Part shown: positions 1-64,000 of the stretch, piece after piece
Position numbering within the stretch: the stretch's first letter is position 1
How the letters are laid out: every line of letters starts with the position of its first letter
Source: Meloidogyne chitwoodi
Taxonomy: Eukaryota > Nematoda > Chromadorea > Rhabditida > Meloidogynidae
Assembly (NCBI GenBank): GCA_015183035.1
Contig: JACZZP010000011.1
Location: 2,046,001 to 2,110,000 of the forward strand
Direction: 5' to 3'
DNA: 64,000 nt
Translations under genes and position numbers: made by a program
The notes under the pieces: model-generated
What the model saw: only the letters and a program-made list of their open reading frames with translations
Databases searched by the model: none
Told to the model about the DNA's origin: nothing

Positions 1-198
1 AAAATATGGTAAAATTTAAAAATATTTTATTAATTTAATAATTTTTGGAATAAAATTATTTTTTGTTGACAATCAAAAATTATTAAATAAAATTTGAATT
101 TTCTTTAAAAAATTTTCAACTCGAAAATATATAAAATTTAGTAATAATATATTCTTAATTTTATTAAAAAAATATTTTTTAAAAATTATTAAAAAAAA

Positions 199-208
199 TA
201 TTTTACAG
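199..208 (+). promoter_or_regulatory. Candidate spliced-leader (trans-splice) acceptor
   Basis: The sequence TATTTTACAG ends 16 bases before the ATG at 225, with no upstream exon visible in the window. In nematodes such a site is typical of an outron end where a spliced leader is added. A similar TTTTAAG lies about 10 bases upstream of the alternative ATG at 2982. Inferred from sequence pattern only. Confidence 0.35.
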
Positions 209-224
209 TTTAAAAAACAAAAAA

Positions 225-3200
225 ATGGAAAAAGATGATGAAAAACTTAAAAAATATTGGCGTAGATTTGCTAAAAATATTTTATCCTCTTCTGGAATAG
301 TTTACTCTTTTGTTGGAGAAAATTTTAAAAAAATGAAGGTTAGATTAATTCTTAAAATAATTTAAATAAATTATTTTTTAATAGTAACAAATTTAAAAAA
401 ATTTAAAGTAATTATAAAAATTCTTTTTGGATTTTTACAAAAAATCCAATCACTAATTATACCTTCCTTATCAAAAATAATAAAAATATCTAATATTTAC
501 AAAATTTACATATATTTTTTTTTTAATTAATTAAAAAAAAAGAATTATTTAATATTTTTTGAGAATTAAGGGGTCGCTTTAGTTTAGGGGGTCCGAGCTA
601 GAAACATTTAATACATGCCATTCGATTCCTCTTGTCGAGCTGAGTTCGAATATATAAGAATTTCTTGCCGGAGACGAATACTCGCCGAGATACAGGTCAC
701 TGAAACTCACAAAACCATAGGGGGGAGTAAGCTCATTTTGGGGTGAAAAATTCGAATATGAGTATGAAAGCTCTTTCTAAACAGCTCTTCTATACATATC
801 GAATGAGACAAAAATCGTCTTGATTGGACGATTTTGAACAAAGTTATGAAGGATTGAAGTTTGCTGGAAACACGTCAAACTTGGAGTGTTTTATTACTTC
901 TTCATTTTGGCGCCTATGGCTGTTTGACTCTTAGTACGTGCGTTATTTACGGCTAAAATTACAACAAAATAATTAATTCAGTGAAAATAATTTAATTGCA
1001 GCTGCTTTAACCACATAGAGGAGCTTACTCTCCCAGGTTTTATGAGTTTCAGTGATTTGTATTTCGGCGAGTATTTGTCTGCGGCAAGAAATTCTTATAT
1101 ATTCGAACTCCAGTGCTTACAAAGCGCGGGACATCTCAGGATCGGACATCTCGTGCCACCGGCCAAAAAACGACATCTCAGGACATATCGTCTGAACCAG
1201 TGTTTGCGTGATTGGCCTTTTCTTGGTCATAAAAATGACCTGACCATGACCGGTCACGTTTTGTAACGTAGAAAATGACCAAAAACTTCGGTCAGGTCAG
1301 GTCATTTTTGGTCATGACCGAAACCCGGTCACGAAAACACTGGTCTGAACTACTAATTATAATTTCTGTTCCTCAAATTCTGTTCCAGAGGGATGAAAAA
1401 AGCAGGAAGCAACGCTGAGTTGATTAAAACCAAAATTAAATAGATTGGATAATTTTGAAGAAAGTTATAGCCAAAAATATGGCAATTTTCTTAGATTTTC
1501 AAAAAATCATAACTCAGTTATTTAATTTGTTAGCAGCTCAAAATTTTATAGAATTATAGTAAATGCTACAACTATAAAAAATTGAAAAAATTTGACGAAG
1601 AATCTCTCATATTATAAGTTTCTAATAATTCCCCTTATAGAAGAGAAATTTCTCTCATTGACCATTTTGTCTTTTTCATAATCCTTGACCCTTTTCCAAC
1701 TTTCTACGCTGCTGACCATTTCTCCCTCTCTTTTCTTTCATCGTACTCACTGTTGCTTAACTTACCAGATTGACACTTAGCGCATAACACTTTTCTTCTG
1801 TTTGCTATGCGCGCTCTGTCAACGGGATGTAAGCCAGCTCAACAAGAGGAATCGAATGGCATGAATTACATGTTTCTAGTTCGGACCCCCTCTAAAGAAC
1901 AGCCTTAAAAAATTTGGTAAAACTTGTTCATAGGGCCCAGACTCCAATCAGAGTAATATATATGTCATTCGAAAGAGCTCTTCAAGCTGAGTCGAATGAC
2001 ACTAAAATTAGCCCGCGGTCTCAATTCTGGGCTGAGATACAAGTCCCTGAAAATTGAAAAACCATAGAGGGGAGTAAGCTCTTCAAAGTGATTACCGCGG
2101 CTGCACTTAAATTATTTTCACTGAATTAATTATTTTGTTGTAATTTGCGGCGTAGAATAACGCATGTACCAAAAAGCCAACGAGAGATGGGCTCCCAAAT
2201 GAAGAAGTCATAAAACACTCCCAATAGGTCCAAGTTTGGCGTGTTTCAGCAAACTTCGATCCTTCATAACTTTGTTCATAATCGTTCAATCAAGACGATT
2301 TTGATCTCATTCGATAGGTCACGAAGAGCTCTTTTGAATGAGCTATCATACTCATATTTGAATTTTCACCCCCAAAATTACCCTACTCCCCCCTATAGTT
2401 TTTCAATTTTCAGGGGTCTGTATCTCGCCCCAGAATTGAGACCGCGGGCTAATTTTGGTGTCGTTCGACTCAGCTTGACGAGCTCTTTCGAATGACATAT
2501 ATATTACTCGGATTGGAGTCTGGACCCTATGAACAAATTTTTCCAAAAATTTTGTAAAAAATATCGAAAAAATAACATTTTTTCCCGAAAAGGCCCAGTT
2601 CAATACAGCCAGTTCAATACCGCAAGTTCAGTACATGTGTTTTCACAAAATTTAAATGTTTAATGGCACTGAACTGGCCCATTTGTACTGGGACTGAACT
2701 GGTGGTACTGAAATGACCAACCCATTTTCTCCTTCTCTCTTTTTGAATTGCGGTAATGATAATAAATCAATAAATAACCTTTGGATGTAAAAGCCCATGA
2801 ACATTCTTCTATTTTTCTTCTTTTTTAAGAAAAAATTATTCAAATTTTTCATTTAAAATTGATTACCTAATTTTATTAATATTTTTTTATTAATACAAAA
2901 TATTTAATTATATTAATTTAATTAAACATTAATTTTTAGTAAATACAATTATAACATTATTTTGCTTTTAAGACTTTCATCATGTCAGACATTCCATCAA
3001 AATTTGTTGAAGTACTTTTTTTAACTATTAATTCCAAAAAAATTTTTTTAACTTTTTACAGTTGGGTGAAACTGATGACAAACAGAAAGACCTACAAGAT
3101 CCTAAAAGTAAAATTATTAAAAAATTAACAATCCAATTAAATAAGAATAAAATACAACTTGAGAAGAATAAAAAAAATAAAGAACAGATAAAGAAAATAA

Positions 3201-3720
3201 AGGAAACTTTGGAAAAGATCGACCTGGAAATTGAGGCGACCGACCAAGAATTGGAGGAGACCAACAAATTGCTAATTGAAGCAAATGAGTTCATTGGGAT
3301 TGAGGATATAAATGAAGGCACTTCTGCTTCGGGTATTCTTCTTTAATTAAAATTTAAACACAGTTTTATTTTGATGACTTTATTTTCGGGAACAAAAATG
3401 CAGATTTTTTAAATATGAGTCTAGATATTTTTTCGATTATTATGCTAATTAAAATTGAATTTGTTTAAATTTTTTAATTAGTTAGAAATATGAAAATACT
3501 TTAAATAATTATTTTATTTATTTAAGCAAAGAAAAGAGGATTAAAAAGAAAGGCCAGTTCAGAACCAGAATGGACTTGTGATATTTGTGAAATGACAATG
3601 CTTCGCAACAGCAAAGGTCGTCATTTGGATTCAATAGGTCATAAAGAGTTGGTGAATTTTCATAATTCTAAAAAAGAGGCGATGATTATTCCGAGAACTT
3701 CTCCTCCATTGGATAAATAA
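225..3720 (+). CDS. Coiled-coil protein with one C-terminal C2H2 (U1/matrin-like) zinc finger
   Basis: My model joins 225-338, 3062-3332 and 3527-3720 (192 residues); all junctions are GT-AG and keep frame. Exon 1 is basic (MEKDDEKLKKYWRRF...). Exon 2 is a Lys/Glu/Gln-rich predicted coiled coil. Exon 3 starts with a basic stretch (KKRGLKRK, possible nuclear signal) and carries Cys146, Cys149, His161 and His167 (C-x2-C-x11-H-x5-H), the spacing of RNA/DNA-binding zinc fingers near the U1-C/matrin class. A second possible first exon, 2982-3011 (MSDIPSKFVE), splices to exon 2 in phase through a 50 bp intron and would give a 164-residue form. The protein family is not recognised; a nuclear nucleic-acid-binding role is inferred only from the finger. 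The long first intron is filled with mobile elements. Confidence 0.6.
567..1908. mobile_element. Foldback (inverted-repeat) element A, interrupted by later insertions
   Basis: The outer ends are inverted copies: about 567-655 pairs with about 1832-1908 (shared motif GCCATTCGATTCCTCTTG and its complement). A second arm pair, about 640-750 and 1012-1111, continues the same fold. The interior (about 780-1000) is an inverted, diverged copy of the interior of element B (2105-2330). The right arm is split at about 1111 by roughly 0.7 kb of other sequence that includes the hAT-like insertion at 1198. No long credible ORF, so a non-autonomous element. Confidence 0.6.
1198..1342. mobile_element. hAT-like MITE, 145 bp, with 8 bp target-site duplication
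   Basis: The element starts CAGTGTTTGCGTG and ends CACGAAAACACTG, terminal inverted repeats with one mismatch over 13 bases. It is flanked by a perfect direct repeat GTCTGAAC at 1190-1197 and 1343-1350. An 8 bp duplication plus termini starting CAG are hallmarks of hAT transposons. The interior is itself palindromic with repeated GGTCA/TGACC motifs and has no coding capacity. It sits inside foreign sequence within element A, so it is the youngest insertion in this stack. Confidence 0.75.
1906..2560. mobile_element. Foldback element B, related to element A
   Basis: About 1906-2085 and 2385-2560 are long inverted repeats. Both contain TTCATAGGG, the GAGCTC-region motif and AAAATTAGCCCGCGGTCTCA or its complement. 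The central loop (2105-2330) is homologous, in inverted orientation, to the interior of element A. No transposase is seen, so a MITE-like foldback element. It abuts element A directly. Confidence 0.6.
2570..2730. repeat. Short degenerate repeat rich in CAGTTCAGTAC / complement motifs
   Basis: Several near copies of CAGTTCAATAC, CAGTTCAGTAC and the complementary ACTGAACTGG occur between 2590 and 2720, partly inverted. This looks like a mobile-element remnant in the first intron of the zinc-finger gene; no family is recognised. Confidence 0.3.
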
Positions 3721-4979
3721 AACGACTGATTTGTAAGAAAAAAAAGAAAAGATTGTTTTGACTTTCAATTAAAAATCTTTATTTTTCTCAGGTATTATTT
3801 GTTTATTGACTTTTGAGCATTTAACAAAAAAATCTCATTTTTCTAATATCTATTTTTATATTCTTTGAGAAAAAATTATTCTTATCCATAAAAGAAGCAT
3901 AAGTATTTTTTGTTGTTAAAATTTTCTGACTAAAATCTCAAATTTTCAAAATAATTGAAAATTTAAACTTCAATATTTTTTTATGATTTTTGACTAAAAA
4001 ATATTTTATTAAAAATTTTTTTTAATCACAACAATAAGAAGGGATATTTTTTAATTAAAATAATTTGTTTTTGAATTTATTAATGCTTAAAAACCTTCTA
4101 AATTTTAAAAAATTTAATTCAAAAAAAATTTTTAACAAAATATTTTTGACTCGTTTTAAATGTTTTATTTGTTCAAAAATATTGAATGTTTTTTGTTACT
4201 TTTTCATAAATAAATTTTTTGGTAAATAATATTTTTTTCTTACAAAAAATTAAAGGCCAATTAAATGAAACAATTTATATAAAATTTAATTAAAAAAATT
4301 TAATTGAATAATAATTATTATTTTAAAAATTTTTCCGAATACATTAATTACAATTAACTAAACAACTAAAATAAATAAGAGCAAATAATTGTTTAATAAA
4401 ATATAGTTTATTTCATTTTTGGAAACAAACAAATAAAAATAGGAAAGTATTATAATTAAAACAATGTTTATAAGTTTGAAAAGGAATATGTATCAAGTTT
4501 AAAAACAAGTTTTGTAAAACATTAAGTTTAATAATAACTTGTTTTTTAACTTTACAACTGACTTTATTTACAATCCTTTAACAATTGTAAAGAAAGTTGG
4601 CTTTTTACAATTAAAAACAATGTTTTACAATTGTAAATATTGAACAAATAAAGAATTAAATGAAATAAATGGGTTAAAATATGGTTTAAAATTGGCAAAT
4701 ACCTAATAAAATATAAGTAATTTTTTAAAAATACAACAGACAAATACTTTGAGTGTTTTCGCATAAATTTTAATAAAACAACATAAATAAATTAGGTATG
4801 TATTTAAAAAACATGTCGGTTATCAAAACTTATGTAACAACCTAAGTAAAATAGAGAATACATGTAAAAAGGTCACATAAATAAAGGTCACACGTATTTT
4901 AATATTTTCAAGATCACAACTTGTTTTTCTTTTTATTCTAAAAATTCTGAAATATTTTTGTATAAAAATAATAATTTAA
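3721..4979. other. Intergenic region between convergent genes
   Basis: A+T-rich spacer between the stop codon of the plus-strand zinc-finger gene and that of the minus-strand giant gene. It must contain both 3' untranslated regions. Around 4530-4640 there are several TTTACAA/TTGTAAA motifs like those in introns of the giant gene. No gene or structured RNA seen. Confidence 0.5.
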
Positions 4980-7420
4980 TTACCACAGGGCTGATTTTAT
5001 TTTATCCCCATTGTGGGTGCTTTGGTTCACTATAAGTTCAATAATACCAGAAGCTTCACCACAACGATTACTAAAAATTAAATTTAAATATAATTTAAAA
5101 TGCTTCTCAAATTTAAAAATAATTATTTAATTATTTACATTGCAACAATTTTGTATTTGCTAGCATCTTTAATTTGTACATCATAAATACGTAAAGAGAC
5201 ACATTGTCCATTTTCTTTATTATTGGCCTTAAAATTGGAAAATATTAAATAATTAAAAAATATTACTTCATATTTTTTAGTATTTGGAATTATATGTTGT
5301 TCAGAATCTTGGACAATTCTATACCAACTAAAAAAATTAAAGATTAAAAATAATTAAAAAAATTTTTTTTAAATAAATTTACCATATTACAGGTTCATAA
5401 CCCATCACAGTAAAAATCAAATCCACAAAACGTTGATTCTGTTTTGCGTAAATTACTGATTGTTTTGTAGAAACTGATGGTGGTTTTTGTTCAATAAGAT
5501 TATTTAAATTATTTTTTTCTATAATTTTAAAATTAAATTAAATTTAAATTAAAAATAATTTTTTACCATTAATTTTTAATTCGAATATACATTTTGATGA
5601 TCCATCTAAAAAATTATTTTTTATTTAATATTTAAATACAAAATTATTTAATTTAAAAAAAACGAACATTTATTTTCTGCCAAACATTTGTAATCTCCAG
5701 AATCGGTAGGAAATGCGTCGAAAATTGTAAGACGCGAATCCTTACCCAAACGATCTAAAATAAAATTTTAATTTTATTTTTAAACTAAAGATTAAATTTA
5801 AAAAAATATTTTTTAAATTTTAAATAAAATAGACCAATTCTATAAGAGCTTGAATAATCTTTAGTTATTTCGACACGGTTAGGTGTAAACCATTTAATTA
5901 AAATTGGTTCAGTTCCTAAATTAAAAAAATATTTAAAAATAAAAAATAATATTTTTTAAATATTTTCACCTTCAATAAGTTCTGCTAACATTATTATTTC
6001 ACGTTGACGAATTCCATTCTCACGACTTTCAAGATGGCGAATACGCTTCTTTGCTTCAAGAAACTTAAAATTAAAAAAAAATAATTATAATAAATTTTAA
6101 AATATTTCAAATAAATAAATTTAATACTTTAGGAGCAAGTAAATCATCTTCTCGAATTAATTTAGTAACAATCAACTTCATTTCAGTATTAACTGTTCCT
6201 GATGAATTTTCGGCAATACACTTAAATTAAAATCAGAATTAATTTTAAGAAAAAATTGAAGCAGAATTAAACAAGTCATAAAACAAGCTTTGAATTTAAA
6301 TCAGAAATTTAAGCTTGAAGATTTAATAAAATAAACTTGAAATCAGAATAAAATAAAAATAAACTTAAGTTTACAAAAGAAAATATGTAATTATTAATAA
6401 ACAAGCTTGCACTTAAAAACAATTGAATAAATCAGAACTAATATAAAACCAGAATATTAAGAAAAAAACTTAACATTAAAATTATAAGTCAATCTTAAAG
6501 TAAATAATAAAACTTTACAGTGTAAAGTCCAGAATCAAGTGATGAAACTTTAGGGAAAATTATTTTTGAACTTTCACCATCAAATGATAAAACTTAAAAA
6601 TGTTAAAATTAAATAAAAACTTAAAAAAAAGTTAAAGACCGATATGATCAGAATTTGGTGTAATCCTTGTGTTATTGAAAAGCCAGTAAATTGAAGGTGT
6701 TGGGTTGCCTATTTATTTTTCAAAAATTATTTTTTATACTAATAAATTAATTTATTGACCTAGTACACGACATTCTGCATTAAATTGGTCTCCAAAAATT
6801 GCCTTAAAATTAGATATATTCAAAATAATAATTTTAAAATAATTAAATACTTTAACTTCACTAGGCAATTTTTCAACAATTTCAAGTGCTATTTGTTCAG
6901 AACGCGTCGATTTTTGACGTTTCATTCTTTGATTAATTGGTGATTCACTTTTAATATGATTTTCAATGCTAGATTTGGGTGTAGCAAGTTCAACAACTTG
7001 AACATTTGCTGAACAGAAAGCAACACCTTCAGAATTCTTTACTGTACAATTGTAAAGACCACCGTCAAAGATAGAAAGTGAATGAACTTCCAAAAGAAAA
7101 AAATCACTGAAATTAGAATTATTAAAACAAATAAAAAATAACTTAAATTATTCTTAAAAAATTAATAAAAAAAAATAAAAACTTGCCCGTCTTGAAAAAT
7201 AGAATATTTGCTTCCCGACTCCAATCTAATACAATTTTTATCCCAAAAAACTTGTGGTGTAGGATTTGCACTAATTGCAGTTTTTAATCTAAAATAATTT
7301 AAAAAATTATAAAAAAATTATTTTTTTCACACCTCAAACTTTTTCCTTCAGCAATTTGTTTATGTGGTTTTGGGCGTGCAAAGAATCGTGGCCTGCATAT
7401 TCTGATATTATAAAAATAGA
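4980..7420 (-). CDS. Giant gene: C-terminal four Ig domains
   Basis: About a dozen small exons encode four consecutive Ig-like (I-set) domains. The first (about 7330-7420 into 6850) carries PTPQVFWDKN and the F-strand motif DGGLYNCTVKN. The second (6780 to 6130) has NPTPSIYWLFNN and SGLYTCIAEN. The third (6060 to 5580) has EPILIKWFTPN and SGDYKCLAEN. The last (5540 to 4980) has EPVICWYRI and ASKYKIVAINRCGEASG. The protein ends KSALW-stop. Exon boundaries verified at 4980-5070, 5139-5227 and 5267-5327. Introns often split the domains. In titin-family proteins such C-terminal Ig domains anchor to the M-line; that role here is inference. Confidence 0.7.
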
Positions 7421-10400
7421 AAATTAAAACAAAAAATATAAAAACTTTAAATTTCGTTGCTCTATTGCTGCATGAACTATTTCAAGTGCTTAAATAAATT
7501 AATAAATTATTTAAAAAATTATTAAAACCAACTCTTTTGTTTATCTTTCACTCTATTATCTAAATTCTCGCCGTTAAACTTTAATTTTCCATTGTCCCCA
7601 TCAGTCCCTAGAATATCATCATTTGTTGTTGTTGTTGCTGCTTCAATTGAGAGTGAATTTTGTTGTTTAAGTGCTGAGAGAAAAAAATAAGAAAATAAAA
7701 AATATTTAAAAAATTATCTAACCATCCTCGTCCAATGAAATGCTTGCAAATGTTGATGATGATTGTGTTGAAGAAATTGACATTTTAGCGTTTTTTCGTA
7801 GCATTCTTAAACACAAAATAAATAAGATTATTGCAACTTTAAAAAAATAAAATAGTTAAGCTTGATCTTGAAACTAGGATAAAATTAAAAACCAGAACAA
7901 ATATAGATTAAAATATTAGAAAATAAAGTTTATTAAAGTATAGTAGAATTAATAAATATAAGTTTGCACTTGAAATAATGCTAAAATAAAAGTTTGAACT
8001 AAAAACAAATAGCAGACTAAAATAAGGTTAGCTAGCCCAATAAACACCAACTGTTTTAAAGTCAAAACAACAAAAGATTAAATGATTTTTAAGTTTGATT
8101 TAGATTAGTAGTAAATAGAAGATTAAAATAAAATTCCTTCTCATCAATAAAAACATTCTAAACAAAGTCAATAAAATAATTACTTGAAAAATAAACTTAG
8201 TGCATGCTATTTTATTCACTAACAAAACATACGTTTTTGTATCTAATGATGAGTTTGAATCAGTTTCTTTTAAAGATATGTTGTTATCACTATTATTATT
8301 GTTGATATGGTTGTTGTTGTTATCATTGTCGTCAATGTTTTTTCTGTTGATGTTTTTGTTGTTGATATTTTTGTTGTTGTTGTCACTGATGTTTTTGTAG
8401 ATATTATTTGAAATTTTGATGTTTTTGTCGATGTTGTTGTTTATTTCTATTTCGTTGTTGATGTTGTTGTCACTGATGTTTTTGTTGATATTGTTGCTTG
8501 AAATATTGATGTTGTTGTTTATTTCTATTTCGTTGTTGATGTTTTTGTTGATATTGTTGTTTGAAATTTTGATGTTTTTGTCGTTGTTTATTTCAAATTT
8601 GTTGTTGATGTTTTTGTCGTTGTTGTCACTGATGTTGTCGATATTGTTTGAAATTTTGATGTTTTTGTCGTTTTCTATTTCTAATTTGTTGTTGATGTTG
8701 AGATTTTTATTTGTAATGTTTGTGTTGTCAATAATGTTTATGTCGTTTTGATTGTTGTCATTGATATTGTTATTGGTAATGTTGTTGCTGCTGATGTCTT
8801 TGTTGTCAATATTGTTGTTGTTGTTACCAATGATGTTTTTGTTGTTAATTAGGTTGTCTTCAATGTTGTTATTTTTACAATCTAATTCTACTTTGCTATT
8901 TCTATTATTTTTACCTAATAAATTTGTTTTACTAACTAAACTATTTTTCTTCTCTATTTTCATTGCTACATCTAATGCTGATTCCTCGTTTTTCCTGCAG
9001 TTGTTGATGCAAGTGTTTTCCTCTTCTGGAAGCTACAAATTTATATTAATGAAACTATCTACATGTTAATCTAAGTGGGAAAATGTTAATTTGAATTTTT
9101 GTATATTTTAAATTTAGGTATAAAATATCAAAATTTCTAAAAAATATTTAAATTTACAGGGAAAAATAAAATAATATAACACATCAAAACAATTAAATTA
9201 TGAAATAATGACCTTATCCTCTGACACACCAAAATGTTTCATTTTATCCTCTAAAGAAAGTTCAGAAACCAAAATTGAGACAGAATCAGTACCAATGTCA
9301 TTTTGAATTAAAGCTGTATATGTTCCTGAATTAAAAAAATATAAGAGTTTTTATTAAAAATTTTCACACCTTCATGTTCAGATGGCGTGAACTTTAATAT
9401 CTCTAGCATAAATTCACTTGAAGCTAAATCCTCGTTGTAATTATTATTTAATAGAATATATTCGTCATTTAAGAATTCCTTCCCATTCCGAAGCCATTTA
9501 ATTGTTGGAAATGGAAAGCCAGAAAAAGATCCGCTTAGACAGATACGTGAGCCTTTGATCGATTCCTTTGAGAGAGAAATTATTTTAAAAATACTTTTAA
9601 AATTTTAAATTCTTACTACACTAGGCTTTGGCTTTTTAACAAATCTTGGAGCTATTTTTTGTTGTTCTTGGGTCACTACTTTCTCGTCAAGTTTACTTCC
9701 AGTTGTCCCTGTCTTTGTTGCAACGGTAGATTTAGGCAAGTCACCTTTCCCTCTAACGGTTAAATAAGCTTGAGTAGAAGGCTTTATCTGCTCTTTTGTA
9801 GTAACTTCAAGGTCAAGCTTATAAAGGCCTTTGAAATTAAATAAAAATATTTATAATAGAAAAATAGAATTACCCTCATCTGCCTTCTCAACTTTGTTTA
9901 TAACAAGTTTTGCTTCTCCTTTATTATCTAAAAGCGCCTTATGCTTCAATGTTCGAGTGTTTAATAATTTTCCATCTTTAAACCTGCAAAAATTAAATTA
10001 ATAAAAGAAAATATAAGTAGAAAAATTATAAGATTAAACTTAAAAAAGAAATTAATAAAACAGAATTAAGCTTGAACTCAAAAATAATAGTAAAAATAAA
10101 AATCAGAATAAACTTAAATTTCAACTAAAAATGAAACTCAGATTTAAAATAAAAATCAGAATTAAACAAAAGATTAAGTTTGAAATTAAATATGAAAATA
10201 GATTTAAGCATGAACTTAAAAAAAAATAATTACAGAAAATTTATGTTAAAATATTAAATTAAAAATAAAATTTAATTAATTTTAAGCTTACCATTTTGCT
10301 CGTATTAATGAATCACGCGTTTTCTTCTCCATCTTTGCAATTAATTCAACACGAATTTGCCCTTCGACTGCTTCAGTATCACTAAGAGGAACTTCAAATC

Positions 10401-13400
10401 CAACCGAAGACAATTCTTTTTCTTTTTCGTTTTCAATTTTCTTTTCCTCCATATTTTCAATTGCTTCAACTTTTGTTTCTTCTTGTTTTCCAAATTTTCT
10501 AATTTTTGGTTTAATTTTTGTAGCAATCTCCTTTTCCTCTTTTACCTCAATTTTTATTTTTTCTTCATCTAATTCCTCAAATTTCTCTGTTTTCAAAATA
10601 GGTGATTTTTCTTCAATAATTTTCTCACTATTTTTATCAGATTTTTCTTCAATTTGTTTTTCAACTTTATTTTCGTCACATTTTTCTTCTATTTTTTGTT
10701 CCAAATTTTCATTTTCAACCCCAATTTCTTCATCCATTTTATCCAATTCTCCTCTAAACTCATAACTAGACGATGATGAAGGCCTTAAATCCTCTTCCAT
10801 CTCTGTTTTAAATTTTTCATCTTTTTTCTCATCTTTAGGTTTTTTATCTTCTGCAAAGCTAACACGTCTTCCACTAATTCCACCTCCACTTTCCTTAGAA
10901 ATTGATATTTTTTTCCTTAAATTTTTCATTGGAGAATGGAAACCATCATCGTCTTGAATGCCTGTTAAAAAATAAAAAAATATTTTAATAAAATTAAAGT
11001 TAAGATTATGGAAATAAACTTAAGTTTGCTCATTATAACAATATTTACTCACCAGAATCAAGCAAACTTTGAACTGAAGAGGAAGTAGACGCATCAGAAT
11101 CTTCTGGATGTTCAACTCTTCTTCTCCTTTCTAAATGAGGCTGCTCTTGATCAACATTTTGTACTGTAATAAACACTTCTTCACTTTGTGAGCCTGCTTC
11201 ACTATTCATAACTCCCGGCAATTTTGCTACAATTCTATAAACATAACGACCAGTTTCATAAATTGAACGATCAATAAATGTTGTTCTTTCGATATTAGCA
11301 ACTTCTAACCAAAAATCTTTTTCACTACTAGCAGATAAACGTCTTCTTTCAATTCCATAAAGTATTGCTCTATCTATTTTTTCCCAGCTAAGAACTGCTT
11401 TTGTTTGAAGACCGTCAGTTGTAATTGTTGGTTTGCTTAAGTTTAAGAAAAATAAAAAATATTATTTTTTAATGTTTTAAAATGAGTTTAAGTTTAAAAT
11501 CAAGTTTTTAAATAATGTTTTATTATAATTAAGTTTTACAAACTTAAAGATATTCAAACTTTAAACTTTTTACAATTCAAACTTTAAATTTTTATAATTC
11601 AAACTTAAGTTTTAGAATTACAACTTTACCTTGGCTTCTCCAATGGGGGAAGTGTTTCAGATATTTTCCTTTGTAAAAGCTCAGTAGAGGAAAGGCGTCT
11701 TCTTATACCTTCAATCATTTTCCCCTCTTCTTCATCATCAGAATGCTCTTGTGGTAAATCAACATCTATTGTTTTACTTGGCTCAGATTCTCCAATTTCA
11801 TTAAAAGCCAAAACTCTAAAAGCATAACTTTCACCAGGATAAAGTCCTTGAATTGTATAAACATATTCTCCAGTATCAGTTTTTATTCTATCAGCAGTTT
11901 TTCGTTGTAATTGTCTCCATCTTTGTCTTTCTCCAGTTTTTCTTTCAACAATAAAACTTTCAATATGTTCTTCCCCTCTATTGGAAATATCAGATTCAGT
12001 AAGATTCCAATAAATATCAACAGAAGAGGAGGTTATATTGCGGGCACGTAAGTTGATAGGAGCTGAAGGAACGTCCAAAACCTTCAAATCAATATAGGCT
12101 GAATCTTCGCCAAATTCATTAGAGGCTCGAAGCCAGATCTGTTATTAAAACAAAATAAATTTTAGCACTTTTAATTTTCACGAACTCGTCCACTATGCGA
12201 TCTATTTAAGCATCGAATGTTAATTGTATGAACTTCACCGCAACCAACACCAGCATCTACCACAACTTGTTTTGCATCAGTTATTGGCTGATCATTGAGA
12301 AGAATGGAAAGTTTTGGAGTAGGCCAGCCTAGAAGGTTTGCAGTTACAGTAAACTCATCTCCGCCTATTTTAACAATTCTTTCTTCATGATGATATCGTC
12401 TCAACTGAAATATGTATAAAAATTATAAATAATTCAAGTTTGTAAATTTATGAAATTTGTTTTTAATTCAAGTTGCAAAATTTTACAACTCTTTACAAGT
12501 GTAAAACAAGTTTTAATTTATGTATTATTTTTAATTTGTAAAACAAATTGTAATATATTTTTATTACAACTTTTAAAAATTACTAAACAATTTAAGCGAT
12601 TTAACTAAAAACTTACTTCAATTTTAGGCGAAACTTCAAATCTCAATTTTGCTGGAGCACTCTTTTCACCTCCTTCCTGAATAATAAAAATAATTTATTT
12701 ACAATTTAATTTAAACAAACCAATGCAATACTATATTCCCCAACATCAGACTCATCAAAGTTGTAAATTTCAAGCATTGCTTTAGTACCCTCAAAGTAAG
12801 CAAAACATTTTTTTGATTGTAGAGGCAATCCATCTTTATACCAAATAACATCTTCCGCACTTTTAGAAAGATCACCATAAAGAGGAATTTTTTCTCCATA
12901 ATGGCAAATTGTCCGTCCTTGGGGTGAAAATACAATTCTTGCCTTTTCGGGTCTAACAACAATTTCCGTTTGAACTTTTTTGTCTGTGCCAGAAGCTGTT
13001 TCAATTTCACAAGTGTATATCCCTGAATCTTCTTTCATTGACCCATAAAGAATTAACCGCCTTTTATAGCCTTGTTTCTCCAAGGTAATTCTATTTGTTG
13101 TCTCTCCAATATGACGCTTATTTCTTGTCCATTTAACAGAAGCTTCAGGATCAGAAACTTCACATTCTAAAACAACATCTTTCCCTTCTGTTGCTGTAAT
13201 TTTTTCTGCGAAAGAATTGATAAAATGTGCTTGGACTGTTCCCATGCTGATGAAAGCTTTTGTTTCAACCATTCCATATTCTAAAAAAAATTTTATTTAA
13301 CATTTAGCAAAATTTTTATTATTTTACCATTGCTAATTTGGCATGTATAATAACCTTCATCATTTTCCCCCATACGGTGTATAACCAATTTACTAGCATA

Positions 13401-16400
13401 ACCTTCATTACTAATTGAAACATTATCATATTCTGGAGAAGGTATAATTTCTTCACCATTTTTTAACCAAACAAAAAGAGGTGAAGGTTCGCCAACAGCA
13501 CAAATTTCTAAGCAAACTTCATCTTTTTTAGGTATAAGAGCATCACGCAAAGTTTTTGTTAAAATAGGAACATTAAAACCAGAAATTTTAATTATTTCGC
13601 TTTCGGCTGAAGCAGAGATTTCTTCTTTTCCTAATTCACCAGTAGAACGCAAAAGTACACGAATTCTATACGGTACTCCCTCTTTTAATTCATCCTCAAC
13701 AATTGCAGGGGATTGTTTAAATTGATCGAGAACTTCATTCCACAGGTATGTTCCTTCAGAGCGATACTGTAAAAAATTGTTATTTTAAAGATTGTAAATT
13801 CTAACAATTGTTTATAATTGTAAAACATTTTTACAATTTAAATAAACTTTTTTGGTAAATTGTAAAACATTTTACGAATTGAAATAAATTTTTTACTTGA
13901 AAATTGTAAACATACTTGAATAACAAAATGTTTTGCTCCAACAATACTTCCAAGCCATCCAGGCATATCCCAAGAGACGCGAACACGTGTTCCACCAAGT
14001 ATTGTAACTTTTGGGACAGACATTTGTTGTTGAGCCGAGGTGCTAATTAGAGAGCGTTCATCAATTTGTAATGGTTCAGATACAATATTCGAGTCAGAGT
14101 GTCTATTAATATTATTTAAAATTAATGTTAACATTTTTAATGTCAATAAAACTCACAATCCAGCATAATTTTGTGCTTCTACTTTAAAAATACATCCATT
14201 TTTACCAGCATCCAAAAACTCATCAACCCAAAAATTTTCAGTAAAAACTGTAGAATCATTCAATTGTTGCCAATCAGCACCTTGTTTACTCGCACAAAAA
14301 ACGTCATAACCAAATAGTGGACTCCCGCCAGTATCCCAGCATTCGTCCCATTCTAAGCGAACACTTTTCTCATAAGTATAAGAAACACGTGGAGCAGAAT
14401 GCATAACAGGGGCGGAGAAGGGCCTAAAAATATTAGAATAAATTCAAAAATAAAAAAATTTATTTAAAATAAACTTACGTTCCAGTAGTTATCTGTGCTA
14501 ATTTTGAAAACTCTCCAACACCAAATCGGTTTGTCGCTGCTACACGGAATACATAATCAGTGTCATAATCCAATTCTTCTATAAATATTTCGAGCGAGTA
14601 AGCAGAGAGTTGTCCAACTCGCTAAAATATTATTTTTAAATTTTAATATTATGACAAATTACTAAATTACCTGCCAAACCCTTCTATTTGCTCCCTTTTT
14701 CTCTATAACCCAACCAGTTATTCGTTCTCTCTCTTCAGTAACACCTGATGCTATAGGCGGATTCCATTTTAAGAAGCAATAATCATGTCCAACCTCAGTT
14801 ACCATCTATTAAAATTTAAAAAATTTAAACTTTAATTTTTGAAAATTCTTTCACCAGTCCAGAAGGTGCATCAGGCACATCTCTCACATAAACATCATAT
14901 TCTAAAGAATCCTCTCCATATTCATTAAATAAAACAAGTTTGTATATTCCTCTATCTCGTCGACTTAATTCTCTTCTTGTTACCAAAATACTTTCTTCAA
15001 GAATTGTAACAGATGTACGTAATTCTGGCGTTAACAATTCATTATTTAAATACAAATCAACTTCAGGTTCTGGTAAAGATTTTAATTTGACTTTAAGTGC
15101 TAAGTTTTCATTTGCATCAATTACAATACGTTGTAATCCAATATCGGTAAATTCCATTGAAGGTTTTCCATGTACTTAAAGAACAAAAATAAATTTATAA
15201 AATAAAATAAAGTACCTTCCAAAATTGTAGAAGACTCAACTTTATCGGCGTTAATTGAATATCTACCACCAAGTTTGTAATCAATTTCTCTAACTAATAA
15301 AGTACCTAAAAATATAAACTTGCTAATTACAAATGTAATTGTTTTAATAAACATTTAAAAATTATTAAGTTTTTTAAATGTTTTACAACTTGTTGTAAAC
15401 TTATTTAAAGTTTTTGCAAACAGTTACAATTAATAATTTGTATAGAAAATTACTGTAAAATTATTTTAAAAATAGATGTGTTGTAAAAGTTTTACAAATA
15501 TAATAAACTTTTTCAAGTTTGTAAAAACAAAAACTTACAAATGCATCCCTCATTAATAATTTGGTAGGTATTATCAGTATTTAAAAGTTGTCCATTATGA
15601 TACCAACTAATTTTATTAGCACAATCATGTGTTAAAATAGCAGAAATTGTAGCTGTTGTATCACCAACATTTGCAATAACTTTTCTTGGTAATTTTTCTG
15701 CAAATTCCACTGGAACCTCTTCTACCGTAAGTTTGCTTTGATGAGTCTGTCCCTCCAAAGTAATTTGAACTTTTAATCCACTATCTTTTGGTACAACATT
15801 TTCAATTGTTAATTGGCGAATATATGCATAATTTTGTATAGAAAATCGTCCATCATTAAATTCATTTAAAGATTTTCCATTAATTTGCCATTGGACGTTA
15901 TCTTCTTCATTGAATAATTCACACTCAAAAACAACAGTATCATCCCTAGAAGCAATCATTTCAGGATCAGGCAAAGAGACGAAACCTTTAAATTATTAAT
16001 ATATTTTACAATTGTTTCTAAAGTTTTACATTTTACTAAAATTTTTTACAAAAACATTTTACAAAACATTGTAAACACATTTGTAATGTTTTATAAATAT
16101 GTACTAAAAAATTATTTAAACCTTTCCGCATTGTTCTATGTCTTGTTGCTCTAGGGAGTTCCTCAAATCCTTGCACTTCATCAGGTTGCAATCGTTGCAT
16201 ACGGCGCTTATTCAAAAACTCTTCAACTTCATCAAATTCAACTTTGGATTCAATAGGCTCATATTTTCGCATTTCCTTTGTTTTCTTTGGTATGACATCA
16301 CTCTCTTCTTCAACCCATTCCCATTCTTCCTCTTCTCCTGGTGCTTTTCTTGTTTCAACTTTTAAAGCACCTGCCATGACAAATTGCCCATCATCACCAG

Positions 16401-19400
16401 CAAGTGATTCACGAACTTTTTGATCTTCTGGCATTTCATCCTTATCAAATTTTTGTTTTTTCATAGTTTTACGTTTCATTGCCATTTTATCAACATCATC
16501 TGCTTCAAATTGCATTTTTTGTTTAATTTCTTCTGCTTCATCTTTAGCTAATTTTTCCAATTTTTCTGAAGCAATTTTTTTATTTTCTTCTTCAATTTGT
16601 TTCAAACGCCTTTCCTGTTCTTCCTTTTTAGCAGCTTCATCAGCTAATGTTTTTGCTTTAGCTGTTTCCATTTTTTTAATTGCCTCTTCTTGTTCTTTTC
16701 TAGCATTTTCTTCTTCTTCTTTTCTCTTTTTTAATCTAAATTCCCTTTCTTTTTGGAATTTTTCCAATTCATTTTCTTCATCTTTTGACAGCCTTTTCTC
16801 TTCTTTTTTATCTGTTTCAATTTTCTCAATTTCTCTTTGTGGAGTTTTCTTTTTTTCTGCTTCTTTTTTCTTTTTTTCAGCTTCCTCAGTATCTTTTTTA
16901 CGTATTTCTTCCATTTCCTTTTTCTTCAATTCTTCTTCCTTAGTTAATTGTTTTTCTTCTTTTTTCTTGTCTGAAAGACCCAATTTTAGTTTTTTTGCTT
17001 CCTCTCTTTCCAATTTCATTTTTTCTAAAGCTTTACGCCTTTCTTCTCTATCATTTGCTACAGAAGGTTCTTTTGCTTCATTATTTTGTTTATCCCTCTC
17101 ATCATCTTTCTCCTCAATTTTTATTTTTTCTACTAAAGTCTCCACACCTTTTTGTTTATCTTTTGTTTCTTTAGCTTTTTTAATTTCTTCATCTGCTTCT
17201 TTTTTTGCTTCCAAAACTTTTCTTTGCCGTTCTTCATTTTCTAATTTTTCTTTAATTTTTATTTGTTCTTTTTTCTTCAAATCTTCTTCTTCTTTTATTT
17301 TTTTAGCTTCTTCTCTACGTTTTTTCATTTCTTCCATTTTATTTTTTGCCTCATCTTCTGCAGCTTTTGAATTTTGTTCTGCTTCATTTCTTTTTCTTAA
17401 AGCTTCATCTCTCTCTTTTCGGTTTTTATTTTCCTCTTCTTTTTTATTATCTACAGTATCCTTTTCTTCAATTCTCTTTGTTTCTAAAGCATTCTTTTTC
17501 TCTTCCGCATCTTTTTTCTTTTTTGCTAACAACTCTTCTCTCCTATTTTTTGCTTCATTTTCTTTTCTCTGTTTCTCTTCATCCTCTTTAAGTTTCTTTT
17601 CTTCAGCTAATTTTTTAGCTTTTTCCTGTTCTTCTTCCATTTTCTTCTTCAATAGAGAAGTTGGTTCTTTCTTTTTAGTTTCGATTTCCTCTTTTGTTAC
17701 TTTTGATGGTTTTTCTGTAATTGTTTCAGGTTTTTCTTCTTCTTTCTCTTTAATTTTTGTTTTGTCATCTTTAACACTCTTTGGCCTTTCTTCCTCTTCC
17801 AATACAAATTTTTTAACACTTGTATCAACCTCCTTTTGTTCTTCCAAAGCTTTTTTCCTTGCGGCTTCGGACTCTTCTTTAGCTCTCTGTTCTGCTAATT
17901 TTTTCTCTTCTAAAGATTTTTTTCTTTTTTCTTCATCTTCTATCTTCCTTTTCTTTTCATCTTCTTCCTTTTTCAAAGCTGAATCTTTCCTTTTCTTTGC
18001 TAATTCGTCCATTTTAGCTTTTGCTTCATCAGCCTCTGACTTTGATTTTTCTTCTGCTTCTCGTCTTTTCCTTAATATTTCTTCTCTGTCTTTTTTCCTC
18101 TTATCATCTTCATCTTTTTTAGCATTTTCTTGTTTCCTTAAAGGCTCTTCTTTCACATCTTTCAATTTTTTCTCTTCCTCCTCTTTCTTCTTTTTTGCTA
18201 ACAACTCTTCTCTCCTATTTTTTGCTTCATTTTCTTTACTCTTTTTCTCTTCCTCCTCTTTAAGTTTCTTTTCTTCAGCTAATTTTTTAGCTTTTTCTTG
18301 TTCCTCTTCCATCTTTCTCTTCATTAATGAAGTTGGTTCTTTCTTCTTTTCTCCAATTTCCGTCTCTGCAACATCTACTTTTGCTAATTTTGTAGGAAGT
18401 TCTTCAGGCTTTTCTTCTTCTTTCTCTTTAATTTTTGTTTTGTCATCTTTTACATATTTCGGCCTTTCTTCCTCTTCTAATACATATTTTTTTACACTTG
18501 TATCAATTTCCTTTTGTTCTTCCAAAGCTTTTTTCCTTGCTGCTTCAGCCTCTTCTTTAGCTCTCTGTTCTGCTAATTTTTTCTCTTCTAAAGATTTTTT
18601 TCGTTTTTCTTCTTGTTCCGCCTTAAGTTTCTTCTCATCTTCCTCCTTTTTTAATGCTGATTCTTTTCTCTTCTTTGCTAATTCATCCATTTTAGCTTTT
18701 GCTTCATCAGCCTCAGACTTTGATTTTTCCTCTGCTTCACGTCTTTTTCGTAATGTTTCTTCTCTATCTTTTTTCTTCTTTTCATCTTCTTCTTTTTTAG
18801 CACCATCTGATTTCTTTAAAGTCCCATCCTTCACATCTTTCAATTTGTTCTCCTCCTCTTCTTTCTTCGTTTTTTCTATTAACTCTTCTCTCCTCTGCCT
18901 TGCCTCGTCCTCTCTCTTTTTCTTTTCCTTCTCCTCCTTTTGTTTCTTTTCTTCAGTTAATTTCTTAGCTTTTTCCTGTTCTTCTTCCATTTTCTTCTTA
19001 TGTAGAGAAGTTGGTTCTTTCTTCTTTTCTTCAACTTCTTTCTCCATATCATCAACTTTTGCTAATTTTGTAGGTATTGCTTCAATTTGTTCTTCTTTTT
19101 CTTTATTTTTTGTTTGGTCATCTTTAACACTCTTTGGCATCTCTTCCTCATCTAATACAAATTTTTTAACTGTTGTATCAATTTGGTTTTGTTCTTCCAA
19201 AGCTTTCCTTCTAGCTGATTCAGCTTCTTCATTTGCTCTCTGTTCTGCTAATTTTTTCTCTTCTAAAGATTTTTTTCGTTTTTCTTCTTGTTCCGCCTTA
19301 AGTTTCTTCTCATCTTCCTCCTTTTTCAAAGCTGACTCTTTTCTCTTTCTAGCTAATTCGTCCATTTTAGCTTTTGCTTCATCAGCCTCAGACTTTGATT

Positions 19401-22400
19401 TTTCTTCTGATTCTCGTCTCTTCTTTAAAATTTCTTCACTGTCTTTTTTCCTCTTTTCATCTTCATCTTTCTTGGAATCATCCTGTTTCCTCAAAGGCTC
19501 TTCTTTCTTATCCTTTAATTTTTTCTCTTCTTCATCTTTCTTCCGTTTTGCTAACAACTCTTCTCTTCTCTTTTTTGCTTCATTTTCCTTTTTCTGTTTC
19601 TTTTCTTCCTCTTTAAGTTTCTTTTGTTCAGCTAATTTTCTGGCCTTTTCTTGCTCTTCTTCCATTTTTCTTTTCATTAATGAAGTTGGTTCTTTCTTCT
19701 TAGCGTCATCCAACTTTGACGTTTCTACCTCTAACGCCTCTTTAGGTATTAGCTCAGGTTTTTCTTCTTCTTTCTTTTTGATTTTTGTCTGGTCATCTTT
19801 TACAGATTTTGGTCTTTCTTCCTCTTCCAATACATATTTTTTCACACTTGTATCAATTTCTTTTTGTTCTTCCAAAGCTTTCCTCCTTGCTGCGTCAGCC
19901 TCTTCTTTTGCCTTATCTTCAGCTAATTTTTTCTCTTCAATTGATTTTTTACGTTTTTCCTCATCTTCTATCTTCCTTTTCTTTTCATCTTCTTCCTTTT
20001 TCAAAGCGGACTCTTTTCTCTTTCTTACCAATTCATCCATTTTAGATTTTGCTTCATCAGCCTCAGACTTTGATTTTTCCTCTGCTTCACGTCTTTTTCG
20101 TAATGTTTCTTCTCTATCTTTTTTCTTCTTTTCATCTTTCTTGGAATCATCCAGTTTCCTTAAAGGCTCTTCTTTCTTATCCTTGAATTTTTTCTCTTCT
20201 TCCTCTTTCTTCTTTTTAGCTAACAACTCTTCTCTCCTCTTTTTTGTTTCATCCTCTTTTCTGTTTTTCTCTTCCTCCTCTTTAAGTTTCTTTTGTTCAG
20301 CTAATTTTCTGGCTTTTTCTTGTTCTTCTTCCATTTTTCTCTTCATTGATGAGATTGGCTCTTTCTTTTTAGTTTCAATTTCCTCTTTTGAATCATCTAC
20401 TTTTGCTAATTTTGTAGGCATTGCTTCAGATTTTTCTTCTTCTTTATCTGTAATTTTTAGTTGGTCATCTTTAACTCTCTTTGGCCTCTCTTCCTCATCT
20501 AATAACAATTTTTTAACTGTTGTATCAACCTCCTTTTGCTTTTCCATAGCTTTTTTCCTTGCGGCTTCAGCCTCATCTTTAGCTCTCTGTTCTGCTAATT
20601 TTTTCTCTTCTAAAGATTTTTTTCGTTTTTCTTCTTCTTCTGCCTTCCTTTTCTTTTCATCTTCTTCCTTTTTTAATGCTGACTCTTTCCTTTTCTTTGC
20701 TAATTCGTCCATTTTAGCTTTTGCTTCATTAGCTTCCAACTTTGATTTTTCTTCCGCTTCTCGTCTTTTCCTTAATGTTTCATCTCTGTCTTTTTTCCTC
20801 TTATCATCTTCAACTTTTTTAACATCATCTATTTTGGGTTCTTCTTTCACATCTTTAAATTTGTTCTCTTCATCATCTTTCTTCTTTGTTGCTAACAACT
20901 CTTCTCTTCTCTTTTTTGCTTCATTTTCTTTTTTATCTTTTTCTTCCTCTTCCTTTTGTTTCTTCTTTTCAGCTAATTTTCTGGCTCTTTCTTGTTCTTC
21001 TTCCATTTTTCTCTTCATTGATGAAGTTGGTTCATTCTTCTTTTCTCTAATTTCCTTCTCTGCATCATCTACTTTTGCTAATTTTGTAGGCATTGTTTCA
21101 GGTTTTTCTTCTTCGGCTTCATTCTTTTTCTTAGAATCATCTATCTTTTTCTCCTCCTCTATGGGTTTCTTTTCATTATCAAATTTCTTAGCTTCATCTT
21201 TTTTCTCTTCAATTTTATTTAATTCTTTATTTAATTCATATTTTGGAGATTTTTCTCCAAAAGTTGTTAGTTCTGCTTCACTTTTTTCCTCAATATTTTT
21301 TCCAACTTTTTCTGAATCTTTTTCAATTAATCTTTCTAACGGCTCCTCTTCTTTCCTCTCCCTTTCGGGAACATCAATTTCTATTTCAGTTCCCAAAAAT
21401 ACCTCAACTTTCTTCAAATCCTTAAGTAACTCAGGCAAAGATTTTCCCTCTGGATGTATTTCATCTAACATTTCAAAAGATGATTTTTGTGCCTTTTTTA
21501 GACGAGAAGTCTTTGCTTCCGTTTCATCCAAATCATCTGGGACTTCTTTTTCCTTTTCTTCTATTTCTTGGGAGAATTTAACTTTTTGCTTTTCTTCTGG
21601 TTTTTCAGAAATTAATTGTTTAATTTCTTTATCATTTTTATCTTCTAATATTAATTTATCTTCAACCTTCTCTTTTGTATCAACTACTTGTGGTAGTATT
21701 TCTGTAATTGTTTCAGGTTTTTCTTCTTCTTTCTCTTTAATTTTTGTTTTGTCATCTTTAACACTCTTTGGTCTTTCTTCCTCTTCCAATACATATTTCT
21801 TAACTGTTGTATCAATTTCTTTTTGTTCTTCTAAAGCCTTTTTTCTTGCTGCTTCAGCCTCTTCTTTTGCATTATCTTCTGCTAATTTTTTCTCCTCAAT
21901 TGATTTTTTTCGGTTTTCTTCTTGTTCAGCCTTAAGTTTCTTTTCATCTTCTTCCTTTTTTAATGATGACTCTTTCCTTTTCTTTGCCAATTCATCCATT
22001 TTAGCTTTTGCTTCATTAGTTTCCAACTTTGATTTTTCTTCTGCTTCACGTCTTTTTCGTAATGTTTCTTCTCTGTCTTTTTTCCTCTTTTCATCTTCAT
22101 CTTTCTTGGAATCATCCTGTTTCCTTAAAGGCTCTTCTTTCTTATCCTTTAATTTTTTCTCTTCCTCCTCTCTCTTCTTTTTTGCTAACAACTCTTCTTT
22201 TCTCTTTTTTGCTTCATTTTCTTTCTTCTGTTTCTCTTCGTTCTCTTTAAGTTTCTTTTCTTCAGCTAATTTCTTAGCTTTTTCCTGTTCTTCTTCCATT
22301 TTCTTCTTCTGTAGAGAAGTTGGCTCTTTCTTCTTTTCTTCAATTACTGTCTCAGCACTAACTACTTCTGCTTGTTTTGTAGGCCTTTCCTCCTTTAAAA

Positions 22401-25400
22401 TGATAAAATATTTAAAAAAATTTTTTAATTTTAATAGTTTAAAAAAACCTCTACTTCTTTTACAGTCGGTGAAACTTTTACAGAAGGATCGCCATATAAA
22501 GAATTTATTTCCTGAAGAAGAAAAATTAAAAAATTATTTTATATTTAAACCTTTGGTATAAACAAAGCACTCGGTATTTTCTTTTTCTTTTTTTCCTCAT
22601 CTTTCTTTTCTGGAACTTTCGGAGAAGGCTCTTTTTCTTCTTGTTGGATTTTAGGTTGTTCTGCTATAAAAAATATTTGTTGTATTTTGTTTTATTTGTA
22701 AAAAAATAATTTTATTAAATAAAAATTTTATTTTGGCATTTTAATGTTAGTTACAAAAATTATAATAATTAAAAAACATAAAATAAATAGTAAAATCATA
22801 AAAACTTCAAAACATTACTTAAAAAAACTTAAAAGCATACAAAAACATCTATAAATATAAAAACACAAAAACAAATAATAAAAGTAAAAACACTTTAATA
22901 AACCTAAAAAACATAAAAAACACAAAACAACACCTTTAACAACAATTTGTTTGTTTAAAGACAAAACATTTAAAACAACATGCTTGCTAATTATTTCACC
23001 AAAAACATTGATTGCTTGAAGAACAATAATATCTCCACTTTCTATTTGATTAATTAAGCGTTTTAGTAAAAGTGATACTCCAATTTTGTTTTGTTCGATT
23101 CTATTGAGTTTGAACTGTAAAAAATAATTAGTAAACACTCCCTCTTAAATAAAATACCTTTCTCCACGGCACAATAATATTTGAATTTCCACTTTTTTCA
23201 ATCCACATTTCTATATGAGGTAAAGGATCTCCTTCAATTACAAAATTTAATTGTTCATTCCCATTTAAATTTAATTCCAAAAGTTCAGACGGGGTTTTCA
23301 CAATTTTTGGGCATTTTTGAACAATTGGGCTTTCTGCTTCAACATTAACTATTTTAATTTCTTTTATTAATTTATTAATATTTAATGCTTCAGTTTGTGA
23401 AGTTGATTCTTCTTCTTTTAATTTTAATGTAATCTTTGCCTTGTCAAAGCCTTGTTCATTGTTAGCAATAAAAATATAATCTCCAATTTGTTCAACGTCA
23501 AATTTGGGGAATATTAGCATTATTCCCCAACAATCACCATTACAATCTACAAGAAATCGACATTTGTTTGGGTCATCTTCTAAATGCATGTCATTATGGT
23601 AAATTGACATCTGAAAATTTAAATAATTTTTTAAAATTCAAAAACACCAAACCTTAGGCTCTACAGCTGATTCAAGTTCCAAATGAACAAATAAACGTTT
23701 ATCTAATTCTCCTATGATAATTCTCTCTTTTGTTAAAAACTTGGGAGGAGAAATTACGGTAGAATAATATTCAACATTTTCTTCTCCTTCTCCAAAACTT
23801 GAATACAAACTTGGCGATGAAATACAAAATTCTTTTTTTGTATTTTCAAGATTAAACTTAACAGACTTTTTATTTGTTAAAGGACATTTTTCTTCAACTG
23901 CATCAATTCTTTTTTTCATAATTTTTTCATCAAATTCAAAAATTGTAACATTTGGGGGTGGAAGCACTTTTAAAGGTTTAGCACTGTCATATTCAAAGTT
24001 TCTTGATAGCAAAAATACTTCAATTTCTTCTTCTTCTGTTAAATTGTTTTTTAATGTTTCTGATAAATTTGCTAGTGAAGCTTGGCTAAGATTAGATGAT
24101 TCAGAAGAATTTTGTGGGGAATTCTTATTTTTTGCTTCATATTTGGTTTTCTCGTTTTTTCCAGGCTTACAAAATTCTTTTGTTTCCAATTTTTTAATTT
24201 CTATTGATTTATCTAACTCTACTTCACTTACGTTAAATTTTGTTTCAATTTTAATCTTCTGAAGAGTTGCTTCAAATAATTTTGAATTTGTTTCAGTTTC
24301 GTCTTTTTTCTGTAAGATAGTTTCAATTTCCTTATGTTCAAGTTTTGCTTCATATTTTGACATTTCTTCATTTTTCTGTATAAGTTGAACTGCTTCATTA
24401 TGATGCTTTTGAATATTTGCTTCATATTTAGATAAAAATTGATTAGTCTCCGCTTCTTCGAGTTCAAGCAACTCCGCTTCGTATTCATCTACTTTTTGTA
24501 GCAAAGTTTCTATATCATGATGTTTTTTAAGTATTGTTTCATATTCAGATTTATGTAGCAAAGTTTGTGTATCTGCTTCAAATTCAGGTTCATCGAAATT
24601 TTGCAATACTGATAGATCATCTTTTGCTTCATTTTTAGAATCTGCTTCAGATTTAATTTTTATTGGCAATTTTGCTACAATTTTAGAATTTGCTTCAGAT
24701 TTAATTTTTATTGGTATTTTTACTTCAATTTTGGCTACTAATTTAGTTTTTTTGTTAATTGATAAAGATTTCAGAGCTGATTTAGTATTAATTGATTCTG
24801 ATTTAGTTTCTTTAATGTTAAATACTGAGTTTTTTATTTTAGTTTCAGCTCTTGTTATATTTAATTTATTTGCTTTTTCTGAATTAGTATCTTCTGGTTT
24901 TATTCTTTTATGTTTAAAATTGGCTCTCGTTTCAATCGCTTTTGGTATTCTTGTTTCAGATTTAGATATATTTGCTTCCAATTTTAGTTCATCATTTTTA
25001 GTAATAGAATCAGATTTAGTTGCTTTTGACATTTTTGCTTCAGAATGTTTCTCGCGTAATTTTGCTACAGATTTAACATTTGCTTCAGATTTAATTTTTG
25101 CTACAGATTCAATTTTTTCTTGAGATTTAACATTTGCTTCAGATTTAATTCTTGCTTCGCATCTAATATTTGCTTCACATTTTTTTCCCTGTAATTTTGC
25201 TTCAATTCTTGAAGTTTCTTCAGATTTAGTTGCTTCAATTTTAGAAAAATACTTTTTCTCCAAATTTTGTTCAGTAACTTGCTTCTTTAATGATGGCTGA
25301 TTTGTATCTATATTATTTTTTACATCTTCTTCATTTTTACCTTCACAAAATGATTGAAAAACATTTTCATAAGCAAAATTTGTTGATTTAATATTTTGTA

Positions 25401-28400
25401 AATAATTTTTAATTATATCCAAATCACTCGTATTTTTTGTATTTTCTTCTTTCACATTTACTATTTTTGTTTCCACACACTCAACTGATTGTTCCTTTCC
25501 AATAAATAAATTTTCTGTAAAAATTTCATTTTGAATTATTTTGGAAGGTTCTGAACGTCGTTTAGATTTCATTAAACCTAAAAATATTATTTTAATAAAT
25601 TTATTTGAATAAATTAATTTAAAAATAACCAATCTGCAACTTCTTTTTTTAAACAATTAACCTATAAAATGAACCGCCATTTAATTAATTATTGTTAGTA
25701 AAAACAGCAATAATTGTAAATATTAGATAACAAAAATAAGGTTAGAAAAAATAAAATTAATTAAATTAAATATATTTTTGCTAAAATTAACTTTTTAAAT
25801 TTATGATATTTTTCAAAAATTAATTTGAACATTTTATAAATTAACTTACCCCCTTTAGCAATTTCAACATCAAAAACATCAAGTGAAGCATCTAAAAATA
25901 TTTTTTTATTATATAAAAAAACAAAAATAAAATAATAAATATATTTTTGGGAAGGTATTGACTTGCTTCTTTTATTTTTTGTTTGCTCAAGTTTTCAAGT
26001 CTAAGCTTTTTTAACAAAAGAGATTTTTCTTAAGTTGATAAATTTAAGATTGTACTTGTTATACATATGTTTGTGTTTACACAAAATAATTGTAAAAGCT
26101 AATTGATTTATTGGATATTAACTTTTAAATTGAGGGTAATTGCTAATATATTTGTATAAAAAAAGAAAATGCTTAATAAATTGGATATTTTAGTAAATAA
26201 GCTTTTAAAAAGGGATTTAAATATAAAATATTTTAAAAATTTTGGCATTCTGTTTTCTATATATTCTAGAATTTTTTAAGTTTTTCAAGTTTAAGTTTAC
26301 CAATAAAAAAATTAAATATTTAATTATTCCTACATTTTCCTTCTTCTGCAAAAACTTTTTCAATAGGCTCTTTTGACAAACTAATGCTTTCAGAAATGTC
26401 CTAAAATAATTATAAATAAATATTGAAATCTTTAGCAAGTTAAAATTAAATTTAATAAAATATTAAAAATTAATAAAAATTAAATAATTTTAAGAACCTT
26501 AAAATTAGGTGAAACGGGCAAAACAGTTTCAATTCTATCTTCTTGCTTCAAATCTTCCAAAATTACATCAACATCCATAAAGTCTTCTTCTGCTGGATGT
26601 ATTGATGTTTCACTTTCTGCATACTCAATTTGCTCCAATTCAATTATTCCATCAGTGCTAGAAGCTTCCTCACCTGCTTCAATGTCTACGTCAACATTAA
26701 GGTATTGTGTACCTATTAAATTATTTTTTAAATAAATTAAAAGAAAACTCGCTCAGAATTTGAATTTTTAACAAAAAATTAGGATACTCCCACCTATGGT
26801 TTTTAATAAATTAACAAATTTTTATTGAAGCAAATCGATAATTTAAAAAGTAAAATCTTTTAAAAATACCTTTTGGACTTTTATTTCTACTAATATTGTT
26901 GACGTCAAGTTGTGATGGAATTTGAATATTTAATTCATCAATAGCCTTAATCTTCTCCTCTATTTTCTCAGAAATGTCTTCATTTTTAACCTTCTTTTTC
27001 TTTATTTTTCTTTGTCTCTTTTCTTGAGGTTCTTCAAGTTCTTCAGAAATTAATTTAGGCTTTAGAACAGATTCGGCCAGATCAATTGAAGCAGAATTAA
27101 AATCAGAATAATAAAATGCTAATTCACTATATTCTTCTTGGGGATAATTTATTAAATGTTCTTCCTTTTCAATTTCATTTATTTTCATATCAGAATTGAA
27201 GCAAACACCAATACCTATTCTTTCTGTCTTTAATTTCTTCTGACGAATAATTCTGTTAATTTCAGCAAAAGAATCTTGGTCATAATCTTCTTTGCAGAGA
27301 AGACATCCAAGAGGGAATTCAGAAAGTAGATGAAGAGGAGTAAGCGATAAATCAAGATCTATAGATGATGATCTGCTAAATAACTTTTTTCTAGCATCCT
27401 CTAATTTTTTTTTCTCATGTTTCTTTTTAGAGGCCATTTCATCATCTTTCTTTTTAGCGGGTATTTCTTCAATTTTCTTTTTAGCGGCCAATTCATCATC
27501 CTTTTTAGCGGCCAATTCATCATCCTTCTTTTTAGCGGCCAATTCATCAATTTTCTTTTTAGCGGCCAATTCATCATCCTTCTTTTTAGCGGCCAATTCA
27601 TCATCCTTCTTTTTAGCGGCCAATTCATCAATTTTCTTTTTAGCGGCCAATTCATCATCTTTCTTTTTAGCGGCCAATTCATCAATTTTCTTTTTAGCGG
27701 CCAATTCATCATCTTTCTTTTTAGCGGCCAATTCATCAATTTTCTTTTTAGCGGCCAATTCATCATCCTTCTTTTTAGCGGCCAATTCATCATCCTTCTT
27801 TTTAGCGGCCAATTCATCATCCTTCTTTTTAGCGGCCAATTCATCATCCTTCTTTTTAGCGGCCAATTCATCATCCTTCTTTTTAGCGGCCAATTCATCA
27901 TCCTTCTTTTTAGCGGCCAATTCATCATCCTTCTTTTTAGCGGCCAATTCATCATCCTTCTTTTTAGCGGCCAATTCATCAATTTTCTTTTTAGCTGCCA
28001 ATTCATCAATTTTCTTTTTAGCGGCCAATTCATCATCTTTCTTTTTAGCGGCCAATTCATCATCCTTCTTTTTAGCGGCCAATTCATCAATTTTCTTTTT
28101 AGCGGCCAATTCATCATCCTTCTTTTTAGCGGCCAATTCATCATCCTTCTTTTTAGCGGCCAATTCATCAATTTTCTTTTTAGCGGCCAATTCATCATCT
28201 TTCTTTTTAGCGGCCAATTCATCAATTTTCTTTTTAGCGGCCAATTCATCATCTTTCTTTTTAGCGGCCAATTCATCAATTTTCTTTTTAGCGGCCAATT
28301 CATCATCCTTCTTTTTAGCGGCCAATTCATCATCCTTCTTTTTAGCGGCCAATTCATCATCCTTCTTTTTAGCGGCCAATTCATCATCCTTCTTTTTAGC

Positions 28401-31400
28401 GGCCAATTCATCATCCTTCTTTTTAGCGGCCAATTCATCAATTTTCTTTTTAGCTGCCAATTCATCAATTTTCTTTTTAGCGGCCAATTCATCATCTTTC
28501 TTTTTAGCGGCCAATTCATCATCCTTTTTAGCGGCCAATTCATCATCCTTCTTTTTAGCGGGTATTTCTTCAATTTTCTTTTTAGCGGCCAATTCATCAT
28601 CCTTCTTTTTAGCGGCCAATTCATCATCCTTCTTTTTAGCGGCCAATTCATCAATTTTCTTTTTAGCGGCCAATTCATCATCTTTCTTTTTAGCGGCCAA
28701 TTCATCAATTTTCTTTTTAGCGGCCAATTCATCATCTTTCTTTTTAGCGGCCAATTCATCAATTTTCTTTTTAGCGGCCAATTCATCATCCTTCTTTTTA
28801 GCGGCCAATTCATCATCCTTCTTTTTAGCGGCCAATTCATCATCCTTCTTTTTAGCTGCCAATTCATCAATTTTCTTTTTAGCGGCCAATTCATCATCTT
28901 TCTTTTTAGCGGCCAATTCATCATCCTTTTTAGCGGCCAATTCATCATCCTTCTTTTTAGCGGGTATTTCTTCAATTTTCTTTTTAGCGGCCAATTCATC
29001 ATCTTTCTTTTTAGCGGCCAATTCATCATCCTTCTTTTTAGCGGCCAATTCATCATCCTTCTTTTTAGCGGCCAATTCATCATCCTTCTTTTTAGCGGCC
29101 AATTCATCATCCTTCTTTTTAGCGGCCAATTCATCAATTTTCTTTTTAGCTGCCAATTCATCAATTTTCTTTTTAGCGGCCAATTCATCATCCTTCTTTT
29201 TAGCGGGTATTTCTTCAATTTTCTTTTTAGCGGCCAATTCATCATCTTTCTTTTTAGCGGCCAATTCATCAATTTTCTTTTTAGCGGCCAATTCATCATC
29301 TTTCTTTTTAGCGGCCAATTCATCATCCTTCTTTTTAGCGGCCAATTCATCATCCTTCTTTTTAGCGGCCAATTCATCAATTTTCTTTTTAGCTGCCAAT
29401 TCATCAATTTTCTTTTTAGCGGCCAATTCATCATCCTTCTTTTTAGCGGCCAATTCATCAATTTTCTTTTTAGCGGCCAATTCATCATCCTTCTTTTTAG
29501 CGGCCAATTCATCATCCTTCTTTTTAGCGGCCAATTCATCATCCTTCTTTTTAGCGGCCAATTCATCATCCTTCTTTTTAGCGGCCAATTCATCATCCTT
29601 CTTTTTAGCGGCCAATTCATCATCCTTCTTTTTAGCGGCCAATTCATCAATTTTCTTTTTAGCGGCCAATTCATCATCTTTCTTTTTAGCGGCCAATTCA
29701 TCAATTTTCTTTTTAGCGGCCAATTCATCATCTTTCTTTTTAGCGGCCAATTCATCAATTTTCTTTTTAGCGGCCAATTCATCATCCTTCTTTTTAGCGG
29801 CCAATTCATCATCCTTCTTTTTAGCGGCCAATTCATCATCCTTCTTTTTAGCGGCCAATTCATCATCCTTCTTTTTAGCGGCCAATTCATCATCCTTCTT
29901 TTTAGCGGCCAATTCATCAATTTTCTTTTTAGCTGCCAATTCATCAATTTTCTTTTTAGCGGCCAATTCATCATCTTTCTTTTTAGCGGCCAATTCATCA
30001 TCCTTTTTAGCGGCCAATTCATCAATTTTCTTTTTAGCGGGTATTTCTTCAATTTTCTTTTTAGCGGCCAATTCATCATCCTTCTTTTTAGCGGGTATTT
30101 CTTCAATTTTCTTTTTAGCGGCCAATTCATCTTTCTTTTTAGCGGCCAATTCATCAATTTTCTTTTTAGCGGGTATTTCTTCAATTTTCTTTTTAGCGGC
30201 CAATTCATCATCCTTCTTTTTAGCGGGTATTTCTTCAATTTTCTTTTTAGCTGCCATTTCATCATCTTTCTTTTTAGCGGGTATTTCTTCAATTTTCTTT
30301 TTAGCGGCCAATTCATCAATTTTCTTTTTAGCGGGTATTTCTTCAATTTTCTTTTTAGCGGCCAATTCATCATCCTTCTTTTTAGCGGGTATTTCTTCAA
30401 TTTTCTTTTTAGCTGCCATTTCATCATCTTTCTTTTTAGCGGGTATTTCTTCAATTTTCTTTTTAGCGGCCAATTCATCATCCTTCTTTTTAGCGGCCAA
30501 TTCATCATCCTTCTTTTTAGCGGCCAATTCATCATCCTTCTTTTTAGCGGCCAATTCATCAATTTTCTTTTTAGCTGCCAATTCATCAATTTTCTTTTTA
30601 GCGGCCAATTCATCATCTTTCTTTTTAGCGGCCAATTCATCATCCTTTTTAGCGGCCAATTCATCAATTTTCTTTTTAGCGGGTATTTCTTCAATTTTCT
30701 TTTTAGCGGCCAATTCATCATCCTTCTTTTTAGCGGGTATTTCTTCAATTTTCTTTTTAGCGGCCAATTCATCATCCTTTTTAGCGGCCAATTCATCATC
30801 CTTCTTTTTAGCGGCCAATTCATCAATTTTCTTTTTAGCGGCCAATTCATCATCCTTCTTTTTAGCGGCCAATTCATCATCCTTCTTTTTAGCGGCCAAT
30901 TCATCAATTTTCTTTTTAGCTGCCAATTCATCAATTTTCTTTTTAGCGGCCAATTCATCATCTTTCTTTTTAGCGGCCAATTCATCATCCTTTTTAGCGG
31001 CCAATTCATCAATTTTCTTTTTAGCGGCCAATTCATCATCCTTCTTTTTAGCGGCCAATTCATCATCCTTCTTTTTAGCGGCCAATTCATCATCCTTCTT
31101 TTTAGCGGCCAATTCATCATCCTTCTTTTTAGCGGCCAATTCATCATCCTTCTTTTTAGCGGCCAATTCATCATCCTTCTTTTTAGCGGCCAATTCATCA
31201 ATTTTCTTTTTAGCTGCCAATTCATCAATTTTCTTTTTAGCGGCCAATTCATCATCTTTCTTTTTAGCGGCCAATTCATCATCCTTTTTAGCGGCCAATT
31301 CATCAATTTTCTTTTTAGCGGGTATTTCTTCAATTTTCTTTTTAGCGGCCAATTCATCATCCTTCTTTTTAGCGGGTATTTCTTCAATTTTCTTTTTAGC

Positions 31401-34400
31401 GGCCAATTCATCATCTTTCTTTTTAGCGGCCAATTCATCAATTTTCTTTTTAGCGGCCAATTCATCATCTTTCTTTTTAGCGGCCAATTCATCATCCTTC
31501 TTTTTAGTGGCCAATTCATCAATTTTCTTTTTAGCGGCCAATTCATCATCCTTCTTTTTAGCGGCCAATTCATCATCCTTCTTTTTAGCGGCCAATTCAT
31601 CAATTTTCTTTTTAGCGGCCAATTCATCATCTTTCTTTTTAGCGGCCAATTCATCAATTTTCTTTTTAGCGGCCAATTCATCATCTTTCTTTTTAGCGGC
31701 CAATTCATCAATTTTCTTTTTAGCGGCCAATTCATCATCCTTCTTTTTAGCGGCCAATTCATCATCCTTCTTTTTAGCGGCCAATTCATCATCCTTCTTT
31801 TTAGCGGCCAATTCATCATCCTTCTTTTTAGCGGCCAATTCATCATCCTTCTTTTTAGCGGCCAATTCATCAATTTTCTTTTTAGCTGCCAATTCATCAA
31901 TTTTCTTTTTAGCGGCCAATTCATCATCTTTCTTTTTAGCGGCCAATTCATCATCCTTTTTAGCGGCCAATTCATCAATTTTCTTTTTAGCGGGTATTTC
32001 TTCAATTTTCTTTTTAGCGGCCAATTCATCATCCTTCTTTTTAGCGGGTATTTCTTCAATTTTCTTTTTAGCGGCCAATTCATCTTTCTTTTTAGCGGCC
32101 AATTCATCAATTTTCTTTTTAGCGGGTATTTCTTCAATTTTCTTTTTAGCGGCCAATTCATCATCCTTCTTTTTAGCGGGTATTTCTTCAATTTTCTTTT
32201 TAGCTGCCATTTCATCATCTTTCTTTTTAGCGGGTATTTCTTCAATTTTCTTTTTAGCGGCCAATTCATCATCCTTCTTTTTAGCGGGTATTTCTTCAAT
32301 TTTCTTTTTAGCGGCCAATTCATCATCCTTTTTAGCGGCCAATTCATCATCCTTCTTTTTAGCGGCCAATTCATCAATTTTCTTTTTAGCGGCCAATTCA
32401 TCATCCTTCTTTTTAGCGGCCAATTCATCAATTTTCTTTTTAGCGGCCATTTCTTCATCTTTCATTTTAGCGGCCAATTCATCAATTTTCTTTTTAGCGG
32501 GTATTTCTTCAATTTTCTTTTTAGCGGCCAATTCATCATCCTTCTTTTTAGCGGGTATTTCTTCAATTTTCTTTTTAGCGGCCATTTCATCATCTTTCTT
32601 TTTAGCGGGTATTTCTTCAATTTTCTTTTTAGCGGCCAATTCATCATCCTTCTTTTTAGCGGGTATTTCTTCAATTTTCTTTTTAGCGGCCAATTCATCA
32701 CCCTTTTTAGCGGCCAATTCATCATCCTTCTTTTTAGCGGCCAATTCATCAATTTTCTTTTTAGCGGCCAATTCATCATCCTTCTTTTTAGCGGCCAATT
32801 CATCAATTTTCTTTTTAGCGGGTATTTCTTCAATTTTCTTTTTAGCGGCCATTTCTTCATCTTTCTTTTTAGCGGCCAATTCATCAATTTTCTTTTTAGC
32901 GGGTATTTCTTCAATTTTCTTTTTAGCGGCCAATTCATCATCCTTCTTTTTAGCGGGTATTTCTTCAATTTTCTTTTTAGCGGCCAATTCATCATCCTTT
33001 TTAGCGGCCAATTCATCATCCTTCTTTTTAGCGGCCAATTCATCAATTTTCTTTTTAGCGGCCAATTCATCATCCTTCTTTTTAGCGGCCAATTCATCAA
33101 TTTTCTTTTTAGCTGCCAATCCATCAATTTTCTTTTTAGCGGCCAATTCATCAATTTTCTTTTTAGCGGCCAATTCATCATCCTTCTTTTTAGCGGCCAA
33201 TTCATCAATTTTCTTTTTAGCGGGTATTTCTTCAATTTTCTTTTTAGCGGCCAATTCATCATCCTTCTTTTTAGCGGGTATTTCTTCAATTTTCTTTTTA
33301 GCGGCCATTTCTTCATCTTTCTTTTTAGCGGCCAATTCATCAATTTTATTTTTAGCGGGTATTTCTTCAATTTTCTTTTTAGCGGCCAATTCATCATCCT
33401 TCTTTTTAGCGGGTATTTCTTCAATTTTCTTTTTAGCGGCCAATTCATCAATTTTCTTTTTAGCGGCCAATTCATCATCTTTCTTTTTAGCGGCCAATTC
33501 ATCAATTTTCTTTTTAGCGGCCAATTCATCATCCTTCTTTTTAGCGGCCAATTCATCAATTTTCTTTTTAGCGGGTATTTCTTCAATTTTCTTTTTAGCG
33601 GCCAATTCATCATCCTTCTTTTTAGTGGCCAATTCATCAATTTTCTTTTTAGCGGCCAATTCATCATCCTTCTTTTTAGCGGCCAATTCATCATCCTTCT
33701 TTTTAGCGGCCAATTCATCATCCTTCTTTTTAGCGGCCAATTCATCATCCTTCTTTTTAGCGGCCAATTCATCATCCTTCTTTTTAGCGGCCAATTCATC
33801 ATCCTTCTTTTTAGCGGGTATTTCTTCAATTTTCTTTTTAGTGGCCAATTCATCATCCTTCTTTTTAGCGGCCAATTCATCAATTTTCTTTTTAGCGGCC
33901 AATTCATCATCCTTCTTTTTAGCGGCAAATTCATCATCTTTCTTTTTAGCGGCCAATTCATCATCCTTCTTTTTAGCGGCCAATTCATCATCCTTCTTTT
34001 TAGCGGCCAATTCATCATCCTTCTTTTTAGCGGCCAATTCATCAATTTTCTTTTTAGCGGCCAATTCATCATCTTTCTTTTTAGCGGCCAATTCATCATC
34101 CTTCTTTTTAGCGGCCAATTCATCATCCTTCTTTTTAGCGGCCAATTCATCATCCTTCTTTTTAGCGGCCAATTCATCATCCTTCTTTTTAGCGGCCAAT
34201 TCATCATCCTTCTTTTTAGCGGCCAATTCATCATCCTTCTTTTTAGCGGCCAATTCATCAATTTTCTTTTTAGCTGCCAATTCATCAATTTTCTTTTTAG
34301 CGGCCAATTCATCATCTTTCTTTTTAGCGGCCAATTCATCATCCTTTTTAGCGGCCAATTCATCAATTTTCTTTTTAGCGGGTATTTCTTCAATTTTCTT

Positions 34401-37400
34401 TTTAGCGGCCAATTCATCATCCTTCTTTTTAGCGGGTATTTCTTCAATTTTCTTTTTAGCGGCCAATTCATCATCTTTCTTTTTAGCTGCCAATTCATCA
34501 ATTTTCTTTTTAGCGGCCAATTCATCATCTTTCTTTTTAGCGGCCAATTCATCATCCTTTTTAGCGGCCAATTCATCAATTTTCTTTTTAGCGGCCAATT
34601 CATCATCCTTCTTTTTAGCGGCCAATTCATCATCCTTCTTTTTAGCGGCCAATTCATCATCCTTCTTTTTAGCGGCCAATTCATCATCCTTCTTTTTAGC
34701 GGCCAATTCATCATCCTTCTTTTTAGCGGCCAATTCATCATCCTTCTTTTTAGCGGCCAATTCATCAATTTTCTTTTTAGCTGCCAATTCATCAATTTTC
34801 TTTTTAGCGGCCAATTCATCATCTTTCTTTTTAGCGGCCAATTCATCATCCTTTTTAGCGGCCAATTCATCAATTTTCTTTTTAGCGGGTATTTCTTCAA
34901 TTTTCTTTTTAGCGGCCAATTCATCATCCTTCTTTTTAGCGGGTATTTCTTCAATTTTCTTTTTAGCGGCCAATTCATCATCTTTCTTTTTAGCGGCCAA
35001 TTCATCAATTTTCTTTTTAGCGGCCAATTCATCATCTTTCTTTTTAGCGGCCAATTCATCATCCTTCTTTTTAGTGGCCAATTCATCAATTTTCTTTTTA
35101 GCGGCCAATTCATCATCCTTCTTTTTAGCGGCCAATTCATCATCCTTCTTTTTAGCGGCCAATTCATCAATTTTCTTTTTAGCGGCCAATTCATCATCTT
35201 TCTTTTTAGCGGCCAATTCATCAATTTTCTTTTTAGCGGCCAATTCATCATCTTTCTTTTTAGCGGCCAATTCATCAATTTTCTTTTTAGCGGCCAATTC
35301 ATCATCCTTCTTTTTAGCGGCCAATTCATCATCCTTCTTTTTAGCGGCCAATTCATCATCCTTCTTTTTAGCGGCCAATTCATCATCCTTCTTTTTAGCG
35401 GCCAATTCATCATCCTTCTTTTTAGCGGCCAATTCATCAATTTTCTTTTTAGCTGCCAATTCATCAATTTTCTTTTTAGCGGCCAATTCATCATCTTTCT
35501 TTTTAGCGGCCAATTCATCATCCTTTTTAGCGGCCAATTCATCAATTTTCTTTTTAGCGGGTATTTCTTCAATTTTCTTTTTAGCGGCCAATTCATCATC
35601 CTTCTTTTTAGCGGGTATTTCTTCAATTTTCTTTTTAGCGGCCAATTCATCTTTCTTTTTAGCGGCCAATTCATCAATTTTCTTTTTAGCGGGTATTTCT
35701 TCAATTTTCTTTTTAGCGGCCAATTCATCAATTTTCTTTTTAGCGGGTATTTCTTCAATTTTCTTTTTAGCGGCCAATTCATCATCCTTCTTTTTAGCGG
35801 CCAATTCATCATCCTTCTTTTTAGCGGCCAATTCATCATCCTTCTTTTTAGTGGCCAATTCATCAATTTTCTTTTTAGCGGCCAATTCATCATCCTTCTT
35901 TTTAGCGGCCAATTCATCATCCTTCTTTTTAGTGGCCAATTCATCAATTTTCTTTTTAGCGGCCAATTCATCATCCTTCTTTTTAGCGGCCAATTCATCA
36001 TCCTTCTTTTTAGCGGCCAATTCATCAATTTTCTTTTTAGCTGCCAATTCATCAATTTTCTTTTTAGCGGCCAATTCATCAATTTTCTTTTTAGCGGCAA
36101 TTTCTTCATCTTTCTTTTTAGCGGCCAATTCATCATCCTTCTTTTTAGCGGCCAATTCATCTTCTTTCTTTTTAGCGGCCAATTCATCATCCTTCTTTTT
36201 AGTGGCCAATTCATCAATTTTCTTTTTAGCGGCCAATTCATCATCCTTCTTTTTAGCGGCCAATTCATCATCCTTTTTAGCGGCCAATTCATCATCCTTC
36301 TTTTTAGCGGCCAATTCATCTTCTTTCTTTTTAGCGGCCAATTCATCAATTTTCTTTTTAGCGGCCAATTCATCATCCTTCTTTTTAGCGGCCAATTCAT
36401 CTTCTTTCTTTTTAGCGGCCAATTCATCATCCTTCTTTTTAGTGGCCAATTCATCAATTTTCTTTTTAGCGGCCAATTCATCATCCTTCTTTTTAGCGGC
36501 CAATTCATCATCCTTCTTTTTAGCGGCCATTTCTTCATCTTTCTTTTTAGCGGGTATTTCTTCAATTTTCTTTTTAGCGGCCAATTCATCAATTTTCTTT
36601 TTAGCGGCAATTTCTTCATCTTTCTTTTTAGCGGCCAATTCATCATCCTTCTTTTTAGCGGCCAATTCATCTTCTTTCTTTTTAGCGGCCAATTCATCAT
36701 CCTTCTTTTTAGCGGCCAATTCATCATCCTTCTTTTTAGCGGCCATTTCTTCATCTTTCTTTTTAGCGGGTATTTCTTCAATTTTCTTTTTAGCGGCCAA
36801 TTCATCAATTTTCTTTTTAGCGGCAATTTCTTCATCTTTCTTTTTAGCGGCCAATTCATCATCCTTCTTTTTAGCGGCCAATTCATCTTCTTTCTTTTTA
36901 GCGGCCAATTCATCAATTTTCTTTTTAGCGGCCAATTCATCATCCTTCTTTTTAGCAGCCAATTCATCATCCTTCTTTTTAGCGGCCAATTCATCAATTT
37001 TCTTTTTAGCGGCCAATTCATCATCCTTCTTTTTAGCGGCCAATTCATCTTCTTTCTTTTTAGCGGCCAATTCATCAATTTTCTTTTTAGCGGCCAATTC
37101 ATCATCCTTCTTTTTAGCGGCCAATTCATCATCCTTCTTTTTAGCGGCCAATTCATCAATTTTCTTTTTAGCGGGTATTTCTTCAATTTTCTTTTTAGCG
37201 GCCAATTCATCAATTTTCTTTTTAGCGGCCAATTCATCATCCTTCTTTTTAGTGGCCAATTCATCAATTTTCTTTTTAGCGGCCAATTCATCATCCTTCT
37301 TTTTAGCGGCCAATTCATCATCCTTCTTTTTAGCGGCCATTTCTTCATCTTTCTTTTTAGCGGGTATTTCTTCAATTTTCTTTTTAGCGGCCAATTCATC

Positions 37401-40400
37401 AATTTTCTTTTTAGCGGCAATTTCTTCATCTTTCTTTTTAGCGGCCAATTCATCATCCTTCTTTTTAGCGGCCAATTCATCATCCTTCTTTTTAGCGGCC
37501 ATTTCTTCATCTTTCTTTTTAGCGGGTATTTCTTCAATTTTCTTTTTAGCGGCCAATTCATCAATTTTCTTTTTAGCGGCAATTTCTTCATCTTTCTTTT
37601 TAGCGGCCAATTCATCATCCTTCTTTTTAGCGGCCAATTCATCTTCTTTCTTTTTAGCGGCCAATTCATCAATTTTCTTTTTAGCGGCCAATTCATCATC
37701 CTTCTTTTTAGCAGCCAATTCATCATCCTTCTTTTTAGCGGCCAATTCATCAATTTTCTTTTTAGCGGCCAATTCATCATCCTTCTTTTTAGCGGCCAAT
37801 TCATCTTCTTTCTTTTTAGCGGCCAATTCATCAATTTTCTTTTTAGCGGCCAATTCATCATCCTTCTTTTTAGCGGCCAATTCATCATCCTTCTTTTTAG
37901 CGGCCAATTCATCAATTTTCTTTTTAGCGGGTATTTCTTCAATTTTCTTTTTAGCGGCCAATTCATCAATTTTCTTTTTAGCGGCAATTTCTTCATCTTT
38001 CTTTTTAGCGGCCAATTCATCATCCTTCTTTTTAGCGGCCAATTCATCATCCTTCTTTTTAGCGGCCAATTCATCATCCTTCTTTTTAGTGGCCAATTCA
38101 TCAATTTTCTTTTTAGCGGCCAATTCATCATCCTTCTTTTTAGCGGCCAATTCATCATCCTTCTTTTTAGTGGCCAATTCATCAATTTTCTTTTTAGCGG
38201 CCAATTCATCATCCTTCTTTTTAGCGGCCAATTCATCATCCTTCTTTTTAGCGGCCAATTCATCAATTTTCTTTTTAGCTGCCAATTCATCAATTTTCTT
38301 TTTAGCGGCCAATTCATCATCTTTCTTTTTAGCGGCCAATTCATCAATTTTCTTTTTAGCGGCCAATTCATCATCCTTCTTTTTAGTGGCCAATTCATCA
38401 ATTTTCTTTTTAGCGGCCAATTCATCATCCTTCTTTTTAGCGGCCAATTCATCATCCTTCTTTTTAGCGGGTATTTCTTCAATTTTCTTTTTAGCGGCCA
38501 ATTCATCTTCTTTCTTTTTAGCGGCCATTTCTTCATCTTTCTTTTTAGCGGCCAATTCATCATCCTTCTTTTTAGCGGCCAATTCATCTTCTTTCTTTTT
38601 AGCGGCCAATTCATCAATTTTCTTTTTAGCGGCCAATTCATCATCCTTCTTTTTAGCGGCCATTTCTTCATCTTTCTTTTTAGCGGGTATTTCTTCAATT
38701 TTCTTTTTAGCGGCCAATTCATCAATTTTCTTTTTAGCGGCAATTTCTTCATCTTTCTTTTTAGCGGCCAATTCATCATCCTTCTTTTTAGCGGCCAATT
38801 CATCTTCTTTCTTTTTAGCGGCCAATTCATCATCCTTCTTTTTAGTGGCCAATTCATCAATTTTCTTTTTAGCGGCCAATTCATCATCCTTCTTTTTAGC
38901 GGCCAATTCATCATCCTTCTTTTTAGCGGCCATTTCTTCATCTTTCTTTTTAGCGGGTATTTCTTCAATTTTCTTTTTAGCGGCCAATTCATCAATTTTC
39001 TTTTTAGCGGCAATTTCTTCATCTTTCTTTTTAGCGGCCAATTCATCATCCTTCTTTTTAGCGGCCAATTCATCTTCTTTCTTTTTAGCGGCCAATTCAT
39101 CAATTTTCTTTTTAGCGGCCAATTCATCATCCTTCTTTTTAGCAGCCAATTCATCATCCTTCTTTTTAGCGGCCAATTCATCAATTTTCTTTTTAGCGGC
39201 CAATTCATCATCCTTCTTTTTAGCGGCCAATTCATCATCCTTCTTTTTAGCGGCCAATTCATCAATTTTCTTTTTAGCGGGTATTTCTTCAATTTTCTTT
39301 TTAGCGGCCAATTCATCAATTTTCTTTTTAGCGGCAATTTCTTCATCTTTCTTTTTAGCGGCCAATTCATCATCCTTCTTTTTAGCGGCCAATTCATCTT
39401 CTTTCTTTTTAGCGGCCAATTCATCATCCTTCTTTTTAGTGGCCAATTCATCAATTTTCTTTTTAGCGGCCAATTCATCATCCTTCTTTTTAGCGGCCAA
39501 TTCATCATCCTTCTTTTTAGCGGCCAATTCATCATCCTTCTTTTTAGTGGCCAATTCATCAATTTTCTTTTTAGCGGGTATTTCTTCAATTTTCTTTTTA
39601 GCGGCCAATTCATCATCCTTCTTTTTAGCGGCCAATTCATCATCCTTCTTTTTAGCGGCCAATTCATCAATTTTCTTTTTAGCGGGTATTTCTTCAATTT
39701 TCTTTTTAGCGGCCAATTCATCAATTTTCTTTTTAGCGGCAATTTCTTCATCTTTCTTTTTAGCGGCCAATTCATCATCCTTCTTTTTAGCGGCCATTTC
39801 TTCATCTTTCTTTTTAGCGGGTATTTCTTCAATTTTCTTTTTAGCGGCCAATTCATCAATTTTCTTTTTAGCGGCAATTTCTTCATCTTTCTTTTTAGCG
39901 GCCAATTCATCATCCTTCTTTTTAGCGGCCAATTCATCTTCTTTCTTTTTAGCGGCCAATTCATCTTCTTTCTTTTTAGCGGCCAATTCATCATCCTTCT
40001 TTTTAGTGGCCAATTCATCAATTTTCTTTTTAGCGGCCAATTCATCATCCTTCTTTTTAGCGGCCAATTCATCATCCTTCTTTTTAGCGGCCAATTCATC
40101 ATCCTTCTTTTTAGTGGCCAATTCATCAATTTTCTTTTTAGCGGGTATTTCTTCAATTTTCTTTTTAGCGGCCAATTCATCATCCTTCTTTTTAGCGGCC
40201 AATTCATCATCCTTCTTTTTAGCGGCCAATTCATCAATTTTCTTTTTAGCGGGTATTTCTTCAATTTTCTTTTTAGCGGCCAATTCATCAATTTTCTTTT
40301 TAGCGGCAATTTCTTCATCTTTCTTTTTAGCGGCCAATTCATCATCCTTCTTTTTAGCGGCCAATTCATCTTCTTTCTTTTTAGCGGCCAATTCATCATC

Positions 40401-43400
40401 CTTCTTTTTAGTGGCCAATTCATCAATTTTCTTTTTAGCGGCCAATTCATCATCCTTCTTTTTAGCGGCCAATTCATCATCCTTCTTTTTAGCGGCCAAT
40501 TCATCATCCTTCTTTTTAGTGGCCAATTCATCAATTTTCTTTTTAGCGGCCAATTCATCATCCTTCTTTTTAGCGGCCAATTCATCATCCTTCTTTTTAG
40601 CGGCCAATTCATCAATTTTCTTTTTAGCGGGTATTTCTTCAATTTTCTTTTTAGCGGCCAATTCATCATCCTTCTTTTTAGCGGCCAATTCATCATCCTT
40701 CTTTTTAGCGGCCAATTCATCAATTTTCTTTTTAGCGGGTATTTCTTCAATTTTCTTTTTAGCGGCCAATTCATCAATTTTCTTTTTAGCGGCAATTTCT
40801 TCATCTTTCTTTTTAGCGGCCAATTCATCATCCTTCTTTTTAGCGGCCAATTCATCTTCTTTCTTTTTAGCAGCCAATTCATCATCCTTCTTTTTAGTGG
40901 CCAATTCATCAATTTTCTTTTTAGCGGCAATTTCTTCATCTTTCTTTTTAGCGGCCAATTCATCATCCTTCTTTTTAGCGGCAATTTCTTCATCTTTCTT
41001 TTTAGCGGCCAATTCATCATCCTTCTTTTTAGCGGCCAATTCATCTTCTTTCTTTTTAGCGGCCAATTCATCATCCTTCTTTTTAGTGGCCAATTCATCA
41101 ATTTTCTTTTTAGCGGCCAATTCATCATCCTTCTTTTTAGCGGCCAATTCATCATCCTTCTTTTTAGCGGCCAATTCATCATCCTTCTTTTTAGTGGCCA
41201 ATTCATCAATTTTCTTTTTAGCGGCCAATTCATCATCCTTCTTTTTAGCGGCCAATTCATCATCCTTCTTTTTAGCGGCCAATTCATCAATTTTCTTTTT
41301 AGCGGGTATTTCTTCAATTTTCTTTTTAGCGGCCAATTCATCATCCTTCTTTTTAGCGGCCAATTCATCATCCTTCTTTTTAGCGGCCAATTCATCAATT
41401 TTCTTTTTAGCGGGTATTTCTTCAATTTTCTTTTTAGCGGCCAATTCATCAATTTTCTTTTTAGCGGCAATTTCTTCATCTTTCTTTTTAGCGGCCAATT
41501 CATCATCCTTCTTTTTAACGGCCAATTCATCTTCTTTCTTTTTAGCAGCCAATTCATCATCCTTCTTTTTAGTGGCCAATTCATCAATTTTCTTTTTAGC
41601 GGCAATTTCTTCATCTTTCTTTTTAGCGGCCAATTCATCATCCTTCTTTTTAGCGGCCAATTCATCTTCTTTCTTTTTAGCGGCCAATTCATCAATTTTC
41701 TTTTTAGCGGCCAATTCATCATCCTTCTTTTTAGCAGCCAATTCATCATCCTTCTTTTTAGCGGCCAATTCATCAATTTTCTTTTTAGCGGCCAATTCAT
41801 CATCCTTCTTTTTAGCGGCCAATTCATCATCCTTCTTTTTAGCGGCCAATTCATCAATTTTCTTTTTAGCGGGTATTTCTTCAATTTTCTTTTTAGCGGC
41901 CAATTCATCAATTTTCTTTTTAGCGGCAATTTCTTCATCTTTCTTTTTAGCGGCCAATTCATCATCCTTCTTTTTAGCGGCCAATTCATCTTCTTTCTTT
42001 TTAGCGGCCAATTCATCATCCTTCTTTTTAGTGGCCAATTCATCAATTTTCTTTTTAGCGGCCAATTCATCATCCTTCTTTTTAGCGGCCAATTCATCAT
42101 CCTTCTTTTTAGCGGCCAATTCATCATCCTTCTTTTTAGTGGCCAATTCATCAATTTTCTTTTTAGCGGCCAATTCATCATCCTTCTTTTTAGCGGCCAA
42201 TTCATCATCCTTCTTTTTAGCGGCCAATTCATCAATTTTCTTTTTAGCGGGTATTTCTTCAATTTTCTTTTTAGCGGCCAATTCATCAATTTTCTTTTTA
42301 GCGGCAATTTCTTCATCTTTCTTTTTAGCGGCCAATTCATCATCCTTCTTTTTAGCGGCCAATTCATCTTCTTTCTTTTTAGCGGCCAATTCATCATCCT
42401 TCTTTTTAGTGGCCAATTCATCAATTTTCTTTTTAGCGGCCAATTCATCATCCTTCTTTTTAGCGGCCAATTCATCATCCTTCTTTTTAGCGGCCAATTC
42501 ATCATCCTTCTTTTTAGTGGCCAATTCATCAATTTTCTTTTTAGCGGCCAATTCATCATCCTTCTTTTTAGCGGCCAATTCATCATCCTTCTTTTTAGTA
42601 GCCAATTCATCAATTTTCTTTTTAGCGGCCAATTCATCATCCTTCTTTTTAGCGGCCAATTCATCTTCTTTCTTTTTAGCGGCCAATTCATCAATTTTCT
42701 TTTTAGCGGCCAATTCATCATCCTTCTTTTTAGCAGCCAATTCATCATCCTTCTTTTTAGCGGCCAATTCATCAATTTTCTTTTTAGCGGCCAATTCATC
42801 ATCCTTCTTTTTAGCGGCCAATTCATCTTCTTTCTTTTTAGCGGCCAATTCATCAATTTTCTTTTTAGCGGCCAATTCATCATCCTTCTTTTTAGCGGCC
42901 AATTCATCATCCTTCTTTTTAGCGGCCAATTCATCAATTTTCTTTTTAGCGGGTATTTCTTCAATTTTCTTTTTAGCGGCCAATTCATCAATTTTCTTTT
43001 TAGCGGCAATTTCTTCATCTTTCTTTTTAGCGGCCAATTCATCATCCTTCTTTTTAGCGGCCAATTCATCTTCTTTCTTTTTAGCGGCCAATTCATCATC
43101 CTTCTTTTTAGTGGCCAATTCATCAATTTTCTTTTTAGCGGCCAATTCATCATCCTTCTTTTTAGCGGCCAATTCATCATCCTTCTTTTTAGCGGCCAAT
43201 TCATCATCCTTCTTTTTAGTGGCCAATTCATCAATTTTCTTTTTAGCGGCCAATTCATCATCCTTCTTTTTAGCGGCCAATTCATCATCCTTCTTTTTAG
43301 CGGCCAATTCATCAATTTTCTTTTTAGCTGCCAATTCATCAATTTTATTTTTAGCGGCCAATTCATCATCTTTCTTTTTAGCGGCCAATTCATCAATTTT

Positions 43401-46400
43401 CTTTTTAGCGGCCAATTCATCATCCTTCTTTTTAGTGGCCAATTCATCAATTTTCTTTTTAGCGGCCAATTCATCATCCTTCTTTTTAGCGGCCAATTCA
43501 TCATCCTTCTTTTTAGCGGGTATTTCTTCAATTTTCTTTTTAGCGGCCAATTCATCTTCTTTCTTTTTAGCGGCCATTTCTTCATCTTTCTTTTTAGCGG
43601 GTATTTCTTCAATTTTCTTTTTAGCGGCCAATTCATCAATTTTCTTTTTAGCGGCAATTTCTTCATCTTTCTTTTTAGCGGCCAATTCATCATCCTTCTT
43701 TTTAGCGGCCAATTCATCTTCTTTCTTTTTAGCGGCCAATTCATCAATTTTCTTTTTAGCGGCCAATTCATCATCCTTCTTTTTAGCAGCCAATTCATCA
43801 TCCTTCTTTTTAGCGGCCAATTCATCAATTTTCTTTTTAGCGGCCAATTCATCATCCTTCTTTTTAGCGGCCAATTCATCATCCTTCTTTTTAGCGGCCA
43901 ATTCATCAATTTTCTTTTTAGCGGCCAATTCATCATCCTTCTTTTTAGCGGCCAATTCATCATCCTTCTTTTTAGTGGCCAATTCATCAATTTTCTTTTT
44001 AGCGGCCAATTCATCATCCTTCTTTTTAGCGGCCAATTCATCATCCTTCTTTTTAGCGGCCAATTCATCATCCTTCTTTTTAGCGGCCAATTCATCATCC
44101 TTCTTTTTAGCGGCCAATTCATCAATTTTCTTTTTAGCGTCCATTTCATCATCCTTCTTTTTAGCGGCCATTTCTTCATCCTTCTGTTTAGCGGCCAATT
44201 CATCATCTTTCTTTTTAGCGGCCATTTCATCATCTTTCTTTTTAGCGGCCAATTCATCATCTTTCTTCGTAGAATCAGCATCAACCTTTTTCTTTACTAT
44301 AATTATATCTCCATTGCTTATTATTTTTTCAACGTATTCAAACGTTTCATATAAATATATTTCAAGCATATCTGTTGTTTCATAATTTATCTCAACTTCA
44401 AGTGTGAATTCATTTATCATTTCTGATTTATCTTTTTCATCAATTATTTCTTTTATACTTTCTTTGCTAACTTCTTTAATTTTTTCAGAAATTACCTCTT
44501 CAAATGACTCATACAAATTAACATCTAAAACATCGACATCCTCAAAATTAATATCTACTCTCAAATTGACCTCTTCTGCTTCAAATGTTACAGATTTCTT
44601 AATTTTTTTTTTCTCACTTTTTTCTATTTTATATTCTTTTATATTTATTTCTAAAGTCTCTTTGATTGCTTCCAACACACCAATCTCAATATGTGCTTCA
44701 GAATCAATCTTTTTACATGAAACGTGTATATCTGCTTCACTTTCACACATTTCATCTAAATTTTTTAATTATTTCATTAGCAAAATTTTTTTAAATTACA
44801 CGATTCAGTAGTTACTTTGCATTCAGTTGTTGCTCTCCCATACTCATTTATTCCTTCACAACTGTATGAAGCTTCATCGTAAATATTTAAGTTTAAAATG
44901 GTCAGGCGTGTTTTTCCACTTGACATTTCGGTGTCGATTTGATACTTACTTAAATTTATTAAAATAAGTTTATTTTTATTTTAAGTTTGTAATCTTAGAA
45001 AAAAGGAACTTAAAAACTTACTCATCATTTACTTAAATTTAATAAAATAAACTTAATAAAAGTTAAGTTTGTAATCTTAAAAAAAGTTGAAATTAACTTA
45101 CTCATCATTCCCAACTAAAATAGAAGCATTCTTTTTCCATATCAAACGATTTGCTCCAACACATGTGGCGAACAGAGTTATACTTTGTCCTTCCTAAATA
45201 TTAAATTTATTACTTTTTCCTAATTTTTTGAGTAATTTTATTATTTTTTTTACAAAACCAAATTTTTTACTTAAATTAAAAAACAAACATTTAAATACAA
45301 ACTCGGCGCTAATGAAACTATAAAAAATGGCGGAATGCCATTATACATGTTTGGACGTGTTATTGTTGTTGGACGATTACCACGTCTTTCATCTAACCTT
45401 TCCAACACTGTTGAGAGACTTTCACGGGACAGTCTTCTCTCAACTGCTGAAACATTCGAAGTGGTTGGCTTTTGATGTTTTTTGCGGCCATATCTTGCAG
45501 AATAAAATGTTTTTAGAGAATGTTCTGCACCCTCAGGTTGAGGCTTATCTATTGCATTTAGGACAAATTCAGCATTAATTTCAGTATTCCCTTTAATTTA
45601 TTTTTTAATTTTCAAAATTTTTTTACCTAATACACGAATTGTACCACTTTTACATTTATTCATTCCTGCACTAGAACGGAGTCCACAACTTATTTCTTTT
45701 CCATCCCAAGACATCGGTACCTTTTGTGCAACCAAGTATGTTGTACAATCATCCACAATGCAATCAACAAAACTAATTTTTTAAATTAATTTTAATACTC
45801 AATTTTAATATCACACAGTACCTATTTTCCGATATTAGCTCATTTCCAATCCACCAAGTAACCGTTGGAATTGGAGTTCCTTTGAATACACATTTATGTA
45901 ATACCTGACGCTCTCCCTCTAGAAGCTCAATTGGTTCAGAAGGTAATTTCTCCAAAAACTCAGGCTTTTCGTAGGAACTACTAATATTTGAAATTGGTTT
46001 TTTGTCATCACTTTCCACTAAAAAAATAAAAATTAAGTTCAGTCTTCAAATTTTCACCAAACTATTCAATCTTCTAAAAAAATGTTACACGAAATCTCAC
46101 CCTTTTCTAAAAGGAAATCTGCTACAATAACTTCTATATTCGCACATTCTGGGCTTTTATTTATTTCAAGTTTTGCGCCACAGCGTGTTGCAAATTGTAC
46201 TTGAAACAATTGTTCTAATGAAAACAAATCTGAAGTTTTCTTTTCTTGCAACAAAAGTTTAGGCTCCTCCACTCGTGGGAGGATTCTTTGCTGCATTTTT
46301 TCGCTATTATTAATTGTCGATTTTATCGGTATTTTTCTAGTTATTCCAATAGCATTAGCACAATTATACTCCTATAATATTTAATTACAAGTTTTAAGAA

Positions 46401-49400
46401 TTTTTAAACATTTTACAAATGTTTGTAAACTTTTTACAACAACAAAAGATTCTTTATTAATATAATAATTCCGCCTTTTTTAAAAATTACAATTTGCAAA
46501 CTTAATTTGTAAATTAATTCCGCCTGTTTATTTACAATTTGTAATATTTTTCAGAAACAGTAAAATAATCATATAAAACAAACCAAAAGTTTAGCTTCAG
46601 ATTCAAGGCCTTCAAAATTGCGTACAAATGTCAAATTTGTATTAATTAGTTCTGATTCAAGAGAAGGCTAAAATAATTTATAAAATTTACTTTAAATTAA
46701 AATTCTTTGTTTCTTAAGGTTGATAATTTAAAAATAAACTTGCCTTAGATTTTCTCCTTTTTGGGACACTTGAAACTTTTGAAGCTTCTGAAATATCTTC
46801 GGTTCGCTCAGAAATATCAGATAAGGGTTCTGCTTCTGATTTTTCCAAAGAAACTTTAAAAAAATATTTTTCACTTTAATTTTTACAAAAAGTACCTTCA
46901 GGCTTTAATCTGACCAACATTTGAGAATTTACATCCTTTGCTTCATCTTCTTTTAATTTTTCACTAAAATAGCCTTCACTTTCTAATAAACTTTTTTCAT
47001 TTTTAGGAGATGCTTCATCTATGCTAATGATTGGTTTTTCAATAGGTTTTTCTTCTATTTGCTTCTCTTCTTGAAAATCATCCTTTGACTTTTGAAGCAT
47101 TTCTGGTTGTGATATTATTTTTTCTTGCTTCACTTTAAACTCTTCGTTTTGTTTCTGAAGCAATTCTGGCTGTTGAAGCAATTTTTGTTTTTCTTCTAAT
47201 TTTATTGAATCAACACTTTTGCTTCTTTTTTTACTATCCATTTTAATAACATTTGAAACATATTCATTATTTGCTTCCAACAAATAAACATTAAATGAAA
47301 CAACATGAGGGGGAAGACTCAAAAATACGCCCAGAGTAATTTTATTAATTTTTGGCTTTCCTCCGTAGGGAATCGCCTGTGCTGGAGGTTGTTCAGGTTT
47401 ACGTTCTGGAGGTGTTTTTTCTTGTTCAATTACTACAATTTGGATTTCTGCTCTACTACGAGATGGAGGACGATTTGATGCTTTTGCAGCAATTTGTGCT
47501 TCAATTTCATTTCTATGTTGTTTTATTTTTTGCTCAATTTCTAATCGAAGCTTTGCTTCTTTTTCGCTAATATCACTGCTAATTTCTGGTTTTTCTTCTT
47601 TAATTTCCAAAATTTCATTATCTTTTATTGAAGCAACACTTTGTTCCATTTTTTCGTTTATTTCATCTTTTAAATCATTAGAAATAGTTTTTTGTTCTTC
47701 TTTAGTTTCTTTTGATTCTTTAACCTTGGATTCTTCTTCATTTTTTTTTATTGAAGCAATATCATCACCAAAAACTATTTTTTGTTCATTTTCTCCAATT
47801 TTAGCAGCTTCCCCAATTTTCTCTTCTTTTTCACTTTCTGTTGGAAAATTTTTCTCTCCTTCATTTAAAAAACCTTCAACAGTCCTTAAACGATTTACAA
47901 GCTCCAAAAGTTCCATATCTTGTAAATTAACATTGTTTAATTGTTGCTGTGATGGTCTACGTTGAGATAAACGTGCAGCTAATTCCTCCTCAGAAATTTC
48001 TTCATTATTGATTGATTCAGATTTTTCAGTTTTATCTGAAGCTTCTTTAGCTTTAGTTATTTCATTTTCTTGTTTTGAAGCAACTTTTTTCTTTTCCTTA
48101 TTTTTAGGAGTAAACATTGATGGCAAAACATTTTTGACTTCACTCTCCAATTCAAACATCTGAAAAAAAGTAATAGTAAATATTAAACAGTTGACTCTCG
48201 TTATAAGGACATCGGACCGATCCGAGGATGTCCTTATAACGAGGATCAACTGAATTTGTATAATAATAACCTGTATATTTGCCATTATATCTAAGTTATC
48301 TGTTAATTTATCATTAACTAAAACAATTTCCAATGAAGCAACAATTTTTGAAGCATTATTTTCTTCCTTTTGTTTCTTCTTTTTAGTTTGTGCTTCAGTT
48401 TTCTTCTTATTTGCTTTTTCAGAATTAATTAATTGTTGAGAAGCTTCTTCTATAGCATTTACAAAAATATTAGCTACTAATGTATCAGCCATACTTTCAG
48501 CTACTTTGATAAGCAATGAATATGTTTCTGAAAAAAAAGAAACTTTGTTTTCAGAATAAAAATGACCACATCCCCTATAAAAAATCAGAATATAATACAA
48601 ACAACACCTACAACTTCACCAACAAAAAATCAGAATAAAGATAAAACACCACTTCCAACTTCCTTCACAAAAAATCAGAATAAAATACAAAACCTCCAAA
48701 CATTCCAAACAAAAAATCAGAATAAAAACAAAACACCACTTCCAACTTACTCCACAAAAAATCAGAATAAAATACAAACAACACTTCAACTTCCCAAATA
48801 AAAAATCAGAATAAATACAGTACTAACCTTCCTCTTTTGTAATATTAATAAGCTCGTTTTCATTCAATGTTTTTGCTAATTGTTTTTCTTTTCCAGTTTT
48901 TTTCTTCTTAAGTTTCTTTTTATCAGGCTTATTCTCTAAATCAGTTTGTTCACTAATTTCCAGCTCATCTGTTTCTTTACCCTCAATTTCTAATTTTTTA
49001 TCAATTTTTATTTTTTGTTCATCATTTTCAAGTTCATCATCAACTCTTCTTTCAGATAATTTTTTTATTACATTTTTAGAAGGTTCAAAATCATAATCAA
49101 TTATTATTTTTGTTCTTTTTATATCTTTTCCTAATTTATTTACTGCATGAACTTCAACTTAAAAAATTTAATTTTTTTTTAAATTAATTTTTATTTTATA
49201 ATTTACCAATTCCATCAATTGCACGTACAAAAGATATTTGTTCTTGGTTCTCACCAATATGTTTAATTTTTATTTGATCATTTGGCTTAATTTCAAAATT
49301 GTTATGCTTCCATTGGAATTGTGCTGAAATGGAGGAAACTTTATTTTGATTTTAAATTTGGACTCCCGTTATAAGGACACCAAAGGAAAGTGAATCCCAT

Positions 49401-52400
49401 TATAAGTACACCCATAGGAACTGACTTCCGTTATATGGACACCCAAAGGAAACGGCCAATTGGTGTCCTTATATCCGATGTTTCATTATAAAGATAGTGT
49501 AAACTGTAATTTCTTTAACTAAATAAAAAAAACCTTCAGGTCTAGCCTCTGCTTTAACTTCCAATTCCAACGGCATATTCTCCCCTAATCTGTAAACTTC
49601 TTCAAAATCATTAATAATCTTTGGGGCAATATCAATTCGTTTAACAGCATCACTTGTTAACTTTTTACGCTGTTTTTCTGGTTTAAAAATTGGAGGAGGT
49701 GTTGGCGATTTTAAAAGTAAATCTCGAGAACGTTGCATAAATTCAGGCAAATCATCACTTTGGGGAGGGACTTCTACAAGAACACGACATTCAAATGTAG
49801 CCATACCATGATCATTTTGAATTACTGCTTTGTACATGCCTTCTGTTGGATTTTGTATTGTGCTAAAAAAACAGTTTAAAGAAAATCCAACCAGAAAATA
49901 TATAATCGGTAAAAGACATTTCATAGTCGGACGGTTCAAAGTAACTCGCATAACTTTTTTAATTTTAGACCATTTAAAATAATTTTTACACCATTCGAAA
50001 GAACTCGAAAAATGGATTCTTTTAACTACTTGGACCAATCAGATTAGTAAAAAAATAAAAAAGTTATGAACAAAAAACAAAACCAACTGACTCTGAAATG
50101 TCCTCCCCAACACTTAAATTACTGTAAATCACTAAAAAATTTTAATGCACTCACAGCTTTTCATTATTTCTCTCTAGCTGCTCAGTAATTATATTATTTC
50201 CATTTGGGTGCAATTCAAAATTCCGAAGATACCAACGAATAGTGCAATCACTTTCCGATTCTGTTTTCAACTCTAATACTAAGGGAAGACCTCCTGGAAC
50301 AAAAATTCGACTCTCTGGGGCTAAGACAATTTTTGGTCTCTTAAATTGACAATTTATTTCAAATTTTATTTTTTATTTTACTTTTTGTTGTAATGGGTGA
50401 ATCTGTTCCACTTCCTCTATAAGTGGTTCCTCTGTTGTTTCTGTACGTACAAAGAAATGGGGAAGTTCTTGATCCTCTTCTTTTTCTCTCTCATTTTTAA
50501 TCGAAAATTCATCCTCTTCCTCATCAGACTCTTCATCAAACATTTCTTGACGTTCCACTCTTTTTTGTATTATTTTTGTTACATTCTCAGACTCATCTGT
50601 ACCGTTTTCTTCAATTGTTGATAACGCATCGTCAGAAGAGATTGTTACCTAAAAATACGTTTATTTTCCTAATCAAATTTAGTCCTAGACTCTAAAAGTC
50701 AAATTAGAATTTTACAAGGATATTAGAGTCTCAAACATATTTTTGAATATTAGAGTCTCAAACATATTTTGAATATTAGAGTCTCAAACATATTTTTGAA
50801 TATTAGAGTCTCAAACATCTTTTTGAATATTAGAGTCTTAAACATATTTTTGAATATTAGAGTCACAAATATATTTTCTTGATCAAAAATTTACCAATGT
50901 TTCACATTTCGCTGTTCCATAAGCATTTGAAGCCTCAGCCGTATAAATTCCTTCCTTTAGTTCATTTCCTTCTCCACAACATTCAATTAACAATCTAGAC
51001 TCATTATGTTCACTGAGTACTCTAAACTCATTTTCCTTTAATTCTTCAGCCAATCCTTTTCCATTAATTAACCAATTTATTTGTGCTGGTGGATTTGATT
51101 GGCAAGCAACGTGTAATTCAAAAGGTTTTTTCGTTTGTTTTGAAAGGTAAATTTGTGGGGGAGGGAATACTACAAAATTTGGTATTATTGGAGTTTTGGT
51201 ATCGTCAACAGTGAAGTTCTCTGGGGTTGCCGATTTTGGTCGAACAAGGAGAGAAGAGTCAATTTCTTTAAAAAATATTTCAAAATGTCAAAAAATTTAA
51301 ATATTTCAAAATTCACCACTATCTGCTCTGGAACTTTCTCCGGATGCTTTTCTCTTTGGTAAACTAGAAGATCTATGCACTACCGTAGTTGTATGAATTG
51401 TTGTTTTTGTGCGAGATGCAGAATATCTTTCTCTAGAATTTCCTCTGCCTTCAGTACTTAAAGGAGGAAGTGTTGTTTCTCGGAGAAGATTTGAATGAAT
51501 GTTGCAAATTGAATTTAAATCTTTTTAAAATACTATTTATTGTTTGGAATTGCTTTAATTTACCTGATATTCTTTCAACAAACCCTGTACTTTTAGCAAT
51601 ACCAGCCTCATTTTTAGCAACACATGTATAACCTGTGAAATAATACGGTAAAGGTCGTTTCAGTTTTGCCGTTTCAAAGTTATCTTTTCAGAGGCAGCCG
51701 GTTCTAAGCCAATGATACTTTGAAACGTCCAATTTTGGTTCTACTTTGAACTGGCCATTCTGAATCAACTGACTCTGAACCGACCGCTCTGAACCGACCC
51801 ATACCCGAATTAATATTCAAAAAATATTTTTAATTTAATTTTTTTTACGTCCAGTTTTTGCATCTTTGAAATGAGCAATACATTGACCAGGTTTTGGTAG
51901 AAAGAATACTGCTTCTGCAGTTTCTATTTTTAATCCATCCTCAGATAAATTTGCTGAGATAAGTTCTGCAATTTGACGACCATCTAGATACCAGATATAA
52001 CTGAGAGAGAAATTTTTTTAATTTGTCAAAATTTAAAAATTACCTATCAGCAACTGGCCTCACTTGAACATCAAAAATAGCCGTTTCCTTATCCATCACA
52101 GTTAAATTGGGTAAATAAATTAAAAAGGCTGGAGGCCTTTTTGAACGCTTTGAAGGCGTCGGCCCAGGGGTTGTGGGTGTTGGTGGTGGGGAAAGTATCC
52201 CAATAAGATTTGTTGTGTCAGATTGTTTCAAATTTTGAGAATCTAAGTAATTTTTAAATTATTTAAAATTAAATAAAGTGTCCAAAACCATTAATTTTTA
52301 TATAACCATAAGACTTTGAAACACCCGCTGAATTTTTTGCTGCACAAGTATAAATGCCTTCTACTGGGTCTATAATTAATTAAAATAAAAATTTTTAAAG

Positions 52401-53567
52401 TAATTAATTTTTGATAAAATTAAAAATAAATTAATATCTCTCCAACTTTGTATGTGCATAATGCTGACGTTTCCCAATGTTCTTACTGTGAATATAGGTG
52501 ATTCATTAATTAATTCCACAACAGGTTTATCATTGCAAAACCTTTGTAAAATTAAAATAAAATTAATTTTTTAATTAATTTAAATAAATTTATAATTTCT
52601 TTAAATTATCCACCATTCAAATTCAGCAATAGGCCAACTTTGAACTTCTGCAACTAATGTTACTTTATCTGTCGGTTGTAACCGATAGGCTTTTATTCTC
52701 TACAAAAAAAATTTTTAATTTTATTTGAGTACATTTGAGTCTCAATTTTATTTGAGTACATTTGAGTCTCAATTGTATTTTACATTTGAGTCTCAATTTT
52801 ATTTCAGTGCATTTGAGTCTCATTTTATTTAAATATTCTGTTTAAATTTCTAAGACTCAAATGTCATACCAAAAAGTACCCAAAATTTCCTTCCCAAACC
52901 TGTTTAAATTTTGGAGGATTTACAACCACAAAAGATTTAATTTCTGAAGAAAAATGTTCTTCTGTTCTGAGAATATCACTATGACCTTCATTTTCTATTA
53001 AATATGTTTGTTGTAGCGATAATGAAGCAGAATTATCATCCACTAAACTACTAGCTTCTGAATTATCTTCTGATGGGTTACGATGAATTTCTAAAAATTT
53101 TTAAATGTTTTAAAATTATTTTTATTTTCCTTTTTACCTTTTCTTTTATGTTTAGGCATTTCAAGTGATAAAATAATATTATTTTTTGTTTTTTCTTCTT
53201 TTGATGAATCTCTCCCATTCATATTTATTGATAAAGGGTTTGTTGATGATTCAACTTTTTGTTGCTTATTTATACCATTTTGAATTGGTTTATTTAATTC
53301 TGGGGAATTTATTGGCTTTGAGGAATCAGAACTGTGTTGTTTCTGATTTTGCTTCATATCTTCATGTTTCTGATTTATGTTCTTATTTGTATTTTTATTC
53401 TGATTTTGATTTATGCTCTGATTTTTATTCTGATCTTTATCTATGCTCTGATTTTGATTCTGATTTGTATTTTTATTTATATTCTGATTTTTATTTTGAT
53501 TTGTATTTAAATTTTGATCTATCTTCTGAGTTTGACTTACTCCCCCCTTCTTTGGAGGAGAAGACAT
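4980..53567 (-). CDS. Giant titin-like (TTN-1-type) muscle protein gene, whole span
   Basis: One multi-exon gene read from ATG 53567 to the TAA at 4980-4982; several dozen exons, mostly with small introns, about 13,000 codons by rough sum. Order: Asn/Gln-rich leader; about eight Ig domains with acidic and Lys-rich linkers; a 5,962-codon helical repeat exon; linkers; two Ig domains; a 2,090-codon coiled-coil exon; about seven Ig and five fibronectin-III domains; a Glu/Lys linker; two Ig; an Asn-rich exon; four terminal Ig domains. Reading phase was checked across many boundaries (for example 44800/44755, 26870/26713, 25853/25577, 22392, 16122), supporting a single protein. Mixed Ig/FnIII arrays with long charged coiled coils are characteristic of nematode titin. 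No kinase domain is visible, so a related worm sarcomere giant cannot be excluded. Expected to act in the muscle sarcomere as an elastic or spacing scaffold (inference). Confidence 0.65.
7460..7806 (-). CDS. Giant gene: Ser/Thr-rich linker exons
   Basis: Short exons between the Asn-rich exon and the C-terminal Ig domains encode polar low-complexity sequence, e.g. ISSTQSSSTFASISLDEDG, followed by a segment with TTTTNDD and DNGKLKFNGENL. The 5' exon joins the Asn-rich exon in phase through the GTATGT donor at 8227-8232. No domain recognised; probably a disordered linker. Confidence 0.5.
7860..8095. repeat. Intronic A+T-rich repeats with AGAATTAA / AATCAGAATAAA motifs
   Basis: This large intron holds degenerate iterations of motifs such as CAGAATAAACTTAAG and AAGTTTGAACT. 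The same material fills introns at about 6230-6500 and 10020-10280, and a cleaner tandem version is at 48575-48815. An intronic repeat family specific to this genome; no coding potential. Confidence 0.45.
8233..9032 (-). CDS. Giant gene: asparagine-rich low-complexity exon
   Basis: An 800 bp exon encodes about 266 residues made mainly of Asn, Ile, Asp and Lys (runs such as NNNNIDNKDISSNN and repeats of NINNKFEINNDKNIKISNN-type units), after a short lead LPEEENTCINNC. The canonical donor GTATGT at 8232-8227 gives the phase needed by the next exon, so the further open sequence down to 8100 is intron. The exon follows an Ig domain in phase 0. Asn-rich tracts of this type are usually disordered and sometimes prion-like; no function is assigned. 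It may have grown from AT-rich repeats (AAT/AAC codons). Confidence 0.6.
9199..10010 (-). CDS. Giant gene: two Ig domains between the Glu/Lys linker and Asn-rich exon
   Basis: The first domain spans the end of the 10292-10961 exon and two small exons: AKW/FKDGKLLNTRTLKHK, then KLVINKVEKADEG, then LYKLDLEVTTKEQ. A linker (APRFVKKPKPS) leads into the second domain with SRICLSGSFSGFPFPTIKW, LEILKFTPSEHEG and TYTALIQNDIGTDSVS. They lack some Ig cysteines but keep the core Trp and the strand-F Tyr. This region follows the FnIII pair, where titin/twitchin-like proteins normally have a kinase. Confidence 0.6.
10292..10961 (-). CDS. Giant gene: Glu/Lys-rich linker exon
   Basis: A single 670 bp exon encoding about 223 residues, mostly Glu and Lys (IEEKSDKNSEKIIEEKSP and similar), with a short Ser run and a basic/phosphosite-like start (KKISISKESGGG). 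The end (EVPLSDTEAVEGQIRVEL) enters the next Ig domain. The exon lies directly after the last FnIII domain. Likely an extended or helical charged spacer; it occupies the place where a kinase would be expected and shows no kinase motif. Confidence 0.65.
11053..12090 (-). CDS. Giant gene: two fibronectin type III domains
   Basis: The first domain (12085 to about 11750) begins VPSAPINLRARNITSSSVDI and has the FnIII core YWNLTESD, YTIQGLYPGESYAFRVLAFN and ESEP. It is followed by an acidic/basic linker with RRRLSS. The second (about 11430 to 11053) is more divergent: TKAVLSWEKIDRAILYGIER then TGRYVYRIVAKLPG, followed by a Ser/Asp-rich tail. Between them lies an intron of about 200 bp. FnIII pairs like this normally precede the kinase in titin-like proteins. 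Confidence 0.7.
12095..13652 (-). CDS. Giant gene: four Ig domains
   Basis: In gene order. Domain 1 (13600 to 13260): PILTKTLRDALIPKKDEVCL, PSPLFVWLKNGEEI, DEGYYTCQIS. Domain 2 (13240 to 12960): INSFAEKITATEGKDVVLEC, ASVKWTRNKRH, DSGIYTCEIE, a textbook I-set domain with both cysteines. Domain 3 (12950 to 12620): TICHYGEKIPLYG, EDVIWYKDGLP, ESDVGEYSIAL. Domain 4 (12410 to 12100): GDEFTVTANLLGWPTPKLSI with IRCLNRSHSGR, then ASNEFGEDSAYIDLKVLDVP leading into the FnIII domain. Confidence 0.75.
13655..14815 (-). CDS. Giant gene: three consecutive fibronectin type III domains
   Basis: FnIII 1 (14815 to 14480): CFLKWNPPIASGVTEERERI, then LDYDTDYVFRVAATNRFGVG. FnIII 2 (14430 to 14150): SAPRVSYTYEKSVRLEWDEC, WDTGGSPLFGYDVF, then CIFKVEAQNYAGL. 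FnIII 3 (14100 to 13620): VPKVTILGGTRVRVSWDMPG, KHFVIQ, then VPYRIRVLLRSTGELG. The Trp, the Tyr in strand F and the NxxG turn typical of FnIII are recognisable in at least two of the three. They are preceded by an Ig domain, giving an Ig-Fn-Fn-Fn-Ig supermodule. Confidence 0.7.
14830..15974 (-). CDS. Giant gene: three Ig domains after the coiled coil
   Basis: The exon ending at about 15540 begins FVSLPDPEMIASRDDTVVFE, joined in phase to the coiled-coil exon. It gives one Ig domain (EDNVQWQINGKSL, TIENVVPKDSG) and most of a second (FAEKLPRKVIANVGD, KISWYHNGQLL), completed by the small exon at 15220-15305. The third domain (15177 to 14860) has LYLNNELL and RRELSRRDRGIYKLVLFNEY, then DVPDAPSGL leading into FnIII. 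Some canonical cysteines are missing, as is common in sarcomeric Ig domains. Confidence 0.7.
16122..22392 (-). CDS. Giant gene: long charged coiled-coil exon with seven ~220-residue repeats
   Basis: One exon of 6,271 bp (about 2,090 codons) with no intron, extremely rich in Lys, Glu and Asp. It contains seven long repeats; each has the anchor KMEEEQE(K/R)A(K/R)KL, then EELLAKKK, EETLRKRREAEEKSK, MDELAKKRKES, KKSLEEKKLAEQRA, KALEEQKE(I/V)DT and EEERP. Anchors lie near 22295, 21005, 20335, 19665, 18985, 18310 and 17640, about 665-685 bp apart except for the first interval. The last quarter is a diverged continuation, ending in a unique acidic segment (EEEEWEWVEEESD) before the next Ig domain. 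Such E/K-rich sequence predicts long alpha helices (coiled coil or single helix). The opposite strand is also open over most of this length, an effect of composition. Confidence 0.75.
22425..22665 (-). CDS. Giant gene: two short linker exons before the coiled coil
   Basis: Exon 1 encodes a Pro/Glu/Lys-rich segment (EPSPKVPEKKDEEKKKKK, then PSALFIPK). Exon 2 encodes EINSLYGDPSVKVSPTVKEV. They connect the preceding Ig pair to the coiled-coil exon in phase 0. No domain; probably flexible. Confidence 0.55.
22934..23610 (-). CDS. Giant gene: pair of divergent Ig domains
   Basis: Exons 23158-23610 and 22934-23114 join in phase. The first Ig domain starts at the end of the upstream linker (FLTKERIIIGELDKRLFVHL) and continues CRFLVDCNGDCWGIMLIF, then VEQIGDYIFIANNEQG. 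After a short linker the second runs ELNLNGNEQLNFVIEGDPLP, HIEMWIEKSG, then ESGDIIVLQAINVFGEI. Canonical cysteines are partly absent. These two domains separate the Lys/Glu/Ala linker from the coiled-coil exon. Confidence 0.55.
23653..25577 (-). CDS. Giant gene: Lys/Glu/Ala/Ser-rich linker exon
   Basis: A 1,925 bp exon, about 641 codons, dominated by short degenerate units such as KSEANVKS, KSVAKLREKHSEAK and KIKSEANSK, then Glu/Leu-rich stretches (YEAELLELEEAETNQFL). Its downstream end enters an Ig domain. It joins the small exon at 25853 in phase (donor GTAAGT). It resembles an elastic or helical insertion between Ig blocks as in titins, without PEVK composition. Function inferred only. Confidence 0.6.
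25853..26714 (-). CDS. Giant gene: three small acidic exons after the repeat exon
   Basis: Exons at about 26497-26713 (QYLNVDVDIEAGEEASSTDG, then DFMDVDVILEDLKQEDR), about 26330-26400 (DISESISLSKEPIEKVFAEE) and 25853-25891 (ASLDVFDVEIAKG) join in phase from the repeat exon to the next linker exon. The middle intron is about 440 bp and the last about 275 bp. Acidic, no recognised domain. They establish that the repeat exon is not the end of a gene. Confidence 0.55.
26870..44755 (-). CDS. Giant gene: single 17.9 kb exon encoding a ~5,600-residue KKKDDELAA repeat helix
   Basis: The exon is 17,886 bp (5,962 codons) with no stop. The N-terminal 160 or so residues are unique and acidic (VDINFEDVDVLDVNLYESFE). 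About 620 tandem 9-residue units follow, and then a unique C-terminal segment of about 180 residues (RSSSIDLDLSLTPLHLL, then a basic KKKKVKNED stretch). Boundaries: the upstream exon starts at 44800 and joins in phase across a 44 bp intron; the donor at 26868-26869 leads to the acidic exons. Unit composition (Lys x3, Asp/Glu x3, Leu, Ala x2) predicts a highly charged, very stable alpha helix. Likely a rigid or force-dependent spacer within the sarcomeric protein (inference). Confidence 0.75.
27416..44268. repeat. 27 bp coding minisatellite, about 620 copies, with higher-order structure
   Basis: Plus-strand unit: TTCTTTTTAGCGGCCAATTC + ATCATCC (27 bp), coding KKKDDELAA on the minus strand. Variants: KKKIDELAA, KKKIDELAT, KKKEDELAA, KKKDEEIAA, KKKDEEMAA, KKKIEEIPA, and 24 bp units coding KKDDELAA or KKKDELAA. 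All visible length changes are multiples of three. Two zones differ: about 36050-44268 contains the DEEIAA and EDELAA types in recurring cassettes; below about 36050 these two types are absent, and the 24 bp units (first seen at about 36270) are concentrated there. Each unit has one CpG (GCGGCC context) in an otherwise A+T-rich setting. Confidence 0.9.
44800..46870 (-). CDS. Giant gene: Ig domains just upstream of the repeat exon
   Basis: Exons encode three Ig-like domains in order. The first is partial/divergent (about 46650 to 46070): TNLTFVRNFEGLES, EYNCANAIGI, then a linker. The second (about 45990 to 45640): EFLEKLPSEPIELLEGERQV, PIPTVTWWIGNELI, EISCGLRSSAGMNKC. A basic, Ser-rich linker exon follows (45590 to 45300, with SAVERRLSRESLSTVLERLD). 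The third (45195 to 44800): EGQSITLFATCVGANRLIW, then LNIYDEASYSCEGINEYG, whose end joins the repeat exon in phase. Confidence 0.65.
44945..45105. repeat. Tandem duplication of an intron including its donor site
   Basis: The intron within the last Ig domain before the repeat exon contains two similar ~80 bp segments (44945-45025 and 45027-45105). Each ends with the exon-end/donor sequence AATGATGAGTAAGTT (read on the minus strand). Only the outer donor (near 45105) follows the real exon; the inner one is a decoy copy. Confidence 0.45.
46890..48527 (-). CDS. Giant gene: acidic/Lys-rich low-complexity exons
   Basis: Two exons, 48271-48527 and about 46895-48159, encode about 500 residues rich in Glu, Lys and Ser. 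Examples are KKKTEAQTKKKKQKEENN, EEELAARLSQRRPSQQQ, then RLEIEQKIKQHRNEIEAQ and several LLQKQNEE-type Gln-rich heptad-like stretches. The 111 bp intron between them (48160-48270) is a multiple of three and has no stop, so retention would not break the frame. No named domain; predicted helical/disordered linker. Confidence 0.6.
48188..48252. mobile_element. 65 bp palindromic MITE-like insertion in an intron
   Basis: CAGTTGACTCTCGTTATAAG at 48188 pairs with the inverted CTTATAACGAGGATCAACTG ending at 48252, with only a short loop. Similar GTTATAAGGACACC motifs occur at about 49363-49480 in another intron. The CAGT-type ends recall pogo/Tigger-class miniature elements; no clear TA target duplication is seen. 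Confidence 0.45.
48528..48830. repeat. Intron with tandem AAAAAATCAGAATAAA repeats
   Basis: At 48575-48815 about seven copies of AAAAATCAGAATAAA alternate with AACACCACTTCCAACTT-type spacers, forming a compound ~45 bp tandem repeat. The plus strand happens to be open here but shows nothing protein-like beyond the repeat. The same core motif in opposite orientation forms the Asn/Gln-rich coding repeats of the gene's first exon. Confidence 0.6.
48835..50650 (-). CDS. Giant gene: acidic linker, two Ig domains and a Lys-rich tail
   Basis: In gene order: an acidic linker exon (50645 to 50375; EEESDEEEDEFSIKNERE-like); an Ig domain (50340 to 49780; PGGLPLVLELKTESESDCTI, RWYLRNFEL, GMYKAVIQNDHGMATFEC); a proline-containing linker (SPTPPPIFKPEKQRKKL); a partial Ig domain (about 49600 to 49140; AQFQWKHNNFEIKPNDQ, EVHAVNKLGKDI); and a Lys/Glu-rich tail (DKKKLKKKKTGKEKQLAKTL). 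The intron at 49865-50150 contains unrelated repeat sequence. Confidence 0.6.
49363..49485. repeat. Repeat of GTTATAAGGACACC-type motifs in an intron
   Basis: Four degenerate copies (CCGTTATAAGGACACC, CCCATTATAAGTACACCC, TTCCGTTATATGGACACCC and the inverted GGTGTCCTTATAT) lie within about 120 bp. They share the core of the palindromic element at 48188-48252, suggesting a decayed array or nested copies of one miniature element. Confidence 0.4.
50715..50876. repeat. Intronic minisatellite, ~26 bp unit (six copies)
   Basis: Head-to-tail copies of ATTAGAGTCTCAAACATATT + TTTGAAT occur about six times with few differences, inside the intron after the third Ig domain. No coding role. Confidence 0.75.
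50883..53090 (-). CDS. Giant gene: N-terminal three Ig domains and linkers
   Basis: Exon 2 (about 52900-53090) is an acidic/Ser-rich linker. Ig 1 (52700 to 52280): KVTLVAEVQSWPIAEFEWWF, then GIYTCAAKNSAGVSKSYGYI. A Pro/Thr-rich linker follows (SPPPTPTTPGPTPSKRSKRP). Ig 2 (52140 to 51570): VRPVADRYIWYLDGRQIAEL, GYTCVAKNEAGIAKST. A Ser/Arg-rich linker (RERYSASRTKTTIHTTVVHR) and then Ig 3 (51190 to 50900): KKPFELHVACQSNPPAQINW, EGIYTAEASNAYGTAKCETL. These are I-set domains typical of sarcomeric giants; the linkers are probable phosphorylation/flexible regions. Confidence 0.65.
52722..52862. repeat. Intronic minisatellite based on CATTTGAGTCTCAATTTTAT
   Basis: Four to five imperfect tandem copies (unit 24-28 bp) lie in the intron before Ig domain 1. 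The core GAGTCTCAA is shared with the minisatellite at 50715-50876, so both may descend from one repeat family. Confidence 0.65.
53138..53567 (-). CDS. Giant gene: first coding exon, Asn/Gln/Lys-rich N-terminus
   Basis: ATG at 53567 starts MSSPPKKGGVSQTQKIDQNL; 143 codons plus one base to a GTAAAA donor. Residues about 20-75 are degenerate NQNKNQN units (AAT CAG AAT AAA codons). The rest is Ser/Lys-rich and ends PKHKRKG. Chosen as start because it is the first in-frame ATG of the open exon and sequence upstream is A+T-rich with no acceptor close by. No signal peptide. The next exon (ending at 53090) joins in phase. Confidence 0.55.
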
Positions 53568-55119
53568 GTTGTTTTAATTAAATTAAAGTGTATATTATTA
53601 AATAGTTGCAATGGTTTATTAAAAAATTAAAAATATATATTCTGTGTAACCTGTAACCTAAAATAATTATATTTTACAAAATAAAATTGTTTTTAAAAAT
53701 TGAATTTAATTTTTTTATTTAATTTTTAGGTTCACCAAGAAATAATTTTCTGGTATATAACAAAAACATAAAAAAAGCAGTCAAATGATTAGTGTTGTTT
53801 TTGATTTTTTTGTTAAAATCCAAAAAAAAAATAATTTTCAGCCTACACATAAATACTTTTACTCTCTTTATTTTTAACACAAATGCTACCACACATTTGT
53901 CCGTTCTCTCATTCATTTTTTCCAAATGAGTAAATGAAAATTTAAGTTATGTCTTCTAGGCAATTGGCGTGCTAAAATAAAAAATATTTTTTTTTAAAAA
54001 ACAAGAGTGAGAAATGAATGGATAAAAGTAATATCTCTCTTTCTTTTTGCTTGATTTTTAATGACTATTTATTTTTTGTGGTAAAAACTTGGGGGAATTT
54101 TACTTATTTTTAGTTTGCATTACTGAGTTAAATGCTTATCGATCATTGGAACAAAATGTATTGGGACCAACTGTGATCAATGTACCTATTTGTATCATTG
54201 GACCGTCTTGGATCATTGGGACCACAACAGACCATTGGGAAACTCAATTAGAGTAATTGAGACCAAATTAAGGAAAATTAAGACCAAAAAATTAAAAAAT
54301 AAGGTCAATATTTTCACTTTTTTAAGCATAACTTTAAAAATAATTAACCTAGATTTTTTATTTTAAGCTTATTTTGAAACCAATTTAATTCTCTATCGAA
54401 TGATATCAAAATTTATTTTATTGGTTAATTCATTCTTAAGTTATCAATAAAAATAGCAAGCTATATCGGTTACTCAACAAGCATGTTTTGGATCAAAGAA
54501 AAGTGAAAAAAATAAAAGTAAAAATATTATAATAGCCAAAATCTTATTTTCTTGTTTTTTCCTTTCTTTTATCTCTTTTTGTCCATGGCATTGATCCGTG
54601 GATTATAAAAATAAAAAAAGATTTTTTTCTTTTCTCACTTGTCAAACAACCAAATGTTAGGTAAAAAATTGACTTTTATTTATTTTTAAGAAAAAAAGTG
54701 GATAATAAATGAAATGAAAAGGGATCAAGCTAAAAAAGAATATTAAAAAATATATAAATTTATTTTTTAAAGTTAATTTTTGTAAAAAGATTAAATTAAT
54801 TCCAATCGCCATTTCAGTGCAAAGGCCTTATATTGTTTTATTTTTCAACATTTCTTAAATGTTCCATTTCTTTTTTAATTCTCTAAAATTACGTCATTCA
54901 AATAAGAATTTTTTAAAATTTAAAAATAAATTTAAAAAAAATTAAATTAAAAATATTCTTAACAATTAAATATCAACACTGAAACGACTTTTTTAATAAA
55001 ATTTAAATAGAGAAATAAAAAAGAGAAAAATATCTCAATAAATAAATATACATGTTTACTCCCCATCCAATAATTATATAAAAAAATAACTACTTTATAT
55101 ATATATATTTCCTTTTCCT
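53568..55119. other. Upstream region of the giant gene, no gene seen
   Basis: A+T-rich intergenic sequence expected to contain the promoter of the giant muscle gene. At 54150-54290 there are several degenerate ATTGGGACCA / GATCATTGG motifs, a local repeat. No convincing exon, tRNA or structured element recognised. Confidence 0.4.
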
Positions 55120-55121
55120 CT

Positions 55122-55216
55122 CATATCGGACGTTGTGGTGCTAACGGTTAGGCACTTGCTGAAGCTTTAGGCCGTCTCATGGCGGGGCTTATAAATCAAC
55201 AACAACAACAACAAAT
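55122..55216 (+). mobile_element. Candidate tRNA-derived SINE fragment with (CAA)n tail
   Basis: GTTGTGGTGCTAACGGTTAG resembles a tRNA-like A-box region (TGGTGCTAACGGTTAGGCAC). It is followed by a GGCCGTCTCATGGCGGGGCT segment and a (CAA)5-type tail at about 55197-55214. A clear B box (GGTTCGANTCC) is not visible, so this may be a truncated or decayed copy. G+C-richer than its surroundings. Confidence 0.35.
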
Positions 55217-56157
55217 AAAAAATTAACCATTTGGTTGTGCCCTGGAGGACTGCGCAAGTTAATAATTTAATTTGTGCTTGTGGAGGTGCGCGGGGCCTAA
55301 ATACGCGCAATGGAGGAAGGAGAAACAAACAAAGTCCCTGCTGTGAGCCTTTCTATAAATTCTAATGACGCAACAATGTCCGCAAAATTTTTTTAAAAAT
55401 TAAAAAAATTAATGGAAAGGAGTGTTAATTTTTCTAATAATTTCATAGTTTCGTCATTATCATTTAAATTTGACAGGTTTATTAAATTATTAAAGATATG
55501 TACTTACAGCTGTTAATTTTCTAAATTTAATTTTTTGTTTTCATTTGGAGTGTAAATTTTTTATTTATTTTCAATTTTGTCATATGATTGTAAAATAAAA
55601 TAAATTATTTTATCTATAGTTGTTTTTTTAAAGAATTTTTTCGACAATAAAAATTGAAGTATAAAAATTAAATTTTTGCTCTTTTTTCTATTGCTATTAA
55701 TTGCGTGACAGTTAAACAAATAACGATCAATTTTATATTTGGTTTATCTTTTTAAAGAATTTAAACTTTAATTTGTTTCTAAATTGTTTATTTTTATTTC
55801 TATTCTCTTTTTTATTTAATAATAAAATAACAAATATTCTATATTTTTAATTTTAGACATTTTTTGAATTTATTTAAAAAATTTCGAATTCACACCATCT
55901 TATTTAAGATTAATTAAATTCTACAGAAAATTCTTTTTTCTTAAAAAAACTTTAATTTTATTGCTACAATTACAAAAAATGTTATTATTTAATTTTGTTT
56001 TTTATGGATTTTGTTTATGTCTTTAAATATTAAAAGTTAATATGATCTACAAGCTAATTGTAAATTAAATTTAATTATAATAAAACGATAAAATAATTTG
56101 AGTGTTTTAATTTTCTACAAAGAAAATTAAAAATCATTAAAATTTTACTAATTTTTA

Positions 56158-56325
56158 GCGGATTACATTAATGCTGCAGCAAATTCTTTCGCTTCTGCTA
56201 ATTCAAATACTGCTGACATCCTTATAAGTCTTAAGGGTCTGGGATTTAAGTCTGCATTATTCATGAAGTACTTGTACCCATCGGTACAACCGCCAGCTAA
56301 ATCCACAAGCATATTATTTTAAATT
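56158..56325. pseudogene. Exon-like remnant of uncertain strand
   Basis: On the minus strand MLVDLAGGCTDGYKYFMNNA and onward is open to a stop at about 56165, ending AKEFAAALM. On the plus strand the same block is open after a TTTTTAG acceptor. The minus-strand start shares the ~17 bp string ATATGCTTGTGGATTTA (as complement) with the palindrome arms (about 57162-57178 and 59588-59604), where it encodes SDMLVDL. It may therefore be a third fragment of the same AGAP-like gene. Not resolved. Confidence 0.3.
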
Positions 56326-57115
56326 TTGAATAAATTCTAGTCACTTTAAAATTTTTATTTTGTTGTTAAAATATAATTTTTAAGCATGACACTCAATTAT
56401 ACAAAGATTTGAATTATTGAAACAAAAAACTGATAATATTTTTATGCTAAATAAAATGGATATAGAAACAATTAGAATTTAATTCAAAAGTTTATACAGA
56501 CAGTTATATTTTGTTAATTTATAAAAATATAAATATTTTAAGTTTTTTATGCCATATGATATACGATACGATATAAATTCATTAATTTAATTTAAAAGAA
56601 TTATTTTTAATAAATTTATTCATTTAAGCATTTAATACAATTTATAATATAGTGGACTGAACAAAATTGGGGAAAAGGAGGTGAAATTATATTATTATAA
56701 TTTTTATTTTAATAAATTTATTTATTTATGTAATTTTTTAAATAATATTTAAATTTATTTAAATATTTTCTTATACGAAAGAAAAGGGAAGGAAGGGATT
56801 ATAAAGGGGGCATTTAAAAATTTATGTGTATATAAATTTTATCTTTTTAAAAATTTTTTCATTTTGCGAAGAGGGTTGCCAAATGGTGTATCAATAGAAT
56901 TCAGCGAGACTGTAGATCCACGCTTGTTGATGTTGTAATTCGAATGTCCGGTGATTCAACGCGTTCATCTATATTTGCTATATCTCTGAGATTGATTTCT
57001 TGTGGAATTATAGATGTGGCTGGTCTCGGATTGTTTGACGACCTTGACAATAATCCAATACTTCTTATTGTTGGCAATTAGGCCATCAGTAACGCAAATT
57101 AATATATCGCGAACA

Positions 57116-58349
57116 ACATTCCACTCACCCTTCTAATGCTCAATTTTGATAAAAAATTAAATCCACAAGCATATCACTAAAAATTCGTCGAACATTGCTG
57201 CCATCCAAACACATAAAATATTTACAAATTTTTTTTGCTCTGCTGTCAAACTTATTTCATTTTCATTTCATGTTTTGTGTTCTATAAATAGTAATTTTTT
57301 CAAATTTAAATTTTACCTTAATTCCAACCAGATATTGGAAATTTTTAACATATGGTGAACGATGTTTTACTGCCTTGTCCAAATTCTAATCCTTTTTCTA
57401 AACTTTGACGACTCTCAAGTGAGAAAACAATAACCAGAGCATCTAACCAATTGGCAAACTAAAAAAACAATTAAAAAAATAAACAATCGAAACTTCATAA
57501 GTTGGTTCATTTGATCCATCATCTCTTATCATTAATAGATAAGAGCATCCTCTAAGATAAATTGGTTTTTCATAACGGCCTCCTTCATCATAATCATTCC
57601 AATTCCACTGGCCAGTCAAGAATTTATTAATGAATGAGTGTTTATAGCCACCTTTGGCCCCAATTACTCCCGTAAAAAAGTAATAAAACCTTAAATTACA
57701 AAATAATACCAGCTTAAAATGAGTATCTCCTCTTGCAAGTGTCCACTCATGACTATTGACAAAAACAGCTTTAATTATTTTCAATTCGTTCTTGATAAGA
57801 TCACTAATATTTTTGTCTTCTATTTGTTTAAGTAAATCATAAATTTTGTTGATAGATGGATTGAAAGATTGAAATGTTTAGCTACTTAACTAGTTGCAAA
57901 GTATTGGATCAACTATTTTTGAATTATCTTCTTCAGAAAAAATAGATGAGATCCATATCATTTTCAGAATCATTCTCTTGAGAATCTTCAGAATTTGTTT
58001 TGACCAAATAAAAAGATACCATCATAGCATTCACCTCCAAATCCTTTGTTTTGTTAACAATTGCAGCTTCATTTCCCTCATCAATGGGTTCTTCGACAAT
58101 TCCAATGTTTAATTCTTCACCAATTGGTCCTTCTGCAAAATTTTCTTCAGCAATTAATTCTTCACCAGTTTCATAATTTTCTTGAGCAATTAATTCTTCT
58201 CCAAATTCAACATTTATTTTTTGTAATGGGGAAATTTTGGATTTTTTGACACTGATTTTTCTAAATTTAAATCTCTAAAAAATATTAAAAAAACTCACAA
58301 ACACATTTGATTTTATTTTGTCTATTCTTTTATTGTTTGTTCTTGTCAT
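57116..58349 (-). pseudogene. AGAP/centaurin-gamma GTPase-like gene fragment, left arm copy
   Basis: Mirror copy of the right-arm gene. ATG at 58349; exon 1 (17 codons), then an exon with Glu-rich text (GEELIAQENYETGEELIAEE) that stops at 57935-57933 after a T run, where another frame (SEEDNSKIVDP) continues. Further on are NPSINKIYDLLKQIEDKNIS, FVNSHEWTLARGD, GGRYEKPIYLRGCSYLLMIR and FANWLDALVIVFSLESRQSL. These match, in order, the GTP-binding domain region of AGAP ArfGAPs as I know that family (HPSI..IYDLIE, FVNSQEWTL, EGGR.KKE, FAAW.DAVVFVFSLE). PH, ArfGAP and ankyrin parts are absent, so a truncated, probably dead copy. Confidence 0.55.
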
Positions 58350-58416
58350 TTTTGGAGTAGTTTCAGTTGTTAAGCAAGAATTTCTGGATTACTTAACAAC
58401 TGAAACTACTCCAAAA

Positions 58417-59650
58417 ATGACAAGAACAAACAATAAAAGAATAGACAAAATAAAATCAAATGTGTTTGTGAGTTTTTTTAATATTTTTTAGAGATTTAAA
58501 TTTAGAAAAATCAGTGTCAAAAAATCCAAAATTTCCCCATTACAAAAAATAAATGTTGAATTTGGAGAAGAATTAATTGCTCAAGAAAATTATGAAACTG
58601 GTGAAGAATTAATTGCTGAAGAAAATTTTGCAGAAGGACCAATTGGTGAAGAATTAAACATTGGAATTGTCGAAGAACCCATTGATGAGGGAAATGAAGC
58701 TGCAATTGTTAACAAAACAAAGGATTTGGAGGTGAATGCTATGATGGTATCTTTTTATTTGGTCAAAACAAATTCTGAAGATTCTCAAGAGAATGATTCT
58801 GAAAATGATATGGATCTCATCTATTTTTTCTGAAGAAGATAATTCAAAAATAGTTGATCCAATACTTTGCAACTAGTTAAGTAGCTAAACATTTCAATCT
58901 TTCAATCCATCTATCAACAAAATTTATGATTTACTTAAACAAATAGAAGACAAAAATATTAGTGATCTTATCAAGAACGAATTGAAAATAATTAAAGCTG
59001 TTTTTGTCAATAGTCATGAGTGGACACTTGCAAGAGGAGATACTCATTTTAAGCTGGTATTATTTTGTAATTTAAGGTTTTATTACTTTTTTACGGGAGT
59101 AATTGGGGCCAAAGGTGGCTATAAACACTCATTCATTAATAAATTCTTGACTGGCCAGTGGAATTGGAATGATTATGATGAAGGAGGCCGTTATGAAAAA
59201 CCAATTTATCTTAGAGGATGCTCTTATCTATTAATGATAAGAGATGATGGATCAAATGAACCAACTTATGAAGTTTCGATTGTTTATTTTTTTAATTGTT
59301 TTTTTAGTTTGCCAATTGGTTAGATGCTCTGGTTATTGTTTTCTCACTTGAGAGTCGTCAAAGTTTAGAAAAAGGATTAGAATTTGGACAAGGCAGTAAA
59401 ACATCGTTCACCATATGTTAAAAATTTCCAATATCTGGTTGGAATTAAGGTAAAATTTAAATTTGAAAAAATTACTATTTATAGAACACAAAACATGAAA
59501 TGAAAATGAAATAAGTTTGACAGCAGAGCAAAAAAAATTTGTAAATATTTTATGTGTTTGGATGGCAGCAATGTTCGACGAATTTTTAGTGATATGCTTG
59601 TGGATTTAATTTTTTATCAAAATTGAGCATTAGAAGGGTGGGTGGAATGT
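58417..59650 (+). pseudogene. AGAP/centaurin-gamma GTPase-like gene fragment, right arm copy
   Basis: Exon 1 58417-58467 (MTRTNNKRIDKIKSNVF) and exon 2 from 58492 join in frame and stop at 58831-58833, 130 residues. The downstream AGAP-like segments need a frame change at the T6 run near 58823-58829. A GTPase-like part follows (about 58900-59420). The P-loop region reads GVIGAKGGYKHSF, lacking GK(S/T). The sequence before it has no canonical acceptor AG although the frame is open through it. A later exon-like piece reads CLDGSNVRRIFSDMLVDL. Head-to-head with the left copy; start codons are 67 bp apart. May still be transcribed, but as a whole it looks broken. Confidence 0.55.
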
Positions 59651-60120
59651 TTGTGCTGAGACTCTCAGAGCGTTTACATGGTTAAGATGTTATGAAGGTA
59701 AAAAATAAATTAAATAAATGAAGATTTATTTATAATTGCTGCTCAAATAAAAATTTAAAATGTTGCCTCATTTTATGCTAATATAATTCAAATAGTCAAG
59801 TTTGGCCTCCAACATTTCTTGGGATATTTTGACACAATAATAAGTTACTGAATTACAGTCTGTTTACACCATTTGGCAACCCTCTTCGCAAAATGAAAAA
59901 TAATTTTTAAAAATTTCTATATATACACAAAATTTTTAAATGTACCCTTTATAATCCCTTTTCTTTCGTATACACTGTAAAAATATTTTAATAAATTTAC
60001 ATATTATTATTTAAAAAATGAATAAATTAAATAACTATTAAAATAATAATAATATAAGTTCTATTAAAATTAATTTTTTTAATTAAAATAATATTTTAAA
60101 AAATAAATTAAATTATACAT

Positions 60121-60247
60121 TTATTTGAGTTTTAAAATTGCATGAAGCATATTGATTTTTTAGCCAGGCACATAATAGTTAATAAAAGTATTCAAATAAA
60201 AATACAAATCTTTCTTCTCCTTTGAATTGATGATCAAAGTTGCCTTA
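60121..60247 (-). pseudogene. Decayed copy of a PH-domain exon
   Basis: The minus strand reads GNFDHQFKGEERFVFLFE, then a stop, then fragments aligning to NQYASCNF. This matches exon 3 of the PH-domain gene at 61451-61603 (GNYDHQFKGQEKFVFLFEKS ... NKYASYNF). A frameshift/stop and missing splice sites mark it as a pseudo-exon, about 1.2 kb downstream of its parent. Confidence 0.7.
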
Positions 60248-60317
60248 AAAGATATTTTTTTAAAAATTAAAAACAAAGTGAAACAAGAAAAATTCTTAAT
60301 TAAAAAAAATATAATAT

Positions 60318-60875
60318 AGGTAAATGTCCAGTTGGCTATCTACCTGTCCGCAAAGAGCATTCGCTCTTTTCTTTTCTTCTCTTGCATTTTTGGCGTTAGG
60401 AGAAGTGCACGCTTATTTTTCCTATACACTGTAATAGCCTTTTGACACTTGGAAATATAGGGATAAAATAATTAAAATTAATTAATAATAAAGTGATTAA
60501 GATTCAGAATTGTCCGTCAAATGAGACATATTACAGAAACTGAATTACTTAAATATTTGTACTTTTATTGGTTTTTATCCCTTCATTATAATCTCATAAA
60601 AGGTTGTTATCCACCTGATCTTCTATAAATATATTTGAGAATGTTGTCCCAAATTTATGTTCTTTGATTTAATCTTTAATTACTTTTAAAATAAATATAT
60701 TTTCACTTTATTATTATTTCTATTTTCCCCTTTTCTCTCTCTGTGCCAAAAGGCATACTATAATTGAAAAGGAAAAATAAGCGTGCACTTCTCCTAACGC
60801 CAAAAATGCAAGAGAAGAAAAGAAAAGAGCAAATTCTCTTTGCGGACAGGTAGATAGCCAACTGGACATTTACCT
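60318..60875. mobile_element. Non-autonomous element with ~107 bp terminal inverted repeats
   Basis: 60318-60424 (starting AGGTAAATGTCCAGTTGGCT) and the complement of about 60769-60875 match almost perfectly apart from one 5 bp patch. Both arms include TTGGCGTTAGGAGAAGTGCA. Flanking direct repeats ATAATAT occur at 60311-60317 and 60876-60882, a probable 7 bp target-site duplication, though A+T-rich. The interior (~345 bp) has no ORF. MITE-like, family not recognised. It lies where further exons of the PH gene would be expected. Confidence 0.75.
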
Positions 60876-61153
60876 ATAATATACATATAAACATTTAAAT
60901 GTTTACAAAATAAGAGAATTTTTAAAACATGTTTCATTAAAAAAATAAAAAATTTGCAAAAGGAAAATTTGAAAAATTAAAAAAATAGGTATTTCAACTA
61001 AAAAAGTAAAGAATTAAAAAAATAAAATGAAGCTCAAAAACAACTTTAAAAAATATAACTAGAAAAAATTCAATATAAATAAAAAAAATCCAAAAATTTA
61101 ATTTTGCAGAAAATAAGAGATATTTTTAATTAGAATATATAGACATTAATAAC

Positions 61154-61811
61154 TTACAGAAATTTTAAATAAAATTTTAATAAAAAAAAACTTACATTTG
61201 TCCGGCACTGTTGAGACAAGTAATCAAACACTTCCGTCTTTTCTTCCATATTTGAACACTGAACAATAAAAGCAGAAATTTGGGATGGATCAGTATTTTG
61301 AATAATAAATCGTAAAGGTTCATTTAATATATTTTGTTGTAGAAGCATTTTATTGAACTAAATTAATTTATTTATTAAATTAATTTATTTATTTAATTAA
61401 AATTAATTTATTTAATTAATTAAAATAATATTTAAAAAAATAAATCATACTTTTATCTGATGCCTAAAATTGTACGAAGCATATTTATTTCTTTCACCAG
61501 GAATACAGTCAGTAATAATTAGAGATTTTTCAAATAAAAATACAAATTTTTCTTGTCCTTTGAATTGATGGTCATAATTGCCATTAGAGATCAATAAACT
61601 TCCCTTAAAAAATAATTTATTTTTTAAATTAATTTTATTTTAATTTACTTGAAACAAAACTCGTCCCTCATCTGCCAAATTTCCTTTAAAGCCTAGAATA
61701 TGTCCAATCTAAATTTATATAAAATTAATAAATTAAAATATAAAATTTAAAAAAATTTACTCGTATCTTTTCCATCATTTTCAATGCTACTTCATTTGAG
61801 GTTCTTGACAT
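61154..61811 (-). CDS. PH-domain protein, truncated RhoGEF-like (Dbl/Trio type)
   Basis: Exons 61761-61811, 61649-61708, 61451-61603 and 61196-61357 join in frame (142 residues). The start MSRTSNEVALKMMEKIRIG runs into GFKGNLADEGRVLFQGSLLI, which recalls the DH-PH junction of Trio/UNC-73-like exchange factors. A PH core follows: EKFVFLFEKSLIITD, YASYNF, LRFIIQNTD, FIVQCSNMEEKTEVFDYLSQ (C-terminal helix). The exon ends at a GTAAGT donor with no recognisable downstream exon before the element at 60318-60875; read-through would stop at 61154. No DH domain is present. Either a partial duplicate gene or the tail of a small PH protein. Phosphoinositide/membrane binding is the usual PH role. Confidence 0.5.
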
Positions 61812-62792
61812 TTTGTAAAAAATAGTTGCGTTGTTATTTTCAGAATAAATTTAATTGAACAAAATCGGACAAATTTTTCTTTTATTTTTCTTTAAATTTG
61901 AAGATGTCTAAAATTTTTATAAAAAAAATAAAAATTAATTAATTAGATATAAATTGTAATATTTAAAAAAAAATTTTTTAAATATCAACAATTTGAAAAA
62001 ATTAAAAAATAATTAAACGATCAATTTATAGGTATAAAGGAAAATACAAAAAAAATCTTTTTTATATAAGGGAAAGATGTGAGAGAGAGAAATATTTTAC
62101 ATGAAGAGAGTTGTTACTTTTAGGCAATTTAATTTAATTAAAAAAAATCTAAAAAAAATTTTTTATAAAATAGACCTCTCGCTCTTTTTTAAAAAAATTG
62201 ACAAAAAAATTTATTTATCTTTGAAAAAGTTATTTTTTTTTTAATATTTTTTAAGATCATTTTTAATGTCAATTCTTTTTATAACAAAACAAATAAAATT
62301 ATACAAATTTAATTTAAAAAATGAGAATGTACGTCGTATTTAAAAATAGGGGGAGAGGAAGAAGAGACAATGTTGCATCAAAAAAAATTAAAAATACAAC
62401 ACTCAAAAAAATAAACAATGAAAAAATTTTTCAAAATTTTTATTCAAAATTTCTTGACACAACATTTTTTTAAATTAAAAATACATTTAAATAATAAAAC
62501 TGGTCAACAGGCTTTTGCTGCATAAAAATATATAATAATTAAATTATTGAAAGGCGCTTTATTTCACTTATATATATTTATTTTATGAATTTTGCCTTAT
62601 ATTACTTGGCCAAATATTTAAAAAAAATAATGTTTATCACTAAAAAATTTATTTTTCACTTTATAACTTTTGCTTTATTTGGCCAAATATTTTCAAAAAA
62701 AAATAAAAGAGGTCAATAAAATTTAAAAAAATAATAACTTTCGCACCAAACGCTAGAGATGCACAACAACAAAATTAATTAATTAAAAAAAA
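61812..62792. other. Intergenic region between PH gene and hexokinase
   Basis: A+T-rich sequence with many poly-A/T runs. It contains the 3' untranslated region of the hexokinase gene (minus strand, ending at 62793) and the upstream region of the PH gene. No ORF, tRNA or repeat of note seen. Confidence 0.45.
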
Positions 62793-64000
62793 TTATTTAA
62801 GCTTCATACTGTCAGCAATTGCAGCAACCAGTGCCGCTCCAAGAACACTGCCTTCTTCAACAACACAAAGTTGCCACTATAAAAATAATAAATTTAAACA
62901 TTTATTTAATTAAAAATTTTCAAAAAAAAAATCAAAAAAAAATTCAAAAAAAAAGTAAAAAAAATTAACGTCAATATTCAACGGTGCAAGTGTTCGCAAT
63001 TGTGCTTCCAACATCTCATGATAAGCCGGGTGAAATTGAATAATAGCACCACCAAGACCAATTTTAATTTTTCGACGACCAACATGTCGAAGTAAAGCAC
63101 TTATTGCTAAAAATAAATTTTTAATTTTTTTCAAATATTAAAAAAGAAAACCTGCAGCAACAATAGCAGCAGAACGTTGAGAAACAGCAATACAAACTTC
63201 CTGCATAATTGTATAATCTGTACTTCCATGGTTTTGGACTTCCATTTCATCACAGATGCGACGACAATTTTTACGCATTTCTTCAGGCTCACTTAAGAGG
63301 AAATTTCAATTTTAAAAAATTAAAAAAATTTAAAAAACCTAAAAATTTCGCTAATATATTTTGTTGGAAATCCCTCAGCAGTCTCCAAAGAAGCAACACT
63401 TTCACCATTAAAAAGAATTCGATCATTGGCCAATTTTAAGAGAATACGCCTTATCAATTCGCCCAAATAAAGAGCACCAGTTAATTTGTCAATCCTTAAA
63501 AATTAAAAAAATAAATTTAAATTAAGCTAAAAAAATACATTTGTTTGCCAATATGAACAGAATCGCGGTCAACTTGTTGGTCAAATTCTGTTAAAATGTC
63601 GGCAAGTTCTCCCTAAATTTATTTTTTGAATTTAAAATACTTCGAAAAAATTTAAAAAAATTTCAAATTTTCAAAAAATTTAAAAAAACTTCAAAAATTT
63701 TTTTAAAAAATCAAAAAAATAAAATTAAAACAAACTCTGCGGCCAAATTCTTCCCATTCAGTCACAACAACCATTTTGTCAAATTTATAGTTAAATGCAA
63801 CAGGATCAAACTTTTTAATGTTCTTGACATCCTCAAGGTATGAAGAATTACAACTGAATTTAAAAAAAATTAAAAATAAAACAAACTTTTAAAAAATACC
63901 CGTATCCAATAACAACACCAATAATGCATTCATCACCATATTTTTGATGAGAAGCAGCCAATTGACCAACAGTGTCATTCATTATAGCCTTAACTCTTCC
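62793..64000 (-). CDS. Hexokinase, C-terminal part (5' end beyond window)
   Basis: Seven coding exons, the first running off the window at 64000: 63900-64000, 63736-63853, about 63546-63615, about 63340-63495, about 63153-63296, 62971-63108 and 62793-62876; phases agree at every junction. Hexokinase phosphorylates glucose in the cytosol at the entry to glycolysis. Recognisable family segments: MNDTVGQL (the Asp is the catalytic base in the family), CNSSYLED, TEWEEFG (glucose-binding Glu region), TEFDQQVDRDS, TGALYLGELIRRILLKLA, SQRSAAIVAA, and the end EEGSVLGAALVAAIADSMKL. Two nucleotide-contact loops deviate from the usual GTG and GSGKGAA patterns. The protein ends KLK-stop, as typical for a single-unit (~50 kDa) enzyme, though total length cannot be seen. 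Confidence 0.85.

Follow-up and report, generated by a model that had tools for sequence, protein, structure and literature searches.

What could a giant muscle protein do with more than 600 copies of a charged, nine-residue repeat in a single exon? This question is raised by a window of 64,000 nucleotides of the nematode Meloidogyne chitwoodi (contig JACZZP010000011.1, positions 2,046,001 to 2,110,000; all coordinates below are those of the window), in which such an exon is predicted on the minus strand at 26870..44755. We lean slightly towards the reading that a coding satellite in a titin-like gene encodes a chain of proline-hinged single-helix rods, predicted to act as a low-force spring in the I-band.

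The assignment to a titin-like gene, already part of the original prediction, is supported by the domains predicted around the array. Within the window, six matches to I-set and one to Fn3 domains were identified, and titin is the best PDB match for one Ig exon and for the Fn3 exon (11629..12141, minus strand, E 5.2e-49). Profile matches placed I-set exons in the downstream stretch (12709..15992, minus strand) and a further one on the upstream, N-terminal side (50886..51287, minus strand). Two open frames of the same strand cover 16039..22533 (2,165 residues) and 23641..25656 (672 residues). The longer one is charged and contains seven copies of a ~225-residue unit; its strongest aliphatic period is 3.47 residues, which is heptad-like, and dN/dS between the copies was below 1 in 21 of 21 pairs (0.14-0.51). 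No Pfam family was found for these two frames, the flanks of the array, several short frames or two frames at 13841-14443. The kinase domain that lies near the C-terminus in nematode titin was sought through its HxD catalytic-loop motif, which was not found in any of the six frames of the window, with 27300-44400 excluded, or in 10 kb on either side; the search returned only stray DFG triplets (3 and 4), and an intron inside the HxD motif could hide it. A PF00069 search gave no match in the window among the 123 of 536 candidates scored. With nematode titin TTN-1, the gene shares Ig and Fn3 domains together with short tandem-repeat and coiled-coil regions. A search for SL1 RNA resulted in ten matches of 37.7-44.6 bits, all below the gathering score of 75 bits (50 of 17,677 candidates scored), a result that by itself makes a nematode source likely.

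The array exon comprises 17,886 nt (3 x 5,962) and is part of a minus-strand open frame of 5,985 aa (26811..44768). Its splice sites were chosen by eye and then checked by sequence and by joining the frames: base 44755 is preceded by ..AATTTAG, and base 26870 is followed by GTATTT. The upstream exon (44800..44964, minus strand, upper limit approximate) encodes the second half of an Ig domain (I-set match at 44810-44947, E 5.3e-4, over the cut-off), with 44800 as the proposed last base before GTAATT. The downstream exon (26498..26712, minus strand) has TTTAATAG before and GTTCTT after it. When the array exon was joined to both neighbours at 44800 and 26712, the frame continued on either side, with both introns falling after the first base of a codon. 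This frame contains no stop, compared with 34 and 1,809 stops in the other two frames of the minus strand. Taken together, these checks confirm the array exon, at the level of sequence, as one in-frame predicted exon, and the earlier coordinates and the claims of a stop-free exon with about 620 copies and of consistent phase with its neighbours held. As the exon is of phase 1-1, neither its skipping nor its inclusion would shift the frame, which makes a short isoform possible by splicing out the array.

The openness of the array alone is little evidence for coding, because the stop-free unit opens other frames too: two long plus-strand frames (5,683 and 5,649 aa) as well as a second minus-strand frame across the array, which is broken by one stop only (3,943 and 1,686 aa). 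We took the array as coding because all 626 units are in one frame, the unique flanks are in the same frame, and a duplication within the N-terminal flank has a higher pS than pN. The C-terminal flank (26870..27428) and the N-terminal flank (44268..44755, both minus strand) are unique sequence, the latter with an internal duplicated segment in which 13 of 31 residues are identical; pS was 0.83 vs a pN of 0.39, the latter biased downward since the pair was picked by eye for likeness. That the array is unexpressed, or that its length is an assembly error, appears very unlikely to us. Artefacts in the assembly are conceivable in view of a perfect inverted repeat of 1,263 nt, located some 12 kb past the exon, but the longest exact repeat inside the array is 1,255 bp, so accurate long reads could probably place it; moreover, the unit order is irregular, and the flanks and the splice phases fit.

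Tandem repeat detection described the array at 27415-44267 by a 27-bp period with 626.4 copies, 88 % matches and 0 % indels, and parsing of the units gave 626 tandem units with 5,613 residues at 27429..44267 (minus strand). Nine residues make up 605 of the units and eight the remaining 21. The commonest unit is KKKDDELAA, accompanied by the variants KKKIDELAA, KKKIEEIPA, KKKIDELAT, KKKEDELAA and KKKDEEIAA and by the eight-residue KKDDELAA; the proline-bearing KKKIEEIPA accounts for 67 of the 626. Only 23 distinct 27-mers occur among the 605 nine-residue units. The 67 proline units, this near-identity of the DNA and the 21 eight-residue units were absent from the original prediction. The array is built from subarrays with differing unit alphabets, its edge units are divergent, and unit-lag identity revealed no global period of a higher-order repeat across the whole array (best value 0.293 at lag 25 vs 0.221 by chance; within the second half, lag 133 gave 0.383). 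No convincing second array locus was found in the 47.5 Mb assembly, and the array pattern, which occurs 260 times in the window, had no exact DNA match in a collection of prokaryote genomes. With its tandem, homogenised and in-frame units, the array has the properties of a coding minisatellite.

Such a minisatellite might also be neutral, i.e. a flexible charged spacer drifting in sequence and length without a specific mechanical role. We searched for selection on the array itself in the substitutions among the unit forms and found none. Of 11 singleton forms, 8 were scored, with 7 replacing changes and 1 silent change (expected shares 0.73 and 0.22), and these rare recent single-unit changes look neutral. 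Together with the near-complete homogenisation, the differing subarrays, the exact 1,255-bp repeat and the divergent edges, this would suit a neutral array, and the DNA pattern probably reflects concerted evolution, with selection unproven by the substitutions. Nevertheless, we regard a purely neutral spacer as unlikely. The frame is kept in all 626 units, none of which has a frame-shifting length, despite four 24-bp forms (which may stem from only about three events), the charge order of the unit ranks in the top 2.5 % of the 15,120 orders of its nine letters, and the repeats of the 16039-22533 exon in the same gene are constrained.

The charge order also bears on the predicted fold. In the array, opposite charges at i+3/i+4 reach 0.617 per residue, compared with a shuffle mean of 0.386 (sd 0.006, n=100), and like charges at these positions are at 0.000 vs 0.388 in shuffles. 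A hydrophobic seam (i, i+3 or 4, i+7) is almost lacking (0.00018 per residue vs 0.0069 in 50 shuffles), and the aliphatic periodicity is very low (0.0032 at 100 degrees, 0.0008 at 102.86 degrees), the power at 80 and 120 degrees representing harmonics of the nine-residue unit. In the 16039-22533 exon, the seam amounts to 0.0096 vs 0.0055 in shuffles and the periodicity peaks at 103.8 degrees. Charge networks alone cannot separate the array from this coiled-coil control, because alternating charge triplets are denser in the control (0.56 per residue vs 0.40). Dense opposite charges combined with a missing seam are characteristic of single alpha-helices, which the charge order of the array fits, unlike the coiled-coil-like exon. 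A two-stranded coiled coil was rejected for the array, as neither a heptad or hendecad stripe nor more than a trace of a seam was detected. Helical bundling, in which units associate mutually or with partners and cross-link titin molecules in obliquely striated muscle, is distinctly unlikely for the same reasons, and aliphatic and aromatic residues constitute just 15 % of the array. In its favour, nine residues correspond to 2.5 turns, which would put L/I on two opposite faces that could pack as helix sheets, and a short-period coding array of comparable size is present in C. elegans ttn-1.

Fully helical, the array would have a contour length of 842 nm, and a helix of about 0.8 micrometres throughout was considered as a possibility in the original prediction. 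This was not supported: the KKKIEEIPA units put a proline every ~84 residues on average and divide the array into 68 pieces, with a mean proline-free stretch of 82 residues and a longest one of 366 (~55 nm), so that an uninterrupted helix is conceivable only for the pieces between prolines. In agreement with this, AlphaFold2 modelling of a 500-residue piece (32829..34328, minus strand) resulted in long helices between prolines, with all 8 prolines at breaks and 8 of the 9 internal breaks bearing a proline, the ninth being a further short one. The model was run in single-sequence mode without a control sequence alongside (pTM 0.19; mean pLDDT of the five models 38.1 to 71.5), and charged low-complexity sequence is readily predicted as helix. 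The earlier claim of a helical repeat is thus backed by the charge pattern and, provisionally, by this model. A rigid 0.8-micrometre ruler is extremely improbable, given the prolines and the modelled breaks; moreover, satellite-like homogenisation predicts that array length should vary between individuals, which weakens the ruler. Of the roles proposed before, the spring fits best.

Starting from the repeat, frame, proline spacing, charge pattern and domain context read from the sequence, we infer the following mechanics and array-size dynamics. The rods, joined at the KKKIEEIPA proline hinges, would form a chain that is preceded in the protein by the N-terminal Ig domains and followed by the C-terminal Ig and Fn3 domains. 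At rest they would be helical, with joints between them. Pulling would straighten the hinges first, then the helices would unwind at low, nearly constant force, extending the contour from ~0.8 to ~2 micrometres, and the chain would refold upon release. It would therefore serve as a spring or leash in the I-band rather than as a stiff ruler, while unequal exchange between units would set the size of the array.

Protein searches, limited to candidates of 0.55-1.75 times the query length, revealed no relative with the same array among the candidates scored. When residues 986-5985 of the frame were used as query, 1,008 candidates were scored and 3 of them reached E<=0.001; two of these are mosquito proteins and the third is unnamed. 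The match of the mosquito protein P0002 is compositional, via KKKAEEEA stretches. With a 1,000-residue piece, 7,990 candidates were scored and two were hit, P0004 and P0005; these are unrelated charged proteins and were rejected as relatives. For the C-terminal flank (residues 5720-5985), 1,946 candidates within the length limits (0.55-1.75 x 5,985 aa) were covered and no homologue reached E<=0.001; likewise, 4,985 residues of the array frame had no PDB match at this threshold. Among the matches listed, the literature on Meloidogyne titin and muscle contained nothing on such an array.

If expressed, the array would provide 5,613 residues of a natural protein that consist almost wholly of hinges and of single-helix rods whose lengths can be read off the sequence, and a coding satellite, usually viewed as unstable DNA, would be placed centrally in a load-bearing protein. 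It would then permit a direct test of whether invertebrate titin springs can be helical rather than disordered. More speculatively, and with a probability that we consider low though worth stating, the main spring of nematode titin may be a repeatedly replaced coding satellite, whose unit and period vary by lineage without loss of the helix-forming charge grammar; this idea draws on the eight-residue unit in C. elegans compared with nine here. If true, satellite turnover and not point mutation would tune muscle stiffness, with the proline unit as the punctuation that sets rod length.

The size and kind of the array have a precedent. In the VC2010 nanopore assembly of C. elegans, ttn-1 contains coding satellites with a 24-bp unit (19,240 bp) and a 117-bp unit (14,926 bp), which had been under-assembled before long reads (PMC6210790). 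The long TTN-1 isoform spans the I-band, as stated in a later paper (PMC9886278, citing Forbes 2010). Both genes are titin genes with a short-period coding array, ~6,400 residues by published length in C. elegans, but the unit there has eight residues (24/3) and here nine, over 16,839 bp. The original prediction knew of no described nine-residue array of this size; none was found in the literature among the matches listed, whereas the C. elegans satellite shows that arrays of such size as a class had been described. We take the 24-bp satellite to be the region of the octad BLUE repeats of TTN-1, which Forbes and colleagues reportedly proposed in 2010 to form bundles. An eight-residue period is not found here, where 605 of 626 units have nine residues.

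PEVK-type and other disordered titin springs are repetitive elastic segments between folded domains with alternative exon use. The array is likewise a repetitive segment between folded domains, but it has an alpha-helical charge grammar and, with 1.2 % proline, is not polyproline-like. Among the mosquito giant proteins P0001 (an Ig-like domain protein) and P0002 (named titin homolog), the latter contains long KKKAEEEA-type charged stretches, but not the nine-residue satellite. With stable single alpha-helix (SAH) domains such as that of myosin-10, the array shares the high charge, the opposite charges at i+3/i+4 and the missing hydrophobic seam (PMC4183817, PMC5378345, PMC5812594). Single alpha-helices are described there as constant-force springs that unfold below 30 pN (PMC4183817). 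Myosin SAHs comprise up to ~200 residues (PMC5378345), whereas the array consists of 5,613 residues in 68 proline-cut pieces, with lysines in threes.

On the minus strand of the window, 26811..44768 is an open frame 5,985 residues long, in which Tandem Repeats Finder delimited a 27-bp array of 626.4 copies (27415-44267, minus strand). Parsing of the array gave 626 units, 605 of nine and 21 of eight residues, the most frequent being KKKDDELAA (297), KKKIDELAA (137), KKKIEEIPA (67), KKKIDELAT (31), KKKEDELAA (26) and KKKDEEIAA (21), together with rarer forms. The exon limits of the original prediction, 26870-44755, agree with splice signals (chosen by eye), and the frame runs unbroken into the proposed neighbour exons on both sides, as its phase claim had stated. 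With a length of 3 x 5,962 nt the exon is symmetric, because both introns sit after the first codon base. Judged by its sequence, the array appears to be a real, very large coding satellite within a titin-like gene.

The assignment to a titin-like gene proved sound, based on Ig/Fn3 matches and on titin as best PDB match. Genome-wide profile searches placed six I-set matches and one Fn3 match inside the window, one of the I-set matches lying in the exon directly upstream of the array exon. Scans of individual exons were consistent with these matches, and titin was the best PDB match for the Fn3 exon and for one Ig exon. Orthology to TTN-1 is likely. An active kinase is reported for C. elegans TTN-1 (PMC12862963); here, a search of the window outside 27300-44400 and of the 10 kb past either end (L014, L015) gave no kinase catalytic-loop motif, and the kinase was possibly lost or its motif hidden by an intron. 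The ten SL1 matches were weak, none exceeding the cut-off, and suggest a nematode. Between Ig exons, a 310-residue open frame on the gene's strand (8103-9032) is extremely Asn/Ile/Lys-rich; it could represent intronic sequence or an inserted low-complexity stretch.

A stop-free frame by itself is weak coding evidence for the array exon, because the repeat also leaves two long opposite-strand frames open. Better evidence comes from three other features. First, a single frame is kept by 626/626 units, none having a length that is not a multiple of three; the 24-bp units comprise four forms, one being a substituted derivative of another and one lying at the array edge. Secondly, an internal duplication in the N-flank (pair chosen by eye) gave a pS of 0.83 and a pN of 0.39. 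Thirdly, the charged frame 16039-22533 on the same strand (2,165 residues; no family in a Pfam scan) consists of a ~225-residue unit present seven times; dN/dS stays below 1 for each of the 21 pairs (0.14-0.51). No substitution-based sign of selection was seen on the array itself among the 11 nine-residue forms occurring once: eight are one step from a common form, seven by a replacing and one by a silent change (expected shares 0.73 and 0.22).

The 605 nine-residue units use only 23 distinct 27-mers, and the longest exact internal repeat spans 1,255 bp. Thirteen units occur only once in the array, including the last unit and three of the first five, the pattern expected if unequal exchange homogenises the array interior. 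The two halves differ in the variants used: all 26 copies with the KKKEDELAA DNA form and all 21 KKKDEEIAA units fall in units 0-302, whereas the main eight-residue DNA form has 15 of its 16 copies within 303-625. Across the assembly, 90 of 91 repeat-query matches fell within the array (150 of 154 candidates scored); the sole outside match was weak (18% identity, E 4.6e-5).

Elsewhere in the window, an inverted repeat at 57115-59651 has arms of 1,263 nt, 100% complementary, with an 11-nt gap; it is either a genuine palindrome of recent origin or an assembly artefact of the fold-back type. Kinase matches are paired on opposite strands elsewhere in the genome (e.g. C1:1687521/1691637 and C6:1721063/1722804 on two other contigs), suggesting that this inverted repeat is not unique. 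Past the gene's 5' side, the minus strand of the flank L015 (C3:2110001-2120000) carries, at offset 1988 in reverse-complement coordinates, an open frame that on inspection by eye resembles an ETS-type DNA-binding domain.

Charged residues make up 62% of the array product (net charge +220). Opposite charges at i+3/i+4 reach 0.617 per residue compared to 0.386 after shuffling, while like charges at these spacings are absent (shuffled: 0.388). Hydrophobic seams are near zero (0.00018 vs 0.0069 shuffled), in contrast to 0.0096 vs 0.0055 shuffled in exon 16039-22533, whose period of 3.47 residues is heptad-like. Since the latter exon is richer in alternating charge triplets than the array (0.56 vs 0.40 per residue), the single-helix reading rests on the absence of seam and stripe and not on charge alone. 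At 3.6 residues per turn, a nine-residue unit makes 2.5 turns, and each unit therefore points away from the one before it, which keeps a stripe from accumulating; the missing seam and stripe point to single helices. Each KKKIEEIPA unit carries a proline, and the 68 proline-free stretches have a mean of 82, a median of 48 and a maximum of 366 residues. An AlphaFold2 model of 500 array residues, run without an alignment and of moderate confidence (mean pLDDT 71.5, pTM 0.19; five models from 38.1 to 71.5), was helical with breaks at 8/8 prolines and one break without proline. Most likely, the product is a hinged single-helix chain predicted to serve as a low-force spring, the length of which would be determined by satellite turnover and perhaps also by splicing.

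Neither the nine-residue unit nor the absence of i+3/i+4 like charges nor the proline punctuation has a counterpart among the literature matches listed. The octad BLUE repeats of TTN-1 were reportedly described by Forbes in 2010 as unstable helices. Single alpha-helices are reported to unfold at near-constant force below 30 pN (PMC4183817), the longest in myosins having ~200 residues (PMC5378345), and the long TTN-1 isoform is reported to bridge the I-band (PMC9886278). Circular DNA arises from one ttn-1 exon in C. elegans (PMC5633380), which might reflect unstable tandem DNA. In a nanopore assembly, C. elegans ttn-1 carries coding satellites with units of 24 bp (19,240 bp in total) and 117 bp (14,926 bp in total) (PMC6210790), a precedent for both the size and the placement of the array.
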